A stretch of 64,000 nt of DNA from a virus: positions 1 to 64,000 of IMG/VR virus record IMGVR_UViG_3300027741_000030; one strand, given 5' to 3'. The position numbers were made by a program, and so were the translations under genes. The notes beneath the pieces were generated by a model. It was not told where the DNA came from, did no database searches, and saw only the letters and a list, made by a program, of their open reading frames with translations. Below, one piece after another: positions 1 through 64,000 of the stretch; the first letter of the stretch is position 1, and each line of letters begins with the position of its first letter.

Positions 1-871
1 TGAGCCACCTGCGGTTGAGCCACCTGCGGTTGAGCCACCTGCGGTTGAGCCACCTGCGGTTGAGCCACCTGCGGTTGAGCCACCTGCGGTTGAGCCAGAG
101 GCGGGATCAACAGAAGATGTAAACAATACTGTTGATAATGCATTAGCAGATGGAAAATTAGACAGTACAGAAGTTGCAGATATTGCAGATGCAATGGCAG
201 CAGATGGAGAAATTGATGCAAAAGAAACTGATCAATTAATTGATGCATTGGCAGCAGATGGCAAAGTTTCAGTAGCAGACCAAGAGGCAGTGTTAAAAGC
301 ACTTGCGTCAGATGGAGAAGTTTCAAAAGAAGATGTTGCAGCAATTGTTGCATTAGCTAATTCAGATGGCAAATTATCTCAGGCAGAAAAAGAAATTGTT
401 GCTGATGCACTAATTCAATCAGTTGCACCAGGTGAAAATCTAACTAAAGAACAGGTAGCCGAGGCTGGAATTAAATTAACAGATTTACCACCAGATACAC
501 CAGTAGATGTTCGTACATCTGAAAATGGTGAAGCAGTTGTTATTACAGCAGAAGTTGCTGTACAAGTAGAATTGATATCAAATCCAGCAGCATTTGCAGC
601 AGAATTATTTAATAACCCAGGAGCAGCATTAGAAGCACTTGGCAGTATTGGTGCGGATATGACAGAAGGAGAAAGAGAAGAAGCAACAAAAATGGTTGTG
701 GCTACAGTCGTAGCAACAGGAGCAGCATTAAATGCTGTTGGCGCCGTAGCAGGCGCATCTACTGGAGGATCTACAGGAGGCTCTCGCTCAGGCGGGGGTA
801 ACTCAGGTGGTTCAGGTGGAGGAGGAGCCTCTGGTGACTCCAAAGGAATGAGGAGAAGAAAGAATGATTAA
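1..871 (+). CDS. Virion-type protein with EPPAV and Ala-Asp-Gly repeats (5' partial)
   Basis: The reading frame is already open at base 2, so the N-terminus lies outside the window. It begins with six identical Glu-Pro-Pro-Ala-Val pentapeptides. About five degenerate 18-20 residue repeats follow, each with an Ala-(Ala/Ser)-Asp-Gly-(Lys/Glu) turn and a helix (roughly bases 120-420), resembling TerB- or EF-hand-like helical repeats. A less repetitive domain and a hydrophobic Ala/Val segment (about 680-760) come next, then a Gly/Ser-rich linker and a basic tail. It overlaps the next gene by 8 bp. This make-up suits a phage tail or appendage protein, but no family was recognised with certainty. 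Confidence 0.75.
   Translation, partial: EPPAVEPPAVEPPAVEPPAVEPPAVEPPAVEPEAGSTEDVNNTVDNALADGKLDSTEVADIADAMAADGEIDAKETDQLIDALAADGKVSVADQEAVLKALASDGEVSKEDVAAIVALANSDGKLSQAEKEIVADALIQSVAPGENLTKEQVAEAGIKLTDLPPDTPVDVRTSENGEAVVITAEVAVQVELISNPAAFAAELFNNPGAALEALGSIGADMTEGEREEATKMVVATVVATGAALNAVGAVAGASTGGSTGGSRSGGGNSGGSGGGGASGDSKGMRRRKND
2..91 (+). repeat. Six perfect 15-bp tandem repeats encoding EPPAV
   Basis: The 15-mer gagccacctgcggtt occurs six times head to tail with no mismatch, in frame with the partial gene. It is much richer in GC than its surroundings. The array may extend to the left of the window. Confidence 0.95.
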
Positions 872-1043
872 CTATATCAAAAAAGTAATTCAAGATATGA
901 TCGATCAGCTTTGGACCCTATTAGGAATGTTTATAGCGTGGGTTGTTTTAGACGGAAGTGCAAAAACAATCGTTGGATATGCAATTATTTGTACATTAAT
1001 TGCATGGGCTATAACCTATCCAATCAGAAATAGAGAGGACTAA
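864..1043 (+). CDS. Small two-helix membrane protein, holin-like
   Basis: A 59-residue protein with two predicted membrane segments (about residues 18-29 and 38-51), separated by a short polar turn and followed by a basic C-terminus. Its ATG overlaps the stop region of the preceding gene by 8 bp and another small membrane protein follows 2 bp later, so the two are probably co-translated. Size and topology fit small phage holins or other envelope proteins, but no diagnostic motif was seen. Confidence 0.6.
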   Translation: MINYIKKVIQDMIDQLWTLLGMFIAWVVLDGSAKTIVGYAIICTLIAWAITYPIRNRED

Positions 1044-1045
1044 TA

Positions 1046-1336
1046 ATGGCTAAAGCATATATTGAAGAGCCAACACAGGTAGGATCAGGAGCAATTGCAA
1101 ACATCAATAATATTCTAGCTAGAATTATTGCTGTATTTGCAGCATCAGGATTGTCTGTAATTGGAGCAGGAGCAATTGTAGGAATTGAAACTTATAAAGC
1201 AGTTATATTGGCTGGAACTCTAGGAGTTGCTACAGTAGTTGAAAAGCTTGCTCGTGGATTCCTAGATGACGGTAAATTAACTGTATCAGAAATCAATTCA
1301 GCATTTTCGGCAGTAGATAAAAAATCTAGCAAATAA
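1046..1336 (+). CDS. Hydrophobic protein, possible holin
   Basis: A 96-residue protein whose centre (about residues 25-66) is Ala/Gly/Val/Ile-rich and long enough for two membrane passes. A hydrophilic tail holds DDGKLTVSEI, which echoes the Asp-Gly-Lys-x-x-x-x-Glu turns of the first gene and of the holin-like protein at 40216. A membrane/lysis role is inferred from composition and position only. Confidence 0.55.
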   Translation: MAKAYIEEPTQVGSGAIANINNILARIIAVFAASGLSVIGAGAIVGIETYKAVILAGTLGVATVVEKLARGFLDDGKLTVSEINSAFSAVDKKSSK

Positions 1337-1351
1337 TGATATAATTATCTT

Positions 1352-1495
1352 ATGAATAAATATCGCATTAAATTAGATGTAGAGGTAGAAGTAGAAGCCT
1401 TTAATACAGAAGATGCATCAGAATATATTCATGATATTTTTAATATAGATGACGAAATTAAAAAAGTTAATATCGTTAAAATAACAAATAAATAG
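1352..1495 (+). CDS. Acidic 47-residue protein, unknown
   Basis: ATG to TAG encodes a charged peptide starting MNKYRIKLDVEVEVEAF. The -10 TATAAT (1340-1345) lies exactly 6 nt before the ATG, implying a leaderless mRNA. The alternating pattern near the start suggests a beta strand followed by a helix. Function unknown. Confidence 0.6.
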   Translation: MNKYRIKLDVEVEVEAFNTEDASEYIHDIFNIDDEIKKVNIVKITNK

Positions 1496-1498
1496 TCG

Positions 1499-1528
1499 TT
1501 GACAAAGCCGCTGTTTTCCGTGTATACT
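1499..1528 (+). promoter_or_regulatory. Consensus promoter of the tRNA genes
   Basis: TTGACA at 1499-1504 and an extended -10 (TG then TATACT, 1523-1528) are separated by 18 nt. tRNA-Asn begins about 28 nt downstream of the -10. Confidence 0.8.
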
Positions 1529-1556
1529 TACATAATACAGCGGTTTTGTGCATATT

Positions 1557-1627
1557 GGTCCATAGCTCAGTTGGTAGAGCGCCAAACTGTTAATTTGGAT
1601 GTCCCAGGATCGAGACCTGGTGGACCA
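1557..1627 (+). tRNA. tRNA-Asn(GTT)
   Basis: A cloverleaf is visible: acceptor GGTCCAT/GTGGACC, D arm with AGCTCAGTTGGTAGAGC, anticodon stem CCAAA/TTTGG around loop CTGTTAA (anticodon GTT), and T arm CCAGG/CCTGG. CCA is not encoded. Confidence 0.92.
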
Positions 1628-1633
1628 GCATAT

Positions 1634-1715
1634 GCCCGAATGGTGGAATCGGTATACACGACAGACTTAAAATTTGTTGCTTCACAGCATGTCGGTTCAA
1701 GTCCGACTTCGGGTA
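1634..1715 (+). tRNA. tRNA-Leu(TAA)
   Basis: A class II tRNA: acceptor GCCCGAA/TTCGGGT, anticodon stem ACAGA/TTTGT around loop CTTAAAA (anticodon TAA), a long variable arm (TGCT/AGCA) and T loop GTTCAAGTC. It reads UUA, a common Leu codon in this AT-rich genome. Confidence 0.92.
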
Positions 1716-1730
1716 CTAGAAAAGGTCAAA

Positions 1731-1964
1731 GTGTTAAATTTAACAGAAAAAGGAGTTGAAGTCTTTATTAAAAGATTTCAATCAAAAATTCAAGAATCAT
1801 TTTGGAACAACTATGATCTTGTAATTTGGAAAAAAGATAATGGCGGCTATACTGATACAAAAGGTATGTATAGAAAAGATGCTTGGGGTAAGTCAGAAAA
1901 AATTTCTGTCGACCAAAAAGGAATCTGGAAGTTGCCAAAAAAATATGTCAAGTATTTTAAATAG
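1731..1964 (+). CDS. Small basic protein upstream of WhiB, unknown
   Basis: A 77-residue protein. The GTG at 1731, preceded by AAAAGG with good spacing, is preferred because the upstream ATG lies inside tRNA-Leu. It is rich in Lys, Trp and Tyr (for example VIWKKDNGGY) and has no recognised domain. Its end overlaps the WhiB start by 20 bp, implying coupled translation. Confidence 0.6.
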   Translation: MLNLTEKGVEVFIKRFQSKIQESFWNNYDLVIWKKDNGGYTDTKGMYRKDAWGKSEKISVDQKGIWKLPKKYVKYFK

Positions 1965-2256
1965 TTTAGGTATAGAAAAAGATAATGTAAAGTGGTGGGA
2001 TCTAGCACTATGTCACGGCATGGATACTGATTTATTTTTTGATAAATATGAGTCTGATATAAATATAGCAAAAAGCATTGATGAAGCTTGTTTATCTTGT
2101 CCAGTGATAAAGTTGTGCTATGACAGTGGTGTAGAAAATTCAGATTATGGAGTTTGGGGTGGAGTTTATTTAGCTTCTGGAGACATAGATAAGTCAAGAA
2201 ATGCACATAAAACAAAAGATGTCTGGAAAAGAATAAAAGAGCAACATGTTTATTGA
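1945..2256 (+). CDS. WhiB-family transcription factor
   Basis: A 103-residue protein with the WhiB signature: four cysteines (C23, C49, C52, C58; pattern C-x25-C-x2-C-x5-C) that would ligate a 4Fe-4S cluster, then the GVWGG turn at residues 69-73 and a basic C-terminus. WhiB proteins are confined to actinobacteria and their phages, which makes this the best host clue in the window. They bind the primary sigma factor and alter promoter choice. The ATG at 1945 was chosen because upstream codons overlap the previous gene. A role in redirecting host transcription or in superinfection control is inference. Confidence 0.92.
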   Translation: MSSILNSLGIEKDNVKWWDLALCHGMDTDLFFDKYESDINIAKSIDEACLSCPVIKLCYDSGVENSDYGVWGGVYLASGDIDKSRNAHKTKDVWKRIKEQHVY

Positions 2257-2566
2257 TAAAAATAAAGATCATTTTAAATATGGAATTAATGAATGGACAG
2301 GTGAACCAAATAAGCCAGTTTTTTATAATAAAGATATGGCTAAAAAAATAAGAGAGATCAAAAAACCAACACCAACACTTGAAATGGATATAGTAAAATA
2401 TCCAGAATTTTTAGCAATTAGATTATATGAAAATAATTTTGCACAGTACGATGGCTCAATGAGAGTTAGAGTTATAGAGTATGTAGAAATGGTAAAAAAT
2501 ATATTGGAATCATATGGAGTAAGAGTTGAACTTGAAGGAAAACCAGGAGGAAAAAACCATGGATAA
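2246..2566 (+). CDS. Hypothetical protein, 106 residues
   Basis: It starts inside the last codons of whiB. The middle is Lys/Pro-rich and the C-terminal half (about residues 58-98) looks helical. No motif was recognised. Tight overlap with whiB and the following zinc-ribbon gene suggests one operon. Confidence 0.6.
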   Translation: MFIDKNKDHFKYGINEWTGEPNKPVFYNKDMAKKIREIKKPTPTLEMDIVKYPEFLAIRLYENNFAQYDGSMRVRVIEYVEMVKNILESYGVRVELEGKPGGKNHG

Positions 2567-2795
2567 GGTCTTATGCTATTCATGCAACAAAAGCAAAAAT
2601 CAACTTGAAGCAAAAAAATCTAGTTTACTTGCAGTTAACCTACTGCTTTGCCAAACATGCACAGATAATAAGTTTGAGCCAAGATGGATAATAATTCTTG
2701 CTGGAAGACAATATGGACCTGAGCATGTTAAAGAGCATATAGCAAAAAAGAGATATGTGGGAACAGATATAACTGCTTCTGAATTACTAATTTAA
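2559..2795 (+). CDS. Small zinc-ribbon protein
   Basis: A 78-residue protein. The ATG at 2559 follows a perfect AGGAGG at 2545-2550. Two CxxC pairs (CYSC near residue 6 and CQTC near residue 33) form a probable treble-clef or zinc ribbon, followed by an aromatic segment. Small CxxC proteins recur in this genome; the function of this one is unknown. Confidence 0.65.
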   Translation: MDKVLCYSCNKSKNQLEAKKSSLLAVNLLLCQTCTDNKFEPRWIIILAGRQYGPEHVKEHIAKKRYVGTDITASELLI

Positions 2796-2825
2796 TATAC
2801 ATATTACGGTATAATTATATTCATA

Positions 2826-3134
2826 ATGAAGATAAACTTATACCAGATACTAATAACTTTGGCTGCTTCAGGCATTAGCGGAATAGTCACAGCCCTATAT
2901 GCAGATCGTAAATCTAAAAAAGAAAGAGCTCAAATGGCAGCAGATAAAGCTCGTGACAATATGCTGCTTGAAATTAAAGATTTACAAATAAAGCTTTATC
3001 AATTAGAAAAAGATCTTTCTGAATGGAAAGAGAAATATTACGAGGCTATTCAAGAATTAATTAAAGTCAAGACTGAGCTTGAGAAAACAGTTATTAAGCT
3101 AAGTCATGCTGAAATTCATTTAAAAGAGGACTAG
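2826..3134 (+). CDS. Membrane-anchored coiled-coil protein
   Basis: A 102-residue protein with one N-terminal membrane segment (about residues 5-24), a basic stop-transfer sequence, and then about 70 residues of charged heptad-like coiled coil. The topology resembles phage inner-membrane spanins or Rz-type proteins, but it could be any membrane-tethered coiled coil. A -10 TATAAT (2810-2815) lies 10 nt before the ATG, so the leader is nearly absent. Confidence 0.6.
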   Translation: MKINLYQILITLAASGISGIVTALYADRKSKKERAQMAADKARDNMLLEIKDLQIKLYQLEKDLSEWKEKYYEAIQELIKVKTELEKTVIKLSHAEIHLKED

Positions 3135-3166
3135 CACTGCTAATTTTTATTTAGTATACTATAGAT

Positions 3167-3724
3167 ATGACATGTATAGTTGCTATTGCTCAAAATGGTG
3201 TTGTCTATATGGCTTCCGACCACGCTGCTTCTGATGATAAAACTGGATGGATTCTTTCAAGAAAAGAACCTAAAGTTTTTAAAGTTGGTCAATATGGAAT
3301 TGCATTTACAGATTCATTTCGCATGGGGCAAATTCTTCAATACTCTTGGATACCACCAAAATACACACCAACAAAAACGAATTCTGGATTAGATAAATTT
3401 ATGAGAACTAAATTTATTGATTCTGTAAAAGTTGCATTTAAAGATAATGGATATGGAACAATTGGGCAAAATTCAGAGGAAGACACTGGTGGAATTTTTA
3501 TAGTCGGTGTATGCGGTAGAATCTTTACTATAGATGAAGACTTTCATGTAGGAGAAAACATTGTAAACTACATGGCAGAAGGAAGTGGCGGAATGCTAGC
3601 ATTAGGAGCATTACATGCAACAAAGAAGCAACAAAACCCAAAGGTGCGCTTAAAAGCTGCATTAGAAGCAGCAACTGAGTTTAATATGAGCGTAGCAGCA
3701 CCATATACATATATTCAAGTTTAG
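3167..3724 (+). CDS. Proteasome beta/HslV-like Ntn hydrolase
   Basis: A 185-residue protein beginning MTCIVAI. Removal of Met would expose Thr1, the nucleophile of proteasome-beta and HslV peptidases. Counting from that Thr, Asp falls at position 17 as in HslV, and Lys at 32 or 35 could serve as the catalytic lysine. The GSGG turn and following Ala-rich helix (about residues 139-152) match the fold. TATACT (3155-3160) sits 6 nt before the ATG, so the mRNA looks leaderless. No ATPase partner is nearby, so it may act alone or with host factors. The family is fairly secure; the substrate is unknown. Confidence 0.78.
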   Translation: MTCIVAIAQNGVVYMASDHAASDDKTGWILSRKEPKVFKVGQYGIAFTDSFRMGQILQYSWIPPKYTPTKTNSGLDKFMRTKFIDSVKVAFKDNGYGTIGQNSEEDTGGIFIVGVCGRIFTIDEDFHVGENIVNYMAEGSGGMLALGALHATKKQQNPKVRLKAALEAATEFNMSVAAPYTYIQV

Positions 3725-3738
3725 TGTATAATTGATAC

Positions 3739-4095
3739 ATGAAAACTATTGCATCTATCCTTATAGCTTTTGCCATCATTTCCTTTATTAGATGGTTTAG
3801 GTCTAGGTATAATGTTGGAATTTATTACATAAACAAGCTAGAAGAACTTGAAGAGCAATCACAAAAAAGACAATATCCTTTAAGCATAGCAGACCTAAGA
3901 CCAGAAAATTATGATCACGCTATAGATTTAAGAGGAACTCCAACACACTTGTGTCCTTGTGGATGTAACATATGGAATGTAAAAGTTATATTTGATCAAT
4001 TTGAAATAGCAACATATTTTCTTGATATGGAATGTGCCAACTGCGGAAGCATGGCAACAGCACCAACCCTACTAGATAGAGAGATAACAGAATGA
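3739..4095 (+). CDS. Membrane-anchored zinc-ribbon protein
   Basis: A 118-residue protein with an N-terminal membrane helix (about residues 4-18) followed by a cytoplasmic domain with two Cys clusters, CPCGC (near residue 73) and CANC (near residue 99), suggesting one zinc site. TATAAT (3727-3732) is exactly 6 nt upstream of the ATG (leaderless type). Its stop overlaps the next start (ATGA). Function unknown. Confidence 0.6.
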   Translation: MKTIASILIAFAIISFIRWFRSRYNVGIYYINKLEELEEQSQKRQYPLSIADLRPENYDHAIDLRGTPTHLCPCGCNIWNVKVIFDQFEIATYFLDMECANCGSMATAPTLLDREITE

Positions 4096-4271
4096 GAAGA
4101 TCAGAAAGATTAAGACAGCTTGAATTAGCTGTTGTTAGAATGGAAATGCATATTGAATTTCTTACATTAAGTATATCTAATTTGTTAGAGAATCAAGGAA
4201 TGGCTCCAACAAACCCTGTAGAATCGCTAGACAGCGGAAAATGGTACAAAACACCCACTGAAACCCCTTGA
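4092..4271 (+). CDS. Small helical protein, unknown
   Basis: A 59-residue protein whose ATG overlaps the previous stop. The first 35 residues form an amphipathic basic helix and the tail is Pro/Thr-rich. The last bases (CCTTGACA) double as the -35 of the subtilase promoter. Confidence 0.6.
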   Translation: MRRSERLRQLELAVVRMEMHIEFLTLSISNLLENQGMAPTNPVESLDSGKWYKTPTETP

Positions 4272-4295
4272 CATCCTGCTATTATTTAGTAGAAT
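4268..4295 (+). promoter_or_regulatory. Promoter of the subtilase gene, leaderless type
   Basis: TTGACA (4268-4273), a 16-nt spacer and TAGAAT (4290-4295). The ATG at 4302 begins 6 nt after the -10, where transcription is expected to start. Confidence 0.78.
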
Positions 4296-4301
4296 TAAGC
4301 A

Positions 4302-5414
4302 ATGAATAAAAAATTAATAGCTGCGTTAATCGCAATCACACTAGCAGTACCTACAACCGCTCAAGCAGCGGGACTGAAGAATCGTACAGATTCTACACCA
4401 ACTATTGCAATTCTTGATACAGGAATTGATACATCTCTTCCAGCGTTTAAGGGAAAAATTGTTCAAGAGGTTTGTATTCTAGAATGGACAACATGCCCTA
4501 ACGGTAAATCATTTATGGAGGGCACTGGTGCGGCCTCTATGCCATCAAATTTAATTTCTCAAAACGGATTTGATCATGGAACTCTTATGACATCTGTATT
4601 TTTGCAAACAAATCCAAATGCTAATATTGTTTTTATTAAAATTATTGGAAACACAGCAACTGGTTTGCGACAAAATGCTGGAGAAGCATCAGTATACAAC
4701 GCACTTAATTGGGTAAAATCAAACGCATTGAAATATAATATTCAAGCGGTTAGTATGTCACAAGGACATCACACTTTGGGAGCAGCAGGAACAGATTACT
4801 GTCCAAAAACTCCAATTACTGAGCAGGCAGTCAAAGACTTGATGTCTATGCAAATACCAGTATTTTTTCCATCTGGAAATGGTCGTGACTACACCCGCAT
4901 TGATTGGCCCGCATGTTTAGACGTATCTGTTTCTGTTGGATATGTAGATCAACAAAATGAAATTTCTGCTTCAAGTAATAACGATTCTTCAAAGCTAGAT
5001 TTTTTTGCGCCAGGCTTCTTTTCAGTTGCTGGCCCAGGAAATGTTTTAAAGAATATTTCAGGTTCATCTGCAGCAATTCAAGTGGCAGCAGGACAGTGGT
5101 TAAAGCTAAAAACAGCAAAGCCAACATACTCCTATGATCAAATTTTTACTGCAATTAAGTCTACAGCATCAAGTACAGTTGGAAGACAGGGAACATTTAA
5201 TAATCTAATTAATATCAATGCTGCTTTGTCTTACGCACCACAACAGGCTGGGCCAAGTCAGCAAGAGCTTGCTGCACAAGCAAAAGCAAAAATAAAAGCA
5301 GAAGTTGATGCAGCAATTGCAGCAGCAGAAGCTCAATATCAGATTGAATTAAAAGCTGCACAAGATAAGCTTGCTGCAACTAAAGCACAATGGCTGGCAA
5401 AACTTAATGGCTGA
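4302..5414 (+). CDS. Secreted subtilisin-like serine protease
   Basis: A 370-residue S8 family protease. The N-terminus is a signal peptide with likely cleavage after AQA (residue 22). Catalytic residues are visible: Asp39 in ILDTGID, His92 in FDHGT, the oxyanion Asn193 in SGNG and Ser256 in GSSAA. Residues 315-370 form an Ala/Lys/Glu-rich coiled coil, possibly for wall attachment or multimerisation. Prodomains are usual in secreted subtilases, but none is obvious here. A secreted protease carried by a phage could process host surface or virion proteins (inference). It is followed by small cytoplasmic genes with an 8-bp overlap. Confidence 0.9.
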   Translation: MNKKLIAALIAITLAVPTTAQAAGLKNRTDSTPTIAILDTGIDTSLPAFKGKIVQEVCILEWTTCPNGKSFMEGTGAASMPSNLISQNGFDHGTLMTSVFLQTNPNANIVFIKIIGNTATGLRQNAGEASVYNALNWVKSNALKYNIQAVSMSQGHHTLGAAGTDYCPKTPITEQAVKDLMSMQIPVFFPSGNGRDYTRIDWPACLDVSVSVGYVDQQNEISASSNNDSSKLDFFAPGFFSVAGPGNVLKNISGSSAAIQVAAGQWLKLKTAKPTYSYDQIFTAIKSTASSTVGRQGTFNNLININAALSYAPQQAGPSQQELAAQAKAKIKAEVDAAIAAAEAQYQIELKAAQDKLAATKAQWLAKLNG

Positions 5415-5613
5415 ACAAACAGTTCTTGAAGGAATCATAGAAGATGTAGCAACAGAACTATATAATAAATGGTCTGCTGCTCTTCCAGAAGACGAGAGAA
5501 ACCAACAAGCATTTAGCGCAATGTCAAAAAATGCACATGAAACAACTTTATTTGTAATTCAAAACTTTATGAATAAATTTAATGATGCAGCGGAACAGCT
5601 AAAGGGAGAGTAA
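5407..5613 (+). CDS. Small acidic helical protein, unknown
   Basis: A 68-residue protein with start ATG 5407 inside the end of the subtilase gene. It is predicted mostly alpha-helical and acidic, with no motif. It is followed directly by thioredoxin, whose ribosome site AAGGGAGAG lies in its last codons. Confidence 0.6.
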   Translation: MAEQTVLEGIIEDVATELYNKWSAALPEDERNQQAFSAMSKNAHETTLFVIQNFMNKFNDAAEQLKGE

Positions 5614-5614
5614 G

Positions 5615-5917
5615 TTGATAGTTACAGATGAAAGTTTTGATAGGGTTTTAGATGCACACAATTTAATACTCATTGACTTTTGGGCGCCATGGTGCGGACC
5701 GTGCAAAAAAATATCTCCAATCTTAGATGAGATATCAAATGAGCGTGGTTTATGGGTCGGAAAATTAAATGTTGATGAAAATCCAATCAAATCAGACGAA
5801 TACTCTGTAATTTCTATACCAACTATGATACTATTCAAGTCTGGCGACCCAGTAAAAACAATTGTTGGGGCTAAGCCTAAGCATGTTATATTAGAAGAGC
5901 TATCAGAATGGATCTAG
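5615..5917 (+). CDS. Thioredoxin
   Basis: A 100-residue protein starting at TTG 5615, supported by AAGGGAGAG just upstream. It has the canonical active site WCGPC (C27 and C30) and the cis-proline loop SIPT (P69), so it should be a functional disulfide reductase. A phage thioredoxin could supply electrons to ribonucleotide reductase (class II enzyme at 38215), the glutathione peroxidase (13289) or sulfur metabolism; which is unknown. Confidence 0.93.
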   Translation: MIVTDESFDRVLDAHNLILIDFWAPWCGPCKKISPILDEISNERGLWVGKLNVDENPIKSDEYSVISIPTMILFKSGDPVKTIVGAKPKHVILEELSEWI

Positions 5918-6102
5918 AGCAAATAAATGCAGATCATTTAGAGTTTGAAATATGGCTTGCAAATGGTTATGATAGAGGTTGGGTGTCGGATGTATTTTGC
6001 AATACACATGAAGGCCCTCCCTTAACAGAAGAAGAATCACAAGAGTGGGATGAAGGTGGAGATCCATGTTCTTTTCACGTAAAGATAAATGCACTACACT
6101 AA
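5908..6102 (+). CDS. Small acidic protein with Cys/His residues
   Basis: A 64-residue protein overlapping thioredoxin by 10 bp. It contains the segments VFCNTHEGPP and WDEGGDPC, a pattern I associate with short conserved actinophage proteins and possibly metal-binding (two Cys, several His). Function unknown. Confidence 0.65.
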   Translation: MDLEQINADHLEFEIWLANGYDRGWVSDVFCNTHEGPPLTEEESQEWDEGGDPCSFHVKINALH

Positions 6103-6105
6103 TTT

Positions 6106-6127
6106 TCTGATTCGTTCAAGAATCAGA
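6106..6127 (+). promoter_or_regulatory. Perfect 8-bp hairpin before the surface-protein gene
   Basis: TCTGATTC and GAATCAGA are separated by 6 nt. No T tract follows, so it is more likely a 5'-leader structure or mRNA stabiliser than a terminator. The AAGGAG ribosome site of the next gene begins about 9 nt later. Confidence 0.55.
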
Positions 6128-6141
6128 TTGAAATAAGGAGA

Positions 6142-7161
6142 ATGATGAATTCATTTAAGAAAGTATCGCTAATCATCGCTGCAGCCCTGACTAGCACAAT
6201 GCTTGTATCAACCGCAGCAAATGCGGCAACCACAACTTTAACAGTTGCTGGTTCTGCAGCAACAGGTGGTACGGTAGCAACAGCTCCAGTAGCACTACCA
6301 GTACCAGCAGACAATAGCGTAGATGCAGCAGATGCATTAAAGATTGCTGTAACATCTGTAGATACAGGAACAGCAGTATCAGCAGTTGCAACAAATGCAA
6401 CTATTGTTCCAGCACTAGCAACAGCAAGTGCACCAGTAACCGCTTCAAGCGGATCATCTGCTCTAACAATTAATGTTGGAACAGGAACAACAGCAGAGTT
6501 TTATGTATATACTAAAACTACTACAATAGGAACAGTATCAGTTACTGTTGGTGGAAACACAACCACATACTATGTACAAGGTACCGCAGGTGCTTTGAAC
6601 TCAATCGCTTTAACTGCACCAGCATCTGGAGCAGCAGGCACAACAGCAACACTTAAGGTCTCAGGATACGATGTATTTGGAAATCTAAAGGGTGGAGCAA
6701 CAATTAATACTTTAGTAAGCTCAAATGGTGCAGCAACTGCAACAGCGCTTACAACAGATACAGCAACAGCAACTCTTGGAACAAAAGAGCAGACAGTAAC
6801 ACTTCCTGCTTCAGGTTCAGTTGTTGTTACAGCATACGCAACAGTAGCAACAGCCGTAACAGGTCTTGCAGCACCAGTTGGTTCTGTAGTTGCAACAGTA
6901 GCAGTTCGTGATCTTGCAGGAGAACTTGCAGCAAAGAACGCAGAACTAGCAACAGCTAACGCAGCACTTGCAGCAGAAAAAGCTGGACGTGCAGCAGACA
7001 AGGTTGCATCAGATAAAGCACTTGCCGATGCAAAGGCAGCAACAGTAACTGCAACAGCAGCAGCAGATCTTGCTAAGGCTACTTATATTGCAGAGTACAA
7101 TGCTCTTGCTAAAAAGTGGAACGCAAAGAATCCAAAGGCTAAGGTTGCACTAAAGAAGTAA
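6142..7161 (+). CDS. Secreted Ala/Thr-rich surface-type protein
   Basis: A 339-residue protein with a clear signal peptide (cleavage near residue 29, AANA). A low-complexity Ala/Thr/Val beta-rich region (about 30-245) follows, with Ig-like patterns such as LKVSGYDVFGNLKG. A C-terminal Ala-rich coiled coil (about 255-325) and a basic end KNPKAKVALKK complete it. It resembles actinobacterial S-layer or surface proteins more than virion parts. A strong AAGGAG site precedes the two adjacent ATGs. It may decorate or shield the host surface (inference). Codon use is strongly biased to GCA/ACA, suggesting high expression. Confidence 0.75.
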   Translation: MMNSFKKVSLIIAAALTSTMLVSTAANAATTTLTVAGSAATGGTVATAPVALPVPADNSVDAADALKIAVTSVDTGTAVSAVATNATIVPALATASAPVTASSGSSALTINVGTGTTAEFYVYTKTTTIGTVSVTVGGNTTTYYVQGTAGALNSIALTAPASGAAGTTATLKVSGYDVFGNLKGGATINTLVSSNGAATATALTTDTATATLGTKEQTVTLPASGSVVVTAYATVATAVTGLAAPVGSVVATVAVRDLAGELAAKNAELATANAALAAEKAGRAADKVASDKALADAKAATVTATAAADLAKATYIAEYNALAKKWNAKNPKAKVALKK

Positions 7162-7171
7162 TTCTTTAAAT

Positions 7172-7203
7172 TAAAGGGGCGGGGCTTAGGCCTTGCCCCT
7201 TTA
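7172..7203 (+). terminator. Intrinsic terminator after the surface-protein gene
   Basis: TAAAGGGGC pairs with GCCCCTTTA across a 14-nt loop. The U tract is short, so efficiency is uncertain. Confidence 0.7.
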
Positions 7204-7243
7204 GTATTTAAATGATAAAATTGTTATTAAACAAAGGACAATA

Positions 7244-8047
7244 ATGAAATTTCACTGCATGACAAGAGGTAATGAGCAATCAGTTCAATACTTGTCAGAC
7301 CTTTCAGAAAAGCTTGAAAAGGTTGGATACGAGTCAGTGCTATTGGTATATCATTCAAAGGTTCCTGACTTTTTAACAAAAGCAGTAAGAGTTATGTCTT
7401 CTGAGCAAAAATTAAAATATATGATTGCAATTAGAACTTATGCAATAAGCCCAGAATATATGGCGATGATATGTCAATCAATAAATGAGATGGCACCAAA
7501 TAAAATCATTTTAAATGTAGTTTCTGGAGATATTCATCAAGGTGAAACGAGCATAGAAGACCTAATATTAATAGGCGATCTTCTTCCAACAACTAAATCT
7601 AGAATTGATTACACAGATATGTGGCTTAATAAATTTTTAAATATGGAAATATTGAGGTCTAAGCCACCGATAGTTATGGGTGGGCATTCAGATTTAACAA
7701 GAAATATAGCAATTAAACATAACGCTACTCATTTATCTATGATAAATATGCATGAAGATCATTTAAAAAGCAGTAACCCAATTTATAATAAAAAACAAAT
7801 GATTTGTTTTGGATTAGTAATAAGGGATACACAAGAAGAAGCTGACCTTTTTGGAGAAGAATTCTTTAGCGAATCAGAAAAACGTTTATTTATTTGTGGC
7901 ACAAAAGAGCATTTGATAGACAAGATTAATTATTTAAAATCTATAGGCATTAGCGACTTGCTAGTGCATGATCATATGGACGATCCACAAGCAGGTCGTG
8001 TACATGATATAATTAAAGAGCTTATAAAGGAGCAAAATGGAATCTAA
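7244..8047 (+). CDS. Luciferase-like (SsuD-type) flavin monooxygenase
   Basis: A 267-residue TIM-barrel protein of the LLM class. The section around residues 65-100 (IAIRTYAISPEYM, then KIILNVVSGD) matches the alkanesulfonate monooxygenase pattern, where a FMVAxRPG strand is followed by INVVTG. GTKEHLIDKI near residue 225 corresponds to the family's late GTPEEV motif. It is shorter than typical SsuD (about 380 residues). Such enzymes use reduced FMN or F420 to oxidise small molecules such as sulfonates. An AAAGGA site precedes the ATG. Its stop overlaps a DUF2061 gene. A weaker paralogue lies at 9305. Confidence 0.8.
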   Translation: MKFHCMTRGNEQSVQYLSDLSEKLEKVGYESVLLVYHSKVPDFLTKAVRVMSSEQKLKYMIAIRTYAISPEYMAMICQSINEMAPNKIILNVVSGDIHQGETSIEDLILIGDLLPTTKSRIDYTDMWLNKFLNMEILRSKPPIVMGGHSDLTRNIAIKHNATHLSMINMHEDHLKSSNPIYNKKQMICFGLVIRDTQEEADLFGEEFFSESEKRLFICGTKEHLIDKINYLKSIGISDLLVHDHMDDPQAGRVHDIIKELIKEQNGI

Positions 8048-8255
8048 TAAAAGAAGTTTGTATAAGTCAGTCACCTGGCCAGCAGTCCATATATTATTTG
8101 TTGGAACTTTAGTATATTTTTTTGAACTTGCCATTACTGGAGAAGCACATTGGGAGTATGCTGGAACATTTGCTATTATTTACAGCGCATGCGAAATGCT
8201 TGGGTATTTCTTACATGAAAGAGCCTGGTCAAAGTTTGGCGGTAAGATTAAGTAA
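8037..8255 (+). CDS. DUF2061 small membrane protein
   Basis: A 72-residue protein with the DUF2061 layout: an RSLYKSVTWPAVH start, two hydrophobic helices and the closing signature GYFLHERAWSK (YxxHERxW). DUF2061 genes often sit beside sulfate-assimilation genes such as cysC in bacteria, though their role is unproven. A second copy lies next to the APS kinase-like gene. It overlaps the monooxygenase gene by 11 bp. Confidence 0.82.
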   Translation: MESNKRSLYKSVTWPAVHILFVGTLVYFFELAITGEAHWEYAGTFAIIYSACEMLGYFLHERAWSKFGGKIK

Positions 8256-8392
8256 TGGCAAAAAGAAAATCAACAGCATTTAATGATACTCAAATTAAAG
8301 ATGGAAGAATTGTTAGATTAAGAAAAGATGGGTCGATTAAAGCCGATCTGGGCCCATACAGGCAAGGTATTGTTAAAAAAAATATTAAATAA
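8255..8392 (+). CDS. Basic 45-residue protein, unknown
   Basis: Start-stop coupled to its neighbours (TAATG on both sides). It is Lys/Arg-rich with a short beta-hairpin-like RKDGSIKADLG, possibly nucleic-acid binding. No family recognised. Confidence 0.55.
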   Translation: MAKRKSTAFNDTQIKDGRIVRLRKDGSIKADLGPYRQGIVKKNIK

Positions 8393-8514
8393 TGTCTACT
8401 AATAAATGTGAATATTTAACAGATTGCCCTAATAAGGCAACAAGAATAGCCCTTGAAGCAGGCAAAACCACAAGGATCTGCGACGAGTGCTGGCATCAAA
8501 ACTTTAGATCCTAA
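8392..8514 (+). CDS. 40-residue zinc-finger peptide
   Basis: Start ATG 8392 overlaps the previous stop. Four cysteines arranged CEYLTDC ... CDEC suggest a single zinc site. Similar micro-ribbons recur at 15628, 18026, 28574 and 33086. Confidence 0.6.
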   Translation: MSTNKCEYLTDCPNKATRIALEAGKTTRICDECWHQNFRS

Positions 8515-8523
8515 TCAACTGAA

Positions 8524-8532
8524 TGCTATAAT
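8524..8532 (+). promoter_or_regulatory. Extended -10 promoter
   Basis: TGCTATAAT is an extended -10. The mini-ORF ATG at 8539 starts 6 nt later and the SD-led gene at 8590 follows. The near-identical string AATGCTATAATATA recurs at 15784, upstream of the oxygenase gene at 15825. Confidence 0.65.
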
Positions 8533-8538
8533 ATAGGT

Positions 8539-8568
8539 ATGAGCGGATTACTAGTCCCGCTTAAATAG
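8539..8568 (+). CDS. Leaderless 9-residue leader peptide (possible)
   Basis: Starting exactly where transcription should begin, ATG AGC GGA TTA CTA GTC CCG CTT AAA TAG encodes MSGLLVPLK. The main gene at 8590 has its own SD (TAGGAG), so this could be a translated leader that primes or attenuates it. A similar arrangement occurs at 48994. It may also be chance. Confidence 0.35.
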   Translation: MSGLLVPLK

Positions 8569-8589
8569 ACAACCTATAGGAGTAATAAA

Positions 8590-8787
8590 ATGACAGACGG
8601 TATCAACTTAACAGGTTTTAACGAAGTTAAACCAGCAGGAACAAATGGAATTAATGCACACTACTCAGACAATACAGGTTCAGCATTTGCTGCATCAGAC
8701 ATGTCGTCACAAGGTAATGCAGGATTAAATAGAGAAGGATCTTCAAGTTCATTGCCAATTTCAGGCGCAGATGAATCAGATATGTAA
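8590..8787 (+). CDS. Ser/Gly-rich hydrophilic protein, unknown
   Basis: A 65-residue, apparently disordered protein rich in Ser, Gly, Asn and Ala, without Cys. Its strong own promoter and SD suggest it is well expressed. It might be a minor virion or scaffold peptide. No family recognised. Confidence 0.6.
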   Translation: MTDGINLTGFNEVKPAGTNGINAHYSDNTGSAFAASDMSSQGNAGLNREGSSSSLPISGADESDM

Positions 8788-8789
8788 TC

Positions 8790-8945
8790 ATGGATCTATT
8801 TAATAAAGAAGAAGTTGTAGCACCAACACAAGAAGCAGCAATTGCACAGGCAATTAAGCCAGTAGCACCTGCATCTAATAAATGCACAAGAGACACAAGA
8901 GGCGAAAATCCTTGTGCAGTTAAAGATTGTGAGAACTGCAACTAA
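8790..8945 (+). CDS. 51-residue Cys-containing peptide
   Basis: The N-terminus is Ala/Glu/Pro-rich and the C-terminus holds four Cys (CTRDTRGENPC, CENC), a plausible metal site. The stop overlaps the next ATG (TAATG). Confidence 0.55.
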   Translation: MDLFNKEEVVAPTQEAAIAQAIKPVAPASNKCTRDTRGENPCAVKDCENCN

Positions 8946-9103
8946 TGTGTATGGATTGCGGATGCGGTATTAATTCAGTTGGCATGGGGTCAGGAATGAC
9001 ACCAGTTACAATTGAAGATGTTTCAAGAGATGGTGAATCTGGTACAACATTAGGAATGGTATCAACACCAGAAGAGACAAGACAGTTTATAAATGAGCAA
9101 TAA
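8945..9103 (+). CDS. 52-residue peptide with N-terminal CxxCxC
   Basis: It begins MCMDCGCGINS, a Cys-Gly cluster like that in the 29-residue peptide at 11073, and continues with a hydrophilic tail. It overlaps the next gene by 11 bp. Unknown function. Confidence 0.55.
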   Translation: MCMDCGCGINSVGMGSGMTPVTIEDVSRDGESGTTLGMVSTPEETRQFINEQ

Positions 9104-9299
9104 TATTAAAAAAGAAGATGGCACTGGCATGGTGCCACCAGCTAACGCTGGTGCACCTGCTGGTGCTGTTACAAGCACACAAACACCAAAAAGATACCCA
9201 AGACAAGGTGTAAAAATAGATACAAACAAACATGGTATTAGGAGAGAGACAAGCTTAATCCCTAAGCCTGTTAAAAAAACGGGTAGAAAAAAAATATAA
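9093..9299 (+). CDS. Basic Pro/Ala-rich protein, unknown
   Basis: A 68-residue, probably disordered protein with Gly/Ala/Pro-rich first half and a strongly basic C-terminus (KKTGRKKI), suggesting nucleic-acid or envelope contact. No domain recognised. Confidence 0.55.
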   Translation: MSNNIKKEDGTGMVPPANAGAPAGAVTSTQTPKRYPRQGVKIDTNKHGIRRETSLIPKPVKKTGRKKI

Positions 9300-9304
9300 T
9301 TTAA

Positions 9305-10069
9305 ATGAAGTTCCATTGGTTACAAAGGTATAGCAAGTCTCCATACGAATTAAAAAATACTTTAATTAAAATAAATGAAATTGGATATGAATCTATACTT
9401 GTAACATTTAATACTGGAATGCTTGATCCTTTTACAAAATGTGCAAATGCTTTTATTCCAAATCAAAAAATTAAATTTATGGTTGCAATAAGACCATATG
9501 CTTTAACTCCAGCATACCTTTTGATGATATTAAAAACATTTGAAAAAATATCTAAGGACTGTATCGTATTGAATATAGTTCCTGGAACCGCAGATAAAGA
9601 ACAGTTTATTTTTGAAGAAGGTACATCATTGCATGAAAGAAAAGTATACGCTGGTAAATTTGTGGAAAAAATGAAAATTATAAATGATAAGCACAAATTT
9701 TTAAGTAATGACATGCCTAAAATATTTTTTAGCGGTGGTTCTGATGAAAATATAAGCAATGCAGTTAAATATGGTGATGGTCTTATTTATTTATTAAAAG
9801 ATCATTTGACAACTCCAGAAAGATTCAATACACTAAAAGGCACTCATATGCTAAATGTATTTATAATAATATGTGAAACTGAAAGTCAAGCAAAAGATAT
9901 ATATAGTAAATTAGATGGTCCACAAGTTGGAAGTTCAATTTATGGAACAAAAGAGCAGGTTAAAGAAAAGCTTCTTAAATTAAAAGATTTTGAGGTTTTG
10001 ATTTCATCATCAAAAATTTATGATTGCGATAACGATATTCATGACTTAGTAAAGGAAATCAATAAATGA
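9305..10069 (+). CDS. Second luciferase-like (SsuD-type) monooxygenase homologue
   Basis: A 254-residue paralogue of the 7244 gene. Aligned features are a KFHWLQRY start, then VAIRPYALTPAYL and CIVLNIVPGTAD around residues 59-97, and GTKEQVKEKL near residue 217. It is more diverged and lacks some loops, so activity is uncertain; it might pair with the first copy as in bacterial luciferase heterodimers. It overlaps the APS kinase-like gene by 4 bp, which ties the two functions together. Confidence 0.72.
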   Translation: MKFHWLQRYSKSPYELKNTLIKINEIGYESILVTFNTGMLDPFTKCANAFIPNQKIKFMVAIRPYALTPAYLLMILKTFEKISKDCIVLNIVPGTADKEQFIFEEGTSLHERKVYAGKFVEKMKIINDKHKFLSNDMPKIFFSGGSDENISNAVKYGDGLIYLLKDHLTTPERFNTLKGTHMLNVFIIICETESQAKDIYSKLDGPQVGSSIYGTKEQVKEKLLKLKDFEVLISSSKIYDCDNDIHDLVKEINK

Positions 10070-10827
10070 TTATTCAAATAATTGGACTTCCAGGTTCAGG
10101 CAAAACAGAACTTGCAAAAGCGCTTAAAGAAAGAATTAATGCTATTCATCTTAATGCAGATGAAGTTAGAGCAACAGTCAATTCTGATTTAGGTTTTACC
10201 CCTGAAGATAGAATTGAACAGGCTCGCCGTATGGGTGAGATGGCAAGACTAATTTCCAAACAAGGAATTGCTCCAGTGATTGTAGATTTTGTTTGCCCAA
10301 TAGAGCTAACTCGTGCAGCATTTGGTAAACCAGACATTTTGGTATTCATGGATACAATTGCAGAAGGTCGTTTTGAAGATACTAATAAGATGTTTGAGCG
10401 CCCAACAGATTTTGATGTATCATTTATCAGCCACAATTTAAATGCAGAACAAAAAGCATCTCATATTATTGAAAAGTTTGGAATACACGACTGGTCTGCA
10501 CCCACAACACTTATGCTTGGTAGATATCAGCCATGGCATGAGGGCCACCATGCTCTTTACAAAGAGGCTGGTAAAAGAACAAATCAAGTACTTCTTGGAG
10601 TTCGTAATACATACAATACAAGCGAAAAGGATCCACTTAAATTTGATCAGGTAAAAGAATATATTGCTAAAGATGAATTTATGGATGGAGCACTGGTATT
10701 GAGACTTCCTAACATTACTAACATAGTATATGGTCGTGATGTAGGATACAAAATTGAGCAAGTAGATTTGGGGGCAGATATTCATGCTATTAGCGCTACG
10801 CAAAAACGTAAAGAGATGGGTCTCTAA
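10066..10827 (+). CDS. Fused APS kinase-like / HxGH nucleotidylyltransferase
   Basis: A 253-residue two-domain protein. Residues 1-140 resemble adenylylsulfate (APS) kinase: Walker A GLPGSGKT (7-14), then HLNADEVR (28-35), DLGFTPEDRIEQARR and VIVDFVCP, all typical CysC features. Residues 147-253 form a nucleotidylyltransferase: GRYQPWHEGHH with the HxGH motif (158-161), and ISATQKR (242-248), the usual ISxTxxR ending of NMN/CTP-type transferases. It could make PAPS for sulfotransferases while the second domain makes an activated nucleotide, but kinase specificity cannot be read with certainty. Confidence 0.82.
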   Translation: MIIQIIGLPGSGKTELAKALKERINAIHLNADEVRATVNSDLGFTPEDRIEQARRMGEMARLISKQGIAPVIVDFVCPIELTRAAFGKPDILVFMDTIAEGRFEDTNKMFERPTDFDVSFISHNLNAEQKASHIIEKFGIHDWSAPTTLMLGRYQPWHEGHHALYKEAGKRTNQVLLGVRNTYNTSEKDPLKFDQVKEYIAKDEFMDGALVLRLPNITNIVYGRDVGYKIEQVDLGADIHAISATQKRKEMGL

Positions 10828-10869
10828 AATAAAAGAAGTTTTGTCATGGCTGGCTTTAGGAGCAGGGCA

Positions 10870-11073
10870 ATGAATGTAACTAAACAAAGATCAGCACTAA
10901 AGGCAATCACTTGGCGCATAATTGGAACTGCAGATACTTTTGTGTTGTCATATTTTATAACACACAAAGCAATCACTGCAGCATCAATTGCGGGTTTTGA
11001 AGTGCTAACAAAAACTATTCTTTATTATTTTCACGAACGTGGCTGGAACAAAGTTCAGTGGGGAAGAAAATAA
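10870..11073 (+). CDS. DUF2061 small membrane protein, second copy
   Basis: A 67-residue protein with the full DUF2061 pattern: RSALKAITWRIIGT, two hydrophobic stretches and ILYYFHERGWNK. ATG 10870 is preferred over 10846 because AGGAG lies 6 nt upstream. Its place directly after the APS kinase-like gene mirrors the cysC neighbourhood of DUF2061 in bacteria. Confidence 0.85.
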   Translation: MNVTKQRSALKAITWRIIGTADTFVLSYFITHKAITAASIAGFEVLTKTILYYFHERGWNKVQWGRK

Positions 11074-11162
11074 TGTGCAAATCTTGTGGAAACTGCTCTA
11101 GAGAACATGAATCTAATATTGATGATGCAATTGATGTAGTTTTGGACTCACCAGTATTATGA
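11073..11162 (+). CDS. 29-residue Cys-rich peptide
   Basis: MCKSCGNCSRE followed by an acidic tail, coupled by overlapping stop and start to both neighbours. It resembles the peptide at 8945. Confidence 0.5.
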   Translation: MCKSCGNCSREHESNIDDAIDVVLDSPVL

Positions 11163-11380
11163 AAAAAAGAAAGCTATTAAACAATGTTTACTCATTTCTT
11201 CCCAAGATGTATCAAGGATCTGAAATAAAAGAGTTAGACAAGGCTGTTGATTTAATTATACATACAAAAGCCCCAGAAAAGTGGCTCCTTATAGATTTAG
11301 AAACAGGTCAAGAATATGTTGGGTTGTCGGAACCAGATCAATACGGAATGTGGAAAAGAATTAAAGAAAAAGACTCTTAA
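11159..11380 (+). CDS. Hypothetical 73-residue protein
   Basis: A basic N-terminus and a later segment KWLLIDLETGQEYVG suggest a small alpha/beta fold. No family recognised. Its 3' end overlaps the convergent sulfotransferase gene by 4 bp. Confidence 0.55.
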   Translation: MKKRKLLNNVYSFLPKMYQGSEIKELDKAVDLIIHTKAPEKWLLIDLETGQEYVGLSEPDQYGMWKRIKEKDS

Positions 11381-12057
11381 GGTTTCCAAAATAGAGTTTT
11401 TGCTTTTTCATATAGATCTATATCTATAGAGTTATGCTTTTTTATTAAACTTAACTCATCTTCATTTAAAGATTCATATATTTCTTTTACCCCAAAAGAC
11501 TTAAAATCATCGGTATCTAAAATGTTTTTTTCAAGAACCACTTCAGGAACATTAAACTCTAATGATATTTTTTTATTTATTTTATCAATTGTATATATAT
11601 TAACATCTTCAGAGTCTATTAAAAGATTGACCCTGCTTAACCTTTTAAATATTAAATTTTTGTCAAAATTAATATTTACAGAAGGATCAACTTTATTGTC
11701 CTCCCAATTTAAAAAATTTCTAGCAGATAGATTATTTATTAAATTAATGTTAGATAAAAGATCTTCTTTATTTTTTACATTTGAAAAAGCAACATTATAG
11801 CTTATAAATTGCAAAACTGGATCTCTTAATATGCACATTACATATGTTGATTCTTTTATTTCTGAAGCCCAGCCCCAGTGTGTCCATCCCTTTGTATCAG
11901 TTTTTGGACGTATAAATTCTTTGTTGTTTTTGTTTATTTGATCTATTAAAGATTTTAAAAGATACCTATGAAAAAATCTTCCAGCGCATCTATTTACATG
12001 CAAAAAATAAAATGAATCCATAAAATTAATTATATCATTGTAATCAAGTATTGACAA
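11377..12057 (-). CDS. Sulfotransferase-like protein
   Basis: A 226-residue protein (TTG start; an ATG 12 codons later at 12021 is an alternative). FLHVNRCAGRFFHRYL (18-33) occupies the 5'-phosphosulfate loop position of Sulfotransfer_2-type enzymes, and CILRDPVLQFIS (75-86) is the 3'-phosphate motif with Arg78 and Ser86. These enzymes move sulfate from PAPS to sugars or proteins. It is the only minus-strand gene in this stretch and has its own divergent promoter. The usual loop Lys is replaced by Arg. Confidence 0.7.
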   Translation of the reverse strand: MSILDYNDIINFMDSFYFLHVNRCAGRFFHRYLLKSLIDQINKNNKEFIRPKTDTKGWTHWGWASEIKESTYVMCILRDPVLQFISYNVAFSNVKNKEDLLSNINLINNLSARNFLNWEDNKVDPSVNINFDKNLIFKRLSRVNLLIDSEDVNIYTIDKINKKISLEFNVPEVVLEKNILDTDDFKSFGVKEIYESLNEDELSLIKKHNSIDIDLYEKAKTLFWKP

Positions 12058-12085
12058 TAAGACACTAATATAGTATATTTATCAT

Positions 12086-12235
12086 ATGCTTAAAATGTTA
12101 TTTAAAACAATAAAATGTAAAGCTGTTGGACATACGCTTGTAAATGCTGGAAGCTGTCCATTTACGGGTCTTTCTTACAATTATTGTGAAAGATGTGAAT
12201 TAATGTTGCCAAAGGAAGGTCAATATGTCGAATGA
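12086..12235 (+). CDS. 49-residue zinc-finger peptide
   Basis: TATATT (12074-12079) lies 6 nt before the ATG, so the message is probably leaderless. Four Cys (C11, C24, C34, C37, the last two as CERC) indicate a zinc site. It overlaps the oxygenase gene by 11 bp. Confidence 0.6.
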   Translation: MLKMLFKTIKCKAVGHTLVNAGSCPFTGLSYNYCERCELMLPKEGQYVE

Positions 12236-12806
12236 ATTGATTAAAAGAGAAAATGGAATTTGGCAGTGGAATTCTGCATTTAATAATCCATCCGAGCTTA
12301 TTTCTGATATCTTGTTAAAAGATTGGAGACCATACAATAACGACGGTGGTGGAAGCACATTAATAGGTAGATCAACTATTGTGTATGAAAATGAAAAAGC
12401 ATATAATCAAATATTAGATGTATACTCAAAATGTTTGCAAGAATATATTAATCAAAATAATTTAAACATAACAACAGATAACCTAGGAACTGGATGGTGG
12501 CTAGTAAGAGACTACGCTGCTGGATCAGTAATGACGGCTCATGAAGATGCCTACAGCTATGTTAAAGATGGAGAGGATGAAGTCAAACCCATTTTTACTA
12601 TTCTTTTGTACATAAATGACGATTACCAAGGTGGAGAAATACATTTCCCAAATGAAAATGTAACAATAAAACCAGAAGCTGGCTCAGTTGTAATTTTCCC
12701 AAGCAATTTATCTCATGAAGTAAAAACAGTTATTTCAGGAAATAGATACATGACTCAAACCTATATATATGAGAAACCTTTTTCTCATTATCAACAAAAA
12801 TTTTAG
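12225..12806 (+). CDS. 2OG-Fe(II) oxygenase, prolyl 4-hydroxylase-like
   Basis: A 193-residue double-stranded beta-helix protein. The iron triad is visible as His106-x-Asp108 and His164, with Arg174 for 2-oxoglutarate. The family signature NDDYQGGEIHFP (131-142) and PEAGSVVIFPS (150-160) are clear. The P4H family hydroxylates prolyl or other residues using O2 and 2-oxoglutarate. It is the first of fifteen homologues in the window. Confidence 0.92.
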   Translation: MSNELIKRENGIWQWNSAFNNPSELISDILLKDWRPYNNDGGGSTLIGRSTIVYENEKAYNQILDVYSKCLQEYINQNNLNITTDNLGTGWWLVRDYAAGSVMTAHEDAYSYVKDGEDEVKPIFTILLYINDDYQGGEIHFPNENVTIKPEAGSVVIFPSNLSHEVKTVISGNRYMTQTYIYEKPFSHYQQKF

Positions 12807-12814
12807 GACTATAA

Positions 12815-13081
12815 ATGATTTATAATATTGTAGAAAAATATCTAATGCGCCCTAAACGCCTTAGAGAGGCAATTCAGGCAGTTGTAAGAGATAATGATGA
12901 ATTGCTACGTATGATCAAAGAAGCGGAAAATGAAGAGCCAACTAATCTAACATGGTCGGAAGGCGATAAATGGTATGGGTGGACATACAATAGTAACGCC
13001 AAGCGTTATTACTTTGATGATATTGGTAATGAGTCATTGATGGGACTATGGGAAGATCAATGGAAAAGAGAAGAAGCATAG
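12815..13081 (+). CDS. Hypothetical 88-residue protein
   Basis: A helical N-terminal half with charged residues and a Trp/Tyr-rich C-terminal half (WYGWTYNS, WEDQWKREEA). AGGACT precedes the ATG. No family recognised. Confidence 0.6.
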   Translation: MIYNIVEKYLMRPKRLREAIQAVVRDNDELLRMIKEAENEEPTNLTWSEGDKWYGWTYNSNAKRYYFDDIGNESLMGLWEDQWKREEA

Positions 13082-13123
13082 AGAACGGCAGCAGTTAATT
13101 CCTATATAGTATAATAGGGTTAT

Positions 13124-13288
13124 ATGGGTAATCCTAGGTACATGAACGAGTCCTGGTTAAGGGATCAATACGTTGTACAAGAGTTAGAAATTGTCGATAT
13201 AGCTTTAGCTTGCAAAGTAGATAAGTCAGTCATAATAAGATGGCTAGACGAGTACAGAATATACAGAAATTGGAAAAGGTTGGGATAA
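13124..13288 (+). CDS. Small helix-turn-helix protein (probable)
   Basis: A 54-residue basic protein. The run IVDIALACKVDKSVIIRWL (23-41) has the spacing of a helix-turn-helix, suggesting a DNA-binding regulator. TATAAT (13110-13115) lies 8 nt before the ATG. Its stop abuts the glutathione peroxidase ATG. Confidence 0.55.
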   Translation: MGNPRYMNESWLRDQYVVQELEIVDIALACKVDKSVIIRWLDEYRIYRNWKRLG

Positions 13289-13795
13289 ATGTCAATATAT
13301 GATTTAAGTTTTAGAGATTTAGATGGAAGTTTAAAAAATCTTTCAATTTTTAAAAATAAAGTTTTGCTTCTCGTCAACATTGCAACGGAATGTGGATTTG
13401 CTTCTCAGCTAAAAGATTTGCAAGAATTACACGAAAAGTATTTAGATAAAGGACTAGTTGTTATTGCTTTTCCTTCAAACGAATTTGGTGGACAGCAACC
13501 TGGAAGTGATCCAGAAATAGTAGAAACATGTCAAAGTAAATATGGAGTCACATTTAAAATTCTTCCCAAAATAGGAATATCTTTATCAAAAGATTACAAT
13601 CCAGATCCATTATATAAATATTTACAAGAAACTACTCAATTTGAAGTCCCATGGAATTTTACCAAATTTATTGTAGGTCCAGATGAATCTATTGAATTTA
13701 GATTGCCAGATGTTCCAGTTTCAGATTTAATAGAAGTAATAGAAAACAATATTAAAAAAATAAATTTAGAAGAGGATAAAAATAAAAATGTTTGA
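13289..13795 (+). CDS. Glutathione peroxidase-family thiol peroxidase
   Basis: A 168-residue protein with the GPx pattern: VNIATECGFASQ with peroxidatic Cys35, then FPSNEFGGQQPG with the catalytic Gln (69/70), and PWNFTKF with Trp122 and Asn123. Bacterial Cys-type homologues usually use thioredoxin, which this phage also encodes (5615). It may limit peroxide stress during infection. It overlaps the next gene by 8 bp. Confidence 0.9.
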   Translation: MSIYDLSFRDLDGSLKNLSIFKNKVLLLVNIATECGFASQLKDLQELHEKYLDKGLVVIAFPSNEFGGQQPGSDPEIVETCQSKYGVTFKILPKIGISLSKDYNPDPLYKYLQETTQFEVPWNFTKFIVGPDESIEFRLPDVPVSDLIEVIENNIKKINLEEDKNKNV

Positions 13796-14384
13796 TAAAA
13801 TAGAAAAAATAGCAGATCTAGGTGTATATATTGAAGATTGTGCAACAGAAGAAAAGCTTAAAGAATTAATTGAGGATGCAAAATCTTTTGAAAAACAAGA
13901 GCTAAGATTTGGTACAAGATATACTGTTCATAGCTTTAGATCGTCTCATGCAAACTGTTTTAAAGATACTCGTGAAATTATGACAGAAGGCATCACAAAG
14001 TACTTAGAAATGACTGGAAGAAGCATTGATGATTACAAGCCAGCAAACGATTATTATGCATACGTAGCCTGGAATGAAAAATCAGTTGGAACACATAGAC
14101 AAAGCATAGACTATGAAGGTAATCTTCTTGTTTTGCCAGACATATGTGCTTTCTTTTATTTAACTGATGGATATGAAGGGGGAGAAACAACTTTTATTGA
14201 TGCAAACGTATCTGTATCTCCTAAAGCTGGAAGTATGCTTATATATGAAGCAGACTCTTTAATATCAATAAGTAGCGCTACCCCTGCTGGAGTAAAAATA
14301 GAAGTTGGAATGCCAATGTATTTGGCTAGTAAAAATTTAGATGGAGTAGATCCTACTCCCAAAGAGGTCCAGCATCAAATATAA
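13788..14384 (+). CDS. Degenerate 2OG oxygenase-fold protein
   Basis: A 198-residue protein that keeps the fold signature (LTDGYEGGETTF, PKAGSMLIYE) but has His103-Arg-Gln105 where HxD is expected, and no His at the distal iron position (DSLISIS instead). It should not bind iron normally. It may be a scaffolding or regulatory pseudo-enzyme, or have changed chemistry. Its 3' end overlaps the convergent gene by 32 bp. Confidence 0.78.
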   Translation: MFDKIEKIADLGVYIEDCATEEKLKELIEDAKSFEKQELRFGTRYTVHSFRSSHANCFKDTREIMTEGITKYLEMTGRSIDDYKPANDYYAYVAWNEKSVGTHRQSIDYEGNLLVLPDICAFFYLTDGYEGGETTFIDANVSVSPKAGSMLIYEADSLISISSATPAGVKIEVGMPMYLASKNLDGVDPTPKEVQHQI

Positions 14385-14913
14385 CAGAATATTTTTCTGA
14401 CAAATTTTGAGTTCTATGCCATGTTCCTTTTCTAAGCCAGAGTAAATCTCCAGGCTCTAAAGTAATAGTTTGTGGCTCTTTTGTCCAAGCAGTTTGCCAA
14501 TCCCAACCTTTTCTTTCTTGATATTCAAATTGTTTAGGCAATCCATTCATTTCAGCATAAAGTCCTATTTGCCATTCTGTTACGCCTTTGCAGTGCCAAT
14601 GAAGTATGTCGTATGGGTCTTTATGCAAAGGCTCTCCAGGCCAATTAATGTCTAAATTTCTGTATCTTTTACCTTCAAATATATAGTATTGATATTCAAT
14701 TTCTGGGTATGCTTTTTTAGATTCGTTTAAAAAATATTGCATTTCTTCTTTTAGAGGAACATCTTTTATAAATTTACGAACTCCATTGCTTTTAGGATCA
14801 ATTATTTCTTCAAAATCTTCCCAAGATGGGACGGGATGATGCCAATTTTTTAGAACAGCATAATGAAGATTTTCTTTTTTTGCATTTTCTACAAACTCTT
14901 TAATTGTTATCAT
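14353..14913 (-). CDS. Cupin/JmjC-type 2OG-Fe(II) oxygenase
   Basis: A 186-residue protein with His97-Lys-Asp99 and distal His166 in a cupin context (LHKDPYDILHWHCKG; LEPGDLLWLRKGTWHRTQN). This resembles JmjC/ROXA-like hydroxylases rather than P4H. It is a tandem paralogue of the next gene, which ends 1 bp upstream of its start. Confidence 0.8.
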   Translation of the reverse strand: MITIKEFVENAKKENLHYAVLKNWHHPVPSWEDFEEIIDPKSNGVRKFIKDVPLKEEMQYFLNESKKAYPEIEYQYYIFEGKRYRNLDINWPGEPLHKDPYDILHWHCKGVTEWQIGLYAEMNGLPKQFEYQERKGWDWQTAWTKEPQTITLEPGDLLWLRKGTWHRTQNLSEKYSVIFDAGPLWE

Positions 14914-15516
14914 TTAGAGAAGCATATCCTTTCTTAATACAGATTTTTCATTTCCAGATAGCATAACCAATGAGTATTTATCGCATAAATTTTCTGTTGT
15001 GTGCCATGCATATTTTGAAAACCATATAACATCTCCAGGCTCTAACACAAATGTATCTGGCTCTTCAGTAAATTCTGCTTGCCAATTCCACTCACCGTCA
15101 TAGGACGGGCCATCCTCTGGCCTAGTAATTTTTGCTGGATTATTTTTTGATTCAGCGTTTAATCCAATGTTCCATTTTGTAACACCAGTTAGTTGCCAAT
15201 GAATTACATCAAAATTATCTCTGTGTAGCCTTGCTCCAGGGCGCCTTTTAAAATAATTTTTATACTCCATACTTGCAAGAACGTAGAAATGATTATCTGA
15301 TTCAGGGTAAGCTGCAGAAGCTTGATCTAAAAAATAATTTATTTTATCAGGAATAGATTTATCTTTAATGTAAAGTCTTTGTGTTGGATCATCTTCTGGG
15401 CCATACAAAGCTTTCATTTCTTTTCTTGTAGGGGTAGGTTGATGCCAATTCTTAAATACGGCATAGTGTTTTCCTTCAGATTTAGCTTCTTGAATTAGAT
15501 CAGATAAGGTATTCAT
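14914..15516 (-). CDS. Cupin/JmjC-type 2OG-Fe(II) oxygenase, paralogue
   Basis: A 200-residue paralogue of the 14353 gene: shared HYAVFKNWHQP start, iron ligands His98-Arg-Asp100 and His172, and the LEPGDVIWFSKYAWHTTEN strand. A near-leaderless promoter (TATAAT 8 nt before the ATG) drives the pair leftward. Confidence 0.82.
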   Translation of the reverse strand: MNTLSDLIQEAKSEGKHYAVFKNWHQPTPTRKEMKALYGPEDDPTQRLYIKDKSIPDKINYFLDQASAAYPESDNHFYVLASMEYKNYFKRRPGARLHRDNFDVIHWQLTGVTKWNIGLNAESKNNPAKITRPEDGPSYDGEWNWQAEFTEEPDTFVLEPGDVIWFSKYAWHTTENLCDKYSLVMLSGNEKSVLRKDMLL

Positions 15517-15550
15517 ATATCTATATTATACTATATAGTACATATTGCTT

Positions 15551-15590
15551 GCAATTAGTGAACGAAAAAGTGAAAAATTTCGGCGGTAGA
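15551..15590 (+). repeat. Dispersed GCAATTAGTGAA ... CGGCGGTAGA element, copy 1
   Basis: It shares GCAATTAGTGAA and CGGCGGTAGAG with 17499-17526, in both cases just upstream of a leaderless promoter. A related inverted copy occurs at about 34011-34047. Confidence 0.6.
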
Positions 15591-15627
15591 GCTATCTTTT
15601 TTCCACTACGTGGAGTATAATTGAGAT

Positions 15628-15774
15628 ATGACTGTAAATGCATATTGTGTTGTTTGTAAATCAAATGTGGTCGGCAGGCTGACAGAAATGATAGCTTTAG
15701 AATCAGGCAAATGGCTTTACAAAGGTCAATGCCCTAATTGTTTATATGAGATTAAAAGAATAGTCAAGCAGTAA
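15628..15774 (+). CDS. DUF5679-like zinc-ribbon peptide
   Basis: A 48-residue protein with AYCVVCKS (5-12), a middle strand and GQCPNC (33-38), matching the small DUF5679 ribbon found in actinobacteria and phages. TATAAT (15616-15621) is exactly 6 nt before the ATG, indicating leaderless translation. Confidence 0.75.
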   Translation: MTVNAYCVVCKSNVVGRLTEMIALESGKWLYKGQCPNCLYEIKRIVKQ

Positions 15775-15824
15775 TGATATCTAAATGCTATAATATAAGT
15801 ATCGCACAGAAAATGGGAATTTAA

Positions 15825-16334
15825 ATGCAACCAACAGTAATAGATAATTTTATTTCAGAAGAATCGGCTAAAAAAATTGAGCTGTTCTTAAGACCAAAGG
15901 CTGAGATTAATCCAAAAGGTTTATTTAGCAAACAACTTTATCCTTTTGAGATGAGCCATGAAACTTATATTGAAATTAAATCAATTATTGAAAATATTGA
16001 AAAGCAGTTTGGATTTCCAGAAGATCAAATATCAATTAACAGAGTTTTGTATCAAGTATTACGTGAAGGTGAATTTCTTGGCTATCATGCAGATGCATAC
16101 GGCGGAGTAGAAGGTTATGGGCTTATAGGATATTCTGCATTGCTATATTTAAATAATGATTATGATGGGGGAGAAATTCTTTTCTATGATAAAGAGGGTG
16201 GCCCAACTGAGTATAAGCCAAACCCAGGTACATTAATTTATTTTAAAGGTGATGAAAACTATCCTCATTCAGTTAATAAAGTTATAAAAGGAGAAAGGGC
16301 AAATATTATCCTTTTCTTTGATGTAAAGGGATAG
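15825..16334 (+). CDS. 2OG-Fe(II) oxygenase, P4H-like
   Basis: A 169-residue, minimal P4H-type enzyme: His88-Ala-Asp90, distal His148 and Arg158, with LNNDYDGGEILF and PNPGTLIYF strands. It begins near the core fold with little N-terminal extension. An extended -10 TGCTATAAT (15786-15794) lies upstream, giving a leader of about 25 nt. Confidence 0.9.
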   Translation: MQPTVIDNFISEESAKKIELFLRPKAEINPKGLFSKQLYPFEMSHETYIEIKSIIENIEKQFGFPEDQISINRVLYQVLREGEFLGYHADAYGGVEGYGLIGYSALLYLNNDYDGGEILFYDKEGGPTEYKPNPGTLIYFKGDENYPHSVNKVIKGERANIILFFDVKG

Positions 16335-16348
16335 GGTATAATAGGTTT

Positions 16349-16585
16349 ATGGATAATATTGAATTGAACGACGAAGAGATCTCAAAAAATTACATCTCAG
16401 ATGATGAGCATGTAGATAAATGGAATAATATAGAAAAAGCTTGCTGGGCTGGATATAAGCAGGTTGGCATGAAAAATAAGGGCGGAAAAAAAGTTCCTAA
16501 TTGTGTTCCAATTAATAAAGCAACAGGATTACCAGAAGAACCAACAACTTCTTGGAATGGCGTATTTAAACCAAAGGTAAACTAA
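16349..16585 (+). CDS. Small protein with a CWAGYKQVGMK motif
   Basis: A 78-residue protein with an acidic N-terminus and a basic CWAGYKQVGMKNKGGKKVP segment, a pattern common as a short module in phage proteins. TATAAT (16337-16342) lies 6 nt upstream of the ATG (leaderless type). Role unknown. Confidence 0.65.
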   Translation: MDNIELNDEEISKNYISDDEHVDKWNNIEKACWAGYKQVGMKNKGGKKVPNCVPINKATGLPEEPTTSWNGVFKPKVN

Positions 16586-16686
16586 TGACAAAGAAAAAGA
16601 TAAAGCTTCCCCTTAAAATATGGAAGAACCCAATTAGATACATCAAGTTTCATAGAGCATTAAATAAGATCAAGAAAACAATTTAA
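16585..16686 (+). CDS. 33-residue highly basic peptide
   Basis: Rich in Lys/Arg with an amphipathic helix. Start and stop overlap both neighbours (TAATG). It may bind nucleic acid or membranes. Confidence 0.5.
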   Translation: MTKKKIKLPLKIWKNPIRYIKFHRALNKIKKTI

Positions 16687-16853
16687 TGGGCATATTAGAT
16701 AACCTAGAATCGCATTGGGAAAAAGCAGACAAAGTAGAGTCATGCTATTTCTGTCAAAACATGGCTAAGTATAACGATGTAGCTCAAATTGAACAATCAT
16801 ATCAAATAATAGGCGTATGTGAACGTCATTCATTTAAAGGATTATCATCATAA
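16686..16853 (+). CDS. 55-residue zinc-binding peptide
   Basis: CYFC (20-23) and CERH (45-48) suggest a CCCH zinc site. It is start-stop coupled on both sides. Confidence 0.55.
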   Translation: MGILDNLESHWEKADKVESCYFCQNMAKYNDVAQIEQSYQIIGVCERHSFKGLSS

Positions 16854-17467
16854 TGAATATACATACTAAAATAGGCAATAAAGGTTTATATGTAACAGAT
16901 TGCATAGATCAAGAGCATCTAGAGGCATTCTTTGAAATTGATGGCAAACAACATGAAAATGATATGAGAAACTACCTGGGTTACAGATTTGAATCACATA
17001 TAGGAAACAAATTTGAATCACAGATTAATAAAGATTTATTTAAATATCTAACTGAAGCATTTCGTAGTGTAATTTTTGAATACATTAATCAATCTAATAA
17101 AAATGTATCTGATTATCTATTCCCAGATCATTTTAAGACAGCACACTGGAAGCTGGACAAGCCATTAGGCCCTCATAAAGATTCAATTGAGTATGGGGCT
17201 GCATTGGAAAGTATTGGCCCAAGACCAATTATAAGCTCACTTGCTTATCTAACCGATAATTATGAAGGCGGAGAAATATATTTTCCAGATTTTGATATTT
17301 CTTTAAGACCAAGTCCTGGCTCTATAATTGTATTTGACTCTGATACTACTCATGGGGTAAATGGAGTAATAAGCGGTACAAGAAAAACAATGTCTTACAA
17401 CCTACATAGTATAAACTCTCCTCATATAGAAGATCTTAAAAAGGTTGGATATCACACAATATCCTAG
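16853..17467 (+). CDS. 2OG-Fe(II) oxygenase, P4H-like
   Basis: A 204-residue enzyme with His108-Lys-Asp110, distal His167 and Arg177, and the strands LTDNYEGGEIYFP and PSPGSIIVFDS. It is similar in layout to the degenerate 13788 protein but with intact ligands. Its ATG overlaps the previous stop. Confidence 0.92.
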   Translation: MNIHTKIGNKGLYVTDCIDQEHLEAFFEIDGKQHENDMRNYLGYRFESHIGNKFESQINKDLFKYLTEAFRSVIFEYINQSNKNVSDYLFPDHFKTAHWKLDKPLGPHKDSIEYGAALESIGPRPIISSLAYLTDNYEGGEIYFPDFDISLRPSPGSIIVFDSDTTHGVNGVISGTRKTMSYNLHSINSPHIEDLKKVGYHTIS

Positions 17468-17498
17468 TCAACTAATATTATATAGAACTATATTGATC

Positions 17499-17526
17499 GC
17501 AATTAGTGAAAGCGGCGGCGGTAGAG
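17499..17526 (+). repeat. Dispersed GCAATTAGTGAA ... CGGCGGTAGA element, copy 2
   Basis: GCAATTAGTGAA followed after a short gap by GCGGCGGCGGTAGAG, as at 15551, immediately before the promoter at 17533. Confidence 0.6.
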
Positions 17527-17532
17527 ACCATA

Positions 17533-17561
17533 TTGACAGTACCTGTCATATATACTATAAT
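17533..17561 (+). promoter_or_regulatory. Perfect sigma70-type promoter
   Basis: TTGACA (17533-17538), a 17-nt spacer and TATAAT (17556-17561). The ATG at 17568 begins 6 nt after the -10. It is one of the most consensus-like promoters in the window. Confidence 0.88.
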
Positions 17562-17567
17562 GTAAGT

Positions 17568-17753
17568 ATGCATGATCATTTATTTCAATTGGACTTGGAC
17601 GGGCAGGTAACCTGCTCTAATTGTCATTGCATGGACGATGAACGGGACAATTCAGGTTCCTATAATGGTAGTAGAGCGGTTTCCGAAACCGATAATGAAG
17701 GTCCGATTCCCTCACCTGAAGCCATGTTCGAGACACAGATAGATTTTGAATAA
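17568..17753 (+). CDS. 61-residue acidic protein with CxxC-xC
   Basis: It begins leaderless at 17568. CSNCHC (16-21) lies near the start and the remainder is acidic and probably disordered. Function unknown. The stop overlaps the next ATG. Confidence 0.6.
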   Translation: MHDHLFQLDLDGQVTCSNCHCMDDERDNSGSYNGSRAVSETDNEGPIPSPEAMFETQIDFE

Positions 17754-18013
17754 TGGCTAAAAAGAAGAAATATAAAGGTATGTCTAGGGCATCAATTGCT
17801 GCTGAAAAACAGAAAAGCTTATCTGATATTGAAAAAACTAGACGTAAGCTTGATGCAATTAAAGGGCGGGAACTGACAAGTATCAGACTTTCAGCCAATG
17901 ATATGATAGAACTTAATAAGGCAATACAAGACCTAGATAAGAATAAAGCTTTGATTGAAGATACATATAAGGGAACCCCTGGACAAAAGGTTTCAACTTG
18001 GACAAGGAAATGA
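17753..18013 (+). CDS. Basic coiled-coil protein, unknown
   Basis: An 86-residue protein with a very basic start (MAKKKKYKGMSR) and heptad-like helical middle (about 20-70). It may bind nucleic acid. No family recognised. Confidence 0.6.
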   Translation: MAKKKKYKGMSRASIAAEKQKSLSDIEKTRRKLDAIKGRELTSIRLSANDMIELNKAIQDLDKNKALIEDTYKGTPGQKVSTWTRK

Positions 18014-18025
18014 TACAATAAAGCT

Positions 18026-18139
18026 ATGACTGAAGTAAAAGTCCCAGGATATAAGCAAAATCCACCAGATTGGTGCGATGACTGTAATGCTGCTCCAGGT
18101 GGAGAGTGTCCAGATTGTGGATGCACTCATAATTGTTGA
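18026..18139 (+). CDS. 37-residue zinc-finger peptide
   Basis: Six Cys (WCDDC, CPDCGC, C-terminal C). TACAAT (18014-18019) sits 6 nt before the ATG (leaderless type). Confidence 0.55.
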   Translation: MTEVKVPGYKQNPPDWCDDCNAAPGGECPDCGCTHNC

Positions 18140-18152
18140 AAGACGGGAACTG

Positions 18153-18341
18153 ATGATAGAACTACTACTAATAGCCATAACATGGTATATAACCAAGGTA
18201 TATTATACAAGATCCTTAGAGATAAATAGACCAGAAGATGACTCTGATCTAATTAAGGCTACATGCTATAAATGTGCTCGATCAGAGTATATTCATACAG
18301 ATAACCTACGTGTTCCATACTACTGCATGAGTTGTAAGTAA
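18153..18341 (+). CDS. Membrane-anchored zinc-ribbon protein
   Basis: A 62-residue protein. An N-terminal membrane helix (2-14) precedes a domain with CYKC and CMSC. It is coupled to the next gene by TAATG. It resembles the larger protein at 3739 in design. Confidence 0.6.
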   Translation: MIELLLIAITWYITKVYYTRSLEINRPEDDSDLIKATCYKCARSEYIHTDNLRVPYYCMSCK

Positions 18342-18571
18342 TGTATTGGTCGTATATCTTAGCAGTCATTGGAGTCACAGGGACATTCTTTGTAGGACGC
18401 AAGGTTATATGGGCATGGCTTGTATTACTGGTAAATGAGTGTCTATGGATGATATACGCTATTACTACTAAGCAGTACGGATTTATCCTTGCAGCAATAG
18501 CCTATGGCGCAGTTTATATTAGATCTTACGTTCATTGGTCTAAAGAGCCTGTAAATGAGATTCACTTATGA
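18341..18571 (+). CDS. Small polytopic membrane protein
   Basis: A 76-residue protein with about three membrane segments (about 3-18, 23-41, 47-64) rich in Trp and Ile. It weakly recalls truncated PnuC-like phage membrane proteins, but this is not firm. Confidence 0.6.
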   Translation: MYWSYILAVIGVTGTFFVGRKVIWAWLVLLVNECLWMIYAITTKQYGFILAAIAYGAVYIRSYVHWSKEPVNEIHL

Positions 18572-18744
18572 AGAAAATGATGATAGCTGATTTGATCAAA
18601 GCATCTGAAATGCCAGAACCTGGTGATTCAGAGGATGCAGGGATAGAGAATGATCTCAATACAGCAGGATATTCTACAGGCAAATGGTCAGATGACGATG
18701 ATATGCATCCTACAATAACTCCTCTATTTGGACCAAATAGGTAG
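18568..18744 (+). CDS. 58-residue acidic protein, unknown
   Basis: It overlaps the previous gene by 4 bp (ATGA). An N-terminal helix precedes an acidic run (WSDDDDMH). It is the last plus-strand gene before the strand switch. Confidence 0.55.
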   Translation: MKKMMIADLIKASEMPEPGDSEDAGIENDLNTAGYSTGKWSDDDDMHPTITPLFGPNR

Positions 18745-18804
18745 CTAACTCCTATATCCCCCTCCCAATTATCTCCTCTTATATAGCCCTTAGAAGGCTT
18801 ATAT

Positions 18805-18831
18805 AGTGGAGTAAAGTGGAGCATAGTGGAG
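18805..18831 (+). repeat. Three AGTGGAG iterons at 10-bp spacing
   Basis: AGTGGAG starts at 18805, 18815 and 18825, so the copies face the same side of the helix. This phasing is typical of protein-binding iterons. Confidence 0.6.
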
Positions 18832-19073
18832 AATTTATACTCTAGATTCATATCAATATACTATAGTTATATCTATCTAAACATATCTATGTAATTGAGC
18901 ATACCCCATCATAAACGTAATGTCAATAGGACAATTCGGACATATATAGCAGCATATTGATCCATATTTGTCAATAAATTTTATGAGGAATTTTGATCTA
19001 TTTTGCCATATTCTCTACAGATTTGTCGACATTCTATAATGATTATATATTTAATTAGACATATTTTGTAGCA

Positions 19074-19170
19074 TTTTCAGGGATTTTTGTCAAGCTTTCG
19101 TAAATAGAAAATTTGGCCCTAGCTTTCAGGGATTTTGATTAATTGGTCGTAAATAGAAAAATTTGCCCTC
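19074..19170. repeat. Tandem CAGGG-N16-CGTAA repeats
   Basis: Two copies (CAGGG at 19078 and 19127; CGTAA at 19099 and 19148) 49 bp apart, each followed by AAATAGAAAA-ATTTG-CCCT. Related copies with a 15-nt spacer lie at 22331, 24140, 25437, 27238 and 28480. Confidence 0.75.
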
Positions 19171-19197
19171 ATGCTCACACACAAAAAATCCACAGGA

Positions 19198-19218
19198 TGT
19201 GGATAACCCTGTGGATAA
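19198..19218 (-). other. Two exact DnaA boxes
   Basis: TGTGGATAA (reverse complement TTATCCACA) occurs at 19198-19206 and 19210-19218, spaced 12 bp. Single or paired copies recur at 25472, 27251 and 27272 inside the dispersed repeats. Confidence 0.7.
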
Positions 19219-19273
19219 TTTGGGCTAGATATGTTTATCTATCTAACCAGGCATTCATCTATTCATATATGCC

Positions 19274-19648
19274 TTAATTGAATGGATCTAGTTCTTCACT
19301 CCGCCATCCAAACTTATATGTGGCTTTTGGTTCTTCCCGCTTTTTAACTGTATAAGAACGAGAGGGTAACTTAAGATTATTTAAGTTGTTATCTTGCTGA
19401 TATGATTTAATACATTCATTTAATTCATTAGCAAGAGATAAACCTTCGGTTGATTCACCTCTATTTGAATATACATTATATAACTTTGCTTGCTCTGATA
19501 TAACTGACACAATCATTTCCATAACTCTGTCAATTGTATACAATGGCTGTTCCGCCAAATATCTACCAAAGACTGTCGGATTAAACCAATGGTCATCCAT
19601 TAGATTAACTAATGATTCTGCTACTTTGATTTCAGGTGACTTACTCAT
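19274..19648 (-). CDS. Hypothetical helical protein, 124 residues
   Basis: ATG 19648 is chosen because AGGCGGAAT lies just before it and upstream codons run through the promoter. Mostly helical (about 8-85) with a basic tail. No family recognised. It has a canonical promoter at 19673-19701. Confidence 0.65.
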   Translation of the reverse strand: MSKSPEIKVAESLVNLMDDHWFNPTVFGRYLAEQPLYTIDRVMEMIVSVISEQAKLYNVYSNRGESTEGLSLANELNECIKSYQQDNNLNNLKLPSRSYTVKKREEPKATYKFGWRSEELDPFN

Positions 19649-19672
19649 ATTCCGCCTTCCGCCTAACTGTCG

Positions 19673-19701
19673 ATTATACCAAAAATAAGAGACGGGGTCA
19701 A
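19673..19701 (-). promoter_or_regulatory. Sigma70-type promoter overlapping a terminator
   Basis: On the minus strand TTGACC, 17 nt, then TATAAT. The -35 lies inside the 3' arm of the upstream gene's terminator hairpin, so readthrough and initiation may interact. Confidence 0.75.
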
Positions 19702-19725
19702 GGACCAACGAGCCCCAACCCCGTC
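19682..19725 (-). terminator. Intrinsic terminator of the Lsr2-like gene
   Basis: GACGGGGT pairs with ACCCCGTC across a 19-nt loop, followed on the minus strand by TCTTATTTTT. Confidence 0.8.
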
Positions 19726-19732
19726 CCAAGTT

Positions 19733-19879
19733 TTACTTCGCCTTGTTTGTTACTTCCTTGGTGAAGACAACGCCTGCCTTCTCAGCTTCCGCTAGAGCTA
19801 CCTTAGCTGCTCCTGAGAAACGACCACGTACACCTACTGTAATGCCTTGAGCTTTTAGATATTCACGCTTTGTTGCCAT
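19733..19879 (-). CDS. Lsr2-like DNA-binding peptide
   Basis: A 48-residue protein. TKREYLKAQGITVGVRGRFS (3-22), then GAAKVALAEAEKAG, matches the short helix-RGR-helix DNA-binding domain of Lsr2, where an RGR loop inserts into the AT minor groove. It lacks the Lsr2 dimerisation half. It could silence or compete at AT-rich host or phage DNA. It has a TTTACA-N17-TATAAT promoter and a good AAAGGGG site, and ends in a strong terminator, so it is a monocistronic gene. Confidence 0.7.
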   Translation of the reverse strand: MATKREYLKAQGITVGVRGRFSGAAKVALAEAEKAGVVFTKEVTNKAK

Positions 19880-19915
19880 TTGTTTATCCCCTTTCAAGAG
19901 ATGATATTTGTTTCA

Positions 19916-19944
19916 ATTATACAAGATATCCACGAATTTGTAAA
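19916..19944 (-). promoter_or_regulatory. Promoter of the Lsr2-like gene
   Basis: Minus strand TTTACA, 17 nt, TATAAT. The transcript would carry a leader of about 30 nt with an AAAGGGG site. Confidence 0.75.
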
Positions 19945-19971
19945 TACCCCCGTAAGACCAAATTTTGGCCC

Positions 19972-20112
19972 TCAATTTTGATCGCTTAGTTCCATTCTAT
20001 CTTTAATTAATTTAGCAATGATGTTGTGAGCCTCGATGTTTTCTGTTTCGCTGCCACCCCACAAAAGCTTTTGTGCTGTATTTAATTGATCATTGATGTA
20101 CTGATCACTCAT
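19972..20112 (-). CDS. 46-residue helical protein, unknown
   Basis: ATG 20112 overlaps the stop of the upstream gene. Predicted helical and acidic; no motif. Confidence 0.55.
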   Translation of the reverse strand: MSDQYINDQLNTAQKLLWGGSETENIEAHNIIAKLIKDRMELSDQN

Positions 20113-20425
20113 CCTCATCCTCGTCATCCTCCTCGTCTTCTTCGAACATTGTGTCAACAATGTAGTCACGATTAGTCATCCATTCAAGGACATCATCTTG
20201 GTGTTGTTCGGCACCATACTCCAAGGAAAACCCTTGCCCAGCCTCTACAGCCTCGCACAGGTGGTCCCACATTTGGTCCTGGGTTACTTTGGCCTTGTAT
20301 GTCTCATCTTCTAGGATGTTGTTAATAGTCGACCAGGTCCAAAGCCATACCATGGACAAGCCGAGGTCGGTGGTATCTAGAATCTCTAGACATTTATTTA
20401 GTTTATCTTTATCTTCAGGCTTCAT
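20105..20425 (-). CDS. Hypothetical protein with poly-acidic tail
   Basis: A 106-residue protein with a helical Trp-containing body and a C-terminus that is almost wholly Asp/Glu (last 15 residues). Such tails occur in DNA mimics and in proteins that bind basic partners. The stop/start overlap with the upstream gene (ATGA) implies coupling. Confidence 0.65.
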   Translation of the reverse strand: MKPEDKDKLNKCLEILDTTDLGLSMVWLWTWSTINNILEDETYKAKVTQDQMWDHLCEAVEAGQGFSLEYGAEQHQDDVLEWMTNRDYIVDTMFEEDEEDDEDEDE

Positions 20426-20691
20426 AGTGTACGTTCTCCAATCGCAAATGATAGTTGATATGTTAGATTATATATATCTGCTAATGTATCAAGGGCACCT
20501 TCACATCTTGTGCGTTCCATTGAATCCATTGCTTCTTCTGATTCTTCTTCTGTCTCAATAGCGCTAGCCAATTGCTGTTCTGCAATTAGCATGAGGTTCT
20601 TTAGTTCCCCGTGCATTATATCTAATCCACTAACACCGTAGTTGACCAAACGTTGTAAATGGGGCGGGAGCCCAATGTCTTCATTATTCAT
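20422..20691 (-). CDS. Hypothetical 89-residue helical protein
   Basis: The ATG at 20691 has AAAGG 7 nt upstream. Two long helices and no motif. It overlaps the Zn-ribbon gene upstream. Confidence 0.6.
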   Translation of the reverse strand: MNNEDIGLPPHLQRLVNYGVSGLDIMHGELKNLMLIAEQQLASAIETEEESEEAMDSMERTRCEGALDTLADIYNLTYQLSFAIGERTL

Positions 20692-21010
20692 TATCATACC
20701 TTTCGTTAGTAGAGTTCATTATATCAGTAGCCACTGACAACAAATGTTCTGTTGCTATAATTTGTCCTTTAATATTATCTATCTTAGAACCATCATAGTC
20801 TCTAGTGTTTAAGTATTCATCATAGAATTTATCATAGTCCTGGTTAAGACTAATTAGATGTATGTTCATATACTCTAGGAATTTAGAAGACTTTGTTTCT
20901 ATTTTATTATATTCCTCTTGGTCACATCTATAGCATGTAACATTTTCATCCTCCGTATAAAGCATTCCTGCCCCACAGGAGGCACACCATGATTGGTCAC
21001 GCATTCCCAT
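20684..21010 (-). CDS. Zinc-ribbon plus coiled-coil protein
   Basis: A 108-residue protein. CASC (9-12) and CYRC (26-29) form a ribbon, followed by a helical region of about 70 residues. GGGAGAG precedes the start. Function unknown. Confidence 0.65.
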   Translation of the reverse strand: MGMRDQSWCASCGAGMLYTEDENVTCYRCDQEEYNKIETKSSKFLEYMNIHLISLNQDYDKFYDEYLNTRDYDGSKIDNIKGQIIATEHLLSVATDIMNSTNERYDNE

Positions 21011-21119
21011 AATAATACTCTCCCGTTTCTCTATTGAAGTATCTTACCATAGAGCACTGACATGTAAAAATTCCAGGGACATCTGAACACTCCCAGTAAT
21101 GCTGACATTTAGCCCCCAT
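20997..21119 (-). CDS. 40-residue Cys-rich peptide
   Basis: Coupled by TAATG to the upstream gene and overlapping the next. Cys at 5, 11, 20 and 22 with His7 could bind zinc. Confidence 0.5.
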   Translation of the reverse strand: MGAKCQHYWECSDVPGIFTCQCSMVRYFNRETGEYYYGNA

Positions 21120-21292
21120 TATTCAAAATACCCTTCTGCCCATAGGCCTTGCATAAAACTGACAGCCATTTCTAAATCATTCCTTAGTTCTGTCTTATCC
21201 ATTAAATCGGACGGGGTCCTAAGATAAAAAAGCTTTGCGTCATGTACAGCATTAATCATCTTGTTTAGATCGGATTCAGTATAACCTAACAT
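21119..21292 (-). CDS. 57-residue helical protein, unknown
   Basis: Start-stop overlaps on both sides place it in the Api92-like operon. Predicted helical with an aromatic end. No family recognised. Confidence 0.55.
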   Translation of the reverse strand: MLGYTESDLNKMINAVHDAKLFYLRTPSDLMDKTELRNDLEMAVSFMQGLWAEGYFE

Positions 21293-21444
21293 TATGCAAC
21301 CTCATATTCATGTAAGTAGTTTAAGACATTGTGAATAATACAATCACAATCTTCTCCGCCCATATTATCCATAAATTCTAAGTGACTAGAATTATCTTCA
21401 TAGATAATAGTAATTACTTTATCAAATAGTTCTATATTGCTCAT
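21292..21444 (-). CDS. 50-residue acidic protein, unknown
   Basis: Translation-coupled (TAATG) to the next gene and overlapping the Api92-like gene by 4 bp. GGEDCDCIIHN holds two Cys and one His. Confidence 0.55.
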   Translation of the reverse strand: MSNIELFDKVITIIYEDNSSHLEFMDNMGGEDCDCIIHNVLNYLHEYEVA

Positions 21445-22217
21445 GCCTCCACCTTTTCTTTAGGCTCTAATAATACACTATGGGTCTGACATTTTGCCAT
21501 TGCCTCTTCATCTTGCCAAGAGCCTTGATTACAGTTTGAGCAGAATTCACCGCAGTCATCTTCGCAATAACTCAATGTATCGTAAGACTGGCAAGCATAG
21601 CAACGGTTCTCCCATTCAGCCAATTCTTTTACTTCACCACGGACAATCTCATATTCTCCACCCCAACCTGTCTCTTCCTCAAACTCTAATGTAAGCAGGC
21701 AGTTGGGAACAAGATTACTTAGTTTAGTTAAGATAGTTACAGCAGGTGACCAAGCAGTTTCATATTTGTAGACAAGCCAGTTGTCATCACCTTCTGATTT
21801 GTATTCAAGCAATTCTGTTTCAGGATATTCATCTTCATCACGGACAGCAACATCCCACTTAGTTCCCCAGTTAGATGTATTCCACGAATACCAATCTTTT
21901 TGAGTCTTAGCAAACTCAACAGACTTGCGGAACCAATCAGGGTCATTCTGAATATCATAGTTGCCACGAGAAGGTTGGCAGGCATATTCCTCATCAGTAA
22001 TACCGTCATCCTTATATGAGTGGATGTTATGAAAAGCAAACACAGGATTATTATATTCAACTAATTTAATTTTGGTGGGGAAACCCGAAGAACTAATATC
22101 ACCCATACCATATGTCTCTTGTGCTAATGTAAAAGGCTTATTCAATCTATCTTTAATCATATCTACCTCAGACTTAGGTCCTTGGATAGTTAATGTGTTA
22201 TATACCCAATTTGGCAT
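21441..22217 (-). CDS. Api92-like / ferredoxin-fold phage protein
   Basis: A 258-residue protein. MPNWVYNTLTIQGPKSEV and the following NKPF segment are typical of Api92/YubB-like (DUF1281-related) phage and plasmid proteins, as is the WGTKWDV segment (about 118-124). The C-terminus adds a Cys-rich tail (CYACQSYDTLSYCEDDC) with eight Cys, probably a zinc domain. Role unknown. It heads an operon with promoter TGTCAG-N10-TATAAT at 22245-22266. Confidence 0.75.
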   Translation of the reverse strand: MPNWVYNTLTIQGPKSEVDMIKDRLNKPFTLAQETYGMGDISSSGFPTKIKLVEYNNPVFAFHNIHSYKDDGITDEEYACQPSRGNYDIQNDPDWFRKSVEFAKTQKDWYSWNTSNWGTKWDVAVRDEDEYPETELLEYKSEGDDNWLVYKYETAWSPAVTILTKLSNLVPNCLLTLEFEEETGWGGEYEIVRGEVKELAEWENRCYACQSYDTLSYCEDDCGEFCSNCNQGSWQDEEAMAKCQTHSVLLEPKEKVEA

Positions 22218-22244
22218 TTTATATCCTTTCGTTGATATGGCTTA

Positions 22245-22266
22245 ATTATACAATGGACCACTGACA
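22245..22266 (-). promoter_or_regulatory. TGTCAG-N10-TATAAT promoter
   Basis: Minus strand AAATGTCAG, then TATAAT 10 nt after TGTCAG. The leader holds CAACGAAAGGA before ATG 22217. Member of the minus-block promoter family. Confidence 0.8.
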
Positions 22267-22284
22267 TTTGGGAAGAGTATATCG

Positions 22285-22328
22285 TGTGATACACACCACA
22301 TCCTCCAAGCTATGTGGTCAAGATCACA
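22285..22328. promoter_or_regulatory. Two CRP-like palindromes
   Basis: TGTGA-N6-CCACA (22285-22300) and TGTGG-N6-TCACA (22313-22328), each one base off TGTGA-N6-TCACA, upstream of the 22245 promoter. The second ends 7 nt before the CAGGG of the next repeat. Confidence 0.65.
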
Positions 22329-22330
22329 GA

Positions 22331-22392
22331 ATTTTCAGGGATTTTATATTGACATCGTAAACAAAATAATATACCCTCAGTCTTTTGCGGGC
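22331..22392. repeat. CAGGG-N15-CGTAA composite repeat
   Basis: CAGGG at 22336, CGTAA at 22356, then ACCCTCAG and GCGGGC. It separates the 24.1-22.5 kb operon from the Api92-like operon. Confidence 0.7.
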
Positions 22393-22426
22393 AAAATAAA
22401 AACCCCCCAAGCTATAAGCTGGGGGG
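22391..22426 (-). terminator. Strong intrinsic terminator
   Basis: A stem of six G-C pairs plus AGCT/AGCT with a 3-nt loop, followed on the minus strand by TTTTTATTTT. It ends the operon reading from 24099 to 22551. Confidence 0.88.
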
Positions 22427-22550
22427 TATGAATATGGCTGCTGATTTCCAACGAAAGAAATAAACCGCTTTACTTAGCGCCTGGCCCGCAGACTAGTTAG
22501 ACGCACCATTTCATTTCTATATTAAAACCAGGACCAAGGTCCTACATTAA
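22427..22550. other. Untranslated stretch in the 3' part of an operon
   Basis: Only a 5-codon minus-strand ORF (MKWCV, 22497-22514) is visible. The sequence has a Gly/Cys-rich palindromic look and might be a structured RNA 3' end. No known RNA family recognised. Confidence 0.3.
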
Positions 22551-22919
22551 TTATACCATACTTAGTTGACTGGAATACTTATCCACGAATGCCTCAAGGC
22601 TCGTACTAAATACAACTGTCTGCAGGTCTTCTTCCATTAGAGTAAACGTTTTGTTTTTCCAATCGATAATAGGTACCTTGTGCTCATTGTCTGATAACTC
22701 ATTAACTGTAATGCCCCAACCTGTTTCGCTGGACCACTCATCCCCAATTAAATTAGATATACATATACGTGTTGCATATGCTTCGTCATTCCATCGAGGC
22801 TTTGCTTTAAGAACACAGTCTGCTAAATTCTCTAGCATTCTGTGGCCCGCCCAATGACCGTATAGAAATACAACATTCTCATTGGATTGTCTAAATCCAA
22901 AGTTTGCTCTGTCTCCCAT
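22551..22919 (-). CDS. Conserved phage protein of the MGDRANFGF type
   Basis: A 122-residue protein. The start MGDRANFGFRQ and LYGHWAGHRM (19-28) match a family I know from many phages (MGDRANI ... LYTHWGG), of unknown function. The last gene before the strong terminator. Confidence 0.75.
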   Translation of the reverse strand: MGDRANFGFRQSNENVVFLYGHWAGHRMLENLADCVLKAKPRWNDEAYATRICISNLIGDEWSSETGWGITVNELSDNEHKVPIIDWKNKTFTLMEEDLQTVVFSTSLEAFVDKYSSQLSMV

Positions 22920-22920
22920 T

Positions 22921-23112
22921 TTATTCCGCCTTTGTTAGTTGTTGTTCCTGCTCGTTGTTGAGCAATTGTACCATCTCATGGGCCCAGTCCACAAGTGGCC
23001 CGCCATGGTGAGCTTTATGATGTCCGCAAAAATAAAGAGACATCTCATCTTTCTTTGCTTCCCACATAGCTTGCGCCGCACATTGGTCACACTTAAGCCA
23101 TTCAGACATCAT
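22921..23112 (-). CDS. DUF7455-like zinc protein
   Basis: A 63-residue protein. CDQCAAQAMW (8-17) and LYFCGHH (26-32) match the CDxCxAxA ... FCxHH ribbon of a small actinobacterial family. It supports an actinobacterial association. Confidence 0.65.
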   Translation of the reverse strand: MMSEWLKCDQCAAQAMWEAKKDEMSLYFCGHHKAHHGGPLVDWAHEMVQLLNNEQEQQLTKAE

Positions 23113-23255
23113 AGGTTTCCACCTTCAATCATTTCAGAAAGACGATCAAGGATCCAAGAATCAATGTCAGCGATATCAATCTCTGCTAACTTCTCCATAA
23201 TTTCTTCACGAGCAAACTTATACCCGTCTTGAAAACCATCTTTATAGTCTGACAT
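23109..23255 (-). CDS. 48-residue helical protein, unknown
   Basis: MSDYKDGFQDGY is followed by an acidic helix. It overlaps the zinc gene start by 4 bp. The DGFxDGY start is common in small phage proteins. Confidence 0.55.
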   Translation of the reverse strand: MSDYKDGFQDGYKFAREEIMEKLAEIDIADIDSWILDRLSEMIEGGNL

Positions 23256-23263
23256 TTTATCTC

Positions 23264-23467
23264 CTAGTATCCTGTCGCTTCTTTGTCTGACCAGTATGAT
23301 TCTTTTAAATTATACTTATCACGAATGCGACTTACTTTCTCAATACTACCAGTTCCAATGTTGAAAGTCAATGGTGGCATAAACTCAGGGTCAAGTCCCA
23401 TAATTTGTGCATCCCAATAAGCCATCTCAAGAGATAGCCTATCGGGAGCAGTTAACTCAAAGTACAT
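23264..23467 (-). CDS. Hypothetical 67-residue protein
   Basis: A short alpha/beta protein with AYWDAQIMGLDPEF. Coupled to the upstream gene (1-bp overlap). Resembles small actinophage proteins, without known function. Confidence 0.6.
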   Translation of the reverse strand: MYFELTAPDRLSLEMAYWDAQIMGLDPEFMPPLTFNIGTGSIEKVSRIRDKYNLKESYWSDKEATGY

Positions 23468-24099
23468 TATGCCTCACGCACATTACATACTTCGGTGTCA
23501 TTGATTTCAATGTTACCGTTATTTGAATCGGCATAAAGAGCATCGTAGACTTCTGACTCAAGGTCTAACTCATAATCATTCTCAAGAATGTTATATGTAT
23601 ATGTTCCGCTAACTTCAAGAGTTGCAGTAAACAGAACTTCCTTGATTAGTTCAATGCCAAGCGCTTCGGCAATTGCACGGAGTGTATCTTTATCCTCTGA
23701 ATCTTCATATGCTTCACAGATAATTTCTTTAGCCGCATCAATGTTAGATAATAGAGTAGTTACACGCTTCTGTGATTGACGTCCATTGTGCAAATCCCAT
23801 TCAAGAGATGCGACTTTATCAGTTGCATATTCTGCATCTGAGTAACCACGGATTACTTTGTAGGTAACCAATAAGTTAGCATTGTACGTATCAGGAACTG
23901 TTACTGCAGGTGTTGTTGTCTCTTCCATTTTTTCCTCTTTCGTTTGGTTTGAAGGTGAAATTGTAGCATCTTCCACTGACAAATAGGCAGTGTTTCCACC
24001 GCATTCGCATGTGACATTAATCACATCCCTGGTTGATGTATATTCAATTAATGCATCACATGTATGGCATACATGTGTATATTTATTCCAAGTTGTCAT
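23467..24099 (-). CDS. Zinc-ribbon protein with possible internal start
   Basis: A 210-residue protein. TACAAT (24106-24111) is exactly 6 nt before ATG 24099, so the full form is probably leaderless. Its first 45 residues form a ribbon (CHTC, CECGG). A second in-frame ATG at 23928 (residue 58) follows CGAAAGAGGAAAAA, a strong SD, so a shorter form without the ribbon may also be made. The remainder is acidic, with a long helix and beta segments. Function unknown. Confidence 0.65.
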   Translation of the reverse strand: MTTWNKYTHVCHTCDALIEYTSTRDVINVTCECGGNTAYLSVEDATISPSNQTKEEKMEETTTPAVTVPDTYNANLLVTYKVIRGYSDAEYATDKVASLEWDLHNGRQSQKRVTTLLSNIDAAKEIICEAYEDSEDKDTLRAIAEALGIELIKEVLFTATLEVSGTYTYNILENDYELDLESEVYDALYADSNNGNIEINDTEVCNVREA

Positions 24100-24105
24100 G
24101 CGAGT

Positions 24106-24127
24106 ATTGTACACTAGGCCACTGACA
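24106..24127 (-). promoter_or_regulatory. TGTCAG-N10-TACAAT promoter
   Basis: Minus strand AAATGTCAG, 10 nt, TACAAT. Here the -10 is 6 nt from the ATG, so both promoter styles meet. Confidence 0.8.
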
Positions 24128-24139
24128 TTTACAAGGATA

Positions 24140-24197
24140 TTCCAGGGATTTTTTTTGTGATTCGTAACACAAAAAATTTGCCTTTGCCTGTGCGGGC
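24140..24197. repeat. CAGGG-N15-CGTAA composite repeat with palindrome
   Basis: CAGGG at 24143 and CGTAA at 24163, ending with CCTGTGCGGGC. A weak palindrome TGTGA-N6-ACACA (24156-24171) overlaps the spacer. Confidence 0.65.
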
Positions 24198-24203
24198 ATT
24201 TTG

Positions 24204-24277
24204 CGACCCATATCGGACTTGAACCGACGGCCTCTACCGTGACAGGGTAGCGCTCTAACCAACTGAGCTAATGGATC
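24204..24277 (-). tRNA. tRNA-Asp(GTC)
   Basis: Acceptor GATCCAT/ATGGGTC with discriminator G, D arm AGCTCAGTTGGTTAGAGC, anticodon stem CTACC/GGTAG around CTGTCAC (anticodon GTC), and T loop GTTCAAGTC. CCA is not encoded. Confidence 0.92.
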
Positions 24278-24324
24278 AAGAAAAAATGTGAGCAGTTTTA
24301 AATCTTGCTCAGGATTTTTTTTAA

Positions 24325-25329
24325 TTAAAACGCAGAAACTAATTTCTTAATTTTATTTTTTTCTGCGGTAAGAACTGGGTCAAACCCTGATGCACCAGCC
24401 ATAAGAGTTTCGCCATTGCCACGTCCTGAACGATAATAATCTAAACGCTCAGTTAGTGCATTGAACGCACCCCACTTTGTGCCTTTGATATTAGCGTTAG
24501 TTGGTGAATTATGATAAAGGTCATCAAGAAGAACGACTTTGTTTTCCCACTTCTTGATTGCGCCCTTAGCATCTTTTTCAGGCTTAGGATAGATTGTCTG
24601 AATCAACTTAGAGAATTCAGCATCGGTGATTGATTGAGAATAAAGGGCTTGAGCCTCTTTTTCAAATTCATCAAAGTATCCGAGAGCAAGACCGAGAGTC
24701 TCACGAGCAACAGCGATGCGACCTTCAACAGATTGGGTGTGACGAATTTTGAAAGATTGCTTTGCATTACGCATTGCAAGATTCAATGTGTTTTGGCAAA
24801 CTACACGAACAGGTGTGACGGCTGCTTGAACAGCAACAGAACCATCGTGTGATGTCCAGACAATGAGATAAAGTTTTGTCTCATCGTTAGCGCCTTGTGG
24901 GTCTAATACCATTGTGCGGGGAATATCGACAGTGCCGAAAACAACTTTACCCTTTTTCAATGAGCCAGCAGATTCCCAACGGCAATCAGCATTAGCATCG
25001 TGAATTGCATCAGCGAATGCAAATAATTCTTCATTCTGCACAGGCTTGTAACGCTTGCCGACAGTTGCGAGAACATCTACGCCCTTATTAAATGGGTTAT
25101 CACGAATGACAAGAGATGCGGTAGAAACATCATTCCAAGATTCTGGAATGTGCTCAGTGATTGGAGATAAACGAACATTCCAATTTGCTAACTTTGCCTC
25201 TTCAAGCATTGTAGCGGTTGTAACTTCCTCATCTTGTGTAAAGATTCGGTTAGCGAGATTGTGCCAAGCAGGAGCGCCACGAAGCGCAAATGCAACTTCG
25301 CCATTTTCCATTTCTAGATTATGAGCCAT
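24325..25329 (-). CDS. DUF932 / TIGR03299-type phage-plasmid protein
   Basis: A 334-residue protein. GAPAWHNL (19-26), the central VCQNTLNLA motif and the C-terminal TKWGAFNALTERLDYYR are hallmarks of the phage/plasmid-like TIGR03299 family, widespread on actinophages. The role is unproven. ATG 25329 follows CGAAAGGAAATAAAA and is preferred to an earlier start inside the promoter leader. It has its own TGTCAG promoter. Confidence 0.88.
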   Translation of the reverse strand: MAHNLEMENGEVAFALRGAPAWHNLANRIFTQDEEVTTATMLEEAKLANWNVRLSPITEHIPESWNDVSTASLVIRDNPFNKGVDVLATVGKRYKPVQNEELFAFADAIHDANADCRWESAGSLKKGKVVFGTVDIPRTMVLDPQGANDETKLYLIVWTSHDGSVAVQAAVTPVRVVCQNTLNLAMRNAKQSFKIRHTQSVEGRIAVARETLGLALGYFDEFEKEAQALYSQSITDAEFSKLIQTIYPKPEKDAKGAIKKWENKVVLLDDLYHNSPTNANIKGTKWGAFNALTERLDYYRSGRGNGETLMAGASGFDPVLTAEKNKIKKLVSAF

Positions 25330-25360
25330 TTTTATTTCCTTTCGTTTGATTGTTGATGCA

Positions 25361-25382
25361 AGTATAACAGGTGGCACTGACA
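25361..25382 (-). promoter_or_regulatory. TGTCAG-N10-TATACT promoter
   Basis: Minus strand AATGTCAG, 10 nt, TATACT, ahead of the DUF932 gene. Confidence 0.8.
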
Positions 25383-25420
25383 TTGTCTAGATTAGTTAGT
25401 CATTTGTCCGAATTGATCCG

Positions 25421-25436
25421 TGTGATTAATTTCACA
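25421..25436. promoter_or_regulatory. Exact TGTGA-N6-TCACA palindrome
   Basis: TGTGATTAATTTCACA, identical to the core CRP-type consensus, 38 nt upstream of the DUF932 TGTCAG box and 7 nt from the repeat CAGGG. Confidence 0.75.
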
Positions 25437-25498
25437 AAATTTTCAGGGTTTTCCACAACTGTGCGTAAACCTGTGGATAACCCCATACCTGTGCGGGC
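25437..25498. repeat. CAGGG-N15-CGTAA composite repeat with DnaA box
   Basis: CAGGG 25444, CGTAA 25464, TGTGGATAA 25472-25480, then GTGCGGG-CTT-CCCGCAC, a 7-bp hairpin. Confidence 0.75.
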
Positions 25499-25555
25499 TT
25501 CCCGCACCATCAACTGGAGCTAGCAGCGCTAACCCCAGTTGATCGATGTGGTTGT

Positions 25556-25777
25556 TTATGAATTTATTTTTGCAACAGTGTCTTCATTTAAAAACATTGC
25601 TGTTGTTTTCTTTTTCTTTTGCATGTCAAATACGTAAGCATTTACTTTTCCGCTAAAACGGCGGATGTTAGAGAACACCAACTCTGTTAAGTGCTCTTTA
25701 TCTACACCTTGCTCTGAATAAATAGTTACATCATTTGCTTTGTTTGCGTCATAGATTTCAACTCTAAAGCGAGCCAT
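25556..25777 (-). CDS. Hypothetical 73-residue protein
   Basis: Beta-rich start (MARFRVEIYDANKAND) and a poly-Lys stretch in the middle. An AAAGG site precedes the ATG. No family recognised. Confidence 0.6.
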   Translation of the reverse strand: MARFRVEIYDANKANDVTIYSEQGVDKEHLTELVFSNIRRFSGKVNAYVFDMQKKKKTTAMFLNEDTVAKINS

Positions 25778-25845
25778 TGTATTACCTTTGTTAGTAGTTT
25801 CCCGAAGAAGAGCAGTTTGGCGACATACTCAGGTCGTTTATTTAT

Positions 25846-26262
25846 TTAGAGATACTTAGCAATTTGCTTCATTGTAGAAGCATTTACTGTTTCCTCATCT
25901 GTCATCTTGAGAATTGTGAGAGCATTTGTGATGTCCTCTTTCATTTCACGATAACTGTGCTGATGAATTGTCTCAAAATCTTTTTGAGGTTCAGCAGGAA
26001 AGTTTCCTTCCTTTGTGATGATGTCAAAATCAACATTGAGAGTGTTGTTCCAAGAACGATAGTTTGTGCGAAGGTTCTCAGCCTTTGAGAAGTTGGCAAT
26101 AGCCCACTTACCGATTTCCTTGCGCCACGCTTCTACCGCTTTGGTGTGCTTTGCTTCTTTTGCTTCTTGTGTTGCGTAATTAGTTTCTAACTCAGCAAGG
26201 CGAGCCTCTAGTGCCTTGATTACTTTTGGTGTTGCCACCTTTACTGTTATTGCTCTACTCAT
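25846..26262 (-). CDS. Hypothetical coiled-coil protein, 138 residues
   Basis: Residues 14-55 form a charged coiled coil; the rest is mixed helix. It starts after CGAAAGGAAACAA. The first gene of its operon. No family recognised. Confidence 0.65.
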   Translation of the reverse strand: MSRAITVKVATPKVIKALEARLAELETNYATQEAKEAKHTKAVEAWRKEIGKWAIANFSKAENLRTNYRSWNNTLNVDFDIITKEGNFPAEPQKDFETIHQHSYREMKEDITNALTILKMTDEETVNASTMKQIAKYL

Positions 26263-26293
26263 TTGTTTCCTTTCGTTGGTTGGTTGTTAGAGT

Positions 26294-26315
26294 ATTGTAT
26301 CAGACGGGTCTGACA
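26294..26315 (-). promoter_or_regulatory. TGTCAG-N10-TACAAT promoter
   Basis: Minus strand AAATGTCAG, 10 nt, TACAAT. No palindrome is seen upstream. Confidence 0.75.
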
Positions 26316-26394
26316 TTTCCCCGAAGGGAGAGAGTTTTTACTTACGACATTGGGCTAGAACACTCTCTGAAACTGCCCCTGTTTCGCTAGTTGA

Positions 26395-26571
26395 TTAGAC
26401 TAGGCTTGCGTTGCTAACTGTTGTCCAACGAGTTTCCTTTGTTGGCATTTCTAGCAACACTCTCACCGAGCCAGATGAGTTAGGAATAATCTCTTTGATT
26501 ACTCCTGTCTTTTTTGACTTTAAGGTTGTGAATAAATCGCCAACCTTGTATGTGTATCCATTTACTGTCAT
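26395..26571 (-). CDS. Small beta-barrel-like protein, unknown
   Basis: A 58-residue protein. The pattern YKVGDLFTTLKSKKTGVIKEI resembles SH3-like or KOW-type barrels. ATG 26571 follows AGAAAGGAAGCAAA. Confidence 0.6.
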   Translation of the reverse strand: MTVNGYTYKVGDLFTTLKSKKTGVIKEIIPNSSGSVRVLLEMPTKETRWTTVSNASLV

Positions 26572-26597
26572 TTTGCTTCCTTTCTGTTTAGGGTTGT

Positions 26598-26619
26598 AGT
26601 ATAGCATTGGGGTCTGACA
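26598..26619 (-). promoter_or_regulatory. TGTCAG-N10-TATACT promoter
   Basis: Minus strand AATGTCAG, 10 nt, TATACT, ahead of the 26571 gene. Confidence 0.78.
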
Positions 26620-26657
26620 TTAGTCTAGCCCTATCTCATTATTTGAGAAAGTTATTG

Positions 26658-26673
26658 TGTGACCTTAGTCACT
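26658..26673. promoter_or_regulatory. TGTGA-N6-TCACT palindrome
   Basis: GTGACCTTAGTCAC core, one base off the full consensus at its outer edge. It overlaps the last codons of the upstream gene and lies 38 nt from the TGTCAG box. Confidence 0.6.
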
Positions 26674-26931
26674 TTCAGGTAGCCAAGCGTCTAAGTGGTG
26701 AGCATCAACTATTGCAGACGCAGGGCAGGAAGTCTGTCCTCGCCAAGTGATACCTTCAGGTAAATTGATCTCACGGCTGTATTCCTCATCATAGAACGCA
26801 TCAATAGCATCTATGCAAGGTTGCACCATTGATACGGGAACGGGTGGGTAATGATTACCTTGTAAGTGATAAGCAAGTCCTGCCTCTAGTGATAGTTCAT
26901 CTGCAAGTCCTAGTGCTGTTGTGTATCCCAT
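26665..26931 (-). CDS. Hypothetical 88-residue protein
   Basis: Acidic; MGYTTALGLADELSLEAGLA is followed by a Pro-rich loop. The start overlaps the upstream stop (TAATG). No function recognised. Confidence 0.6.
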   Translation of the reverse strand: MGYTTALGLADELSLEAGLAYHLQGNHYPPVPVSMVQPCIDAIDAFYDEEYSREINLPEGITWRGQTSCPASAIVDAHHLDAWLPESD

Positions 26932-27137
26932 TATGCCACCACCTTTAGAATTGCGTATGAACCGCCTGCATTAATTTCATCTATTGCAGGCTGAATTGCT
27001 GGTACGATTAATTCTTTTAGCATTCCTTCTAGCATAGCAATTTGCTCTTTTGCTTCTAGTGCAAGAAAACGCTGTGAGATTGGATGTGTTTCGTCAAACT
27101 CTGTTACGAATTTGAGAGAGTGTTCGACTTTGGTCAT
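26931..27137 (-). CDS. Hypothetical 68-residue helical protein
   Basis: The operon leader. Helical middle (about 21-60), no motif. An AAAGGT site precedes the ATG. Confidence 0.6.
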   Translation of the reverse strand: MTKVEHSLKFVTEFDETHPISQRFLALEAKEQIAMLEGMLKELIVPAIQPAIDEINAGGSYAILKVVA

Positions 27138-27166
27138 TTGTTACCTTTCGTTGTTGGAATAAGAGT

Positions 27167-27188
27167 ATTGTACCGCAGGCTACTGACA
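27167..27188 (-). promoter_or_regulatory. TGTCAG-N10-TACAAT promoter
   Basis: Minus strand AATGTCAG, 10 nt, TACAAT, ahead of the 27137 gene. Confidence 0.8.
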
Positions 27189-27221
27189 TTACCTAATCTA
27201 TTATCGGCGTGTCGCAGCTTT

Positions 27222-27237
27222 TGTGAGATTAATCACA
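27222..27237. promoter_or_regulatory. Exact TGTGA-N6-TCACA palindrome
   Basis: TGTGAGATTAATCACA, 33 nt upstream of the TGTCAG box and 6 nt from the repeat CAGGG. Confidence 0.75.
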
Positions 27238-27298
27238 AAATTCCAGGGGTTGTGGATAAGTATCGTAAGCCTGTGGATAAACCCTCACCTATGCGGGC
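27238..27298. repeat. CAGGG-N15-CGTAA composite repeat with two DnaA boxes
   Basis: CAGGG 27244, CGTAA 27264, TGTGGATAA at 27251-27259 and 27272-27280, ending CCTATGCGGGC. Confidence 0.75.
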
Positions 27299-27316
27299 GA
27301 GCTGCATATTTATGCG

Positions 27317-27448
27317 TTACTCTGCATTTTTATTTTTATGTTTGATCTTGCGATTATATTTTTTTTTATTGCGAACAGGTTGCGCCGCATTACTGCGACG
27401 CAATTCCTGAATGCGTTTAACTTTATCTTGAAGAGAAGTTAGGAACAT
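27317..27448 (-). CDS. 43-residue highly basic peptide
   Basis: Lys/Arg/Asn-rich C-terminus (KKKYNRKIKHKNKN). It overlaps the upstream gene by 26 bp. Possibly nucleic-acid binding. Confidence 0.5.
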   Translation of the reverse strand: MFLTSLQDKVKRIQELRRSNAAQPVRNKKKYNRKIKHKNKNAE

Positions 27449-27614
27449 GATATCCACTCGCTTCATGAAATTTATTTACATCAAAGTTAGGATTTTCATT
27501 TGCAAACATAACCGCAAAATCATTTACTGTTTTAGAAAAAACAGCGGGATGAATTTTATCGCTCATGAATTTAAGAATTTCTGCAGTTGCTTCAAAGTGC
27601 TTTCGTGTCATCAT
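27423..27614 (-). CDS. Hypothetical 63-residue protein
   Basis: Helical, His/Asn-rich; overlaps both neighbours. No motif. Confidence 0.55.
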   Translation of the reverse strand: MMTRKHFEATAEILKFMSDKIHPAVFSKTVNDFAVMFANENPNFDVNKFHEASGYHVPNFSSR

Positions 27615-27811
27615 TTTGCGGATACCAATCCAATTCTATTAAAGTTTTTAGTATACATTTTGCCAGTTGGCATTTCTAAATTATAAGTTGCTAATTCTTT
27701 AGCGAACCCAACATCATAACATTTTGCAAATGCTTCAAATGCTTGCAAAGCATCTGCAAATTGGTGAGTAAATTCTAAATTTCCGTCATAGTAAGTAAAT
27801 AGTTTATACAT
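27611..27811 (-). CDS. Hypothetical 66-residue protein
   Basis: ATG 27811 follows GGAAAGAGGTTGCTA. Aromatic start MYKLFTYYDGN, then an Ala/Phe helix. It overlaps the upstream gene by 8 bp. Confidence 0.58.
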   Translation of the reverse strand: MYKLFTYYDGNLEFTHQFADALQAFEAFAKCYDVGFAKELATYNLEMPTGKMYTKNFNRIGLVSAK

Positions 27812-27950
27812 TAGCAACCTCTTTCCATTCGAAACAATAAGAGTCAGAAACAAAAGGATTTTTCTTTACAACCTCATCAAATAAAGATAACGCTTGATTT
27901 TCGTCCTCTGCGTCTATGTCTAGCCAAACGCCAAATGTGTATTTATTCAT
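27804..27950 (-). CDS. 48-residue acidic protein
   Basis: MNKYTFGVWLDIDAEDENQA, similar in style to the 47-residue protein at 1352 (MNKYRIKLDVEV); the two may belong to one small family. Start-stop coupled. Confidence 0.55.
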   Translation of the reverse strand: MNKYTFGVWLDIDAEDENQALSLFDEVVKKNPFVSDSYCFEWKEVANV

Positions 27951-28108
27951 TAGTCATTTTCTCCATTCAAAAATAGTGAGCCGTCATTTACACAATCGCA
28001 AGGCTCTACATCATAATTTCTTTCGTCTCCGAAAAAAACAAATCCTGCGCCACCGCATTCATCGCAATTCGCTGCGATTATTTCTATGTATTCTTTTATT
28101 TTGCTCAT
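27950..28108 (-). CDS. 52-residue zinc-finger peptide
   Basis: CDECGGAG (15-22) and CDC (38-40) form a DnaJ-like or rubredoxin-like Cys set. TAATG-coupled to the next gene. Confidence 0.58.
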   Translation of the reverse strand: MSKIKEYIEIIAANCDECGGAGFVFFGDERNYDVEPCDCVNDGSLFLNGEND

Positions 28109-28110
28109 TA

Positions 28111-28326
28111 TTATTCACCAACCTTTACTGCGATTGTGCGATAAGTTCTGCGACCCCAAGTGTTAGAGCCACTATTAGGCGCAACCTCGACAAGATAGGT
28201 ATCGCAACCCTCATACCAAATTGGCTGAGGGTGTTTTTCCGCTGAAATAATTTCACCGATTAGAGTAGATGAGCGATAGGTTTTTCCTACAAGTAGGTTT
28301 TCGATTGTGTAGATGTTTGCTGACAT
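28111..28326 (-). CDS. Hypothetical 71-residue beta-rich protein
   Basis: ATG 28326 follows CGAAAGGCGGACAAA. Segments NLLVGKTYRS and YLVEVAPNSG suggest a small barrel. It heads an operon of six small genes. Confidence 0.62.
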   Translation of the reverse strand: MSANIYTIENLLVGKTYRSSTLIGEIISAEKHPQPIWYEGCDTYLVEVAPNSGSNTWGRRTYRTIAVKVGE

Positions 28327-28357
28327 TTTGTCCGCCTTTCGTTGTTGATATACGGAT

Positions 28358-28379
28358 ATTATAGCGGATAGGACTGACA
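28358..28379 (-). promoter_or_regulatory. TGTCAG-N10-TATAAT promoter
   Basis: Minus strand TTTGTCAG, 10 nt, TATAAT, ahead of the 28326 operon. Confidence 0.78.
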
Positions 28380-28427
28380 AAGTGTTAATTTTGCAAGGGT
28401 TTGTCTCAATATGTGGAGCGTGGGCTA

Positions 28428-28443
28428 TGTGATAAACATCACA
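28428..28443. promoter_or_regulatory. Exact TGTGA-N6-TCACA palindrome
   Basis: TGTGATAAACATCACA, 48 nt upstream of the TGTCAG box. Confidence 0.72.
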
Positions 28444-28479
28444 TAAAAATGTCCGATTTGTCTGTCAAACCGACACGCC

Positions 28480-28544
28480 GTAAATTTTCAGGGTTTTTAT
28501 AACAGTTCCGTAACGACACGCCCGACCCCGTGCCTATGCGGGCC
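28480..28544. repeat. CAGGG-N15-CGTAA composite repeat
   Basis: CAGGG 28489 and CGTAA 28509, ending CCTATGCGGGC. The palindrome GCTTGACATTGTCAAGC and repeated GACACGCC follow, a likely transcript end for the upstream operon. Confidence 0.7.
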
Positions 28545-28573
28545 AGCTTGACATTGTCAAGCCGACACGCCGT

Positions 28574-28672
28574 TTATTCTTTGTTATCTTGCTCACATAC
28601 GCATCTAGTGTAAGCACCCGCATTAAGACGATCACATTTAGGGCAGGTATAAAATCCGCTAGGGTTAGCCAT
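28574..28672 (-). CDS. 32-residue zinc-finger peptide
   Basis: CPKCDRLNAGAYTRCVC, a compact four-Cys ribbon. Last gene in a chain of start-stop coupled microgenes. Confidence 0.58.
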   Translation of the reverse strand: MANPSGFYTCPKCDRLNAGAYTRCVCEQDNKE

Positions 28673-28782
28673 TAGTTTAACCCGTTTTCTTTTATGTCTT
28701 TGATTACGGCAATTAGTAGCGGGATAGTTAAGCCCGCTAGTAGTAATTGGACGGCGGTAGTTAGTAGGCGATTAGTAGTCAT
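28672..28782 (-). CDS. 36-residue single-pass membrane peptide
   Basis: A hydrophobic helix (about 10-27) with a charged tail, TAATG-coupled at both ends. Confidence 0.52.
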   Translation of the reverse strand: MTTNRLLTTAVQLLLAGLTIPLLIAVIKDIKENGLN

Positions 28783-28919
28783 TACTTATTCTTCTTTCTC
28801 TTATAAATCTTATAGGCGATTACCACTAGGGCGGTTAGTGTTATTAGTTTCCAATCTAGTGCGACATAGAACCAATCGCTATCTAGACATATACCATAGT
28901 CATTTATTTCTAATGTCAT
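28782..28919 (-). CDS. 45-residue single-pass membrane peptide
   Basis: A hydrophobic helix (24-37) followed by a basic KIYKRKKNK end, so the C-terminus should face the cytoplasm. TAATG-coupled. Confidence 0.55.
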   Translation of the reverse strand: MTLEINDYGICLDSDWFYVALDWKLITLTALVVIAYKIYKRKKNK

Positions 28920-29068
28920 TACATCTCAACCTTTCGCATATGTGCTACAACATTTTTAGAAACCTTTTGTAGGTCTGCTACGACCTTATTCATTTCATCG
29001 GCGCTAGTTGCCTTAAAGTCAACGCCTAGTAGTTGTGCGCCGTCCCATATTGAGTAAGTGATAGTCAT
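28919..29068 (-). CDS. Hypothetical 49-residue protein
   Basis: MTITYSIWDGAQLLGVDF is followed by a helix. Abuts the upstream stop. No motif. Confidence 0.55.
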   Translation of the reverse strand: MTITYSIWDGAQLLGVDFKATSADEMNKVVADLQKVSKNVVAHMRKVEM

Positions 29069-29191
29069 TTATAGTGCTCCTTCTTGTAGTAGTGCTATCT
29101 CGATGTCTAGTTGTATTGTATCGGGTAGGTCTGACAAATCAACCCAACCCGCTCCTTCGTTATCCATTATGAACGCTTTTACATATCCCAT
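29069..29191 (-). CDS. Hypothetical 40-residue acidic protein
   Basis: Overlaps the stop of the 29373 gene (TAATG). Its coding sequence contains a chance-looking TGTCAG-N10-TACAAT at 29115-29136. Confidence 0.52.
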   Translation of the reverse strand: MGYVKAFIMDNEGAGWVDLSDLPDTIQLDIEIALLQEGAL

Positions 29192-29373
29192 TACGCTACC
29201 TCTGACATCTCTGCTAGTAGTGCGTCTACTTGCTCATCTGTTAGTTCATCTTCTAATTCTTCATCTTCTACATCTACCTCTTCATCTAGGTAAGCGTATT
29301 GGTCGGCTACATCTTCCTGAATAGTGTCCCACTTAGAGAGGCTATTAGTGCGTGTGTTGTATGCGTATGACAT
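29191..29373 (-). CDS. Hypothetical 60-residue acidic protein
   Basis: A strongly acidic middle (DEEVDVEDEELEDEL). It heads the microgene chain with a CGAAAG-containing leader. It could mimic DNA charge (inference). Confidence 0.58.
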   Translation of the reverse strand: MSYAYNTRTNSLSKWDTIQEDVADQYAYLDEEVDVEDEELEDELTDEQVDALLAEMSEVA

Positions 29374-29487
29374 TTATTTCTTCTTTCGTTAGTTGGTTAT
29401 TTGGTTGAGAGCGATTATTTGCTAGGCTCACCTTTCGGATTATTTGCTAGGCTCACGCTCTAATTCTTTATTTATTTGTATGTCGTA

Positions 29488-29509
29488 AGACTATCACGAC
29501 CTACTGACA
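29488..29509 (-). promoter_or_regulatory. TGTCAG-N10-TAGTCT promoter
   Basis: Minus strand AAATGTCAG, 10 nt, TAGTCT. The leader to ATG 29373 is about 110 nt and contains two direct copies of GATTATTTGCTAGGCTCAC-like sequence (about 29414-29456). Confidence 0.65.
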
Positions 29510-29537
29510 TTTAGCCTAATTTAGGGCTAGTGTCGTG

Positions 29538-29553
29538 TGTGAGTTACCTCACA
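29538..29553. promoter_or_regulatory. Exact TGTGA-N6-TCACA palindrome
   Basis: TGTGAGTTACCTCACA, 28 nt upstream of the TGTCAG box and overlapping the stop codon of the upstream gene. Confidence 0.72.
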
Positions 29554-29656
29554 TCTCCGCTATATTAGCCTCGTGATAGGCGAGAGTAATTTCCTCGCCG
29601 AATTCGGATACTAGGTCGTTATAGACCTCGTCTTGATAGTTAAGATAATCGTTCAT
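29549..29656 (-). CDS. 35-residue acidic peptide
   Basis: MNDYLNYQDEVYNDL then an acidic helix. A single-gene unit behind its own promoter. Confidence 0.52.
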   Translation of the reverse strand: MNDYLNYQDEVYNDLVSEFGEEITLAYHEANIAEM

Positions 29657-29705
29657 TAGATTACCGCCTTTCTTAGTAAGACTTTCTTACTTTCTTTATA
29701 CCTTA

Positions 29706-29727
29706 AGCATAGCAAGGGGGACTGACA
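29706..29727 (-). promoter_or_regulatory. TGTCAG-N10-TATGCT promoter
   Basis: Minus strand AAATGTCAG, 10 nt, TATGCT. First promoter of the minus block. Confidence 0.7.
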
Positions 29728-29775
29728 TTTAGACCCCTATTCTCGGGCGTGTCTAAATAAATCTTAGAATAATCG

Positions 29776-29791
29776 TGTGATCTCCACCACA
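29776..29791. promoter_or_regulatory. TGTGA-N6-CCACA palindrome
   Basis: One base off consensus, within the longer imperfect palindrome CGTGTGAT ... ACCACAATCACG, 48 nt upstream of the TGTCAG box. Confidence 0.62.
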
Positions 29792-29926
29792 ATCACGCTC
29801 ATTATGGGCGGTCTATCCATTTTGTCCGATTTTGATTTATATGTGTATCGTGCAAATTAAAAATTTATTAACATTTTTTGAAATCTGAACGGCTGGTCAA
29901 CTAAAAATAAATGGTAAACTTATAAT

Positions 29927-30460
29927 ATGATAAATTATTTAACTGAAGATAAGCGTGTTTGGGAAATAGAAAATTTTCTTTCTGAAGAAGAGCTATCAAG
30001 ATTTGATTATCATATAAAAAAAACAGAATGGGTAACTCAAGAAAAATGGGAGAATGTTACATATAAAAATAACACTTCAATTTTTCCAGATGTTAAATTT
30101 ATAATAGACAGAACTGCTGATGCAACTGATCATAAATATTCATGGAGCAGCATGGGCATTATAATGAGAATCCAACCTGGTATGTATTTAAGTCCGCATG
30201 TTGATAATTACAATAATCCTGATTCTGATTTAACAAAAAATTGGCTCTCGGCACATATTTATCTAAATGATAATTTTGATGGAGGCGAACTTTATTATGC
30301 AAATTTAAATATTAAATACAAGCCTAAACGTGGTTCCATAGTCTTTCATCCTGGGTTTGAAGATATTTATATGCATGGCGTGAAAAAAGTTGTTGGTTCA
30401 GATAGATACGCAATAGGATTAGTTGGAAAAAGCTTGACATCAAAAATACATTTAGTATAA
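29927..30460 (+). CDS. 2OG-Fe(II) oxygenase, P4H-like
   Basis: A 177-residue enzyme with His91-Val-Asp93, distal His150 and Arg160, and strands LNDNFDGGELYY and PKRGSIVFHPG. A TAAACT (29915-29920) lies 6 nt before the ATG. The gene marks the return to plus-strand coding after the minus block. Confidence 0.9.
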   Translation: MINYLTEDKRVWEIENFLSEEELSRFDYHIKKTEWVTQEKWENVTYKNNTSIFPDVKFIIDRTADATDHKYSWSSMGIIMRIQPGMYLSPHVDNYNNPDSDLTKNWLSAHIYLNDNFDGGELYYANLNIKYKPKRGSIVFHPGFEDIYMHGVKKVVGSDRYAIGLVGKSLTSKIHLV

Positions 30461-30461
30461 T
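30434..30461 (+). promoter_or_regulatory. Consensus promoter inside the end of the oxygenase gene
   Basis: TTGACA (30434-30439), 16 nt, TATAAT (30456-30461). Transcription should start at about 30468, at the GGGGGGTC repeat. Confidence 0.7.
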
Positions 30462-30467
30462 TTTCTA

Positions 30468-30541
30468 GGGGGGTCGGGGGGTCAGTAAATCAATAATATT
30501 TAAATATATTATATATATAAGACCTAAGACCTAAGACCTAA
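30468..30541 (+). repeat. G-run pair and GACCTAA heptamer repeats in a leader
   Basis: GGGGGGTC occurs twice in a row (30468-30483). An AT palindrome follows, then GACCTAA three times (30521-30541), just before the -10 TACAAT at 30564. They may be protein-binding iterons or leader RNA structure. Confidence 0.6.
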
Positions 30542-30574
30542 GATCAAGTGATACATGGAATGGTACAATAAAGT

Positions 30575-31246
30575 ATGAAAACTGTACATCTTATTGGTGA
30601 TTGTCATTCAACTAGAGTCTGGGAACACTGGAATCCTGAAACATGTCCCGTAGACTTTAAAGTATGGGGTGTAGCTGGAATGACAGCTTATGCATTTGAT
30701 CCAGTAAAATTTGAAGAAGAAAAAATGGAATCAAGCGGCATAGAAAGTCAAAGTGATTACCTTAATAAACCAAGAGAGTACTGGGTAAAACCGTTTAATG
30801 AATTTAAATCACCAGACCTGGTTTTAGTTTGGCTAGGATATGTCGATATTAGACAATGGCTTCCAAAGCATAAAAATACCGAAGAAATTACTATAAAGTA
30901 TCTTGATCGTATACGTGAATACTATAAGGATTCTGTTATACAGATTATTGAACCCCTCCCACAATTCACTGAAATGCTTTTAAAGTACGAGGGCATCTCT
31001 CCAAGTTATACTTATGAGGAAAGACAAAACATTAACAATATTTTTATAGATACACTAAATAAGTATGCAAAAGAACACGGAATGATTGCACCAGTTACTC
31101 AGAAAGAAATTAAAGATGCAGTTGGACTTAACGAGTTTACACCTGAAGATTGTGCAACATGGGCTCCTCACCCACAAGATTCACTAAAAAGAGAATATTG
31201 GGCAAAAATTTATAATTTATTTATAAAGAAAACAAAGGTGATATAA
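30575..31246 (+). CDS. SGNH-hydrolase-like protein
   Basis: A 223-residue protein. HLIGDCHSTR (5-14) fits SGNH block I (GDS with Ser12). DLVLVWLGYVDIR (81-93) sits where the GxND block III is expected, and APHPQDS near residue 205 could carry the catalytic His. Members deacetylate or acetylate surface polysaccharides, among other esterase roles. TACAAT lies 5 nt before the ATG. It precedes three sulfotransferase-like genes, suggesting a shared glycan target. Confidence 0.6.
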   Translation: MKTVHLIGDCHSTRVWEHWNPETCPVDFKVWGVAGMTAYAFDPVKFEEEKMESSGIESQSDYLNKPREYWVKPFNEFKSPDLVLVWLGYVDIRQWLPKHKNTEEITIKYLDRIREYYKDSVIQIIEPLPQFTEMLLKYEGISPSYTYEERQNINNIFIDTLNKYAKEHGMIAPVTQKEIKDAVGLNEFTPEDCATWAPHPQDSLKREYWAKIYNLFIKKTKVI

Positions 31247-31918
31247 ATGGGAATGCAAGATATTAAATTTCAAGAAACAACAGGAAAAACAATTAAGGTT
31301 ATAGCTCCTATGGGTTCTGGATGTGTTTTGTTTTCTAAATTCTTAAATCATATTTGTGAAAATGTTAATATAAAATCTGGATACCATGAAACAGATGAGT
31401 GGTTTGGTAGAAATAATCCAACTATGATGGACGAAGAAAATCTTTTTGTTTATATTTTAAGAGATCCAATTGATTCAATAACTGAAAGCGTAAAAGTTTT
31501 AATGAATTTTAAAGATGATTATGCAACTAGATTTCAAGATCCTCATCACCTATTACAATCAATTAATATTGCAAAACCAAAATGGCATGATATGTTTATG
31601 AAATCAAAAGAAAAAGAACAAGAAAATAGTTTTAAAATTATTTACGAATCAATGTTTATAAATTCAGATAAAATGATTAAACAATTTGTAAAATTTTTTG
31701 ATTTAACTTTAAATGAAAATTATTTTTCTTCAATTACTGCAAAAGATGTTTATTCAAAAATGGAAAAAACAGGATACTCATTTTGGATACCAGATAATCA
31801 AATTTCTAAATATACTATAGTTGATGATGCAGTTCGTAATGATGAAGAAATAAAAGAAATGCAAAAACAATATCTTGAGTATAAAAAAGAGATAGAGTTT
31901 TATGATTATAAATTCTAA
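31247..31918 (+). CDS. Sulfotransferase-like protein
   Basis: A 223-residue protein. IAPMGSGCVLFSKFLNH (19-35) resembles the 5'-phosphosulfate P-loop and YILRDPIDSITES (69-81) the 3'-phosphate motif of P-loop sulfotransferases. The remainder is helical, with SFWIPDNQ near the end. It starts 1 bp after the SGNH gene and overlaps the next gene by 17 bp. The acceptor is unknown. Confidence 0.65.
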   Translation: MGMQDIKFQETTGKTIKVIAPMGSGCVLFSKFLNHICENVNIKSGYHETDEWFGRNNPTMMDEENLFVYILRDPIDSITESVKVLMNFKDDYATRFQDPHHLLQSINIAKPKWHDMFMKSKEKEQENSFKIIYESMFINSDKMIKQFVKFFDLTLNENYFSSITAKDVYSKMEKTGYSFWIPDNQISKYTIVDDAVRNDEEIKEMQKQYLEYKKEIEFYDYKF

Positions 31919-32489
31919 TCCTGGATCAGGAAACACTTTTTGCAGCGTATTATTAGAAGAAGCTTTGGGTTATTGGGTTGAAACAAAACATCAGCCACAC
32001 ATATTAAATGAAAAAATAAATCAAATTACTTTATTTAGAAATCCATATGATTCAGTATTGTCTTCTTTAGAAAGACATTTTCAAGATTTGCATCCAGACT
32101 TAAAACCCTTTGATTTAAATAATCAAGACGAAGTAAAAAATAATGTAAAACAATATGTTAGATTGTATAATATATATTTAGACGATTATCAAAAAGACTA
32201 TATCTATCCTGTAACTTATGAGCATTTAAGAAACAACCCAATGATATTTGTAAAATCTATTGCAAATTTTTTTGATTTAAAAATAATTAATGAAGATATT
32301 AATGAAGATAAAATTGTAAAAAAAATAATTAATACTCAAAATTTTTTTGAACATAGAAAAAAAAGATTAGCGCCAGTAAAAGAAAGAGAAGCTTTAATAA
32401 AAATTTTAAAATTAGATAATTCTTTAAAGCAACTTTATGAAAGATATTGTCAACATAAAGAAATTTTGCAAAATGTCCATAACAATTAA
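31902..32489 (+). CDS. Sulfotransferase-like protein, second copy
   Basis: A 195-residue protein. NSNPGSGNTFCSVLL (4-18) and TLFRNPYDSVLSS (43-55) are the two cofactor motifs. VTYEHLRNNP is a further conserved feature of this subfamily. It overlaps both neighbours by about 17 bp, so the three are one translation unit. Confidence 0.68.
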   Translation: MIINSNPGSGNTFCSVLLEEALGYWVETKHQPHILNEKINQITLFRNPYDSVLSSLERHFQDLHPDLKPFDLNNQDEVKNNVKQYVRLYNIYLDDYQKDYIYPVTYEHLRNNPMIFVKSIANFFDLKIINEDINEDKIVKKIINTQNFFEHRKKRLAPVKEREALIKILKLDNSLKQLYERYCQHKEILQNVHNN

Positions 32490-33081
32490 TTCCCCAGAAG
32501 GATCTGGAAATATTTTTGCAAAAACAGCTTTGCTTGATATAGATTGTCCAACAAATGTTATACATAACTATGAGCTTTTGAATTCAGGAGGAAATAATAT
32601 TTTTATATTAAGGAATCCATATGATTGCATATTATCAGCAATTGAGTTACCATTTTTAGGCAATAAATATTTATCAAGACAATTTAATATAGATGATAAT
32701 AAAACAGATCAAGAAATAAATAGACATATTGAACAATATTTAAATTATTTAAAGAATTATAAAAATAAAAAAGTTTATGCAGTAACATTTGAATTTTTAA
32801 CTAACAACCCTAAACAATTTGTAGAAAATGTTACATCAAGGTTTAACAGAAAAATTGATAAAAATAAACTTGATCTTATTTCAGAAGAATCTGTTATAAA
32901 AAAGTTAATAGAAAAAAATCCACATAGAGCTCCATTTAGAGATGACAACCCAAGACAAAAAATATCTATTAGAGAAGAAATAAAAACATTTTTAAATGAA
33001 GACAAAAGAATGAAAGATTTGTACCCTATTTATCTACAACATAAGAATATATTGCAGTCAACTAAAAATATGGTACAATAG
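32473..33081 (+). CDS. Sulfotransferase-like protein, third copy
   Basis: A 202-residue protein. NSPEGSGNIFAKTAL (6-20), ILRNPYDCILSAI (45-57) and VTFEFLTNNP mirror the second copy, indicating tandem duplication. ATG 32473 was chosen because the motif then begins at residue 6, as in its paralogue. Confidence 0.68.
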   Translation: MSITINSPEGSGNIFAKTALLDIDCPTNVIHNYELLNSGGNNIFILRNPYDCILSAIELPFLGNKYLSRQFNIDDNKTDQEINRHIEQYLNYLKNYKNKKVYAVTFEFLTNNPKQFVENVTSRFNRKIDKNKLDLISEESVIKKLIEKNPHRAPFRDDNPRQKISIREEIKTFLNEDKRMKDLYPIYLQHKNILQSTKNMVQ

Positions 33082-33085
33082 ATTT

Positions 33086-33205
33086 ATGAAATGTGACTTT
33101 TGCGAAAATCCAAAATATGTAGAGCGTATTAACGCTAAAGGCATACTTGAAAGTTTTTGCACCAATTGCATAGAAAAATTAGTGGCGGGAAACCGAATAC
33201 GCTAG
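33086..33205 (+). CDS. 39-residue zinc-finger peptide
   Basis: CDFC (3-6) and CTNC (25-28). TACAAT (33074-33079) is exactly 6 nt before the ATG (leaderless type). Confidence 0.6.
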   Translation: MKCDFCENPKYVERINAKGILESFCTNCIEKLVAGNRIR

Positions 33206-33211
33206 TCCCAA

Positions 33212-33286
33212 GGGGATATAGCTTAATCTGGTTAAAGCACTTGTCTTATATACAATAGATTCTGGGTTCAAATCCCAGTATCCCTA
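33212..33286 (+). tRNA. tRNA-Ile(TAT)
   Basis: Acceptor GGGGATA/TATCCCT, D arm GCTT/AAGC, anticodon stem CTTGT/ACAAT with one C-T mismatch around CTTATAT (anticodon TAT), and T arm CTGGG/CCCAG. It reads AUA, which is frequent in this genome. Confidence 0.85.
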
Positions 33287-33300
33287 CAATGGAGTAGAAT

Positions 33301-33408
33301 ATGAATAACAACGTAATAGTACCTGATGAATGGCCAAGACATAAAAAAATTAAATTTTTGGGCATAACATTAGTTGCTATAATTTTAATATTAGTAATTT
33401 CAATTTAG
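33301..33408 (+). CDS. 35-residue single-pass membrane peptide
   Basis: A hydrophobic helix (19-34) preceded by a basic segment RHKKIK. Function unknown. Confidence 0.5.
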   Translation: MNNNVIVPDEWPRHKKIKFLGITLVAIILILVISI

Positions 33409-33415
33409 GAGTTAT

Positions 33416-33493
33416 ATGAATTGGCTTCAAGCATCAATAATATTTGTACCAATGATAATTGCTATCATTGCATACCTAACTGGTAATATATAA
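33416..33493 (+). CDS. 25-residue membrane peptide
   Basis: Almost wholly hydrophobic (MNWLQASIIFVPMIIAII). GGAGTT precedes it. It may be a tiny holin-like or regulatory peptide. Confidence 0.42.
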   Translation: MNWLQASIIFVPMIIAIIAYLTGNI

Positions 33494-33513
33494 AGCAGTT
33501 GACTAGGATATAT

Positions 33514-33657
33514 ATGAAGAAGATATGGGCATTAGTAAGTACAATTGCGATAGCAATCCTTTCAGGAGTTGCCTTGTCTAAATTTTTAAATTGGGCGGGA
33601 CAAAAAGAAATCTTTGATTTCGACCTAGATGAAGATATAGATAATGAAGACTTCTAA
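33514..33657 (+). CDS. 47-residue membrane peptide with acidic tail
   Basis: An N-terminal membrane helix (5-21) and an Asp/Glu-rich C-terminus (FDLDEDIDNEDF). Overlaps the next gene by 14 bp. Confidence 0.5.
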   Translation: MKKIWALVSTIAIAILSGVALSKFLNWAGQKEIFDFDLDEDIDNEDF

Positions 33658-33736
33658 ACTATATAGGTCAATACTCTGGCTATCTTGGATCCTTATTGGT
33701 CTATATACAATAGGGACATTATGGATAATAAAGTAA
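33644..33736 (+). CDS. 30-residue membrane peptide
   Basis: A Trp/Leu/Ile-rich helix with a basic start. Overlaps genes on both sides. Confidence 0.42.
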   Translation: MKTSKLYRSILWLSWILIGLYTIGTLWIIK

Positions 33737-33996
33737 ATAAGGACGAATCGGACAAACTAGCGAAATATTTAGCCGATGTAAGATATAGAGAAAATAATTA
33801 TTTTGAAGCTAACAATTTGATGGCTAGGTCTTCGCTAGAATGGGTCATAGAAGTCCTACAAGGGCGTTTAGCCAAATGTTTGAATGCAGAGTCAGGTATA
33901 TGTGACATATGGTACATAGAAAGCCATTCTGAATGTTTATTGTTAATGGATCTATTGTACCAATTTAGTCAAGATGAGAAATATAATGTTAAATAG
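33721..33996 (+). CDS. Hypothetical 91-residue protein
   Basis: ATG 33721 is preferred over an upstream ATG that lies inside the preceding microgene. Acidic and helical with three Cys. No family recognised. Confidence 0.58.
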   Translation: MDNKVNKDESDKLAKYLADVRYRENNYFEANNLMARSSLEWVIEVLQGRLAKCLNAESGICDIWYIESHSECLLLMDLLYQFSQDEKYNVK

Positions 33997-34077
33997 GTTC
34001 TTCTATCGCCGCCGCACTTCAATTTTTTCACTTTCGCACTATTTGTCCAATATATACATGAATGGTAGAATTTAATA

Positions 34078-35574
34078 ATGAGTAAACCAAATATTGTTAT
34101 TGTAGGTGGCGGCACTGCAGGCTGGCTATCTGCCCTATTTGCTCACAAGAGATATCCAGAAGCCAACGTAACCGTAATAGAAAGCACCGAAATTGGAATC
34201 ATAGGTGCGGGCGAGGGAACAGTTCCAATGCTCCTTACCCTTTTTCAAGACTTAGGTATTAGTTTAAAAGATTTAATTGCAAATACAAAATCTACTATCA
34301 AGAATGGTATAAAGTTTACTAACTGGTCAGAAGATGGTGGAAGCTATTTCCATGGGTTTACTTTTTATCCTGAAACTCTTGAAGATCTTAAAGCTATTGA
34401 TTTTGAAGATAAAGATTTTCCAAACTCAAGGCTATTTGCTTATGGCAAAAAAATAAATGATAAAGACTTTTGTTTTTTTACAATGATATCTGATCAAAAC
34501 AAAATTCCATATACAGAAAAAGAAGGTAGCTACAAAAAGCATGGATCCCATGCCTTACATTTTGACGCAAGAGTGTTGGCTAAATTTCTAAAAGAAAAAA
34601 GCTTAGAAAGAGGAATCATTCATATTGATTCTAAAGTTGTTGATTCAGAAATATCAGAAAATAGCGTAGTATCAGTTACCCTAGAAGATACAACAACTAT
34701 AAATACCGATTTTGTAGTAGATGCCACAGGATTTGCAAGGTACTTTATTGGAAATTCTTTGGGTGGAAAGTGGATAAGTTATTCAGACAATTTACCAGCA
34801 GATTCCGCACAAGCATTCTTTTTAAATATTGAAAACAAAGAAGAAATAGAGCCATATACAGAATCTACCGCAAGAGATTACGGTTGGGTTTGGAAAATTC
34901 CACTTCAGCACAGGTATGGGTGTGGCTACGTATATGATTCAAGGCTGGTATCTAATGAAGATATAAGAAAAGAAATTGTTGAAAAGTATGGAGATGTTGA
35001 ATTTATAAAGCAGTTTAAATTTGAACCTGGAGCTTTTGAAGATATCTGGATTGGCAACTGCATTGCCGTTGGTCTGTCAGCAGGATTTGTAGAGCCACTA
35101 GAAGCTACATCATTGCAACAAACTGCAACAACATTAAACAGAGTGTTTCATGAAGACGTAGAGGCACTAACGCCTGGCAATTACAGAGAGCATATAAATA
35201 AAAAATGCTTTAAGGATTCCGAAGCTATAAAAGATTTTATATACCTACACTATATGACAAATAAGACAAACAATGAGTTTTGGAAAAACTTTACATTAAA
35301 TAATAAAATGCCAGATTCTTTAAAAGAAACGTATAAAAAAATTATTAATATTGATGAAATAAAAATCTATGATCTTTTATGGCCAGAGTACAGCTATTAT
35401 ATTGTTGCTAAAGGCAATGGAATAATGAATGAAAATAATTTATCTAATTTTGCAACAAAATACGAAAAATTTAATCAAGAAATACAAGAAAATTTTGAAG
35501 TAGAAAAGGCTTTGTCTAAAAAATCTATAAAGCATTATGACTTTTTAAAATTAAACGGAGGCTTCAATGAGTAA
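34078..35574 (+). CDS. Flavin-dependent tryptophan-halogenase-like enzyme
   Basis: A 498-residue protein with FAD motifs VGGGTAGW (9-16) and GAGEGTVP (43-50). It has the halogenase hallmark WVWKIP (270-275), a probable catalytic Lys75 in TIKNGIKF, and VEPLEATSL (338-346), which matches the conserved EPLEST region. These enzymes use FADH2, O2 and halide to make hypohalous acid that chlorinates or brominates Trp or other aromatics. Length is normal for the family. TAGAAT (34066-34071) lies 6 nt before the ATG, with TTGTCC 17 nt further upstream. It overlaps a membrane-protein gene by 8 bp. Substrate unknown. Confidence 0.9.
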   Translation: MSKPNIVIVGGGTAGWLSALFAHKRYPEANVTVIESTEIGIIGAGEGTVPMLLTLFQDLGISLKDLIANTKSTIKNGIKFTNWSEDGGSYFHGFTFYPETLEDLKAIDFEDKDFPNSRLFAYGKKINDKDFCFFTMISDQNKIPYTEKEGSYKKHGSHALHFDARVLAKFLKEKSLERGIIHIDSKVVDSEISENSVVSVTLEDTTTINTDFVVDATGFARYFIGNSLGGKWISYSDNLPADSAQAFFLNIENKEEIEPYTESTARDYGWVWKIPLQHRYGCGYVYDSRLVSNEDIRKEIVEKYGDVEFIKQFKFEPGAFEDIWIGNCIAVGLSAGFVEPLEATSLQQTATTLNRVFHEDVEALTPGNYREHINKKCFKDSEAIKDFIYLHYMTNKTNNEFWKNFTLNNKMPDSLKETYKKIINIDEIKIYDLLWPEYSYYIVAKGNGIMNENNLSNFATKYEKFNQEIQENFEVEKALSKKSIKHYDFLKLNGGFNE

Positions 35575-35845
35575 TATAAAATATGTTTTATCGCAGATGA
35601 GACACAGGGGCTATTGGAATAAAATTAATACTATAGAGTTTATATCATTTATGACTAAGGTTACTATTATTGTTCCAGGACTTCTTTTTGGTATGCAATG
35701 GTGGTGGCTTTATATTTTTGCATTAGTATCTAGCATGTCTTTAATATGGACATCAACAAGAAAGACTTTACCAACAATTATTATATTTAATGTAATTTGG
35801 TGTTGTTTAGCTGTTACGGCGATTCTTAAACATTTTATCTTTTAA
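35567..35845 (+). CDS. Membrane protein coupled to the halogenase
   Basis: A 92-residue protein with three hydrophobic segments (about 30-41, 45-60, 70-90), rich in Trp. Translation overlap suggests a shared function, for example transport or membrane placement of the product. No family recognised. Confidence 0.6.
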   Translation: MSNIKYVLSQMRHRGYWNKINTIEFISFMTKVTIIVPGLLFGMQWWWLYIFALVSSMSLIWTSTRKTLPTIIIFNVIWCCLAVTAILKHFIF

Positions 35846-35962
35846 TTTGTTATAAAAATAATTTATTTTTTGTTCCATTTTTCCGCCAGGCGTTTCATTT
35901 TTATAATAATTTGTTTGAAAATATGGAGAAAAAAACATTTTTGAAAAATGATCTCTTGGCAT
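35807..35962 (-). CDS. 51-residue basic protein, tentative
   Basis: Its ATG overlaps the stop of the upstream oxygenase (TAATG), the usual coupling here. The protein is Lys/Asn/Phe-rich. It overlaps the convergent membrane gene by 39 bp, so it may be spurious. Confidence 0.45.
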   Translation of the reverse strand: MPRDHFSKMFFSPYFQTNYYKNETPGGKMEQKINYFYNKLKDKMFKNRRNS

Positions 35963-36807
35963 TAGTGTTCTTTAAACTCCGACATAAATTTTTCAGCAAG
36001 ATCTACGCCTTCTAAACCAGATTGCTGCATCTCTGCTATGCGCTCTGGAGTAAACATAGGGTTTATTTTTAAAGGCTTAATCCAAATATCAATTTCTTCT
36101 TCAGTGCGATTACCAATTTGTTTGTAGTACTCTTCTGTTTTGTAATTATAGAAAGTTCCTGGGTTATCTTCAGCTTTTAAAGAAAAATTAGAAAAAGCAA
36201 ATCTAATACCAGACTCGACTTCTCTAACACCGTGACTGTATGGATCAAATGCACTGTGTATGATTAAATCTCCTCTTTCAGGTTGGTATTCAAAACAACC
36301 TTCAAATTTACCAGTTTCTGATTTTAAATTTCCATCTACATCCACATCGGGATAGTAAATTGCTCCTCCAGTAAAATGCCCAAAATATGCAACAAGACCG
36401 TAATCTATTAGACAGCATGTTGCGTACTTATCATCTTGAGAAAGTCTGTGGCATTGTCCTTTTCCAGGACTATCTGAGTGGCAAAACATTCCGCCATCTC
36501 CAGGTCTAACATTTAATATTGATTGAGATGGATGTATCACATAGTGTGGGTATAATATTTCACTTACAAGCTCCCAAAATTCTAAAAGACGTGTAGGTCT
36601 AGGAGAAACCTTATCTACATACCAGCTTATTAAACTCTTGTCGTATTTATTTTTATCTCTGTCGTCTTTTTCTAAAAGTTCTTTTTCAAGATCAAGCATA
36701 AGATCTTCAGGTATAAAGTTTTTAAACAGAAATATGCCGCTAGGTGTGCCATATGCATCCACGTAACTCGATAATTTTATACAATCTGGTCGGTCATAGA
36801 AATACAT
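35962..36807 (-). CDS. 2OG-Fe(II) oxygenase, P4H-like, extended
   Basis: A 281-residue enzyme, longest of its kind here. His110-Ser-Asp112, distal His192 and Arg202 are present, with GHFTGGAIYYP and PERGDLIIHS strands. A Cys-rich insert (CHRLSQDDKYATCC) and a C-terminal helical extension of about 60 residues ending VDLAEKFMSEF are extra. ATG 36807 follows a GGGGG run and is preferred to an upstream GTG inside the likely -10. Confidence 0.88.
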   Translation of the reverse strand: MYFYDRPDCIKLSSYVDAYGTPSGIFLFKNFIPEDLMLDLEKELLEKDDRDKNKYDKSLISWYVDKVSPRPTRLLEFWELVSEILYPHYVIHPSQSILNVRPGDGGMFCHSDSPGKGQCHRLSQDDKYATCCLIDYGLVAYFGHFTGGAIYYPDVDVDGNLKSETGKFEGCFEYQPERGDLIIHSAFDPYSHGVREVESGIRFAFSNFSLKAEDNPGTFYNYKTEEYYKQIGNRTEEEIDIWIKPLKINPMFTPERIAEMQQSGLEGVDLAEKFMSEFKEH

Positions 36808-36855
36808 TTTTTTCCCCCATTGCAATATCCTTAATTGTATCACGAAATTAATATT

Positions 36856-36890
36856 AAAAACCCCTAGCTGGAGGCGGATCCAACTAGGGG
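36856..36890 (-). terminator. Intrinsic terminator
   Basis: CCCCTAG pairs with CTAGGGG (with CTGG/CCA inside), followed on the minus strand by TTTTT. It ends the lysin operon before the oxygenase gene. Confidence 0.82.
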
Positions 36891-36947
36891 TATACAGGGA
36901 GCATAACTCAACCTGAATTTAAAGTATATTATATCTTTTAGGTAAAG

Positions 36948-37220
36948 TCAATTATTTTCTTCAGAAGGTTTGAATGAAGGAACAGGCCCTAATAGATATC
37001 CTTCTTCGTGATACTTAATCATTTTTTCAGTATCTTCATTTCCAACAATTTTATTAGAAATTAAAGAAAGCAAGTCATAAATCCTATGTAGCATTATGTA
37101 TGTAACCATAGGCAGGTTGTCCTCTAAGTCAGAGGACTCATTTTTATTCTGGTCTTCCTGCATCTTGCCAAAAAATTTCTCTACCCATTGCATCAGTTTC
37201 TTTAATTTGAACTGATTCAT
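36948..37220 (-). CDS. Hypothetical 90-residue protein near the lysin
   Basis: A basic helical start, an acidic Asn-rich linker and a second helix. It overlaps no gene; a 7-codon ORF separates it from the zinc protein. No family recognised. Confidence 0.58.
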   Translation of the reverse strand: MNQFKLKKLMQWVEKFFGKMQEDQNKNESSDLEDNLPMVTYIMLHRIYDLLSLISNKIVGNEDTEKMIKYHEEGYLLGPVPSFKPSEENN

Positions 37221-37246
37221 TTTCTATTTTGCAAATACAATTTCCA

Positions 37247-37462
37247 TTACACATTTATATTCTCCTCAACACTTTTTACTATTTTATCATATGTTGATTT
37301 TCCAATATTATTTTTATATTCACAGTCTAAACAATATAAATAAATATTTTCTTCTAAATCTTGATTACAAAAAAGAATGGATTGGTCTACTGGGCATAAA
37401 AGCTTTTCAACCAATCCTTCTTCTGACATGGAGATGTAAGTTGATACGTATTGTATCTTCAT
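37247..37462 (-). CDS. Zinc-ribbon protein, 71 residues
   Basis: LLCPVDQSILFC and YCLDC supply four Cys for a ribbon. Between the lysin and the 36948 gene. Unknown function. Confidence 0.58.
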   Translation of the reverse strand: MKIQYVSTYISMSEEGLVEKLLCPVDQSILFCNQDLEENIYLYCLDCEYKNNIGKSTYDKIVKSVEENINV

Positions 37463-37472
37463 CCCATCTCCT

Positions 37473-38012
37473 TTACTTTGTCGGAAATTTTAAATAAAAT
37501 TCCTTAGCTTTTGGGGTCATACCCTTCCAGCTTGACCAATCATTGCCGCCATTGGTCATATGATACGTTATCTCTGCGTTTGTTACTGGGTTGAATAACT
37601 CTTTGTTACTCTGTAGATCAAATTTCTCAAGTCTTTCAGGACCAAGATTTCCAATCATATTTATCTGAAATAATCCGTAAGAACTATCTCCTGTGTGCTT
37701 ATTCCCGTTATATGCAAGCGGTCTTCCATTAGATTCACGCTTTGCTATTGACCAAGCTTTTTTAAGGCCTGTTCCTTCGAATCCTACAGTTTCAAGTAAT
37801 TGTTTTAACTCTTCATCTGTAAGCATCTCAGACGAACTGTAACTTGCATTACTGAACTTGTCTAAGACTTCTTGCTTTAATTGGGCTTCAGTTTTCACTA
37901 AAGGTTTTACAGTTACAGCGTTTGCAGTATTTCCAAACAAAAATAACATTGTTACTGTTATTATTGTCCAGTCACGAACTAAATCGCTAAACTGTTGTTT
38001 TATATTCTCCAT
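37473..38012 (-). CDS. Lytic transglycosylase / endolysin
   Basis: A 179-residue protein. An N-terminal membrane/signal-anchor segment ends NTANA (near residue 32). The lysozyme-like core has AWSIAKRESNG with catalytic Glu93 and DSSYGLFQINM, the two hallmarks of SLT/goose-type folds. A signal-anchored enzyme fits a SAR-type or exported endolysin. ATG 38012 lies 8 nt after AGGAGG and is better spaced than the ATG at 38018. Holin-like proteins are at 40216 and 1046. Confidence 0.85.
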   Translation of the reverse strand: MENIKQQFSDLVRDWTIITVTMLFLFGNTANAVTVKPLVKTEAQLKQEVLDKFSNASYSSSEMLTDEELKQLLETVGFEGTGLKKAWSIAKRESNGRPLAYNGNKHTGDSSYGLFQINMIGNLGPERLEKFDLQSNKELFNPVTNAEITYHMTNGGNDWSSWKGMTPKAKEFYLKFPTK

Positions 38013-38045
38013 TGGCATTTCCTCCTATAGAGATAACGAACTCTA

Positions 38046-38075
38046 AGAATAGCATTGATTATAAAGAACTGTCAA
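38046..38075 (-). promoter_or_regulatory. Promoter of the lysin operon
   Basis: Minus strand TTGACA, 18 nt, TATTCT. A leader with AGGAGG follows. Confidence 0.68.
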
Positions 38076-38214
38076 GTTAGTTGACTGAAATACCATCTTA
38101 TATAATGAGATATTAAAAAATATTTTTAACCCCTAGACCACTAAATAAAAGTTTGATACACTTAGAACTTCATAAATAAATTACACCGCAAGGCGGAGAA
38201 AAGGTTGTATATAA

Positions 38215-40149
38215 ATGTCTAAAACTATTGCAAACCCGTACGAAAATTTCATTGCGTTATCCAGATATGCAAGATGGATATCAGAAGATAATCGCCGTGA
38301 GACTTGGGGTGAGACAGTAGATAGATATTTTAGCTTTATGCTAAACCATCTAAAAGAAAATTATAATTATATTCCAGATGAGAAGCTTGTTGCGGAATTA
38401 AAAAACGGTGTATTTGAAAGAAACGTCATGCCATCAATGCGCTCTGTAATGACTTCAGGAGTAGCATTAGAAAGAGATAATGTAGCAGGATACAACTGTG
38501 CTTTCCTACCAGTTGATTCACCACGTTCATTTGATGAGACAATGTATATTCTTATGTGCGGTACAGGTGTAGGATTCTCTGTTGAGTATAAGTATATTAA
38601 TAAACTTCCTGCCGTCCCAGAATCGCTAGAGAAGTCAACTACAGTAATTACAGTAGAAGACTCAAAGCAAGGTTGGGCTAAAGCATACCGTGAGTTGCTA
38701 GCACTACTATGGTCTGGACAGATTCCAGCAATTGATGTTTCTAAGGTAAGACCAGCAGGTGCAAGACTTAAGACAATGGGTGGAAGATCATCAGGTCCAC
38801 AACCACTTATTAATCTATTTGATTTTACAATTGCAAAGTTCAAGAGCGCTACAGGAAGAAACCTAAAGCCAATTGAATGCCACGATATCATGTGCAAGAT
38901 TGGTGAAGTAGTTGTTGTAGGCGGAGTTCGTCGCTCAGCAATGATTTCCCTTTCTAACATTAACGATATTGAGATGGCACAGGCTAAGTCAGGTAACTGG
39001 TGGGAAGCCAATACACAACGTGCTTTGTCTAATAACTCTGTTGCGTACTCACGCAAGCCAGACATGGAGCAATTTATTGCAGAATGGAAATCTTTATATG
39101 ATTCAAAGTCAGGAGAACGAGGCATATACAATGTGGCCGCAGCTCAAGCCCAAGCAGCCAAGTATGGAAGAAGAGATCCAGATATACACTATGGAACTAA
39201 CCCGTGCTCAGAGATTATCCTACGTCCTTATCAGTTTTGTAACCTTTCAGAAGTCGTACTACGTGAGAATGATACAAAGAAAGAAATTGAACGCAAAGTT
39301 GAACTTGCAGCTATCCTTGGAACGTGGCAGTCAACGCTTACAGACTTTAAATATCTTCGCAAGATCTGGAAAGACAATACAGAAGAAGAGCGCCTATTAG
39401 GTGTTTCTTTAACTGGACAATTCGGACACAAGTTTATGTCAGGTAAAGAAGACCTTGTTTCACTAGAAGCTTTCTTGATGACTCTTAGAGAATCAGCAAG
39501 AGCAAAGAATAAAGATGAGGCTGGGAAAATTGGGATTCCTGAGTCTGCCGCTATTACATGCGTAAAGCCATCAGGAACAGTATCTCAATTGGTCGGGGTA
39601 TCTTCAGGAATGCATGCTTGGCATTCTCCATATTACATTCGCACAGTTCGTGGGGCAAAGGGAGATCCAATCTCTACATTTTTGAAGGAAGTCGGAATTC
39701 CAGTAGAAGATGATGTCATGAAGCCAAACGATACATACGTATTCTCATTCCCAATTAAAGCACCACAGGGTGCAATTGTTAGAAATGATCTAACCGCTAT
39801 TGAACACTTAAACATTTGGTTGGTTTATCAACGTGCATGGTGTGAGCATAAGCCATCAATTACAGTTTCTGTAAAGGAAGATGAATGGATGGAAGTTGGT
39901 GCATGGGTATATAAGCATTTCGACGAAGTCTCTGGAATTTCATTTTTACCGCATTCAGATCATACTTATAAGCAGGCTCCTTACCAAGAAGTAACAAAAG
40001 AAGAATATGAGTCGCTTCTTGCAAAGATGCCAGAAAATATTAGATGGGAAGATTTATCTTTCTATGAGACAGAAGATGGAACGTCTACAAATGCCACTCT
40101 TGCATGCAGCTCAGATGGAAATTGTGAGCTTGTAGATATTTCAGCATAG
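38215..40149 (+). CDS. nrdJ: Class II (adenosylcobalamin-dependent) ribonucleotide reductase
   Basis: A 644-residue monomeric enzyme of the RTPR type. Cys95 (YNCAFLPVD) and Cys342 (YQFCNLSE) form the active-site disulfide pair, and NPCSE (329-333) holds the thiyl-radical Cys331. The 11-residue spacing of Cys331 and Cys342 equals that of C408/C419 in the L. leichmannii enzyme. The C-terminal pair Cys631/Cys637 would relay electrons from thioredoxin (5615). It should reduce ribonucleotides for phage DNA synthesis using host cobalamin, without O2 dependence. Confidence 0.93.
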   Translation: MSKTIANPYENFIALSRYARWISEDNRRETWGETVDRYFSFMLNHLKENYNYIPDEKLVAELKNGVFERNVMPSMRSVMTSGVALERDNVAGYNCAFLPVDSPRSFDETMYILMCGTGVGFSVEYKYINKLPAVPESLEKSTTVITVEDSKQGWAKAYRELLALLWSGQIPAIDVSKVRPAGARLKTMGGRSSGPQPLINLFDFTIAKFKSATGRNLKPIECHDIMCKIGEVVVVGGVRRSAMISLSNINDIEMAQAKSGNWWEANTQRALSNNSVAYSRKPDMEQFIAEWKSLYDSKSGERGIYNVAAAQAQAAKYGRRDPDIHYGTNPCSEIILRPYQFCNLSEVVLRENDTKKEIERKVELAAILGTWQSTLTDFKYLRKIWKDNTEEERLLGVSLTGQFGHKFMSGKEDLVSLEAFLMTLRESARAKNKDEAGKIGIPESAAITCVKPSGTVSQLVGVSSGMHAWHSPYYIRTVRGAKGDPISTFLKEVGIPVEDDVMKPNDTYVFSFPIKAPQGAIVRNDLTAIEHLNIWLVYQRAWCEHKPSITVSVKEDEWMEVGAWVYKHFDEVSGISFLPHSDHTYKQAPYQEVTKEEYESLLAKMPENIRWEDLSFYETEDGTSTNATLACSSDGNCELVDISA

Positions 40150-40151
40150 TG

Positions 40152-40215
40152 GTAGAATTATAGTATTCGGGAAACCGAAAATTCATGGGCATCCCGCCCA
40201 CGAGGAGATGACAAA
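40152..40215 (+). promoter_or_regulatory. Promoter and structured leader of the holin gene
   Basis: TGGTAGAAT supplies an extended -10 at about 40150-40158. The leader contains TTCGG-GAAA-CCGAA, a GNRA-capped hairpin, then GGGC-ATCC-CGCCC, and a GAGGAG ribosome site. Confidence 0.6.
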
Positions 40216-40455
40216 ATGGCTAAATTTGCAAAAGCAGATTTAAACAAAGATGGAAAGGTAACAATGCAAGAACAGATTCTAGCAGCGTTAGCAAGCTACG
40301 GAAGAGCATTTCTTTCAGCAGCGCTAGCCTTATACATGACAGGAAATACAAATCCTAAAGATTTACTACTTGGTGGCATCGCAGCGGTTGCACCCGTAAT
40401 CTTGAAGGCGCTCAACCCAAATGATAAGAGTTTTGGGTTTACTAATAAAGCATAA
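40216..40455 (+). CDS. r1t-type holin-like protein with EF-hand loop
   Basis: A 79-residue protein. Residues 8-19 (DLNKDGKVTMQE) fit a canonical 12-residue EF-hand calcium loop. The rest (YGRAFLSAALALYM, then DLLLGGIAAVAPVILKAL) has the two-helix layout of r1t-family holins. A calcium-sensing loop on a holin would be unusual. The role as holin is inferred. Confidence 0.72.
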   Translation: MAKFAKADLNKDGKVTMQEQILAALASYGRAFLSAALALYMTGNTNPKDLLLGGIAAVAPVILKALNPNDKSFGFTNKA

Positions 40456-40470
40456 TAATTAGTCAATTAA

Positions 40471-40506
40471 GAATACTCCTGTGCTAAAATTGGTACAGGA
40501 GTATTC
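40471..40506. terminator. Perfect 12-bp hairpin
   Basis: GAATACTCCTGT and ACAGGAGTATTC flank a 12-nt loop that includes TGCTAAAAT, an extended -10. No U tract follows, so it may act as a structured barrier, attenuator or promoter element before the tail cluster. Confidence 0.6.
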
Positions 40507-40527
40507 CTATTTAGGAGACTATGGCAA

Positions 40528-40875
40528 ATGGCAGGACAAAAGAACTTTGAAGTAGATCAAAATGCAACATTTAGCTTTATACTAGAATATAAAGATGATA
40601 ATGACAACGCAATTGATTTAACTGGTGCATCTGCAAAGATGCAGATTCGTGATACAAAAGGTGGCTCTAAGTTAGCCGTCACCCTAACATCACCATCTGG
40701 TGGAATTACTATTAATGGTCCAACTGGGACACTAAATATTAAAATGACACCTACTCAAACAAATAAACTCTTTTATCCTAAATCATCTTACGATGTAATG
40801 GTTGTCGATTCTAACGGGAACAAAATAAAACTCCTTGAGGGCTTTATGACGCTCAATAGATCGGTAACAGTGTAA
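40528..40875 (+). CDS. Tail/baseplate protein with BppU-like domain
   Basis: A 115-residue beta-sandwich protein. DLTGASAKMQIRDT and the SYDVMVVDSNGNKIKLLEG end resemble the N-terminal BppU/DUF2479-like domains of phage baseplates. It begins the tail-appendage cluster and overlaps the next gene by 1 bp. Confidence 0.7.
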   Translation: MAGQKNFEVDQNATFSFILEYKDDNDNAIDLTGASAKMQIRDTKGGSKLAVTLTSPSGGITINGPTGTLNIKMTPTQTNKLFYPKSSYDVMVVDSNGNKIKLLEGFMTLNRSVTV

Positions 40876-41315
40876 TGGTTGATTCCGTAATTGTTAGTTC
40901 GCAAAAAAATAAAGTAGTAGTATCCTCCCCTGGACCGCAAGGACCTAGGGGTAAAAGTATTTTAAATGGTACAGGAAACCCATCAAATAATTTTGGCCTA
41001 GAAGGAGATTTCTACTATGACGTTGTAATGTCAAAGTTGTGGGGCCCTAAAAAAACAGATTTGTCTTGGGAAAATGCAACAATAATTACTTTAACATCTA
41101 ACACTCTTACTTATTCTTGGGAAATGGCTCAGGTTACTGGACCAGTACAGGGTATATATTCTGTAGTGATTAATCATAACTTGGGATATAATCCAAACGT
41201 AACAATAAAGTCAAGCGCAGGGGATATACTTGAAACAGGTATAGACTATAACAACACAAATAAATTAACACTGACTATGGCACAGCCATTTTCAGGGACA
41301 GCATATCTGTCATAA
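40875..41315 (+). CDS. Tail protein with short collagen-like segment
   Basis: A 146-residue protein. GPQGPRGKS (20-28) is a short Gly-x-y segment and EGDFYYDVVMSKLWGPK follows, a typical phage fibre motif. The C-terminal beta domain resembles receptor-binding tips. Confidence 0.72.
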   Translation: MVDSVIVSSQKNKVVVSSPGPQGPRGKSILNGTGNPSNNFGLEGDFYYDVVMSKLWGPKKTDLSWENATIITLTSNTLTYSWEMAQVTGPVQGIYSVVINHNLGYNPNVTIKSSAGDILETGIDYNNTNKLTLTMAQPFSGTAYLS

Positions 41316-41327
41316 GGGGGAAAGACA

Positions 41328-42299
41328 ATGTCAAAAAAGTTTTTAGTTAGTATTGATCTCAATAAAAATGAGTTACTCAATGCTAGAATTCAAAATTTAG
41401 GATCAGCACCAACTAGTCCAGTATCGGGTCAAGTTTACTACAATACTGGCGATAATATTATGTACTTCTGGAATGGTACAGAGTGGATTTCTACTTCTGG
41501 ATCTTTAGAAGTTATTCAAGATGCTATTGGTCAATATATTGTTGGAGGAACAGGATTAACCTCAACATATAATGACCCAGCAGGATATACAACAATTAAG
41601 CTTAATGATACCTCAGTTACTGCAGGCACATACGGCTCAATTACAAAAGTACCAACATTTACTGTTGACCAGCAAGGACGTTTAACTGCAGCCAGCGAAG
41701 CTAATTTAGTTATACCTCTTAGCACACAAACAACAGGCGATTATGTAGCAACTATAGTCGGAACAGCTGGAAAAGTTACAGTATCTCCAAATAGTGGACA
41801 TAATGCAGCAGTTACAATTGGTTTACCAGATGACGTAACAATTACAAATAACTTGACTGTAGGTGGAGATTTAAATGTAACAGGTAAAGTAAATTCTGTT
41901 AACACCACAACAATCAACGTTCAAGATAATAAAGTAAATCTTAACTCAGCATTTACAGGAAACCCAGTAGCAGATGCTGGAATTAGAGTTGAGCGTGGAG
42001 ACAAGCAAGATGTCGAAATCTTGTGGAAAGAGTCTTCAGAAAAATGGCAATTAACAAATGATGGCGTAAACTATCATTCAATTGCTAGAAAATATGTACA
42101 GGTTCTTGGAAGCCCATCTACAACTTATAATTTAACACACAATTTAAAAACATCTGAGGTTACAGTTCAGGTTTTTCAGTCTGCCAGCCCATTTGCTCAA
42201 GTTGAAGCAGATGTTAATTTAACAGATGAAAATACAGTAACAATTAATTTTGCTGTTGCACCAACAGCAGGAGAATACAAGGTTGTGATTGTAGGCTAA
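41328..42299 (+). CDS. Tail fibre protein
   Basis: A 323-residue protein with GQVYYNTGDNIMYFWNGTEW (33-53 region), a beta-helical repeat region, and the NLTVGGDLNVTGKVNSVNT block shared with the fibres at 42762 and 51261. The C-terminus is a beta-sandwich. Structural role inferred from repeats and position. Confidence 0.78.
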   Translation: MSKKFLVSIDLNKNELLNARIQNLGSAPTSPVSGQVYYNTGDNIMYFWNGTEWISTSGSLEVIQDAIGQYIVGGTGLTSTYNDPAGYTTIKLNDTSVTAGTYGSITKVPTFTVDQQGRLTAASEANLVIPLSTQTTGDYVATIVGTAGKVTVSPNSGHNAAVTIGLPDDVTITNNLTVGGDLNVTGKVNSVNTTTINVQDNKVNLNSAFTGNPVADAGIRVERGDKQDVEILWKESSEKWQLTNDGVNYHSIARKYVQVLGSPSTTYNLTHNLKTSEVTVQVFQSASPFAQVEADVNLTDENTVTINFAVAPTAGEYKVVIVG

Positions 42300-42300
42300 A

Positions 42301-42762
42301 ATGTCAAGAAAAATGAAGGTGTTATTAAATTTACTTACAATGGTAACAGACCCAGACGTAGGGCAAGAAGGTGATGTTTACTTTAACGTAACCTCTAAAA
42401 ATTTAAGAATATTTAATGGTTTTGAATGGATTGAGCTTACACCCCCAAGCACAGATCCCACACCATTTTATAGACACACTCATGCTTATGATGGCGAAGT
42501 CGCAACAATTGATATGCAGAATCCAATAACATTTTTAGAGTATAATGAGATAGAGTCTGCAGCAGTAATTCTTCCAGAAGTTGTTGGAATGGATGGAGGA
42601 GGCCCAGTGGAAACAAATGTTAATCCGTCATGGGAAACCTTAACGCTATTTGATGGCGGCACAGAGCAAGAAGTTTTAGAGAATGATAATCTAATAGATG
42701 AAGGAGGATCCGAAGACATCGTAGGAGGAGATATCTTAGATGGTGGAGGATCACACGAATAA
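42301..42762 (+). CDS. Tail-associated protein
   Basis: A 153-residue protein with GDVYFNVTSKNLRIFNGFEW, the same head motif as the previous gene, then a Gly/Asp/Glu-rich acidic tail. It overlaps the next gene by 1 bp. Confidence 0.65.
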   Translation: MSRKMKVLLNLLTMVTDPDVGQEGDVYFNVTSKNLRIFNGFEWIELTPPSTDPTPFYRHTHAYDGEVATIDMQNPITFLEYNEIESAAVILPEVVGMDGGGPVETNVNPSWETLTLFDGGTEQEVLENDNLIDEGGSEDIVGGDILDGGGSHE

Positions 42763-44759
42763 TGACAACTAGAATTCAATTAAGAAGAGATACAGCACAG
42801 AACTGGTCTTTAAATAATCCTATACTTTTATCAGGAGAGCTAGGAATTGAAACAGACACACTAAAAATAAAAATAGGTAACGGTTCAAGATGGAACTCTA
42901 TTTTAAATTATGCGTTTAAAGTTGGTCAGGCCAATGGAATTGCAACACTAGACTCAACAGGCAAAATTCCATCATCTCAAATTCCTACAAATATTAACAT
43001 ATCAGAGTTAATTGATTCTCTTACAACTTCAGATATTGAAGAAGGATCAAATTTATATTTTACAAATTCTAGAGCAGTATCAGCAAACGCTTCTGCAATT
43101 ACAAATGCAATTGCAACAGAGGTTACAAATAGAAATGCTGCTATTGCTACTGCAAAGACTGAAGCCATTACCGCTGCATCAACAGATGCCACAACAAAAG
43201 TTAATTTGGCGCAATCTACAGCAGCTTCAGATGCTACAGTAAAAGCAAATGCTGCAAAAAATGAAGCAATTGCAGCATCTGCAATTGATGCTACTACAAA
43301 AGTTAATTCTGCGTTATCAACAGTTGCATCTAATTTAAATTCAGCAATTTCAGCAGAAGCTTCAAATAGAAACTCAGCAATTTCAACAGCAATTTCAGGA
43401 AGAATAAATACTCTTACAACAAGTAATATTGCTGAAGGAACAAATAAATATTTTACAGATGCTCGTGCAAAAGCAGCAGTAGCCTCTGATATTGCTGATG
43501 CAATTGATGCAATTCAATATGATGCAGGTATAACAGATCTTGCTTCATTTACAACATCTAATTTAGCAGAAGGTTCAAACCTTTATTTTACAAATGCAAG
43601 AGCAATTTCTGCAACAAATAATAAATTTAATGATATTTTAATAGCAATCAATACAGCAACAGATGATTTGTCTTTGACAATTTCAAATGACTATTTATCT
43701 AAGTCTGAAGCTGCCAGCACATATGTAACATCACAAACTTTATCTAATACAGTTTCAGATTATGTTTTAGAAGCAGATAGAAACCAACAGGGTGGATTTG
43801 CAGGTCTTGATAATACAACTAAAGTATTAGATTCAGTAATTCCATCAACAATTGCTAGAGTGTCTTCTCCTACATTTACAGGAACTGTAAATGCATCAAA
43901 CTTAACTATTACAGGAAACCTAACAGTATCTGGAACAACAACAACAGTTAATTCTGAAAATTTATCAATAAATGATCCACTAATAAAGCTTTCACAAAAT
44001 CAATATACCGCAGATGTTATGGACATTGGTATTTATGGTTCATATGGAGCTTCTGGAAATAATGCAGGAAATCACCCACACACTGGGCTTGTCCGTGATG
44101 CATCAGATAAAAAATGGAAGTTAATATCTGGAGCAGCAGAGCCAATATCAAATGAAATAAATTTTGCATCAGTAGTTTATGATACATTAAAAGTTGGAGG
44201 CCTTGAAGTTGGGTCAGTTACCAATACAGAAATTGGATATTTAAGTGGAGTAACAAGCTCAATACAGTCTCAGATATCTTCTAAGGCCCCTGTAGCATCA
44301 CCAACATTTACTGGAACAGTTTCTGGTATTACAAAATCTATGGTTGGACTTGCAAATGTTGATAACACAACAGATGCAAACAAACCAATATCTTCTGCTA
44401 CACAAGCTGCATTGAATGCTAAATTAACATCAGCTCAAGCAGATTTAAAGTATGCAACAATTGAAAATCCTTCATTTATTGGAGTTGTTGATTTTTCATC
44501 AGTAACTGTAACTGGACTTACATTAGGAGATTCCCTTCCAAGCCAGTCTGGAAATTATGGAAAATATTTAACAACAGACGGTTCAACAGCATCTTGGTCA
44601 ACAATAAACCTTGCTAGCTATCTTTCTAAAATAGAGGCCTCTTCAAATTATTTAACAAAAGCAGATGCAGCCAATGCTTATCAGTCTAAGATTACATACG
44701 GAACAACCCAAACACCAACAACTGCTGGCGTGGCTGGCGATATTTATATACAGTACTAG
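42762..44759 (+). CDS. Long tail fibre with Mtd-N-like head
   Basis: A 665-residue protein. The start TRIQLRRDTAQNWSLNNP and LLSGELGIETDTLKIKIGNG match the phage fibre head known from Bordetella Mtd and related proteins. The shaft has repeated TSNIAEGTNKYFTDARA and TSNLAEGSNLYFTNARA units and Ala/Thr coiled-coil stretches. Distal sequences such as ITKSMVGLANVDNT are shared with the 51261 gene. No reverse transcriptase or template repeat was seen. Confidence 0.85.
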   Translation: MTTRIQLRRDTAQNWSLNNPILLSGELGIETDTLKIKIGNGSRWNSILNYAFKVGQANGIATLDSTGKIPSSQIPTNINISELIDSLTTSDIEEGSNLYFTNSRAVSANASAITNAIATEVTNRNAAIATAKTEAITAASTDATTKVNLAQSTAASDATVKANAAKNEAIAASAIDATTKVNSALSTVASNLNSAISAEASNRNSAISTAISGRINTLTTSNIAEGTNKYFTDARAKAAVASDIADAIDAIQYDAGITDLASFTTSNLAEGSNLYFTNARAISATNNKFNDILIAINTATDDLSLTISNDYLSKSEAASTYVTSQTLSNTVSDYVLEADRNQQGGFAGLDNTTKVLDSVIPSTIARVSSPTFTGTVNASNLTITGNLTVSGTTTTVNSENLSINDPLIKLSQNQYTADVMDIGIYGSYGASGNNAGNHPHTGLVRDASDKKWKLISGAAEPISNEINFASVVYDTLKVGGLEVGSVTNTEIGYLSGVTSSIQSQISSKAPVASPTFTGTVSGITKSMVGLANVDNTTDANKPISSATQAALNAKLTSAQADLKYATIENPSFIGVVDFSSVTVTGLTLGDSLPSQSGNYGKYLTTDGSTASWSTINLASYLSKIEASSNYLTKADAANAYQSKITYGTTQTPTTAGVAGDIYIQY

Positions 44760-44768
44760 GAGGAACAA

Positions 44769-47700
44769 ATGCCATTTAAAATTTTTGACGGCTCCTCTTG
44801 GAATCAATTCAAAAATATAAAAATTAACGACGGTACCTCTTGGCAACCGTATAAAAAAGCATTTGTTCATAATGGTACAGAGTGGAAAGAAATAGTTGTA
44901 CCAATACCAGTAAATACAGCATTACCAGAGCTTTCATGGTCAACAGGCATACCTAACATTGTTAATCAAAATGTATCTATTTCAAATGGTACATGGACAA
45001 ACTCTCCAACATCATATAAATATCAATGGCAAAGTGGTTATTATGCAGTTTCTGGGTCATTAATATGGGAAGATATAGCAGGTGCAACATCTAATTCATA
45101 TTCAATTACTTCAGATCAAATATGCATGTTTATGGTTGGAAGATTGATAAGATGTTCTGTTATAGCTGTAAATGATTCTGGAGAAAGTCTTAAATCTTAT
45201 GGCTCAATGTATCAAACAATTATTGCTCCAGAAACAATGACATCTCTTTCTGCAATTGTTGAATCAAACGGTGTTGTAAAGCTTTCATGGAATAAATCAA
45301 AAGGTGCAAATGGATATTATCTTCAGTATCAAGGTCCAGAAGTTGCATTTACACAAATGGATTTGGGAGATGTAACATCCTACACAATAAATACTGGACT
45401 AGCCTCTGGAACACTTGGAATATTTCTTGCTGCAATAAATACAACTAGCCCATGGAAAACTTATTCAAATTCAAATGTTCAAGGTCAGGGAATGAATGCT
45501 GTTATATATGACCTTAAACCACTTAAGCCAAGAGTTACAGCAACATCTGTTGTTCAAACTACAAATGCTATAACAATAAATTGGACAAATGAACGTTTAA
45601 ATCAAACTTCTTATGAAATTAGAACAATTGCAATAGATGGATCTCCAGTAAATAATGGTCAATATAATTATTTCTTTGAAATGTATGATGGATCTTATAC
45701 AAGTTTTACAACAGATGATATTCCAGGCGGACGTTCTTATACTTATAAAATTATAGTAAACGGAACAGCTCCAGGATTTAACGAAACTTCTTGGGAATCA
45801 AATCCAACTACAACTACACTTCCAATGCCACCTCTTCCATCAATTATTACTGCACCAGTAATAACTAGTAATGGAAGATATTTTGGTTTATCAACAGGCG
45901 CACAATGGACAAATAATCCAGATTCAACTTTATATAGTTGGTTTGCAAATGGACAAGCATTAGGTCAATATGGAGGATCTATAACCTTAGACAGCTCATA
46001 TGATGGACAATCTGTCTATGTTGTTTCTTATGCAACAAATGCAGCAGGAACTTCACAATCACAAAGTAATTCATTAACTTGTTCATCCCCATCTCGTCCA
46101 ACCAATCTGTCTAGCCCAATAATAATTCAATTTAATGGAACTATGACAATTTCAAGTAACGGTACTTGGAATGGTAATCCAACTTCTTATAGATATCAGT
46201 GGTATAGATCACATATAGACACTGGAAGAACTAGTACAGTTGGATCTAATAGCTCCACGTATTCTTATGGATCAAGCACAAATTACGAATATTATGTTCT
46301 AGTTTGGGCAACAAATCAATATGGAGAAAGTTTATATGCTGCAATTTCAAATTCTTTAGTACCTACATCAGGCAATGTAACATACGGAGCATGCGAATCT
46401 TATTCAAATGGAACTGACTACGGCTACGATTGTTCTGGAACTACAAAGATGACCTGGACAAGAACAATACTTGATTATAGAGAGCCTCAACTTTTAAATG
46501 GCCTTGCAAATGGAACATATAGATATGGCTGCTCGGCAAGAACATATGGACAAAAACAATATGGACCAACCTATGCTTGGACATTTAATTCTGCAGATTG
46601 TGGATATCAAGAAACAATTTGTACTACTTGTAATTGGTATATTCCATCAACAGGATACTATAGCAGAAATGATTCAAGTTGTGCGTCTGGAAGAAGATAC
46701 TATAGAACTTGTATAACACCAAGTACTTGCGATAATATTGACGTAGTCGGGGATTGTGTTCCGCAATCAACCGATTGCAATACAGTTGTAAGATATATTC
46801 CAGAAAGTGGATGGGAAACTTCTCCATCTACTTCAGCAACAGGATTTCCAGCCTGTTCTTCAGGATTTAGATATTACAAGGTTGCGGTTAAAAATGAGGG
46901 TTGTTTAAATGAGTTAATTTGGGGAGATTGTACAGCATCAACATGGTATTGTACATTAAACGCAACAGACGATCAAAACTATTGGACTTCAGCAACAGAT
47001 GTTTCTGTAGAAGTATGCGGATCTTATAAGATTGTTTGTTCGACATCTGGATATCCACCTATGCCATCAATTCCAGCCTGTACACCTACACCAACTCCGA
47101 CACCTACACCAACTCCTACCCCAACCCCTACACCTACACCTTTGGATTGCTCTCCCGCAAATGGAAACTGTGGCTCGTCACCGTGTTCTGACTGCAACCC
47201 TGCTCTAAGCGGCCCAAGAGTGGACTCATCGTGCCCTTCAGGTTACAGAAATGTGTGTTGGACTGGCGGTAGTTGTCAAAACACAGGTGATTGTGTACCT
47301 GTTACTCCAACACCAACTCCTACACCAACTCCTACACCAACTCCTACACCAACTCCTACACCAACTCCGACACCTACACCAACTCCGACACCTGCAAGCC
47401 CATGTTGCCAACCTGACGACGGTGGATATTGCACAAATATTGATGGAAATGGATATGGAGATTATTATAATTACCAGTACGATCCTTGCACTGCATCCGC
47501 ATGCCCACCACAATATGTAGGAAGAACTTTCTGTGGAGTTCCAACACCACCATCATTCTTTGCCCCTCCAACATTCTTTAACCCTCCAGACTTCGGAAAC
47601 AACTGTCAAACATGTGTAAGCTATGGAGGTCCTTGCGGAACTTATGGAAACGGAACTTGGTGTATAACACCTGGAGCTTGTCCAAATATTTGTCAAGGAG

Positions 47701-47843
47701 ACTATTATAGCCCTCCAACATTCTTTAACCCTCCAGACTTCTTTAGCCCCCCAGACTTCTGGTACTGGGAACCTCCATTCTTCGGCTGGACACCTCCAGA
47801 CTTCTTTAGCCCTCCAAACTTCTATTCAGAACCGTTTGACTGA
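44769..47843 (+). CDS. Giant appendage protein with Ig/FN3, Thr-Pro and FFxPP repeats
   Basis: A 1024-residue protein. Head repeats FDGSSWNQFKN / NDGTSWQPYKK / HNGTEWKE (about 5-42) are followed by several Ig- or FN3-like beta domains (about 50-540). A Cys-rich region (about 540-760) comes next, then two long Thr-Pro runs (bases 47087-47142 and 47310-47393) separated by another Cys-rich module. The C-terminus has PPxFF units (FNPPDF, FSPPDF). It is probably an adhesin. The Pro-rich parts are candidate substrates for the phage prolyl hydroxylases (inference). Confidence 0.8.
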   Translation: MPFKIFDGSSWNQFKNIKINDGTSWQPYKKAFVHNGTEWKEIVVPIPVNTALPELSWSTGIPNIVNQNVSISNGTWTNSPTSYKYQWQSGYYAVSGSLIWEDIAGATSNSYSITSDQICMFMVGRLIRCSVIAVNDSGESLKSYGSMYQTIIAPETMTSLSAIVESNGVVKLSWNKSKGANGYYLQYQGPEVAFTQMDLGDVTSYTINTGLASGTLGIFLAAINTTSPWKTYSNSNVQGQGMNAVIYDLKPLKPRVTATSVVQTTNAITINWTNERLNQTSYEIRTIAIDGSPVNNGQYNYFFEMYDGSYTSFTTDDIPGGRSYTYKIIVNGTAPGFNETSWESNPTTTTLPMPPLPSIITAPVITSNGRYFGLSTGAQWTNNPDSTLYSWFANGQALGQYGGSITLDSSYDGQSVYVVSYATNAAGTSQSQSNSLTCSSPSRPTNLSSPIIIQFNGTMTISSNGTWNGNPTSYRYQWYRSHIDTGRTSTVGSNSSTYSYGSSTNYEYYVLVWATNQYGESLYAAISNSLVPTSGNVTYGACESYSNGTDYGYDCSGTTKMTWTRTILDYREPQLLNGLANGTYRYGCSARTYGQKQYGPTYAWTFNSADCGYQETICTTCNWYIPSTGYYSRNDSSCASGRRYYRTCITPSTCDNIDVVGDCVPQSTDCNTVVRYIPESGWETSPSTSATGFPACSSGFRYYKVAVKNEGCLNELIWGDCTASTWYCTLNATDDQNYWTSATDVSVEVCGSYKIVCSTSGYPPMPSIPACTPTPTPTPTPTPTPTPTPTPLDCSPANGNCGSSPCSDCNPALSGPRVDSSCPSGYRNVCWTGGSCQNTGDCVPVTPTPTPTPTPTPTPTPTPTPTPTPTPTPTPASPCCQPDDGGYCTNIDGNGYGDYYNYQYDPCTASACPPQYVGRTFCGVPTPPSFFAPPTFFNPPDFGNNCQTCVSYGGPCGTYGNGTWCITPGACPNICQGDYYSPPTFFNPPDFFSPPDFWYWEPPFFGWTPPDFFSPPNFYSEPFD
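47087..47393 (+). repeat. Two Thr-Pro coding repeat tracts
   Basis: Runs of the ACxCCx 6-mer (about 47087-47142 and 47310-47393) encode poly(Thr-Pro). Near-identical copies make length variation likely. Confidence 0.85.
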
Positions 47844-47913
47844 TGATGCTGATATCAGAATGCTTTACATCAAGCGGTGTCCCATGCTCCAAAGCAGGAT
47901 CATGGTGTTAGTA

Positions 47914-47942
47914 TTGTAAAAATGGTGTCAATATGGTAGAAT
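47914..47942 (+). promoter_or_regulatory. Promoter of the 47950 gene
   Basis: TTGTAA (47914-47919), 17 nt, TAGAAT (47937-47942), ending 7 nt before the ATG. Confidence 0.65.
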
Positions 47943-47949
47943 TAACATT

Positions 47950-48189
47950 ATGAAAATAAATATTTATAAAGATGAAAAAATATTCATATCTGTTTCTGCA
48001 CCAAATGATATGATTGATTTTTTTAAAAATAAAAATAGTATAACTTATACTATAGAGCCAAACATAGAAACAGAGGGAAGACATTTTTTAAAATATGTTT
48101 TTGAAGAAAATATTTTTAATGCTGGAATAAATGACGCAATGGCAGAGGCCATATTAAACGAATATAGATTTGAGTTGATTAATGAATGA
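47950..48189 (+). CDS. Hypothetical 79-residue protein
   Basis: An acidic alpha/beta protein with a Lys-rich start. It overlaps the zinc gene by 8 bp. No family recognised. Confidence 0.58.
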   Translation: MKINIYKDEKIFISVSAPNDMIDFFKNKNSITYTIEPNIETEGRHFLKYVFEENIFNAGINDAMAEAILNEYRFELINE

Positions 48190-48421
48190 AGAACTTACCC
48201 CCTGGGAAAAATATAAGCAAAATTTAGGTGAAACAAGACCTTGGGATATTGTAAATCCTGCAACAGAGTGGGTAGACGAAGATAAAGCAAAAGAAAGATT
48301 TGCTATTTGTAAAGCTTGTCCAGAACTTATAAAACTAACTACTCAATGCAAGAAGTGTGGCTGTATTATGAAGATAAAAACAAAACTTGAAAAAGCTTCC
48401 TGCCCAATTGGTAAATGGTAA
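48182..48421 (+). CDS. Zinc-binding protein of the CKKCGCxMxxK type
   Basis: A 79-residue protein. CKACPELIKLTTQCKKCGC and the final CPIGKW form a four-to-six Cys site common in small phage proteins next to tail genes. TAATG overlap with the oxygenase gene. Confidence 0.68.
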   Translation: MNEELTPWEKYKQNLGETRPWDIVNPATEWVDEDKAKERFAICKACPELIKLTTQCKKCGCIMKIKTKLEKASCPIGKW

Positions 48422-48957
48422 TGATTATTAAAGAATCTGAAATAATAAAAACAATATTTCCACCACAAGAACTAAAAGAGCTACAAAAGTATGCCATGAA
48501 AATGTGGTCAACGCAACCAAATTACGATAAATCATTTGGAAGACACCAATGGGCAGACACTGAAGAATTAAAGAAATTTCACGAGCTACTAACAGAGTTT
48601 GCAAGAGAGCATTTTGAGTCAGAAACACTCAAACCTTCTTGGTGCCTAATGTCAGTTTACGAGGGCAAAGATGCAAAATTATGGAAACATAAAGATGATA
48701 ACGCTTGCGTTTATCATATAAATCTTTGTGTATTCCAGAAGACTCCCTGGGAATTTTGGGTAGAGGGAAAGCCGTATTTATTAGAAGAAAATGATGCATT
48801 AATGACATATGGAAATGACCTAGAGCACTGGAGAGAAGATTTTCCAGATCCTGATAATAATTTAGTTTGTAATGCTTTCTTTTTCTTTTGTGAGCCAGAT
48901 CATTGGTACTTTACAGAAGGACCAGAATATCTTTACACTAATATTCGTGCAAAATAA
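48421..48957 (+). CDS. 2OG-Fe(II) oxygenase-like protein
   Basis: A 178-residue protein. His90-Lys-Asp92 is a plausible iron pair and His136 (NDLEHWRED) the distal ligand, with Arg138 nearby. The usual GGE strand is replaced by PWEFWVEGKPY. It is the most diverged intact member and lies between the appendage genes. Confidence 0.72.
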   Translation: MIIKESEIIKTIFPPQELKELQKYAMKMWSTQPNYDKSFGRHQWADTEELKKFHELLTEFAREHFESETLKPSWCLMSVYEGKDAKLWKHKDDNACVYHINLCVFQKTPWEFWVEGKPYLLEENDALMTYGNDLEHWREDFPDPDNNLVCNAFFFFCEPDHWYFTEGPEYLYTNIRAK

Positions 48958-48981
48958 GTCGGATTATAAAAAATATTAATG

Positions 48982-48987
48982 TATAAT
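48982..48987 (+). promoter_or_regulatory. Leaderless-type promoter before a fibre gene
   Basis: TATAAT with ATG 48994 6 nt downstream. That ATG opens a 19-codon ORF overlapping the SD and start of the 49017 gene in another frame. Confidence 0.55.
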
Positions 48988-48993
48988 TAATTT

Positions 48994-49053
48994 ATGCAGT
49001 ACCGCCAGGAGGAACAATGGCTACGAATTTTCCAAACGAAAAAGATGTTTTAG
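48994..49053 (+). CDS. Overlapping leader ORF, 19 residues (possible)
   Basis: It begins exactly at the predicted transcription start (MQYRQEEQW...) and crosses the AGGAGG and ATG of the fibre gene out of frame. Its translation could modulate fibre synthesis. It may be chance. Confidence 0.3.
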   Translation: MQYRQEEQWLRIFQTKKMF

Positions 49054-49577
49054 CTAATCCAAATCCAACAGATTCTTTATCTGCCCCTTCACATTCACAG
49101 CAACATGCAAACACTAATGATGCTTTAGAGGCAATCCAGGATGCGATTGGTGTAACAAATTCATCAGACTCAAATTCTTTAACATACAAAGTTAATACAC
49201 TATCAACAACAGTTCAAACACTTGCAAACCAGTCCACTGGAATTGAAACACTTCTTGGTATTGAGGGAAACAACGATATAACAATCAATGGTATACAGAA
49301 TAAAACAACCATAGACTCATACTCTGCATCAAGCTACAGAACAGCAAGCTATGCTGTGCAAATAAGCAAGCCTTCAACTGGTGAGCACTATTTTTCAAAT
49401 ATTACAGCTATGCAAGGCACATCAGACATATATGTTTCTGAATCAAACATAGTAACAAACGCAGATTCTCCAATTGCAATCACTGCATTTGAATTATCTG
49501 CTGGTATAATTAATCTAACAGTTACTCCAATATCAGGCGAAGTAAAAGTTAGATATTTTAGAACCGCATTAAAGTAA
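49017..49577 (+). CDS. Tail fibre-type protein
   Basis: A 186-residue protein. The N-terminus has SHSQQHANTNDALEAIQDAI, common in phage fibre linkers, and the C-terminal half is beta-rich. An AGGAGG site precedes the ATG. Confidence 0.7.
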   Translation: MATNFPNEKDVLANPNPTDSLSAPSHSQQHANTNDALEAIQDAIGVTNSSDSNSLTYKVNTLSTTVQTLANQSTGIETLLGIEGNNDITINGIQNKTTIDSYSASSYRTASYAVQISKPSTGEHYFSNITAMQGTSDIYVSESNIVTNADSPIAITAFELSAGIINLTVTPISGEVKVRYFRTALK

Positions 49578-49605
49578 AAAAAGCAGTACAAGGGAGTCAT
49601 AAATT

Positions 49606-50763
49606 ATGGCAATAGTAAACAAAAACTTTAGAGTAAAAAATGGCCTTATCGTCGACGGTTCAGTCGCAACGGTAAATGGCTATAACGTATTAACAGAAGC
49701 TTCAACTGCTTTTATTATCAATACAGTTGGCGGATCAGCTGATAGCGCAAATACCCCTAATACTGTTGTAAAGCGTGACGGTTCAGGTAATTTTGCAGCT
49801 GGAACAATATCAGCTACATTTTCTGGTAACTTAACAGGTAATGTAACAGGTACAGTATCAAGCCTTTCAAATCATAATACAGGAGCGCTTGCAGAAGGAT
49901 CAAACTTATACTTTACAAATGCTCGTGCATTATCTGCAACAGCAGGCGCATACGATGCAGCAGGTGCAGCATCTAGCGCACAAGCAAATGCAGCAACAGA
50001 TGCCACTACAAAGGCTAACGCAGCACAGGCTGCAGCAGCAATAGATGCAACTACAAAGGCTAACGCAGCAAAGGCTGCAGCAGAAGCCACAGCAGCAGCA
50101 GCTCTTACAGCAGCAATTGCAACAGAAGTTACAAATCGTAACTCAGCAATTTCAACAGCAGTTTCAGCAGTTGTAGATGGTGCTCCAGCACTTCTTGATA
50201 CTTTAAATGAATTAGCAGCAGCAATTAATGATGATGCTAACTACACAACAACTATTACAACAGCTTTAGCAACTAAAGCTAATTCTACACAAGTTGCAAC
50301 AGATATTGCAGCAGCAGTATCTACAGCAGCAACAGACGCTAGCACAAAGGCTAACGCAGCCCAGGCTGCAGCAGAAGCCACAGCAGCAGCAGCTCTTGTA
50401 AATGCAAAAAATGGTACAGCGTCATTTACTACAGTAAATGTAAATGATGTAGCGGCAGTAAAGGCATCTACATCAAATGTAGCATCTGCATCAACTGTAA
50501 ACGCTTTAACATGGGCAGCAGCAGATTACAGAACAGCTAAGGCAATTGTTAAGTTAAAAAATGGAGTTAATACTCAGGTTTCTGAGGTATTACTAACATT
50601 AGATACAAACAACAATGTTGCAATAACAGAATTTGGAACAATTTCAACAGATCTAGAGCTTGGAACAGTAACAGCTGCCTACGCATCTGGCAATGTTTCT
50701 ATAGCGGTAACCACAACATATGCCTCAACAGATGTTATGGTATACGCAACACTAATTAAATAA
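49606..50763 (+). CDS. Ala-rich tail fibre shaft protein
   Basis: A 385-residue protein. Head block KNFRVKNGLIVDGSVATVNG is shared with the 50828 gene. The shaft consists of Ala-rich heptads (ATDATTKANAAQAAA) that repeat twice. The C-terminal beta domain (about 300-385) resembles that of 49017. Confidence 0.78.
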   Translation: MAIVNKNFRVKNGLIVDGSVATVNGYNVLTEASTAFIINTVGGSADSANTPNTVVKRDGSGNFAAGTISATFSGNLTGNVTGTVSSLSNHNTGALAEGSNLYFTNARALSATAGAYDAAGAASSAQANAATDATTKANAAQAAAAIDATTKANAAKAAAEATAAAALTAAIATEVTNRNSAISTAVSAVVDGAPALLDTLNELAAAINDDANYTTTITTALATKANSTQVATDIAAAVSTAATDASTKANAAQAAAEATAAAALVNAKNGTASFTTVNVNDVAAVKASTSNVASASTVNALTWAAADYRTAKAIVKLKNGVNTQVSEVLLTLDTNNNVAITEFGTISTDLELGTVTAAYASGNVSIAVTTTYASTDVMVYATLIK

Positions 50764-50827
50764 TTAAATAAAGGGTATGGGGTCCCACCAAAACCTCAAC
50801 AAAACAATTAGGGGATAGTGAACTTAA

Positions 50828-51199
50828 ATGGCAACAGTAGATAAAAACTTTAAGGTTAAGAATGGTCTTAACGTAACAGGAGCTGCAACTTTTAATGCGG
50901 CTGTAAATGTAGACAACCTTGTATTAAATTCAACCCCTATAGCTTATAATTCCTCAACTGGTAGATTGCAGATCCAGATTGGTGGGGTCTGGAAAGATAT
51001 CGCTTTCTTGTCAGACGCAGCAGAAGACACAAATGCAGTAACATTTATGGATATTGGACTTGCTATCGATTACGATGGCCAGCCAATATATACAGTTTAT
51101 GCAAATGGAGTAAATACAACAGGAACAAAATTCGCTAATGGCGGAGATTATTCAACAGAAACATATAGCATGACATTCGATTCTGGAACAATTAATTAA
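50828..51199 (+). CDS. Short fibre/appendage protein
   Basis: A 123-residue protein with the KNFKVKNGLNVTGAATFN head seen in the preceding gene, so it is a shortened paralogue. Confidence 0.7.
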   Translation: MATVDKNFKVKNGLNVTGAATFNAAVNVDNLVLNSTPIAYNSSTGRLQIQIGGVWKDIAFLSDAAEDTNAVTFMDIGLAIDYDGQPIYTVYANGVNTTGTKFANGGDYSTETYSMTFDSGTIN

Positions 51200-51260
51200 T
51201 TGTTTTGGAATTATTGTGATGTTATAATTAGCAAATAAGTCTAAATAAGGGGTGGCAAAT

Positions 51261-54260
51261 ATGTCAACAGTAAGAATTCAAGTAAGAAGAGGAACAGCAG
51301 CACAGTGGACCTCAGTAAATCCAATTTTGGCAGCAGGAGAAATGGGTGTCGAGTCAGACACAAACCTATTTAAATTCGGTAACGGATCATCTACCTGGAC
51401 CGCCCTTGCATATGCAAACAATTCAGATGTAGCGATTGGTGAAATTTCCCAAGACGCAATTAACACTGCACTTACAATGGGTGCAGGACTTTCAAAAACT
51501 TACAATGATGGTGCTAACACAATAACAATTAACGTTGATTCAAACGTAGTAGCACTTAAGTCATATGTAAACGCTCAAGTTTCAGCACTTGCAAATACAC
51601 TTGATACAGACTACATTCCACTAGCAGATCGTGGAGCAAATGGCGGAGTTGCATCATTAGACAGCACTGGAAAAATTCCAGCAGCTCAATTAAATATTAC
51701 AGAAACAATTCAAGACGTAGTTGGCTCAACGTTAGTTTCTGGAAGAGGATCAACTTTTTATTATAGCGATCAAGATAATACAATAACTCTTACAGCAGGT
51801 TTAAGAGGACAAGGTTCAGTTTCCGTAACTAATGCAACAGATAATAATGATTTAATTGTTAAATTAAATCCAGTTGTTGCTGCTGATACAAAATTTACAG
51901 GACCTCTTGTTGAAGTTGGAACAGTAACAGCAACAGATGTTAATGCAACAAATGTTTCAATATCTGGAAACTTAACAGTAAATGGAACAACTACAACTGT
52001 AAATTCAACAAATGTTACAATTGATGACCCAATGATCTACATTGGCGATAACAATCAATCAAATAGCCTAGATCTTGGTGTTGTAGCAGCATTTAATAAT
52101 GGAACATATCAGCACTCAGGTCTTGTTCGTGATGCATCAGATGGAAAATGGAAACTTTTTTCAGGTGTAATAGCAGAACCAACAACAACAGTAGATTTTA
52201 CAACGTATACAAAAGATTCTCTTGAAATTGGAGGATTGCATGCAGACTCAGCAAGAATTGGAAATGTTACTAATGATGAAATTCAACATCTAGACGGAGT
52301 TAGCTCAGCAATTCAAACTCAAATTGATTCAAAGCTTTCTACAACTAGAGCAGAGGCAATATATGCGCCAAAAGAATCACCTTATTTTTCTGGAACAGTA
52401 ACTTTGCCAGAAGGAACAGTTACATCAGCAATGATTGCAAATGGCACAATTGTTAATGCAGATATAAATACTTATGCAGAAATTGATCAATCAAAAATTG
52501 CTAATCTTGTTACAAATCTTGCAGCAAAAGCTCCATCAGCATCTCCTACATTTACAGGCACAGTAGTTCTTCCTGCAAATACATCAATTGGAAATGTTTC
52601 ATCAACAGAAATTGGTTATCTTGATGGAGTAACATCAGGAATTCAACAGCAACTTGCTCCAGTTCAAGGTTTAGTCAATTCAGTAAATACACTTGTAACT
52701 GATTTAAATTCAGCTGAAAATACAATATCTTCACTTGAATCATCTGTTACTTCAATTAATACAACAACAAATAGCCTTCAAACACAAATTAATACAAAAG
52801 CATCAACTGCATCACTTACAGCACATGAGGCAGACACAACAAATATTCATGGCATTGCAGATACAACTGCACTTGCTACAAAAACTTATGCAGATTCAGC
52901 AGTTTCAACTGCAGTTTCTGCACTAACAAAATCATCAGTTGGCCTTGCAAATGTTGATAACACATCAGATGCAAATAAGCCAGTATCTTCAGCAACATCA
53001 ACAGCACTTGCGCTCAAAGCGTCACTTGCCTCACCAACATTTACTGGAACTGTTTCTGGTATTACAAAGTCTATGGTTGGGCTTTCAAATGTAGATAATA
53101 CTGCAGATTCAGCAAAACCTGTTTCAACAGCACAGCAAACAGCACTTGATGCCAAATTAGCGCTTGCTGGAGGAACAATGACAGGAGCACTTACACTTTC
53201 AGGTGCACCTACATCAGATCTTCATGCAGCAACTAAGTCTTACGTAGATGGAATTGCTTCTGGAATTAACTTTCATAAATCAGTTAAAATTGCAACAACA
53301 ACTAACTGGTCAGCAGTATATGCAAATGGAACAAATGGTTATGGAGCAACATTAACAGCATCCGTAAATCAATCAATTAACCCAGCAGATGGAGTAACTC
53401 TTGCTGTTGGTGATAGAATTCTTGTAAAATCACAAACAGATGCAAAGCAAAATGGTATCTATGATATAACTTCTGTGGGAGGTTCTTCTTCCAAGTGGGT
53501 TCTTACTCGTTCAGCAGATTCTGATAACAATCCAAATGGGGAAGTTGCAGGTGGAGATTTTACTTTCGTAACAGAAGGTTCTACAAATGCAAGTATTGGA
53601 TTTATCTTGTCTTCACCATCAGGTGCAGCAACTCTTGGAACAGATAATATTGTTTATACACAGTTTAACGCAGCACAAGCAGTAACTGTAGGTGCTGGTA
53701 TTACTAAGTCTGGTTCAACACTTTCAATTGGAACTGGTGCCATTACATCAGATATGATTGTAGATGGAACAATTGTTGATGCAGATATAAATGCTTCAGC
53801 AGCAATCGCACAATCTAAAATCTCAGGACTTTCAACAAGCCTAGGCTTAAAAGCTAACTTAGCAGATCCTACATTTACTGGAACAGTAACAGTTGATGCA
53901 GCAGGAGTAGCATTTACAGATGGAACTCAGACAAAAGAAGGCGTTCCATCACGGACAACAATTATTTCAAAAACAACAGACTACACTCTTTCAAATCTTT
54001 CAGAACGTGATTCATTAATTGAAATAAATGCAGCAGGAGCTACAACATTAACAGTTCCAGCAGATTCATCAACAAACTATCCAGTAGGAACATCTTTGGA
54101 TATTCTGAGAGTAGGAGCTGGAGCATTAACAGTGTCACCTGCAGCTGGCGTAACATTAAATTACACACCAGGAAACAAGCTTCGTGCACAATGGTCATCT
54201 GCAACTCTTGTAAAGAGAGCAGCAAATACATGGGTACTTCTTGGAGACCTAACAGCTTAA
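51261..54260 (+). CDS. Long tail fibre with Mtd-N-like head, paralogue
   Basis: A protein of about 1000 residues. STVRIQVRRGTAAQWTSVNP and GEMGVESDTNLFKFGNG form the same head as the 42762 fibre. The shaft repeats TGTVSGITKSMVGLSNVDNT and ASPTFTGTV many times. A C-terminal beta domain follows, with VTPADSSTNYPVG-like sequence. ATG 51261 is preferred to the GTG at 51252 because AAGGGG is then properly spaced. Confidence 0.85.
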   Translation: MSTVRIQVRRGTAAQWTSVNPILAAGEMGVESDTNLFKFGNGSSTWTALAYANNSDVAIGEISQDAINTALTMGAGLSKTYNDGANTITINVDSNVVALKSYVNAQVSALANTLDTDYIPLADRGANGGVASLDSTGKIPAAQLNITETIQDVVGSTLVSGRGSTFYYSDQDNTITLTAGLRGQGSVSVTNATDNNDLIVKLNPVVAADTKFTGPLVEVGTVTATDVNATNVSISGNLTVNGTTTTVNSTNVTIDDPMIYIGDNNQSNSLDLGVVAAFNNGTYQHSGLVRDASDGKWKLFSGVIAEPTTTVDFTTYTKDSLEIGGLHADSARIGNVTNDEIQHLDGVSSAIQTQIDSKLSTTRAEAIYAPKESPYFSGTVTLPEGTVTSAMIANGTIVNADINTYAEIDQSKIANLVTNLAAKAPSASPTFTGTVVLPANTSIGNVSSTEIGYLDGVTSGIQQQLAPVQGLVNSVNTLVTDLNSAENTISSLESSVTSINTTTNSLQTQINTKASTASLTAHEADTTNIHGIADTTALATKTYADSAVSTAVSALTKSSVGLANVDNTSDANKPVSSATSTALALKASLASPTFTGTVSGITKSMVGLSNVDNTADSAKPVSTAQQTALDAKLALAGGTMTGALTLSGAPTSDLHAATKSYVDGIASGINFHKSVKIATTTNWSAVYANGTNGYGATLTASVNQSINPADGVTLAVGDRILVKSQTDAKQNGIYDITSVGGSSSKWVLTRSADSDNNPNGEVAGGDFTFVTEGSTNASIGFILSSPSGAATLGTDNIVYTQFNAAQAVTVGAGITKSGSTLSIGTGAITSDMIVDGTIVDADINASAAIAQSKISGLSTSLGLKANLADPTFTGTVTVDAAGVAFTDGTQTKEGVPSRTTIISKTTDYTLSNLSERDSLIEINAAGATTLTVPADSSTNYPVGTSLDILRVGAGALTVSPAAGVTLNYTPGNKLRAQWSSATLVKRAANTWVLLGDLTA

Positions 54261-54286
54261 TAAAATAAAAGAAATAGGGGAAAAAA

Positions 54287-55084
54287 ATGGCTAATAAGAA
54301 ATTTGGTATTAAATCATCAGGACAGGATAACTTCCTAGCTCCATTTGCACCAACAATAGGAACTGCGACAGATGTTGGTACTAACCGTCCATTTGGTAGC
54401 GGTGCAGTTACAGTAACATTTACACCTGATCCTACATACCCTGCAACATCTTTTACAGCATCTGGTTACTGCAGTGTTCATAACATGACTCACTCAGCAA
54501 CAGGATCATCTTCACCAATAACCATTACTGGTTTTGGTTCAGACATGACAACAACAATTACTGTAACAGCTACAAATCAATATGGAACATCCCCTGCTTC
54601 AAATGCATCTAATACAGTAACAGTTACAACTGTTCCAGCAACTCCTTCGGCCCCATCTGCAACAGCGCAGGTAAACCAAGACTCAGTATCTTGGTCAACA
54701 CCTGCAAATGGAGGAAAAGCAATAACAGGTTATACATTAAGGTCAAGCGATGGCCCAACATATTCAACAGGATCAACTTCTTATACTGTTTCTGAAACTG
54801 CCAATACATCGCAAACATATTATGTAAAAGCTACAAATGCAAACGGAACTTCTCAAGAATCAGCCGCCTCAAATTCGGTTACAACTCTTGCACCGTTCTT
54901 TCCACCTTCATTCTTTGCACCACCAGGATTCTTTGCGCCACCTTCATTCTTCGCACCTCCAGGGTTCTTTGCGCCACCTTCATTCTTCGCACCTCCAGGG
55001 TTCTTCGCACCTCCAGGGTTCTTCGCACCTCCAGGGTTCTTCGCACCTCCAGGGTTCTTCGCACCTCCAGGGTTCTGGGATTAA
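54287..55084 (+). CDS. Fibre protein with FN3 domains and FFAPP repeats
   Basis: A 265-residue protein. Two FN3-like domains (about 25-115 and 118-200) are followed by nine Phe-Phe-Ala-Pro-Pro-(Gly/Ser) units ending in FWD. Related FFxPP units close the 1024-residue protein at 44769. It is immediately upstream of the oxygenase run, so its prolines are candidate hydroxylation sites (inference). Confidence 0.8.
   Translation: MANKKFGIKSSGQDNFLAPFAPTIGTATDVGTNRPFGSGAVTVTFTPDPTYPATSFTASGYCSVHNMTHSATGSSSPITITGFGSDMTTTITVTATNQYGTSPASNASNTVTVTTVPATPSAPSATAQVNQDSVSWSTPANGGKAITGYTLRSSDGPTYSTGSTSYTVSETANTSQTYYVKATNANGTSQESAASNSVTTLAPFFPPSFFAPPGFFAPPSFFAPPGFFAPPSFFAPPGFFAPPGFFAPPGFFAPPGFFAPPGFWD
54899..55077 (+). 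repeat. 18-bp tandem repeats encoding FFAPP(G/S)
   Basis: The 18-mer ttcgcacctccagggttc and variants recur nine or more times in frame. The last copies are nearly identical, implying recent expansion. Confidence 0.9.
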
Positions 55085-55102
55085 TTAAATAAATTTTAGC
55101 TC

Positions 55103-55131
55103 TTGACAAAATAGTTTATAATTGATAAACT
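55103..55131 (+). promoter_or_regulatory. Promoter of the oxygenase run
   Basis: TTGACA (55103-55108), 17 nt, TAAACT (55126-55131). A TATAAT also lies in the spacer. The leader contains GAAAGAG before ATG 55153. Confidence 0.72.
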
Positions 55132-55152
55132 ATAAATAAAGAAAGAGATGTT

Positions 55153-55827
55153 ATGACACAAACATGGTCAAATAAAGAAATTTTATTTCCAGGATTATGG
55201 GTATATAAAGACGTAATTAAACCAGAATTAAATTTGGTTCCTAGACTGCTTAACCTAATTGACAGCAGTGCTGGAAGAATTAATTGGAAAGAAGCAACTG
55301 TTGGCTATAATGAAAATAGGCCAAAGTATAGGGATTGCCAAGATATAAAAATTGGTGAAATTAAAAATCCTAACAATCCATATGATTATGAATTTAATGA
55401 AATATGGAAATTAGCAAAACATGCACAGTCTGGTCCAGTCGAAGATTACTGCACAGCTCACAGCGTAAGAATGGATTTTTGGGAAGTAATGAATTTTATT
55501 TCTTATGGTCCAGGGCAACATTTTCAAGAACATGCAGATCACGGATTTTCTTACAGTGCAACCGTTTCCCTTGTTGCATATCCAAACGATGACTATGAGG
55601 GTGGAGAACTAGCTTTTCCAAAACTAGGAATTACTGTTAAACCACGAGCAGGAGATCTATACATATTCCCTTCAAGCTATATTTATTCTCACGTGGCTCT
55701 TCCAGTTAAAAGCGGAAAAAAATATTCTATTGTAACTATGCTTGATTATAATGACAATACGCATAACGATGAATACCGTGCATTAGTTGATAGAAGACTA
55801 GGCAATGATAAAAATAAGGGCATATAG
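55153..55827 (+). CDS. 2OG-Fe(II) oxygenase, P4H-like
   Basis: A 224-residue enzyme: His127-Ala-Asp129, distal His180, with Lys190 in the usual Arg place, and NDDYEGGELAFP and PRAGDLYIFPS strands. It opens the six-oxygenase run and overlaps the next gene by 23 bp. Confidence 0.92.
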   Translation: MTQTWSNKEILFPGLWVYKDVIKPELNLVPRLLNLIDSSAGRINWKEATVGYNENRPKYRDCQDIKIGEIKNPNNPYDYEFNEIWKLAKHAQSGPVEDYCTAHSVRMDFWEVMNFISYGPGQHFQEHADHGFSYSATVSLVAYPNDDYEGGELAFPKLGITVKPRAGDLYIFPSSYIYSHVALPVKSGKKYSIVTMLDYNDNTHNDEYRALVDRRLGNDKNKGI

Positions 55828-56515
55828 AAAACAAAAAGATTCTGCAAACATATCACAGCTTTCAGTTAAGAGAGACTGGATGGATGAAACATGGGAATCT
55901 CATGCATACAAATGTTTTCCAGTAAGCCTCACCAATCAGTTGGGATGGGGAATATCATTTCCAGAGGATATAACTTTTATATGGGATGGGATTTCAGACT
56001 CTTCTTCAGATCATGTAAAAATATTATCAGGATTAAAATATGCACATTCAGGAAGAGGAAATGCCACAGTAAGCTTTAATACAGGCATTAGCTTTAAAAC
56101 TGATGAAAATATAAGCCTACTAACAATGCCAGTTCCTAATTATTTAAGGGACGGCATTCAGCCATTTACAACATTAATGAGCACTTCATTTTTTAATGGC
56201 GAATTGCCATGTGCTTTAAGAGTAACAAGACCAAATGTTGAAATAACAATTAAAGCAAATACTCCAATATTTTCAATTCTTCCAATTAACCTTGAAGAAA
56301 TTCAAGATTCTGAAATAATATTTGAAGATGCAAGCCTTCTTCCAGAATTAAGTTTTGATCCAAAAGCTTATGGAGAAGAGGTATATAAAATAAATATGTC
56401 TGGAAAGTGGACAAATTTTTATAGAGATGCCGTTGATCATTTAGGAAACATTTTAGGAAAACATCAAATAAAATCAGTTAGGCTAAAGGTCCATGAGGAC
56501 AAAAGCAACATATGA
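55805..56515 (+). CDS. DUF6065-like protein
   Basis: A 236-residue beta-rich protein. The R-x-WMDET, YKCFPVSLTNQLGW and later WDGI segments fit the DUF6065 pattern as I know it. Function unknown. Sandwiched between two oxygenases, which suggests a partner or substrate role. Confidence 0.7.
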   Translation: MIKIRAYRKQKDSANISQLSVKRDWMDETWESHAYKCFPVSLTNQLGWGISFPEDITFIWDGISDSSSDHVKILSGLKYAHSGRGNATVSFNTGISFKTDENISLLTMPVPNYLRDGIQPFTTLMSTSFFNGELPCALRVTRPNVEITIKANTPIFSILPINLEEIQDSEIIFEDASLLPELSFDPKAYGEEVYKINMSGKWTNFYRDAVDHLGNILGKHQIKSVRLKVHEDKSNI

Positions 56516-56542
56516 TAAAATTATATAAAAGGGGTATTAAAA

Positions 56543-57238
56543 ATGATGAGACAAAATAATGAAATAATAGCAAACAGAGATATTGGTTTGCATGCTCCAA
56601 AATCAATAACCCCTTCAGGATTCTTTGGCAATTCATCTGACAATATAGTAGAGCTAGAAAACTTTTTAACAGAAGATGAAAGAGCAAGACTAATTGATTT
56701 TGCAATGAATAATAAAGTTTGGGATCAAACAGAAAGCCATGTTGATGAAGATGGCCTTGTCCTTTATGATGCTAACATATGGAAAGATAGAGTTTGCACA
56801 TATCATTCTTTAATGAAATCAGATCCAAGTATACTAGAATTAATTAATTCCATGATTGCAAGATTAAAAATTGAAGTAGATAAATTTTTTAATGTTGATG
56901 CAAAAGAAACTGGACCAGCAATTGTAAGGTGGCCAATAGGTGCAAGACAAGAACCACATGCAGATAAAGAATTTCACACTGGAATAGAAAAGGGAAGACC
57001 AAATGATTTCCCCTGGTATGATCTAGCAGGCTTATTTTATTTTAATGATGATTATGAGGGTGGAGAATTATATTTCCCACAACATGGAATTGAGTTTAAA
57101 CCAAAAGCAGGAGCAGCTTATTTTTTCCCAGGAGACATGAACTATACTCATGGAGTTAGACCAGTAACCTCTGGAAATAGATTTACCTCCCCATTTTTTT
57201 GGACCATAATGAAACATTTGGATCAAGTTGAAAAATAA
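56543..57238 (+). CDS. 2OG-Fe(II) oxygenase, P4H-like
   Basis: A 231-residue enzyme: His139-Ala-Asp141, distal His203, Arg213, with NDDYEGGELYFP and PKAGAAYFFPG strands. An AGGGG site precedes the ATG. It overlaps the next gene by 11 bp. Confidence 0.93.
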   Translation: MMRQNNEIIANRDIGLHAPKSITPSGFFGNSSDNIVELENFLTEDERARLIDFAMNNKVWDQTESHVDEDGLVLYDANIWKDRVCTYHSLMKSDPSILELINSMIARLKIEVDKFFNVDAKETGPAIVRWPIGARQEPHADKEFHTGIEKGRPNDFPWYDLAGLFYFNDDYEGGELYFPQHGIEFKPKAGAAYFFPGDMNYTHGVRPVTSGNRFTSPFFWTIMKHLDQVEK

Positions 57239-57863
57239 TAATTGTTTAATTGATGACAATTTTTTGCTTGATGAAGAGATAGATTATTTACAGCAAATAA
57301 TGTACTCTTATGAAAACACCTTTAATTGGATATATACTCCCACAGGAAACATGGACGCTGGAGATTATCGAGCAGTTCACACTAAAAATACAAACAATTC
57401 AATGCAATTTATTCACACAGCAAAATTAGGAAAAATAGAATATTCAAATTTTTCAAAAGATGCTGAAAAAGTTTTATATAAGTTTTGTAAAAAAAACAAT
57501 ATAGAGGTTATAGATGTTTTTAGAATTAAAGCTAATTTAATTCCAAAACAAAATGATTATTTGCAAACAAATATGCCACACGTAGATAATGTTATTGATA
57601 TTATTCCTGAACATACAGAGGGAGAGCATTATGTTTTTTTGTATTATGTAAACGATTCAGACGGCCCAACAGTAATCTTTAATGAAAAATATAATGGAGA
57701 AAAAAAAGATATCTTTTCTATAAAACAAAAAATTAACCCAGTAGCTGGAAGAGGCATATTGTTTAATGCAGACCAATACCACGCCTCATCTATACCTAAA
57801 AAAACAAACTTAAGATGTGTAATAAACATTAATTTAATAGGAAAAAAAATAAATGATAATTAA
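57228..57863 (+). CDS. 2OG-Fe(II) oxygenase, diverged
   Basis: A 211-residue enzyme starting at TTG 57228. His118-Val-Asp120, distal His185 and Arg196 are present. The GGE strand is replaced by DSDGPTVIFNE, as in a subset of phage homologues. PVAGRGILFN matches the ninth strand. Confidence 0.85.
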   Translation: MKNNNCLIDDNFLLDEEIDYLQQIMYSYENTFNWIYTPTGNMDAGDYRAVHTKNTNNSMQFIHTAKLGKIEYSNFSKDAEKVLYKFCKKNNIEVIDVFRIKANLIPKQNDYLQTNMPHVDNVIDIIPEHTEGEHYVFLYYVNDSDGPTVIFNEKYNGEKKDIFSIKQKINPVAGRGILFNADQYHASSIPKKTNLRCVININLIGKKINDN

Positions 57864-58293
57864 AAATTTAACCAAAAAAGAAATAGAGGCTTCCAGAGTC
57901 CTATTAGATCTGACCCTAGGCATAGAGCATTCAGGTAAATCTTTTTTTAGTCATTTATACAACACATTTTATATATTAAAAAAAATGAATTTAGACGAGG
58001 ATACATGCCTGGCAGGAATGTATCATTCGATATATGGAACAGAGTATTTTAAGATAGACAAACAGGTGCAAAAAGATGAAGTTATTAAAACAATTGGACA
58101 AAAAGCAAATAAATTGGTAGAATATTTTTGTACAGAAAACAGAAATGATTTTATTTTAAACGGTAAAATAGAAGATCAAGATAGGCTTTCTTTATTGTAT
58201 ATTTTATATGCAAACGAAATAGAGCAAAGAGGCGAAAAAAACATTTTGTTTTTAAATCAAATAAAAGAAGAAATAGGAAAGAAATTGCTATGA
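57853..58293 (+). CDS. DUF6817-like (HD-related) protein
   Basis: A 146-residue helical protein. SFFSHLYNTFYILKKM and AGMYHSIYGTEYF match the DUF6817 His pattern, related to HD hydrolases. Function unknown. It overlaps oxygenase genes on both sides (11 and 4 bp), implying a linked role. Confidence 0.75.
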   Translation: MIIKNLTKKEIEASRVLLDLTLGIEHSGKSFFSHLYNTFYILKKMNLDEDTCLAGMYHSIYGTEYFKIDKQVQKDEVIKTIGQKANKLVEYFCTENRNDFILNGKIEDQDRLSLLYILYANEIEQRGEKNILFLNQIKEEIGKKLL

Positions 58294-59117
58294 CAAACTT
58301 AGAGTATATTGAGCTATATCCAAGAATAGATGTTTATAGAAATGTTTTAAAAGATCCACAGGCTTTATATCAAACTATGAAAAAATCTGAGGAAACTTCA
58401 AATGGAGAATACCTTTTAAAAACTTGGGATGCATGGGCAAAATTTGGAACCTACACTCAAAAGAAAGACTTGGCTGAAGTTTCAGAAGATACAAAAACTA
58501 AAAATATGTTTATTGAAGAAAAAGATTTTGTAGATCAGGTTCAAGCAGCTTATGATTTAGTTTTGTTGGATTACATAAAAAGACACAATGTTGAGTTAAA
58601 GCCAGGTTGGCATTTTAGCGGCTGCTCTTTTTCAAAATATAAAGATGGAGTAGACACTCTAAAAAATAAAATGACAATGCAGTATCACACTGATTTTATT
58701 ATTGCAGAAAGAGAAATGCCTGGACCTAAGTTTCAATTAACATGTACAATGTACATAAATGATGATTATCAAGGCGGAGACATAGAATTTTTTATTGATG
58801 GAAAGCTGATTAATCATAAGCCACAAGCAGGAGACATTCTTGTCTTCCCATCAGACGAACCATATTTTCATGGAGTTAAAACAATATACAATGGCCAAAA
58901 GTTTTTTGTAAGAAATTTTGTAATGTACCCTTACGATGGAAGCCCTGAATGGCTAGCAAATCAAAAACAATTTGGTGCAGTAAATTGGATGAAAAAAGAA
59001 TTTATTAGATTAGAAGAAGATACAAAAAGAAACATGAAATACGTTGAAGATGGTGTAGAAATTGCAGTAGAGATTGCACACGCAAACCATAATGTAGAGT
59101 CAAAGGAAAGTATGTAA
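58290..59117 (+). CDS. 2OG-Fe(II) oxygenase, P4H-like
   Basis: A 275-residue enzyme: His133-Thr-Asp135, distal His194, Lys204, with NDDYQGGDIEFF and PQAGDILVFPS strands. A C-terminal helical extension of about 55 residues is extra. Confidence 0.92.
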   Translation: MTNLEYIELYPRIDVYRNVLKDPQALYQTMKKSEETSNGEYLLKTWDAWAKFGTYTQKKDLAEVSEDTKTKNMFIEEKDFVDQVQAAYDLVLLDYIKRHNVELKPGWHFSGCSFSKYKDGVDTLKNKMTMQYHTDFIIAEREMPGPKFQLTCTMYINDDYQGGDIEFFIDGKLINHKPQAGDILVFPSDEPYFHGVKTIYNGQKFFVRNFVMYPYDGSPEWLANQKQFGAVNWMKKEFIRLEEDTKRNMKYVEDGVEIAVEIAHANHNVESKESM

Positions 59118-59875
59118 TGGAACTAATAAAAATAGCAGAAGACATTCATCTATATAAAAATTTTATAGAAGATGAAGAACTTGCTAAAGTAACATCTTTA
59201 TTAAAAAAATTACAAAATACCGACAAAGACTATTGGAAGTCTATATCTTTTTATGAGTCATATTCCGCCAGATACCCTTATGATGGAGAACCAATTTTAG
59301 AAGAATTTGGTTTGCCTGCAACTTATTTTTCTGATCTAAGAAATAGGTTTAAAGAAGCAGCCGCACATGTTGCTAATCAGCCAGTTGAAAAAATGTCTCA
59401 AATAAGTTTTCATATTCAAAGATGGCTTCCAGGTTCTTTTGCACCAAAGCATTCTGACAACAGTGATAATGAAGGAAACATGGGAGCCTTTACAAGAAGC
59501 AGATACGCTGGATTTTTATACTTAAATGATGACTTTGAAGGAGGCACCTTAAAGTTTGAAGCACAACACGGAGAGCTGCCATTAGAAATAATTCCAGAAG
59601 CTGGATCTTTTTTAATATTCCACGGCGGTCACAAAAACATGCATGAGGTTACTGTAGTAAAAAAGAGCCCAAGATACACAATAGGTTCTTTTTGGGACGA
59701 TAGAGAAGAATCAGATTATCCACAAGACGTAAGAGATGCTTGGGCTGAAGAGCTTAAAAAAGTTAGAGCAATTCAAGCTGAAGAAGCGGTAGAGTGGAAA
59801 GAAGTTAGAGAAAAGGGATTACGTCTAACACCAGATGGCAAGTCTATACCAGCATCTGAAGTGGAAGATTTATGA
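59117..59875 (+). CDS. 2OG-Fe(II) oxygenase, P4H-like
   Basis: A 252-residue enzyme: His112-Ser-Asp114, distal His176, Arg186, with NDDFEGGTLKFE and PEAGSFLIFHG strands, and a charged C-terminal helix. Overlaps by 1 and 4 bp with its neighbours. Confidence 0.92.
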   Translation: MELIKIAEDIHLYKNFIEDEELAKVTSLLKKLQNTDKDYWKSISFYESYSARYPYDGEPILEEFGLPATYFSDLRNRFKEAAAHVANQPVEKMSQISFHIQRWLPGSFAPKHSDNSDNEGNMGAFTRSRYAGFLYLNDDFEGGTLKFEAQHGELPLEIIPEAGSFLIFHGGHKNMHEVTVVKKSPRYTIGSFWDDREESDYPQDVRDAWAEELKKVRAIQAEEAVEWKEVREKGLRLTPDGKSIPASEVEDL

Positions 59876-60537
59876 TAGACGAAAAATCAAATAAATTTGA
59901 TCCAAATGACATGTATCACATGTTTATACCAAATGTTTTAGAGAACAATATTTGGTATTATAAAAATGTTGTAAGCTATCCAAAAGAGCTATTAGATTTT
60001 ATTAATGAAGTTGATAATGATGCTAGAAGCCACGGTAAAATAACAAAGTGGTTCCCTTGGACTGCTAGCAATAATGGCTCTTTAATATACGGAGATAACA
60101 AAAATGTTCTACCTTCAAATATGAAAGATGTCACAGACGCTGGAAGACTAGATCAAAAAATACTATATATATCAAATAGCATAAAGATGGCTTTTCAAAT
60201 GTGTCTTGATAATTACTTTGCTTCAAGAAATATTGATTCGTCAAATTATGTTTTGCCAATGAGTGAGATTCCATTAAGAAGGTGGGGAGTGGGTCCTGGA
60301 ATGGGTCCTCATTGTGATAACTATGACGGGCATACAAATCTTGCTTTTTCTATGATTCTATATTTAAACAACAACTACGAAGGCGGGGAAATCGAGTTTC
60401 CAAATCAGGGAGTGTCTTTAAAGCCAGATGAGGGCAGCCTAATTATATTCCCAAGCAGTGAGCCATACCTTCACAAAGTAAATGAGATTAAATCGGGAGA
60501 TAGGTACACATCACATCTTTCAGTATATACAAGATAG
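59872..60537 (+). CDS. 2OG-Fe(II) oxygenase, P4H-like
   Basis: A 221-residue enzyme: His147-Cys-Asp149, distal His201, Arg211, with NNNYEGGEIEFP and PDEGSLIIFPS strands. It ends the run; the next gene, a fibre, has its own leaderless promoter. Confidence 0.93.
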   Translation: MIDEKSNKFDPNDMYHMFIPNVLENNIWYYKNVVSYPKELLDFINEVDNDARSHGKITKWFPWTASNNGSLIYGDNKNVLPSNMKDVTDAGRLDQKILYISNSIKMAFQMCLDNYFASRNIDSSNYVLPMSEIPLRRWGVGPGMGPHCDNYDGHTNLAFSMILYLNNNYEGGEIEFPNQGVSLKPDEGSLIIFPSSEPYLHKVNEIKSGDRYTSHLSVYTR

Positions 60538-60541
60538 GTGG

Positions 60542-60547
60542 TATAAT
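60542..60547 (+). promoter_or_regulatory. Leaderless promoter of the S74 fibre gene
   Basis: TGGTATAAT with the ATG 6 nt after the hexamer; TTTCAG lies 18 nt upstream. Confidence 0.7.
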
Positions 60548-60553
60548 TAAAAA

Positions 60554-61750
60554 ATGAGCACAGTTCCTAATCAACACGGATTGCATTTTCCAAACTACAC
60601 GGATTCTCCAGACGTGCCTAAAGACCTGTCGCTACTAGCTAAAGATATTGCAGATCTTATTGATGCTAACCCTGGACCGCAAGGTGAAGTTGGCCCAGCA
60701 AACTCTCTTGATGTAATTGCAACAAACACAATTACAGCAGGCCTAAATGCATCTGTAACAATTTCAGGAACAGCTCCATCACAACATTTAACGTTTAACA
60801 TTCCCAAAGGACAAGATGGTGTGTTAGGTGGTCCAGGACCATCAAATGTTTTAACAATAGGAACAGTAACTTCGGGAGCAACAGCAAGCGCATCAATTAC
60901 TGGAACATCTCCATCTCAAATTTTAAATTTAATTTTACCGATAGGTCCCACAGGATCAACTGGCGCAACAGGAGCGCAAGGAGCAAAAGGAGATGCAGCA
61001 GCAACTATAGCCGTAAACTCCACTACAACAGGAGCTGCAGGAACAAGTGCATCTGTAACAAATTCTGGAACATCAAGCAATGTTTTATTAAACTTTACAA
61101 TTCCAAGAGGAGCAACTGGAGCAACTGGAGCAACTGGAGCGCAGGGTCCTACTGGAGTTGATGGAGCAACTCCAAGCATAGATCCAATATCATTAAGAAT
61201 TGGTCTTATGTCACCAAATACATCCTCAACTGGAGTTAACTCAAACTGGTATCCATTTTCTACAAACTTATATTCTTTAGGAAAAGATACATCTGATGGT
61301 GGACCAGCAAGATATTGGAAAGATATTTTTTCTAATGGAACAATAAGAGCAGCATCTGTTATTGCAACAGGAAACATGTACATAAATACATCTACAGTAG
61401 TTACATCAGATGAAAATTTAAAAAATACAATAGCTCCATCTAATCTAGGTCTTAATTTTATTAACTTGTTAAATCCAGTAAGCTACAAGTTTAATGTTGG
61501 CGGAATAAATTATTCAGTAGATGAAGATGGCAATCAAGTTGAGACTGCAGTTCCAGGTAATAGAACTCATTATGGCCTTATAGCTCAGGAAGTTAAAGAA
61601 TCTCTAGACAGTTTAAATATTGAAGATTTTGGCGGATGGGTTCAAAAAGAAGATAAAACTCAAGCTTTGAGATATGAAGAATTTATAGCGCCATTAATTA
61701 AAGCAGTACAAGAACTTTCAGCGAGAGTACAAGCTTTAGAAGAAAAGTAG
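60554..61750 (+). CDS. Collagen-like tail protein with S74 chaperone
   Basis: A 398-residue protein. Gly-x-y segments (GPQGEVGP, GPTGSTGATGAQGAKG, GATGATGATGAQGPTG) alternate with beta stretches. The C-terminus (about 285-398) is a peptidase S74 intramolecular chaperone: TSDENLKNTI with the cleavage Ser, LNPVSYKF, YGLIAQEV and a final coiled coil. The chaperone should trimerise the fibre and cut itself off. The collagen-like part is a further potential hydroxylase substrate. Confidence 0.9.
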   Translation: MSTVPNQHGLHFPNYTDSPDVPKDLSLLAKDIADLIDANPGPQGEVGPANSLDVIATNTITAGLNASVTISGTAPSQHLTFNIPKGQDGVLGGPGPSNVLTIGTVTSGATASASITGTSPSQILNLILPIGPTGSTGATGAQGAKGDAAATIAVNSTTTGAAGTSASVTNSGTSSNVLLNFTIPRGATGATGATGAQGPTGVDGATPSIDPISLRIGLMSPNTSSTGVNSNWYPFSTNLYSLGKDTSDGGPARYWKDIFSNGTIRAASVIATGNMYINTSTVVTSDENLKNTIAPSNLGLNFINLLNPVSYKFNVGGINYSVDEDGNQVETAVPGNRTHYGLIAQEVKESLDSLNIEDFGGWVQKEDKTQALRYEEFIAPLIKAVQELSARVQALEEK

Positions 61751-61756
61751 GTAAAG

Positions 61757-63562
61757 ATGTCATATAAGAATGCGGTCTTAAATGATCATCCAAATTCATT
61801 TTACCTTTTAGACGAAGTAAGATCTGGAACAGTAGGATCATACTCTGGAATTATTTCTCAGTTTGCAACATATCAAGATTTAAAAGATAGCGGTATTACA
61901 TATTCTGCATTAAGCGGATTACCAATTATCGACTATTCAGGAAACATAAATAATGGATATGCAATAAGCACATCAAGCAAAGAACTTATGCCATTAGTGC
62001 CAGGAAGCATAAGAGGCACACAAGTTCTTGAGCAAACAATAGTTGCATTTAGTCCAAAAGGAATAGCAACAAAATATTTTAACGATAATTCTTTTAGCAT
62101 AGAGGCCTGGGCAGTTTTGCCAAGCTATGATGTAGACGCTACAATTGTCGCAGACCCAGACCTGGGAATTGGAATATTTTATGAAAACGGAAACATAGTA
62201 TTTAAAGTAGGAGATATACAGACTAGCTATACCGTATCAAATTCAAGATCAAAATATATTGTTGCATTATTTGAAAACAGATCTATATCCCTTTATATTG
62301 ATGGTGTAATTGTTGATAAGCAACCAACCAACAATTATAAATTTACAAATGAATATATTAATTTTATAAGCAGCACATCAGAGGAACAGCTGGTTATAGA
62401 CTCTGTAGCGTTTTATAAATTTGCCCTTTCTCAATCTCAAATAAACAATCATTATAATGAAGGCATAAAAGAAATAAAGTACTCTCAAATAGTAAATCTT
62501 GATAACGGATATTTGTTTAGCATGAATGTAGAGCCAATTAAACCAAAATTTAAATACTCTTATCCAGAATCAAAATCATGGAGAGAGATTTATGGAGATA
62601 ATGTGTCTATAGCAGATGACGGATCATACCTTTATTTTAAAAAAACTTTAGACTCTGCAACCTCAGAATTTTCTTTTATAGATTCTTTTATTGTTCCAAA
62701 TTATTTAAACTTAACAACATCTCAAATTTATTGGGAATATGATGTTGACGGAATATCAGTAGAAGTCAGCACCAACGGATCTAACTGGCAAGAATGCCAA
62801 AATGGAAACCCATTGCCATATTTTAATAAAAATGAAAATCTGTTTTCAGATTTGCTTTATTTGAGAGTTACAATTTCATCAGCTGATACAACAAAATATT
62901 TGCCAATATTAAAAAGCTTAGAAATTTTGTTCTTTAGTTCAAAAAATTTTTACAGCGATAACTCAGGCTACTATTTATCTTCAGACTATGACTATTCACT
63001 TCCTAAAAAAAATAATAGAATTTTAGCATACGATAAAAATAATGGTTTACGCATGTACAGCGGCCATGGATTTTATTTAAATAATGTGCCCTCAATTAAA
63101 ACAGTTGAAATGATATTTACTCCAAGATATTCAGAAAACGTTCTTGTTTCTGCTACGTCAAAAATATACGAGTGGAACCAGGCTGGAACTATAACAAAGT
63201 CAGGAATTGCCTCAATATATGTAAATGGTATAGATCAAACAAACAGTACAAATATATGGGATTTTATATCTCCAGATTTGCCACATCATGTGGTTATAAC
63301 ATTTTCTTCTCAGGCCACAAATCTTAAATTTAATCAAAATCAATCAGATTCCAAGTCTGGTTTAGGACACATGTATAACAATCTTGCTATATACCCAGAC
63401 GAGCTTGGGGAATATAATACATTAAATCATTATACGCTTTATACAAATAGAATAGTAAATTCAATTAACGACACCTCATTAACAATATCAGAAAGCACAT
63501 CAGGTAACGATTCTACGTCTGTCAGATTGATTTTAATACAGCCAGAAGCCATAAGTATATAA
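61757..63562 (+). CDS. Appendage protein with LamG-like domain
   Basis: A 601-residue beta-rich protein. FSIEAWAVLPSY, an ISLYIDGVIVD hairpin and the DSVAFYKFALSQSQI end (about 110-235) fit a concanavalin/LamG domain, often glycan-binding. A second similar module may lie near 430-560. Probably a tail adhesin. Confidence 0.78.
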   Translation: MSYKNAVLNDHPNSFYLLDEVRSGTVGSYSGIISQFATYQDLKDSGITYSALSGLPIIDYSGNINNGYAISTSSKELMPLVPGSIRGTQVLEQTIVAFSPKGIATKYFNDNSFSIEAWAVLPSYDVDATIVADPDLGIGIFYENGNIVFKVGDIQTSYTVSNSRSKYIVALFENRSISLYIDGVIVDKQPTNNYKFTNEYINFISSTSEEQLVIDSVAFYKFALSQSQINNHYNEGIKEIKYSQIVNLDNGYLFSMNVEPIKPKFKYSYPESKSWREIYGDNVSIADDGSYLYFKKTLDSATSEFSFIDSFIVPNYLNLTTSQIYWEYDVDGISVEVSTNGSNWQECQNGNPLPYFNKNENLFSDLLYLRVTISSADTTKYLPILKSLEILFFSSKNFYSDNSGYYLSSDYDYSLPKKNNRILAYDKNNGLRMYSGHGFYLNNVPSIKTVEMIFTPRYSENVLVSATSKIYEWNQAGTITKSGIASIYVNGIDQTNSTNIWDFISPDLPHHVVITFSSQATNLKFNQNQSDSKSGLGHMYNNLAIYPDELGEYNTLNHYTLYTNRIVNSINDTSLTISESTSGNDSTSVRLILIQPEAISI

Positions 63563-63624
63563 ATTTGTCACAAGCTCAGACAAAATCTGGACTTTAGCTA
63601 CAACTAATGGTATGATTATGGTCT

Positions 63625-63963
63625 ATGGATATCTTAAACAAAAATACTAAAATTATTGAAGAAACCACCCTAGGGATATATGTGTGGGAAATGCCTGACG
63701 GCAGATGGATTGGAGACGACGATGGCAACTTTCTTTCGATCACGTCCAAAAAAGGTAATAGATCCAGAATCGATGCTTTGGCTAGAGAAGTTCGCTCGTT
63801 TGGTATATATGAGGGCAATCCCAAGTTCCTTTCAGGGCGTAGAAAAATTGACGACGAAGAGTTTGAGCATCAAAACGAAAGACTCAAGTGGGGACTCACA
63901 CCAGATCCTTTAGATATTGGTGTTTACAAAGACGCAATGCTTAGGGATGGTAAGGTTCAATGA
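63625..63963 (+). CDS. Conserved phage protein, unknown
   Basis: A 112-residue protein with IYVWEMPDGRWIGDDDGNFL and RIDALAREVRSFGI, a pattern familiar from virion-region proteins. TATGAT lies 8 nt before the ATG. Confidence 0.65.
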   Translation: MDILNKNTKIIEETTLGIYVWEMPDGRWIGDDDGNFLSITSKKGNRSRIDALAREVRSFGIYEGNPKFLSGRRKIDDEEFEHQNERLKWGLTPDPLDIGVYKDAMLRDGKVQ

Positions 63964-64000
63964 GAGCTGAATATATTGAAGATGATGAAACCTCATCAAA
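63960..64000 (+). CDS. Start of the next gene (3' partial)
   Basis: ATG overlaps the previous stop (ATGA); 13 codons (MRAEYIEDDETSS) are seen before the window ends. Confidence 0.55.
   Translation, partial: MRAEYIEDDETSS

Follow-up and report, generated by a model that had tools for sequence, protein, structure and literature searches.

The locus analyzed here raises the question of what a lake phage gains from a set of sulfur-related genes, and which of these genes form a functional unit. It lies in the first 64,000 nucleotides (the window) of a 115,655-base virus contig from IMG/VR (IMGVR_UViG_3300027741_000030). An earlier note had proposed a sulfur module of two luciferase-like monooxygenases (LLM1 and LLM2), a fused APS kinase/nucleotidylyltransferase (KIN) and two DUF2061 proteins, which could either release sulfite from sulfonates or make PAPS. 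An ORF check recovers all five genes with coordinates that agree exactly or nearly so (Table 1). The genes were further described as packed together with overlaps. Overlaps do occur (11 bases for LLM1/DUF2061a and 4 bases for LLM2/KIN), and DUF2061b starts 19 bases after the end of KIN, but the packing is not tight, as around 1 kb (8256-9304) with four small ORFs splits the two halves. These small ORFs are retained in the nearest relatives, and both members of the group that were tested lack a Pfam match. The five-gene set is hence not one tight operon. A thioredoxin gene is located at 5615.

Table 1. Features of the locus and putative sulfotransferase genes in the window.
Feature	Position	Strand	Description
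LLM1	7244..8047	+	Luciferase-like, SsuD/MsuD-related fold; PF00296 E 2.9e-7
DUF2061a	8037..8255	+	Diverged second DUF2061 protein; PF09834 E 1.4e-7
Four small ORFs	8590..9299	+	Between DUF2061a and LLM2
LLM2	9305..10069	+	Luciferase-like; PF00296 E 1.9e-7
KIN	10066..10827	+	Kinase/nucleotidyltransferase, 253 residues; assigned by Pfam/PHROG/NCBIfam, fold and contact residues
DUF2061b	10846..11073	+	Small membrane protein, KIN partner; PF09834 E 1.1e-20
STR	11377..12057	-	Divergent sulfotransferase-like; FLHVNRCAGRFF and RDPVLQFISY motifs
Three tandem overlapping ORFs	31247-31918, 31902-32489, 32437-33081 (31247..33081)	+	Sulfotransferase-like; Sulfotransfer_3

The proposed fusion is borne out: KIN comprises an APS-kinase-like domain (residues ~1-140) and a NadM-like HxGH nucleotidyltransferase domain (~145-253). 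The kinase half adopts the fold of APS kinases and retains the residues that contact APS. Residues 2-85 match the Pfam APS_kinase profile (2e-15), while phrog_10255, annotated as 'kinase', covers the whole protein (1.1e-62). The best 50 PDB fold matches of the AlphaFold model (pLDDT 91.4) are all APS kinases or proteins with an APS kinase domain, including 1x6v, 1xjq and 2gks. Key positions of the Walker A P-loop (GLPGSGKT) are conserved, D32, R35, F44 and R49 do not vary across 36 diverse KINs, and 35 of these have Phe or Tyr at position 103, that of the second adenine-stacking Phe. Apart from the P-loop, these positions align with the APS-contact residues of solved enzymes, as described for M. 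tuberculosis CysC (PMC4373884). Because they are retained, the objection anticipated by the earlier note, a kinase devoid of APS-binding residues, falls away. In the alignments, the kinase lid also lacks ~17-20 residues relative to canonical APS kinases. In a full lid, an Arg stacks on the ATP adenine and a Lys contacts the 2'-OH; due to the shortening, both are absent from KIN. Against the NCBIfam apsK equivalog, KIN scores 59.9 bits, under the cut-off of 138.7.

Known ATP sulfurylases come in two types, Sat and CysDN. The Sat type was defined here by the PF01747 profile, the QxRNxxH and GRDHAG motifs and a PUA-like domain. KIN does not qualify: the Pfam scan gives no PF01747 match, the QxRN motif is absent from the nucleotidyltransferase domain, only GRD and ISxTxxR are common to both, and the hhalign probability against Sat is 37%. 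The domains of the CysDN type (CysD PF01507 and the CysN GTPase) are likewise absent from KIN in Pfam. By profile, the nearest proteins are NadM NMN adenylyltransferases (E 3e-11), and residues 150-187 give a sub-threshold match to Pfam CTP_transf_like. In the members examined, the nucleotidyltransferase accompanies the kinase, usually as an adjacent gene where the two are split. In a single locus (n = 1), a distant nucleotidyltransferase is instead paired with a canonical APS kinase.

Both DUF2061 assignments are confirmed by Pfam, with 32.2 bits for DUF2061a and 74.2 bits for DUF2061b against a PF09834 gathering score of 23.1. The two share 30% identity, while DUF2061b is 54-57% identical to the DUF2061 proteins of sulfate-assimilation operons. 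Of 88 related loci in freshwater phages, 87 have KIN followed by a DUF2061 gene, and this pair is the conserved unit. Co-occurrence elsewhere, which had been suggested as a check on the module, is thus found for KIN and DUF2061 but seldom for the LLMs, which are absent from most KIN phages. The notion that DUF2061 is often linked to cysC in bacteria holds for SAR11 genomes with CysD (four out of nine within ~3 kb) and for one CysN-CysC-DUF2061 fusion. As a general bacterial rule it was rejected: the linkage is rare outside SAR11, and most of 39 DUF2061-bearing alphaproteobacterial genomes have no cysC nearby. In the literature, DUF2061 is mentioned incidentally, in relation to iron or stress regulation. 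As a guess, DUF2061b perhaps serves sulfate supply or anchoring.

The bacterial relatives of KIN are informative about its second activity. Three bacterial genomes (G306, G175 and G403) share an operon of CbiX, uroporphyrinogen methyltransferase, CysI, CysH, DUF2061, kinase and nucleotidyltransferase, of which the G403 copy was scanned with Pfam and NCBIfam. Each genome holds one PF01507 protein, the CysH of the operon. In G403, whose genome was covered almost completely (856 kb), tblastn and motif scans detect no Sat, CysD or CysNC, the CysN-like matches being translation GTPases. G175 also carries Sat, within a polysaccharide island, and the replacement argument therefore rests on G403. In two CysD-type SAR11 loci, the same DUF2061 comes after CysD-CysNC. 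Among 147 SAR11 genomes, 110 carry a strong KIN, nine CysD and six Sat, and none combines KIN with CysD. The probability of this exclusion by chance is 1.8e-6 if kinship is ignored, for genomes that may be incomplete. In SAR11 surface islands, Sat and a fused KIN each adjoin a homologous pyruvate-kinase-like gene. Taken together, this suggests that KIN homologues stand in for CysDN or Sat in some bacteria, and the replacement of the usual sulfate-activating genes by KIN and DUF2061 suggests a previously unrecognized type of ATP sulfurylase. A literature search for a new sulfate activation enzyme returned no such report. In most SAR11 genomes, the KIN/DUF2061 pair is located among Rieske, hydratase and YeeE/YedE genes, a context that counts against PAPS synthesis.

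Possible users of PAPS are found close by. Sulfotransferase genes of several families adjoin KIN in 37 of the 81 distant phage loci and in 13 of the 91 near ones, and a sulfotransferase takes the position of LLM2 in two loci. In one Rhizobium ORF (n = 1), a sulfotransferase-like domain, identified by motif, is fused to KIN. An association between KIN and sulfotransferases across SAR11 genomes was considered and rejected, as both are common and inspection gives no clear enrichment. STR itself yields no Pfam match, yet it contains the 5'-phosphosulfate loop and 3'-phosphate motifs and aligns with heparan sulfate 6-O-sulfotransferase over three collinear stretches (E 0.0046). Two of its homologues carry HIPKTGGRF, and another matches PF03567 (E 0.0026). 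The three tandem ORFs match Sulfotransfer_3 with E-values of 4e-5, 9.7e-7 and 2.1e-4, of which only the second passes the curated cut-off. Judged from their sequences, STR and these three ORFs are possible PAPS users.

Fold, residue conservation and gene pairing are computed results, as is the finding that KIN homologues take the place of CysDN or Sat; both catalytic activities of KIN, the direction in which they are used and what DUF2061 does are what we infer. KIN is probably a bifunctional sulfate-activating enzyme, a compact PAPS synthase whose ATP sulfurylase domain is of a new kind and which supplies sulfotransferases in phages. The C-terminal nucleotidyltransferase would convert ATP and sulfate into adenosine phosphosulfate (APS) and pyrophosphate, and the N-terminal kinase would phosphorylate the 3'-OH of APS to give PAPS, with DUF2061b as the predicted conserved membrane partner. 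In the infected cell, PAPS would then be used by sulfotransferases, probably STR and the three tandem ORFs, to sulfate a target. The earlier suggestion that the locus could make PAPS gains support from the kept APS-contact residues and from the co-occurrence of KIN, in other loci, with DUF2061, sulfotransferases and sulfate-assimilation genes. With slightly better than even confidence, we further propose that the C-terminal domain, of ~110 residues and NadM-like ancestry, represents a third ATP sulfurylase that evolved independently, and this would make KIN the smallest known PAPS synthase, common in SAR11 and freshwater phages and supplying sulfation rather than cysteine synthesis. If true, this would change the annotation of sulfate activation, explain how PAPS could be made in the many SAR11 genomes that have sulfotransferases and neither Sat nor CysD, and turn many viral 'cysC' into sulfation genes rather than cysteine-supply genes.

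Other readings were weighed against this one. Desulfonation of organosulfonates by LLM1 and LLM2, with a module that recycles sulfite, agrees with their best profile and fold matches (SsuD, MsuD and SfnG), with the AlphaFold model of LLM1 (pLDDT 90.6), for which MsuD is the best Foldseek match, and with PF00296 (Bac_luciferase) scores that both lie just over the curated cut-off. The claimed relationship to alkanesulfonate monooxygenase thereby stands for the fold but not for the active site: Arg226 and His228 of SsuD, which are catalytic together with Arg297, correspond to C/G in LLM1 and N/F in LLM2, and the insertion with Arg297 is absent from both. The F420-dependent PepI is closer in length to the LLMs, and no gene for a flavin reductase was noticed. 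A scan finds LLM1 relatives of at least 55% identity in ten viral contigs, against at least 596 for KIN. The LLMs were therefore rejected as regular members of the module; they are cargo found in few relatives, and sulfite release from sulfonates is very unlikely.

Alternatively, KIN could be a viral CysC only, converting host-made APS into PAPS and thereby raising assimilatory sulfate reduction toward cysteine, with a C-terminal domain unrelated to this task. Viral cysC is usually interpreted in this sense, as it is for lake and deep-sea genes in two reports (PMC10914622, PMC9529941), and the thioredoxin gene would fit. Nonetheless, the nucleotidyltransferase is retained with the kinase, also where no CysD or Sat is found (G403), and sulfotransferases are abundant. 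A phage-encoded CysH route to cysteine was set aside, since a regular-expression search detects a CysH motif neither in the 115 kb genome nor in the scanned phage loci with KIN. We regard a CysC-only role as unlikely. In C. jejuni, Cj1416 performs the nucleotidyltransferase step and Cj1415 the 3'-phosphate kinase step toward CDP-phosphoramidate 3'-phosphate. Given this Campylobacter enzyme set (PMC11800397) and the adenylyl/cytidylyltransferase type of its own domain, KIN might couple a phosphate-type acceptor to CMP or AMP and add a 3'-phosphate, after which sulfotransferase-like enzymes transfer a group other than sulfate. This is improbable, as KIN-bearing bacterial operons encode sulfite reductase, PAPS reductase and siroheme synthesis, the adenine-stacking Phe pair is retained, and no glutamine kinase/amidotransferase was noticed on reading the KIN neighbours. 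Little credence is given to NAD synthesis against an NAD-depleting defence, by a nucleoside kinase and NMN adenylyltransferase resembling NadR with reversed domains. Among solved structures, NadM comes closest to the C-terminal domain, but the curated NadM and NadR models score far under their cut-offs (23 bits versus 127 and 15 bits versus 341), the kinase resembles APS kinases and not NRK, and the surrounding genes are those of sulfur metabolism.

As a predicted compact PAPS synthase, KIN resembles the PAPS synthetases (human PAPSS1/2 and the Aquifex Sat-APS kinase 2gks) in uniting sulfate-activating nucleotidyltransferase and APS kinase halves in one chain, with the kinase first as in PAPSS. 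Unlike these enzymes, it counts 253 instead of 550-630 residues, with a NadM-like domain in place of Sat and the shortened lid. With CysDN(C) and DUF2061 it shares the operon place seen in CysD-type SAR11 and the association reflected in the CysN-CysC-DUF2061 fusion, whereas the KIN unit has neither CysD nor a GTPase subunit. The GRxQPxHxGH and IS.T..R motifs are those of NadM (2qjt, 1f9a), whereas a conserved Arg180 (Gly/Ser in NadM), a GR.VGY motif and the pairing with an APS kinase instead of NAD genes set KIN apart. Arg180 and Arg224 are proposed to contact sulfate. LLM1 and LLM2 are nearest to SsuD/MsuD and differ in their length of 254-267 residues as well as in the lost catalytic positions. 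Finally, the viral cysC genes of freshwater and marine phages are equally APS-kinase-like; the available parts of the reports on them (PMC10914622, PMC9529941) interpret them as cysteine assimilation genes and do not mention fused nucleotidyltransferase, sulfotransferase or DUF2061 partners.

All five genes of the putative sulfur module proposed in the earlier note exist, and each name is backed by Pfam. The window is part of an IMG/VR record of 115,655 bases, on which structural genes (tail genes among them) and a gene for ribonucleotide reductase are also found. The module had been described as packed together with overlaps. The overlaps stand for two gene pairs, but the packing only in part, as around 1 kb of small ORFs divides LLM1 and DUF2061a from LLM2, KIN (the fused kinase/nucleotidyltransferase) and DUF2061b.

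Features of the window and of related loci
Feature	Position (strand) or locus	Remarks
Subtilase-family protease	4302-5414	Upstream of module; also in nearest relatives
Thioredoxin	5615-5917	Upstream of module; also in nearest relatives
LLM1	7244-8047 (+)	Luciferase-like monooxygenase (Pfam)
DUF2061a	8037-8255 (+)	Pfam
LLM2	9305-10069 (+)	Luciferase-like monooxygenase (Pfam)
KIN	10066-10827 (+)	253 residues; APS kinase match 2-85, weak nucleotidyltransferase match 150-187 (Pfam)
DUF2061b	10846-11073 (+)	Pfam
STR, divergent sulfotransferase-like	11377-12057 (-)	Both PAPS-binding motifs present
Many 2OG-Fe(II) oxygenase ORFs	12225-17467; 29927-30460	At 12225, 13788 (weak), 15825, 16853, 29927
Glutathione peroxidase	13289	
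Two JmjC/cupin ORFs	14353-15516 (-)	
Three sulfotransferase-like ORFs	31247-33081	Tandem, overlapping
tRNA-Ile	33212	Just after these ORFs
Tryptophan halogenase	34078-35574	After tRNA-Ile; phrog_2928, E 1e-103
Pyruvate-kinase-like gene	L270, L303, L098	Beside Sat or fused KIN in surface islands

A scan of IMG/VR with KIN as query yielded at least 596 relatives, with 80 loci kept (87-95% identity); LLM1 had ten relatives in the same scan. L004-L094 include 88 loci with enough sequence to judge DUF2061. On the downstream side of KIN, the distance to the start of this gene is no more than 300 bases in 84 of them and no more than 850 bases in 87; one locus lacks the gene. Since these loci are mutually related, the pairing reflects conservation rather than 88 independent events. 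LLM1 and LLM2 adjoin KIN only within the window's own subgroup; in two relatives (L034, L036), a sulfotransferase replaces the LLM directly upstream of KIN. The conserved unit is therefore KIN with DUF2061, to which the LLMs are an inconstant addition. A KIN at 90% identity also occurs in a Chitinophagaceae MAG contig (L094), probably a phage contig binned into a bacterial MAG.

The LLMs had been called SsuD-like. By profile and fold (predicted structure of LLM1, pLDDT 90.6), the nearest relatives of LLM1 are indeed MsuD, SsuD and SfnG. Nonetheless, Arg226 and His228 of SsuD, which together with Arg297 are catalytic in that enzyme, correspond to Cys/Gly in LLM1 and Asn/Phe in LLM2. The SsuD insertion on which Arg297 lies is also absent. 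F420-dependent PepI is closer to the LLMs in length than SsuD. The safe reading is flavin or F420 enzymes in a general sense.

The kinase half keeps the APS-binding residues on which the earlier note had made its proposal depend. The best 50 PDB matches of the AlphaFold model (36-sequence alignment, pLDDT 91.4) are all APS kinases or APS-kinase-containing proteins. Asp63, Arg66, Phe75, Arg80 and Arg86 of the Penicillium enzyme correspond to D32, R35, F44, R49 and R55 in 36/36 sequences, and Phe165 to F103 (aromatic in 35/36); at Asn83, mostly Gln or His occurs. By our own alignment, the APS contacts of M. tuberculosis CysC (Asp480, Arg483, Phe492, Arg497, Phe576; PMC4373884) would occupy the same positions as the conserved residues. 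Compared with canonical APS kinases, KIN has lost about 17-20 residues from the lid that joins the last two elements, and the lid Arg and Lys are consequently absent. The nucleotidyltransferase profile matches NadM-type NMN adenylyltransferases (E 3e-11), with no ATP sulfurylase among its matches. Of its motifs (GRYQPxHxGH, GR.VGY, ISAT..R), the latter two resemble GRDHAG and ISGT..R of Sat, although direct profile comparison with Sat is weak (probability 37%). Arg180 and Arg224, conserved at family-specific places, are candidate sulfate-binding residues. Nucleotidyltransferases of this family also partner more canonical APS-kinase-like proteins (L246, L248, L256); the neighbours of the L246 pair resemble transketolase and dehydrogenase genes.

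The bacterial homologues decide the predicted function. In SAR11, both halves are mostly separate adjoining genes. One operon order recurs in G306, G175 and G403, which are small alphaproteobacterial genomes other than SAR11: CbiX-like chelatase, uroporphyrinogen methyltransferase, sulfite reductase, PAPS reductase, DUF2061, kinase and nucleotidyltransferase. In G403, two of the products exceed NCBIfam cut-offs, one as assimilatory sulfite reductase (709 bits against 457) and one as phosphoadenylyl-sulfate reductase (254 bits against 154), and Pfam backs the remaining genes; the single PF01507 protein of each genome is the operon's CysH. SAR11 genomes with the standard enzymes carry CysD, CysN-CysC and DUF2061 in succession, and one alphaproteobacterial ORF (L165) fuses CysN, CysC and DUF2061. 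The kinase/nucleotidyltransferase pair thus sits where CysDNC is otherwise found. In another SAR11 locus (L132, genome G017), genes named by eye surround the pair: Rieske oxygenase, enoyl-CoA hydratase, YeeE/YedE, MetF-like and GcvT-like.

Conventional ATP sulfurylases were searched for as well. The nearly whole G403 record (856 kb; the genome may be incomplete) contains neither Sat, by three queries or motif, nor CysD. Its CysN-like matches are EF-Tu, LepA, IF2 and EF-G by sequence. Among 147 possibly incomplete SAR11 genomes, uncorrected for kinship, 110 carry KIN (E below 1e-30), 6 Sat and 9 CysD; none of these nine has KIN (chance 1.8e-6, kinship ignored). G175 does possess Sat, located in a surface-polysaccharide island. 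In surface islands of SAR11 or related ones, a homologous pyruvate-kinase-like gene adjoins Sat (G030, G175) or fused KIN (L098), a second exchange of place.

In phages, PAPS likelier serves sulfation, as sulfotransferases adjoin KIN and a regular-expression scan of the virus gave no CysH-like motif. Distant phages carry Sulfotransfer_3 genes directly beside KIN (L196, E 9e-17; L230, E 1e-10), a tandem pair whose second member is Stf0-like (L197, E 0.001) or weaker matches (L185, L191). By homology to these genes, a sulfotransferase lies within 1.5 kb of KIN in 37 of 81 distant loci, which include groups of close relatives, and in 13 of 91 near loci. STR aligns with heparan sulfate 6-O-sulfotransferase in three collinear stretches, and a 555-residue Rhizobium protein from the genome scan joins an N-terminal sulfotransferase-like KTAG motif to a C-terminal KIN. 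As synthesis of CDP-phosphoramidate 3'-phosphate in C. jejuni shows (PMC11800397), an APS-kinase-like enzyme with a nucleotidyltransferase can also serve a donor other than PAPS; the pairing alone therefore does not fix the substrate of KIN, whose activities are predicted.

In the portions consulted of two open-licence papers (PMC10914622, PMC9529941), the fused nucleotidyltransferase, CysDN/Sat replacement and sulfotransferase partners receive no mention, which is weak evidence for novelty. Viral cysC itself is known there from lakes and trenches, and is ascribed to assimilatory sulfate reduction.
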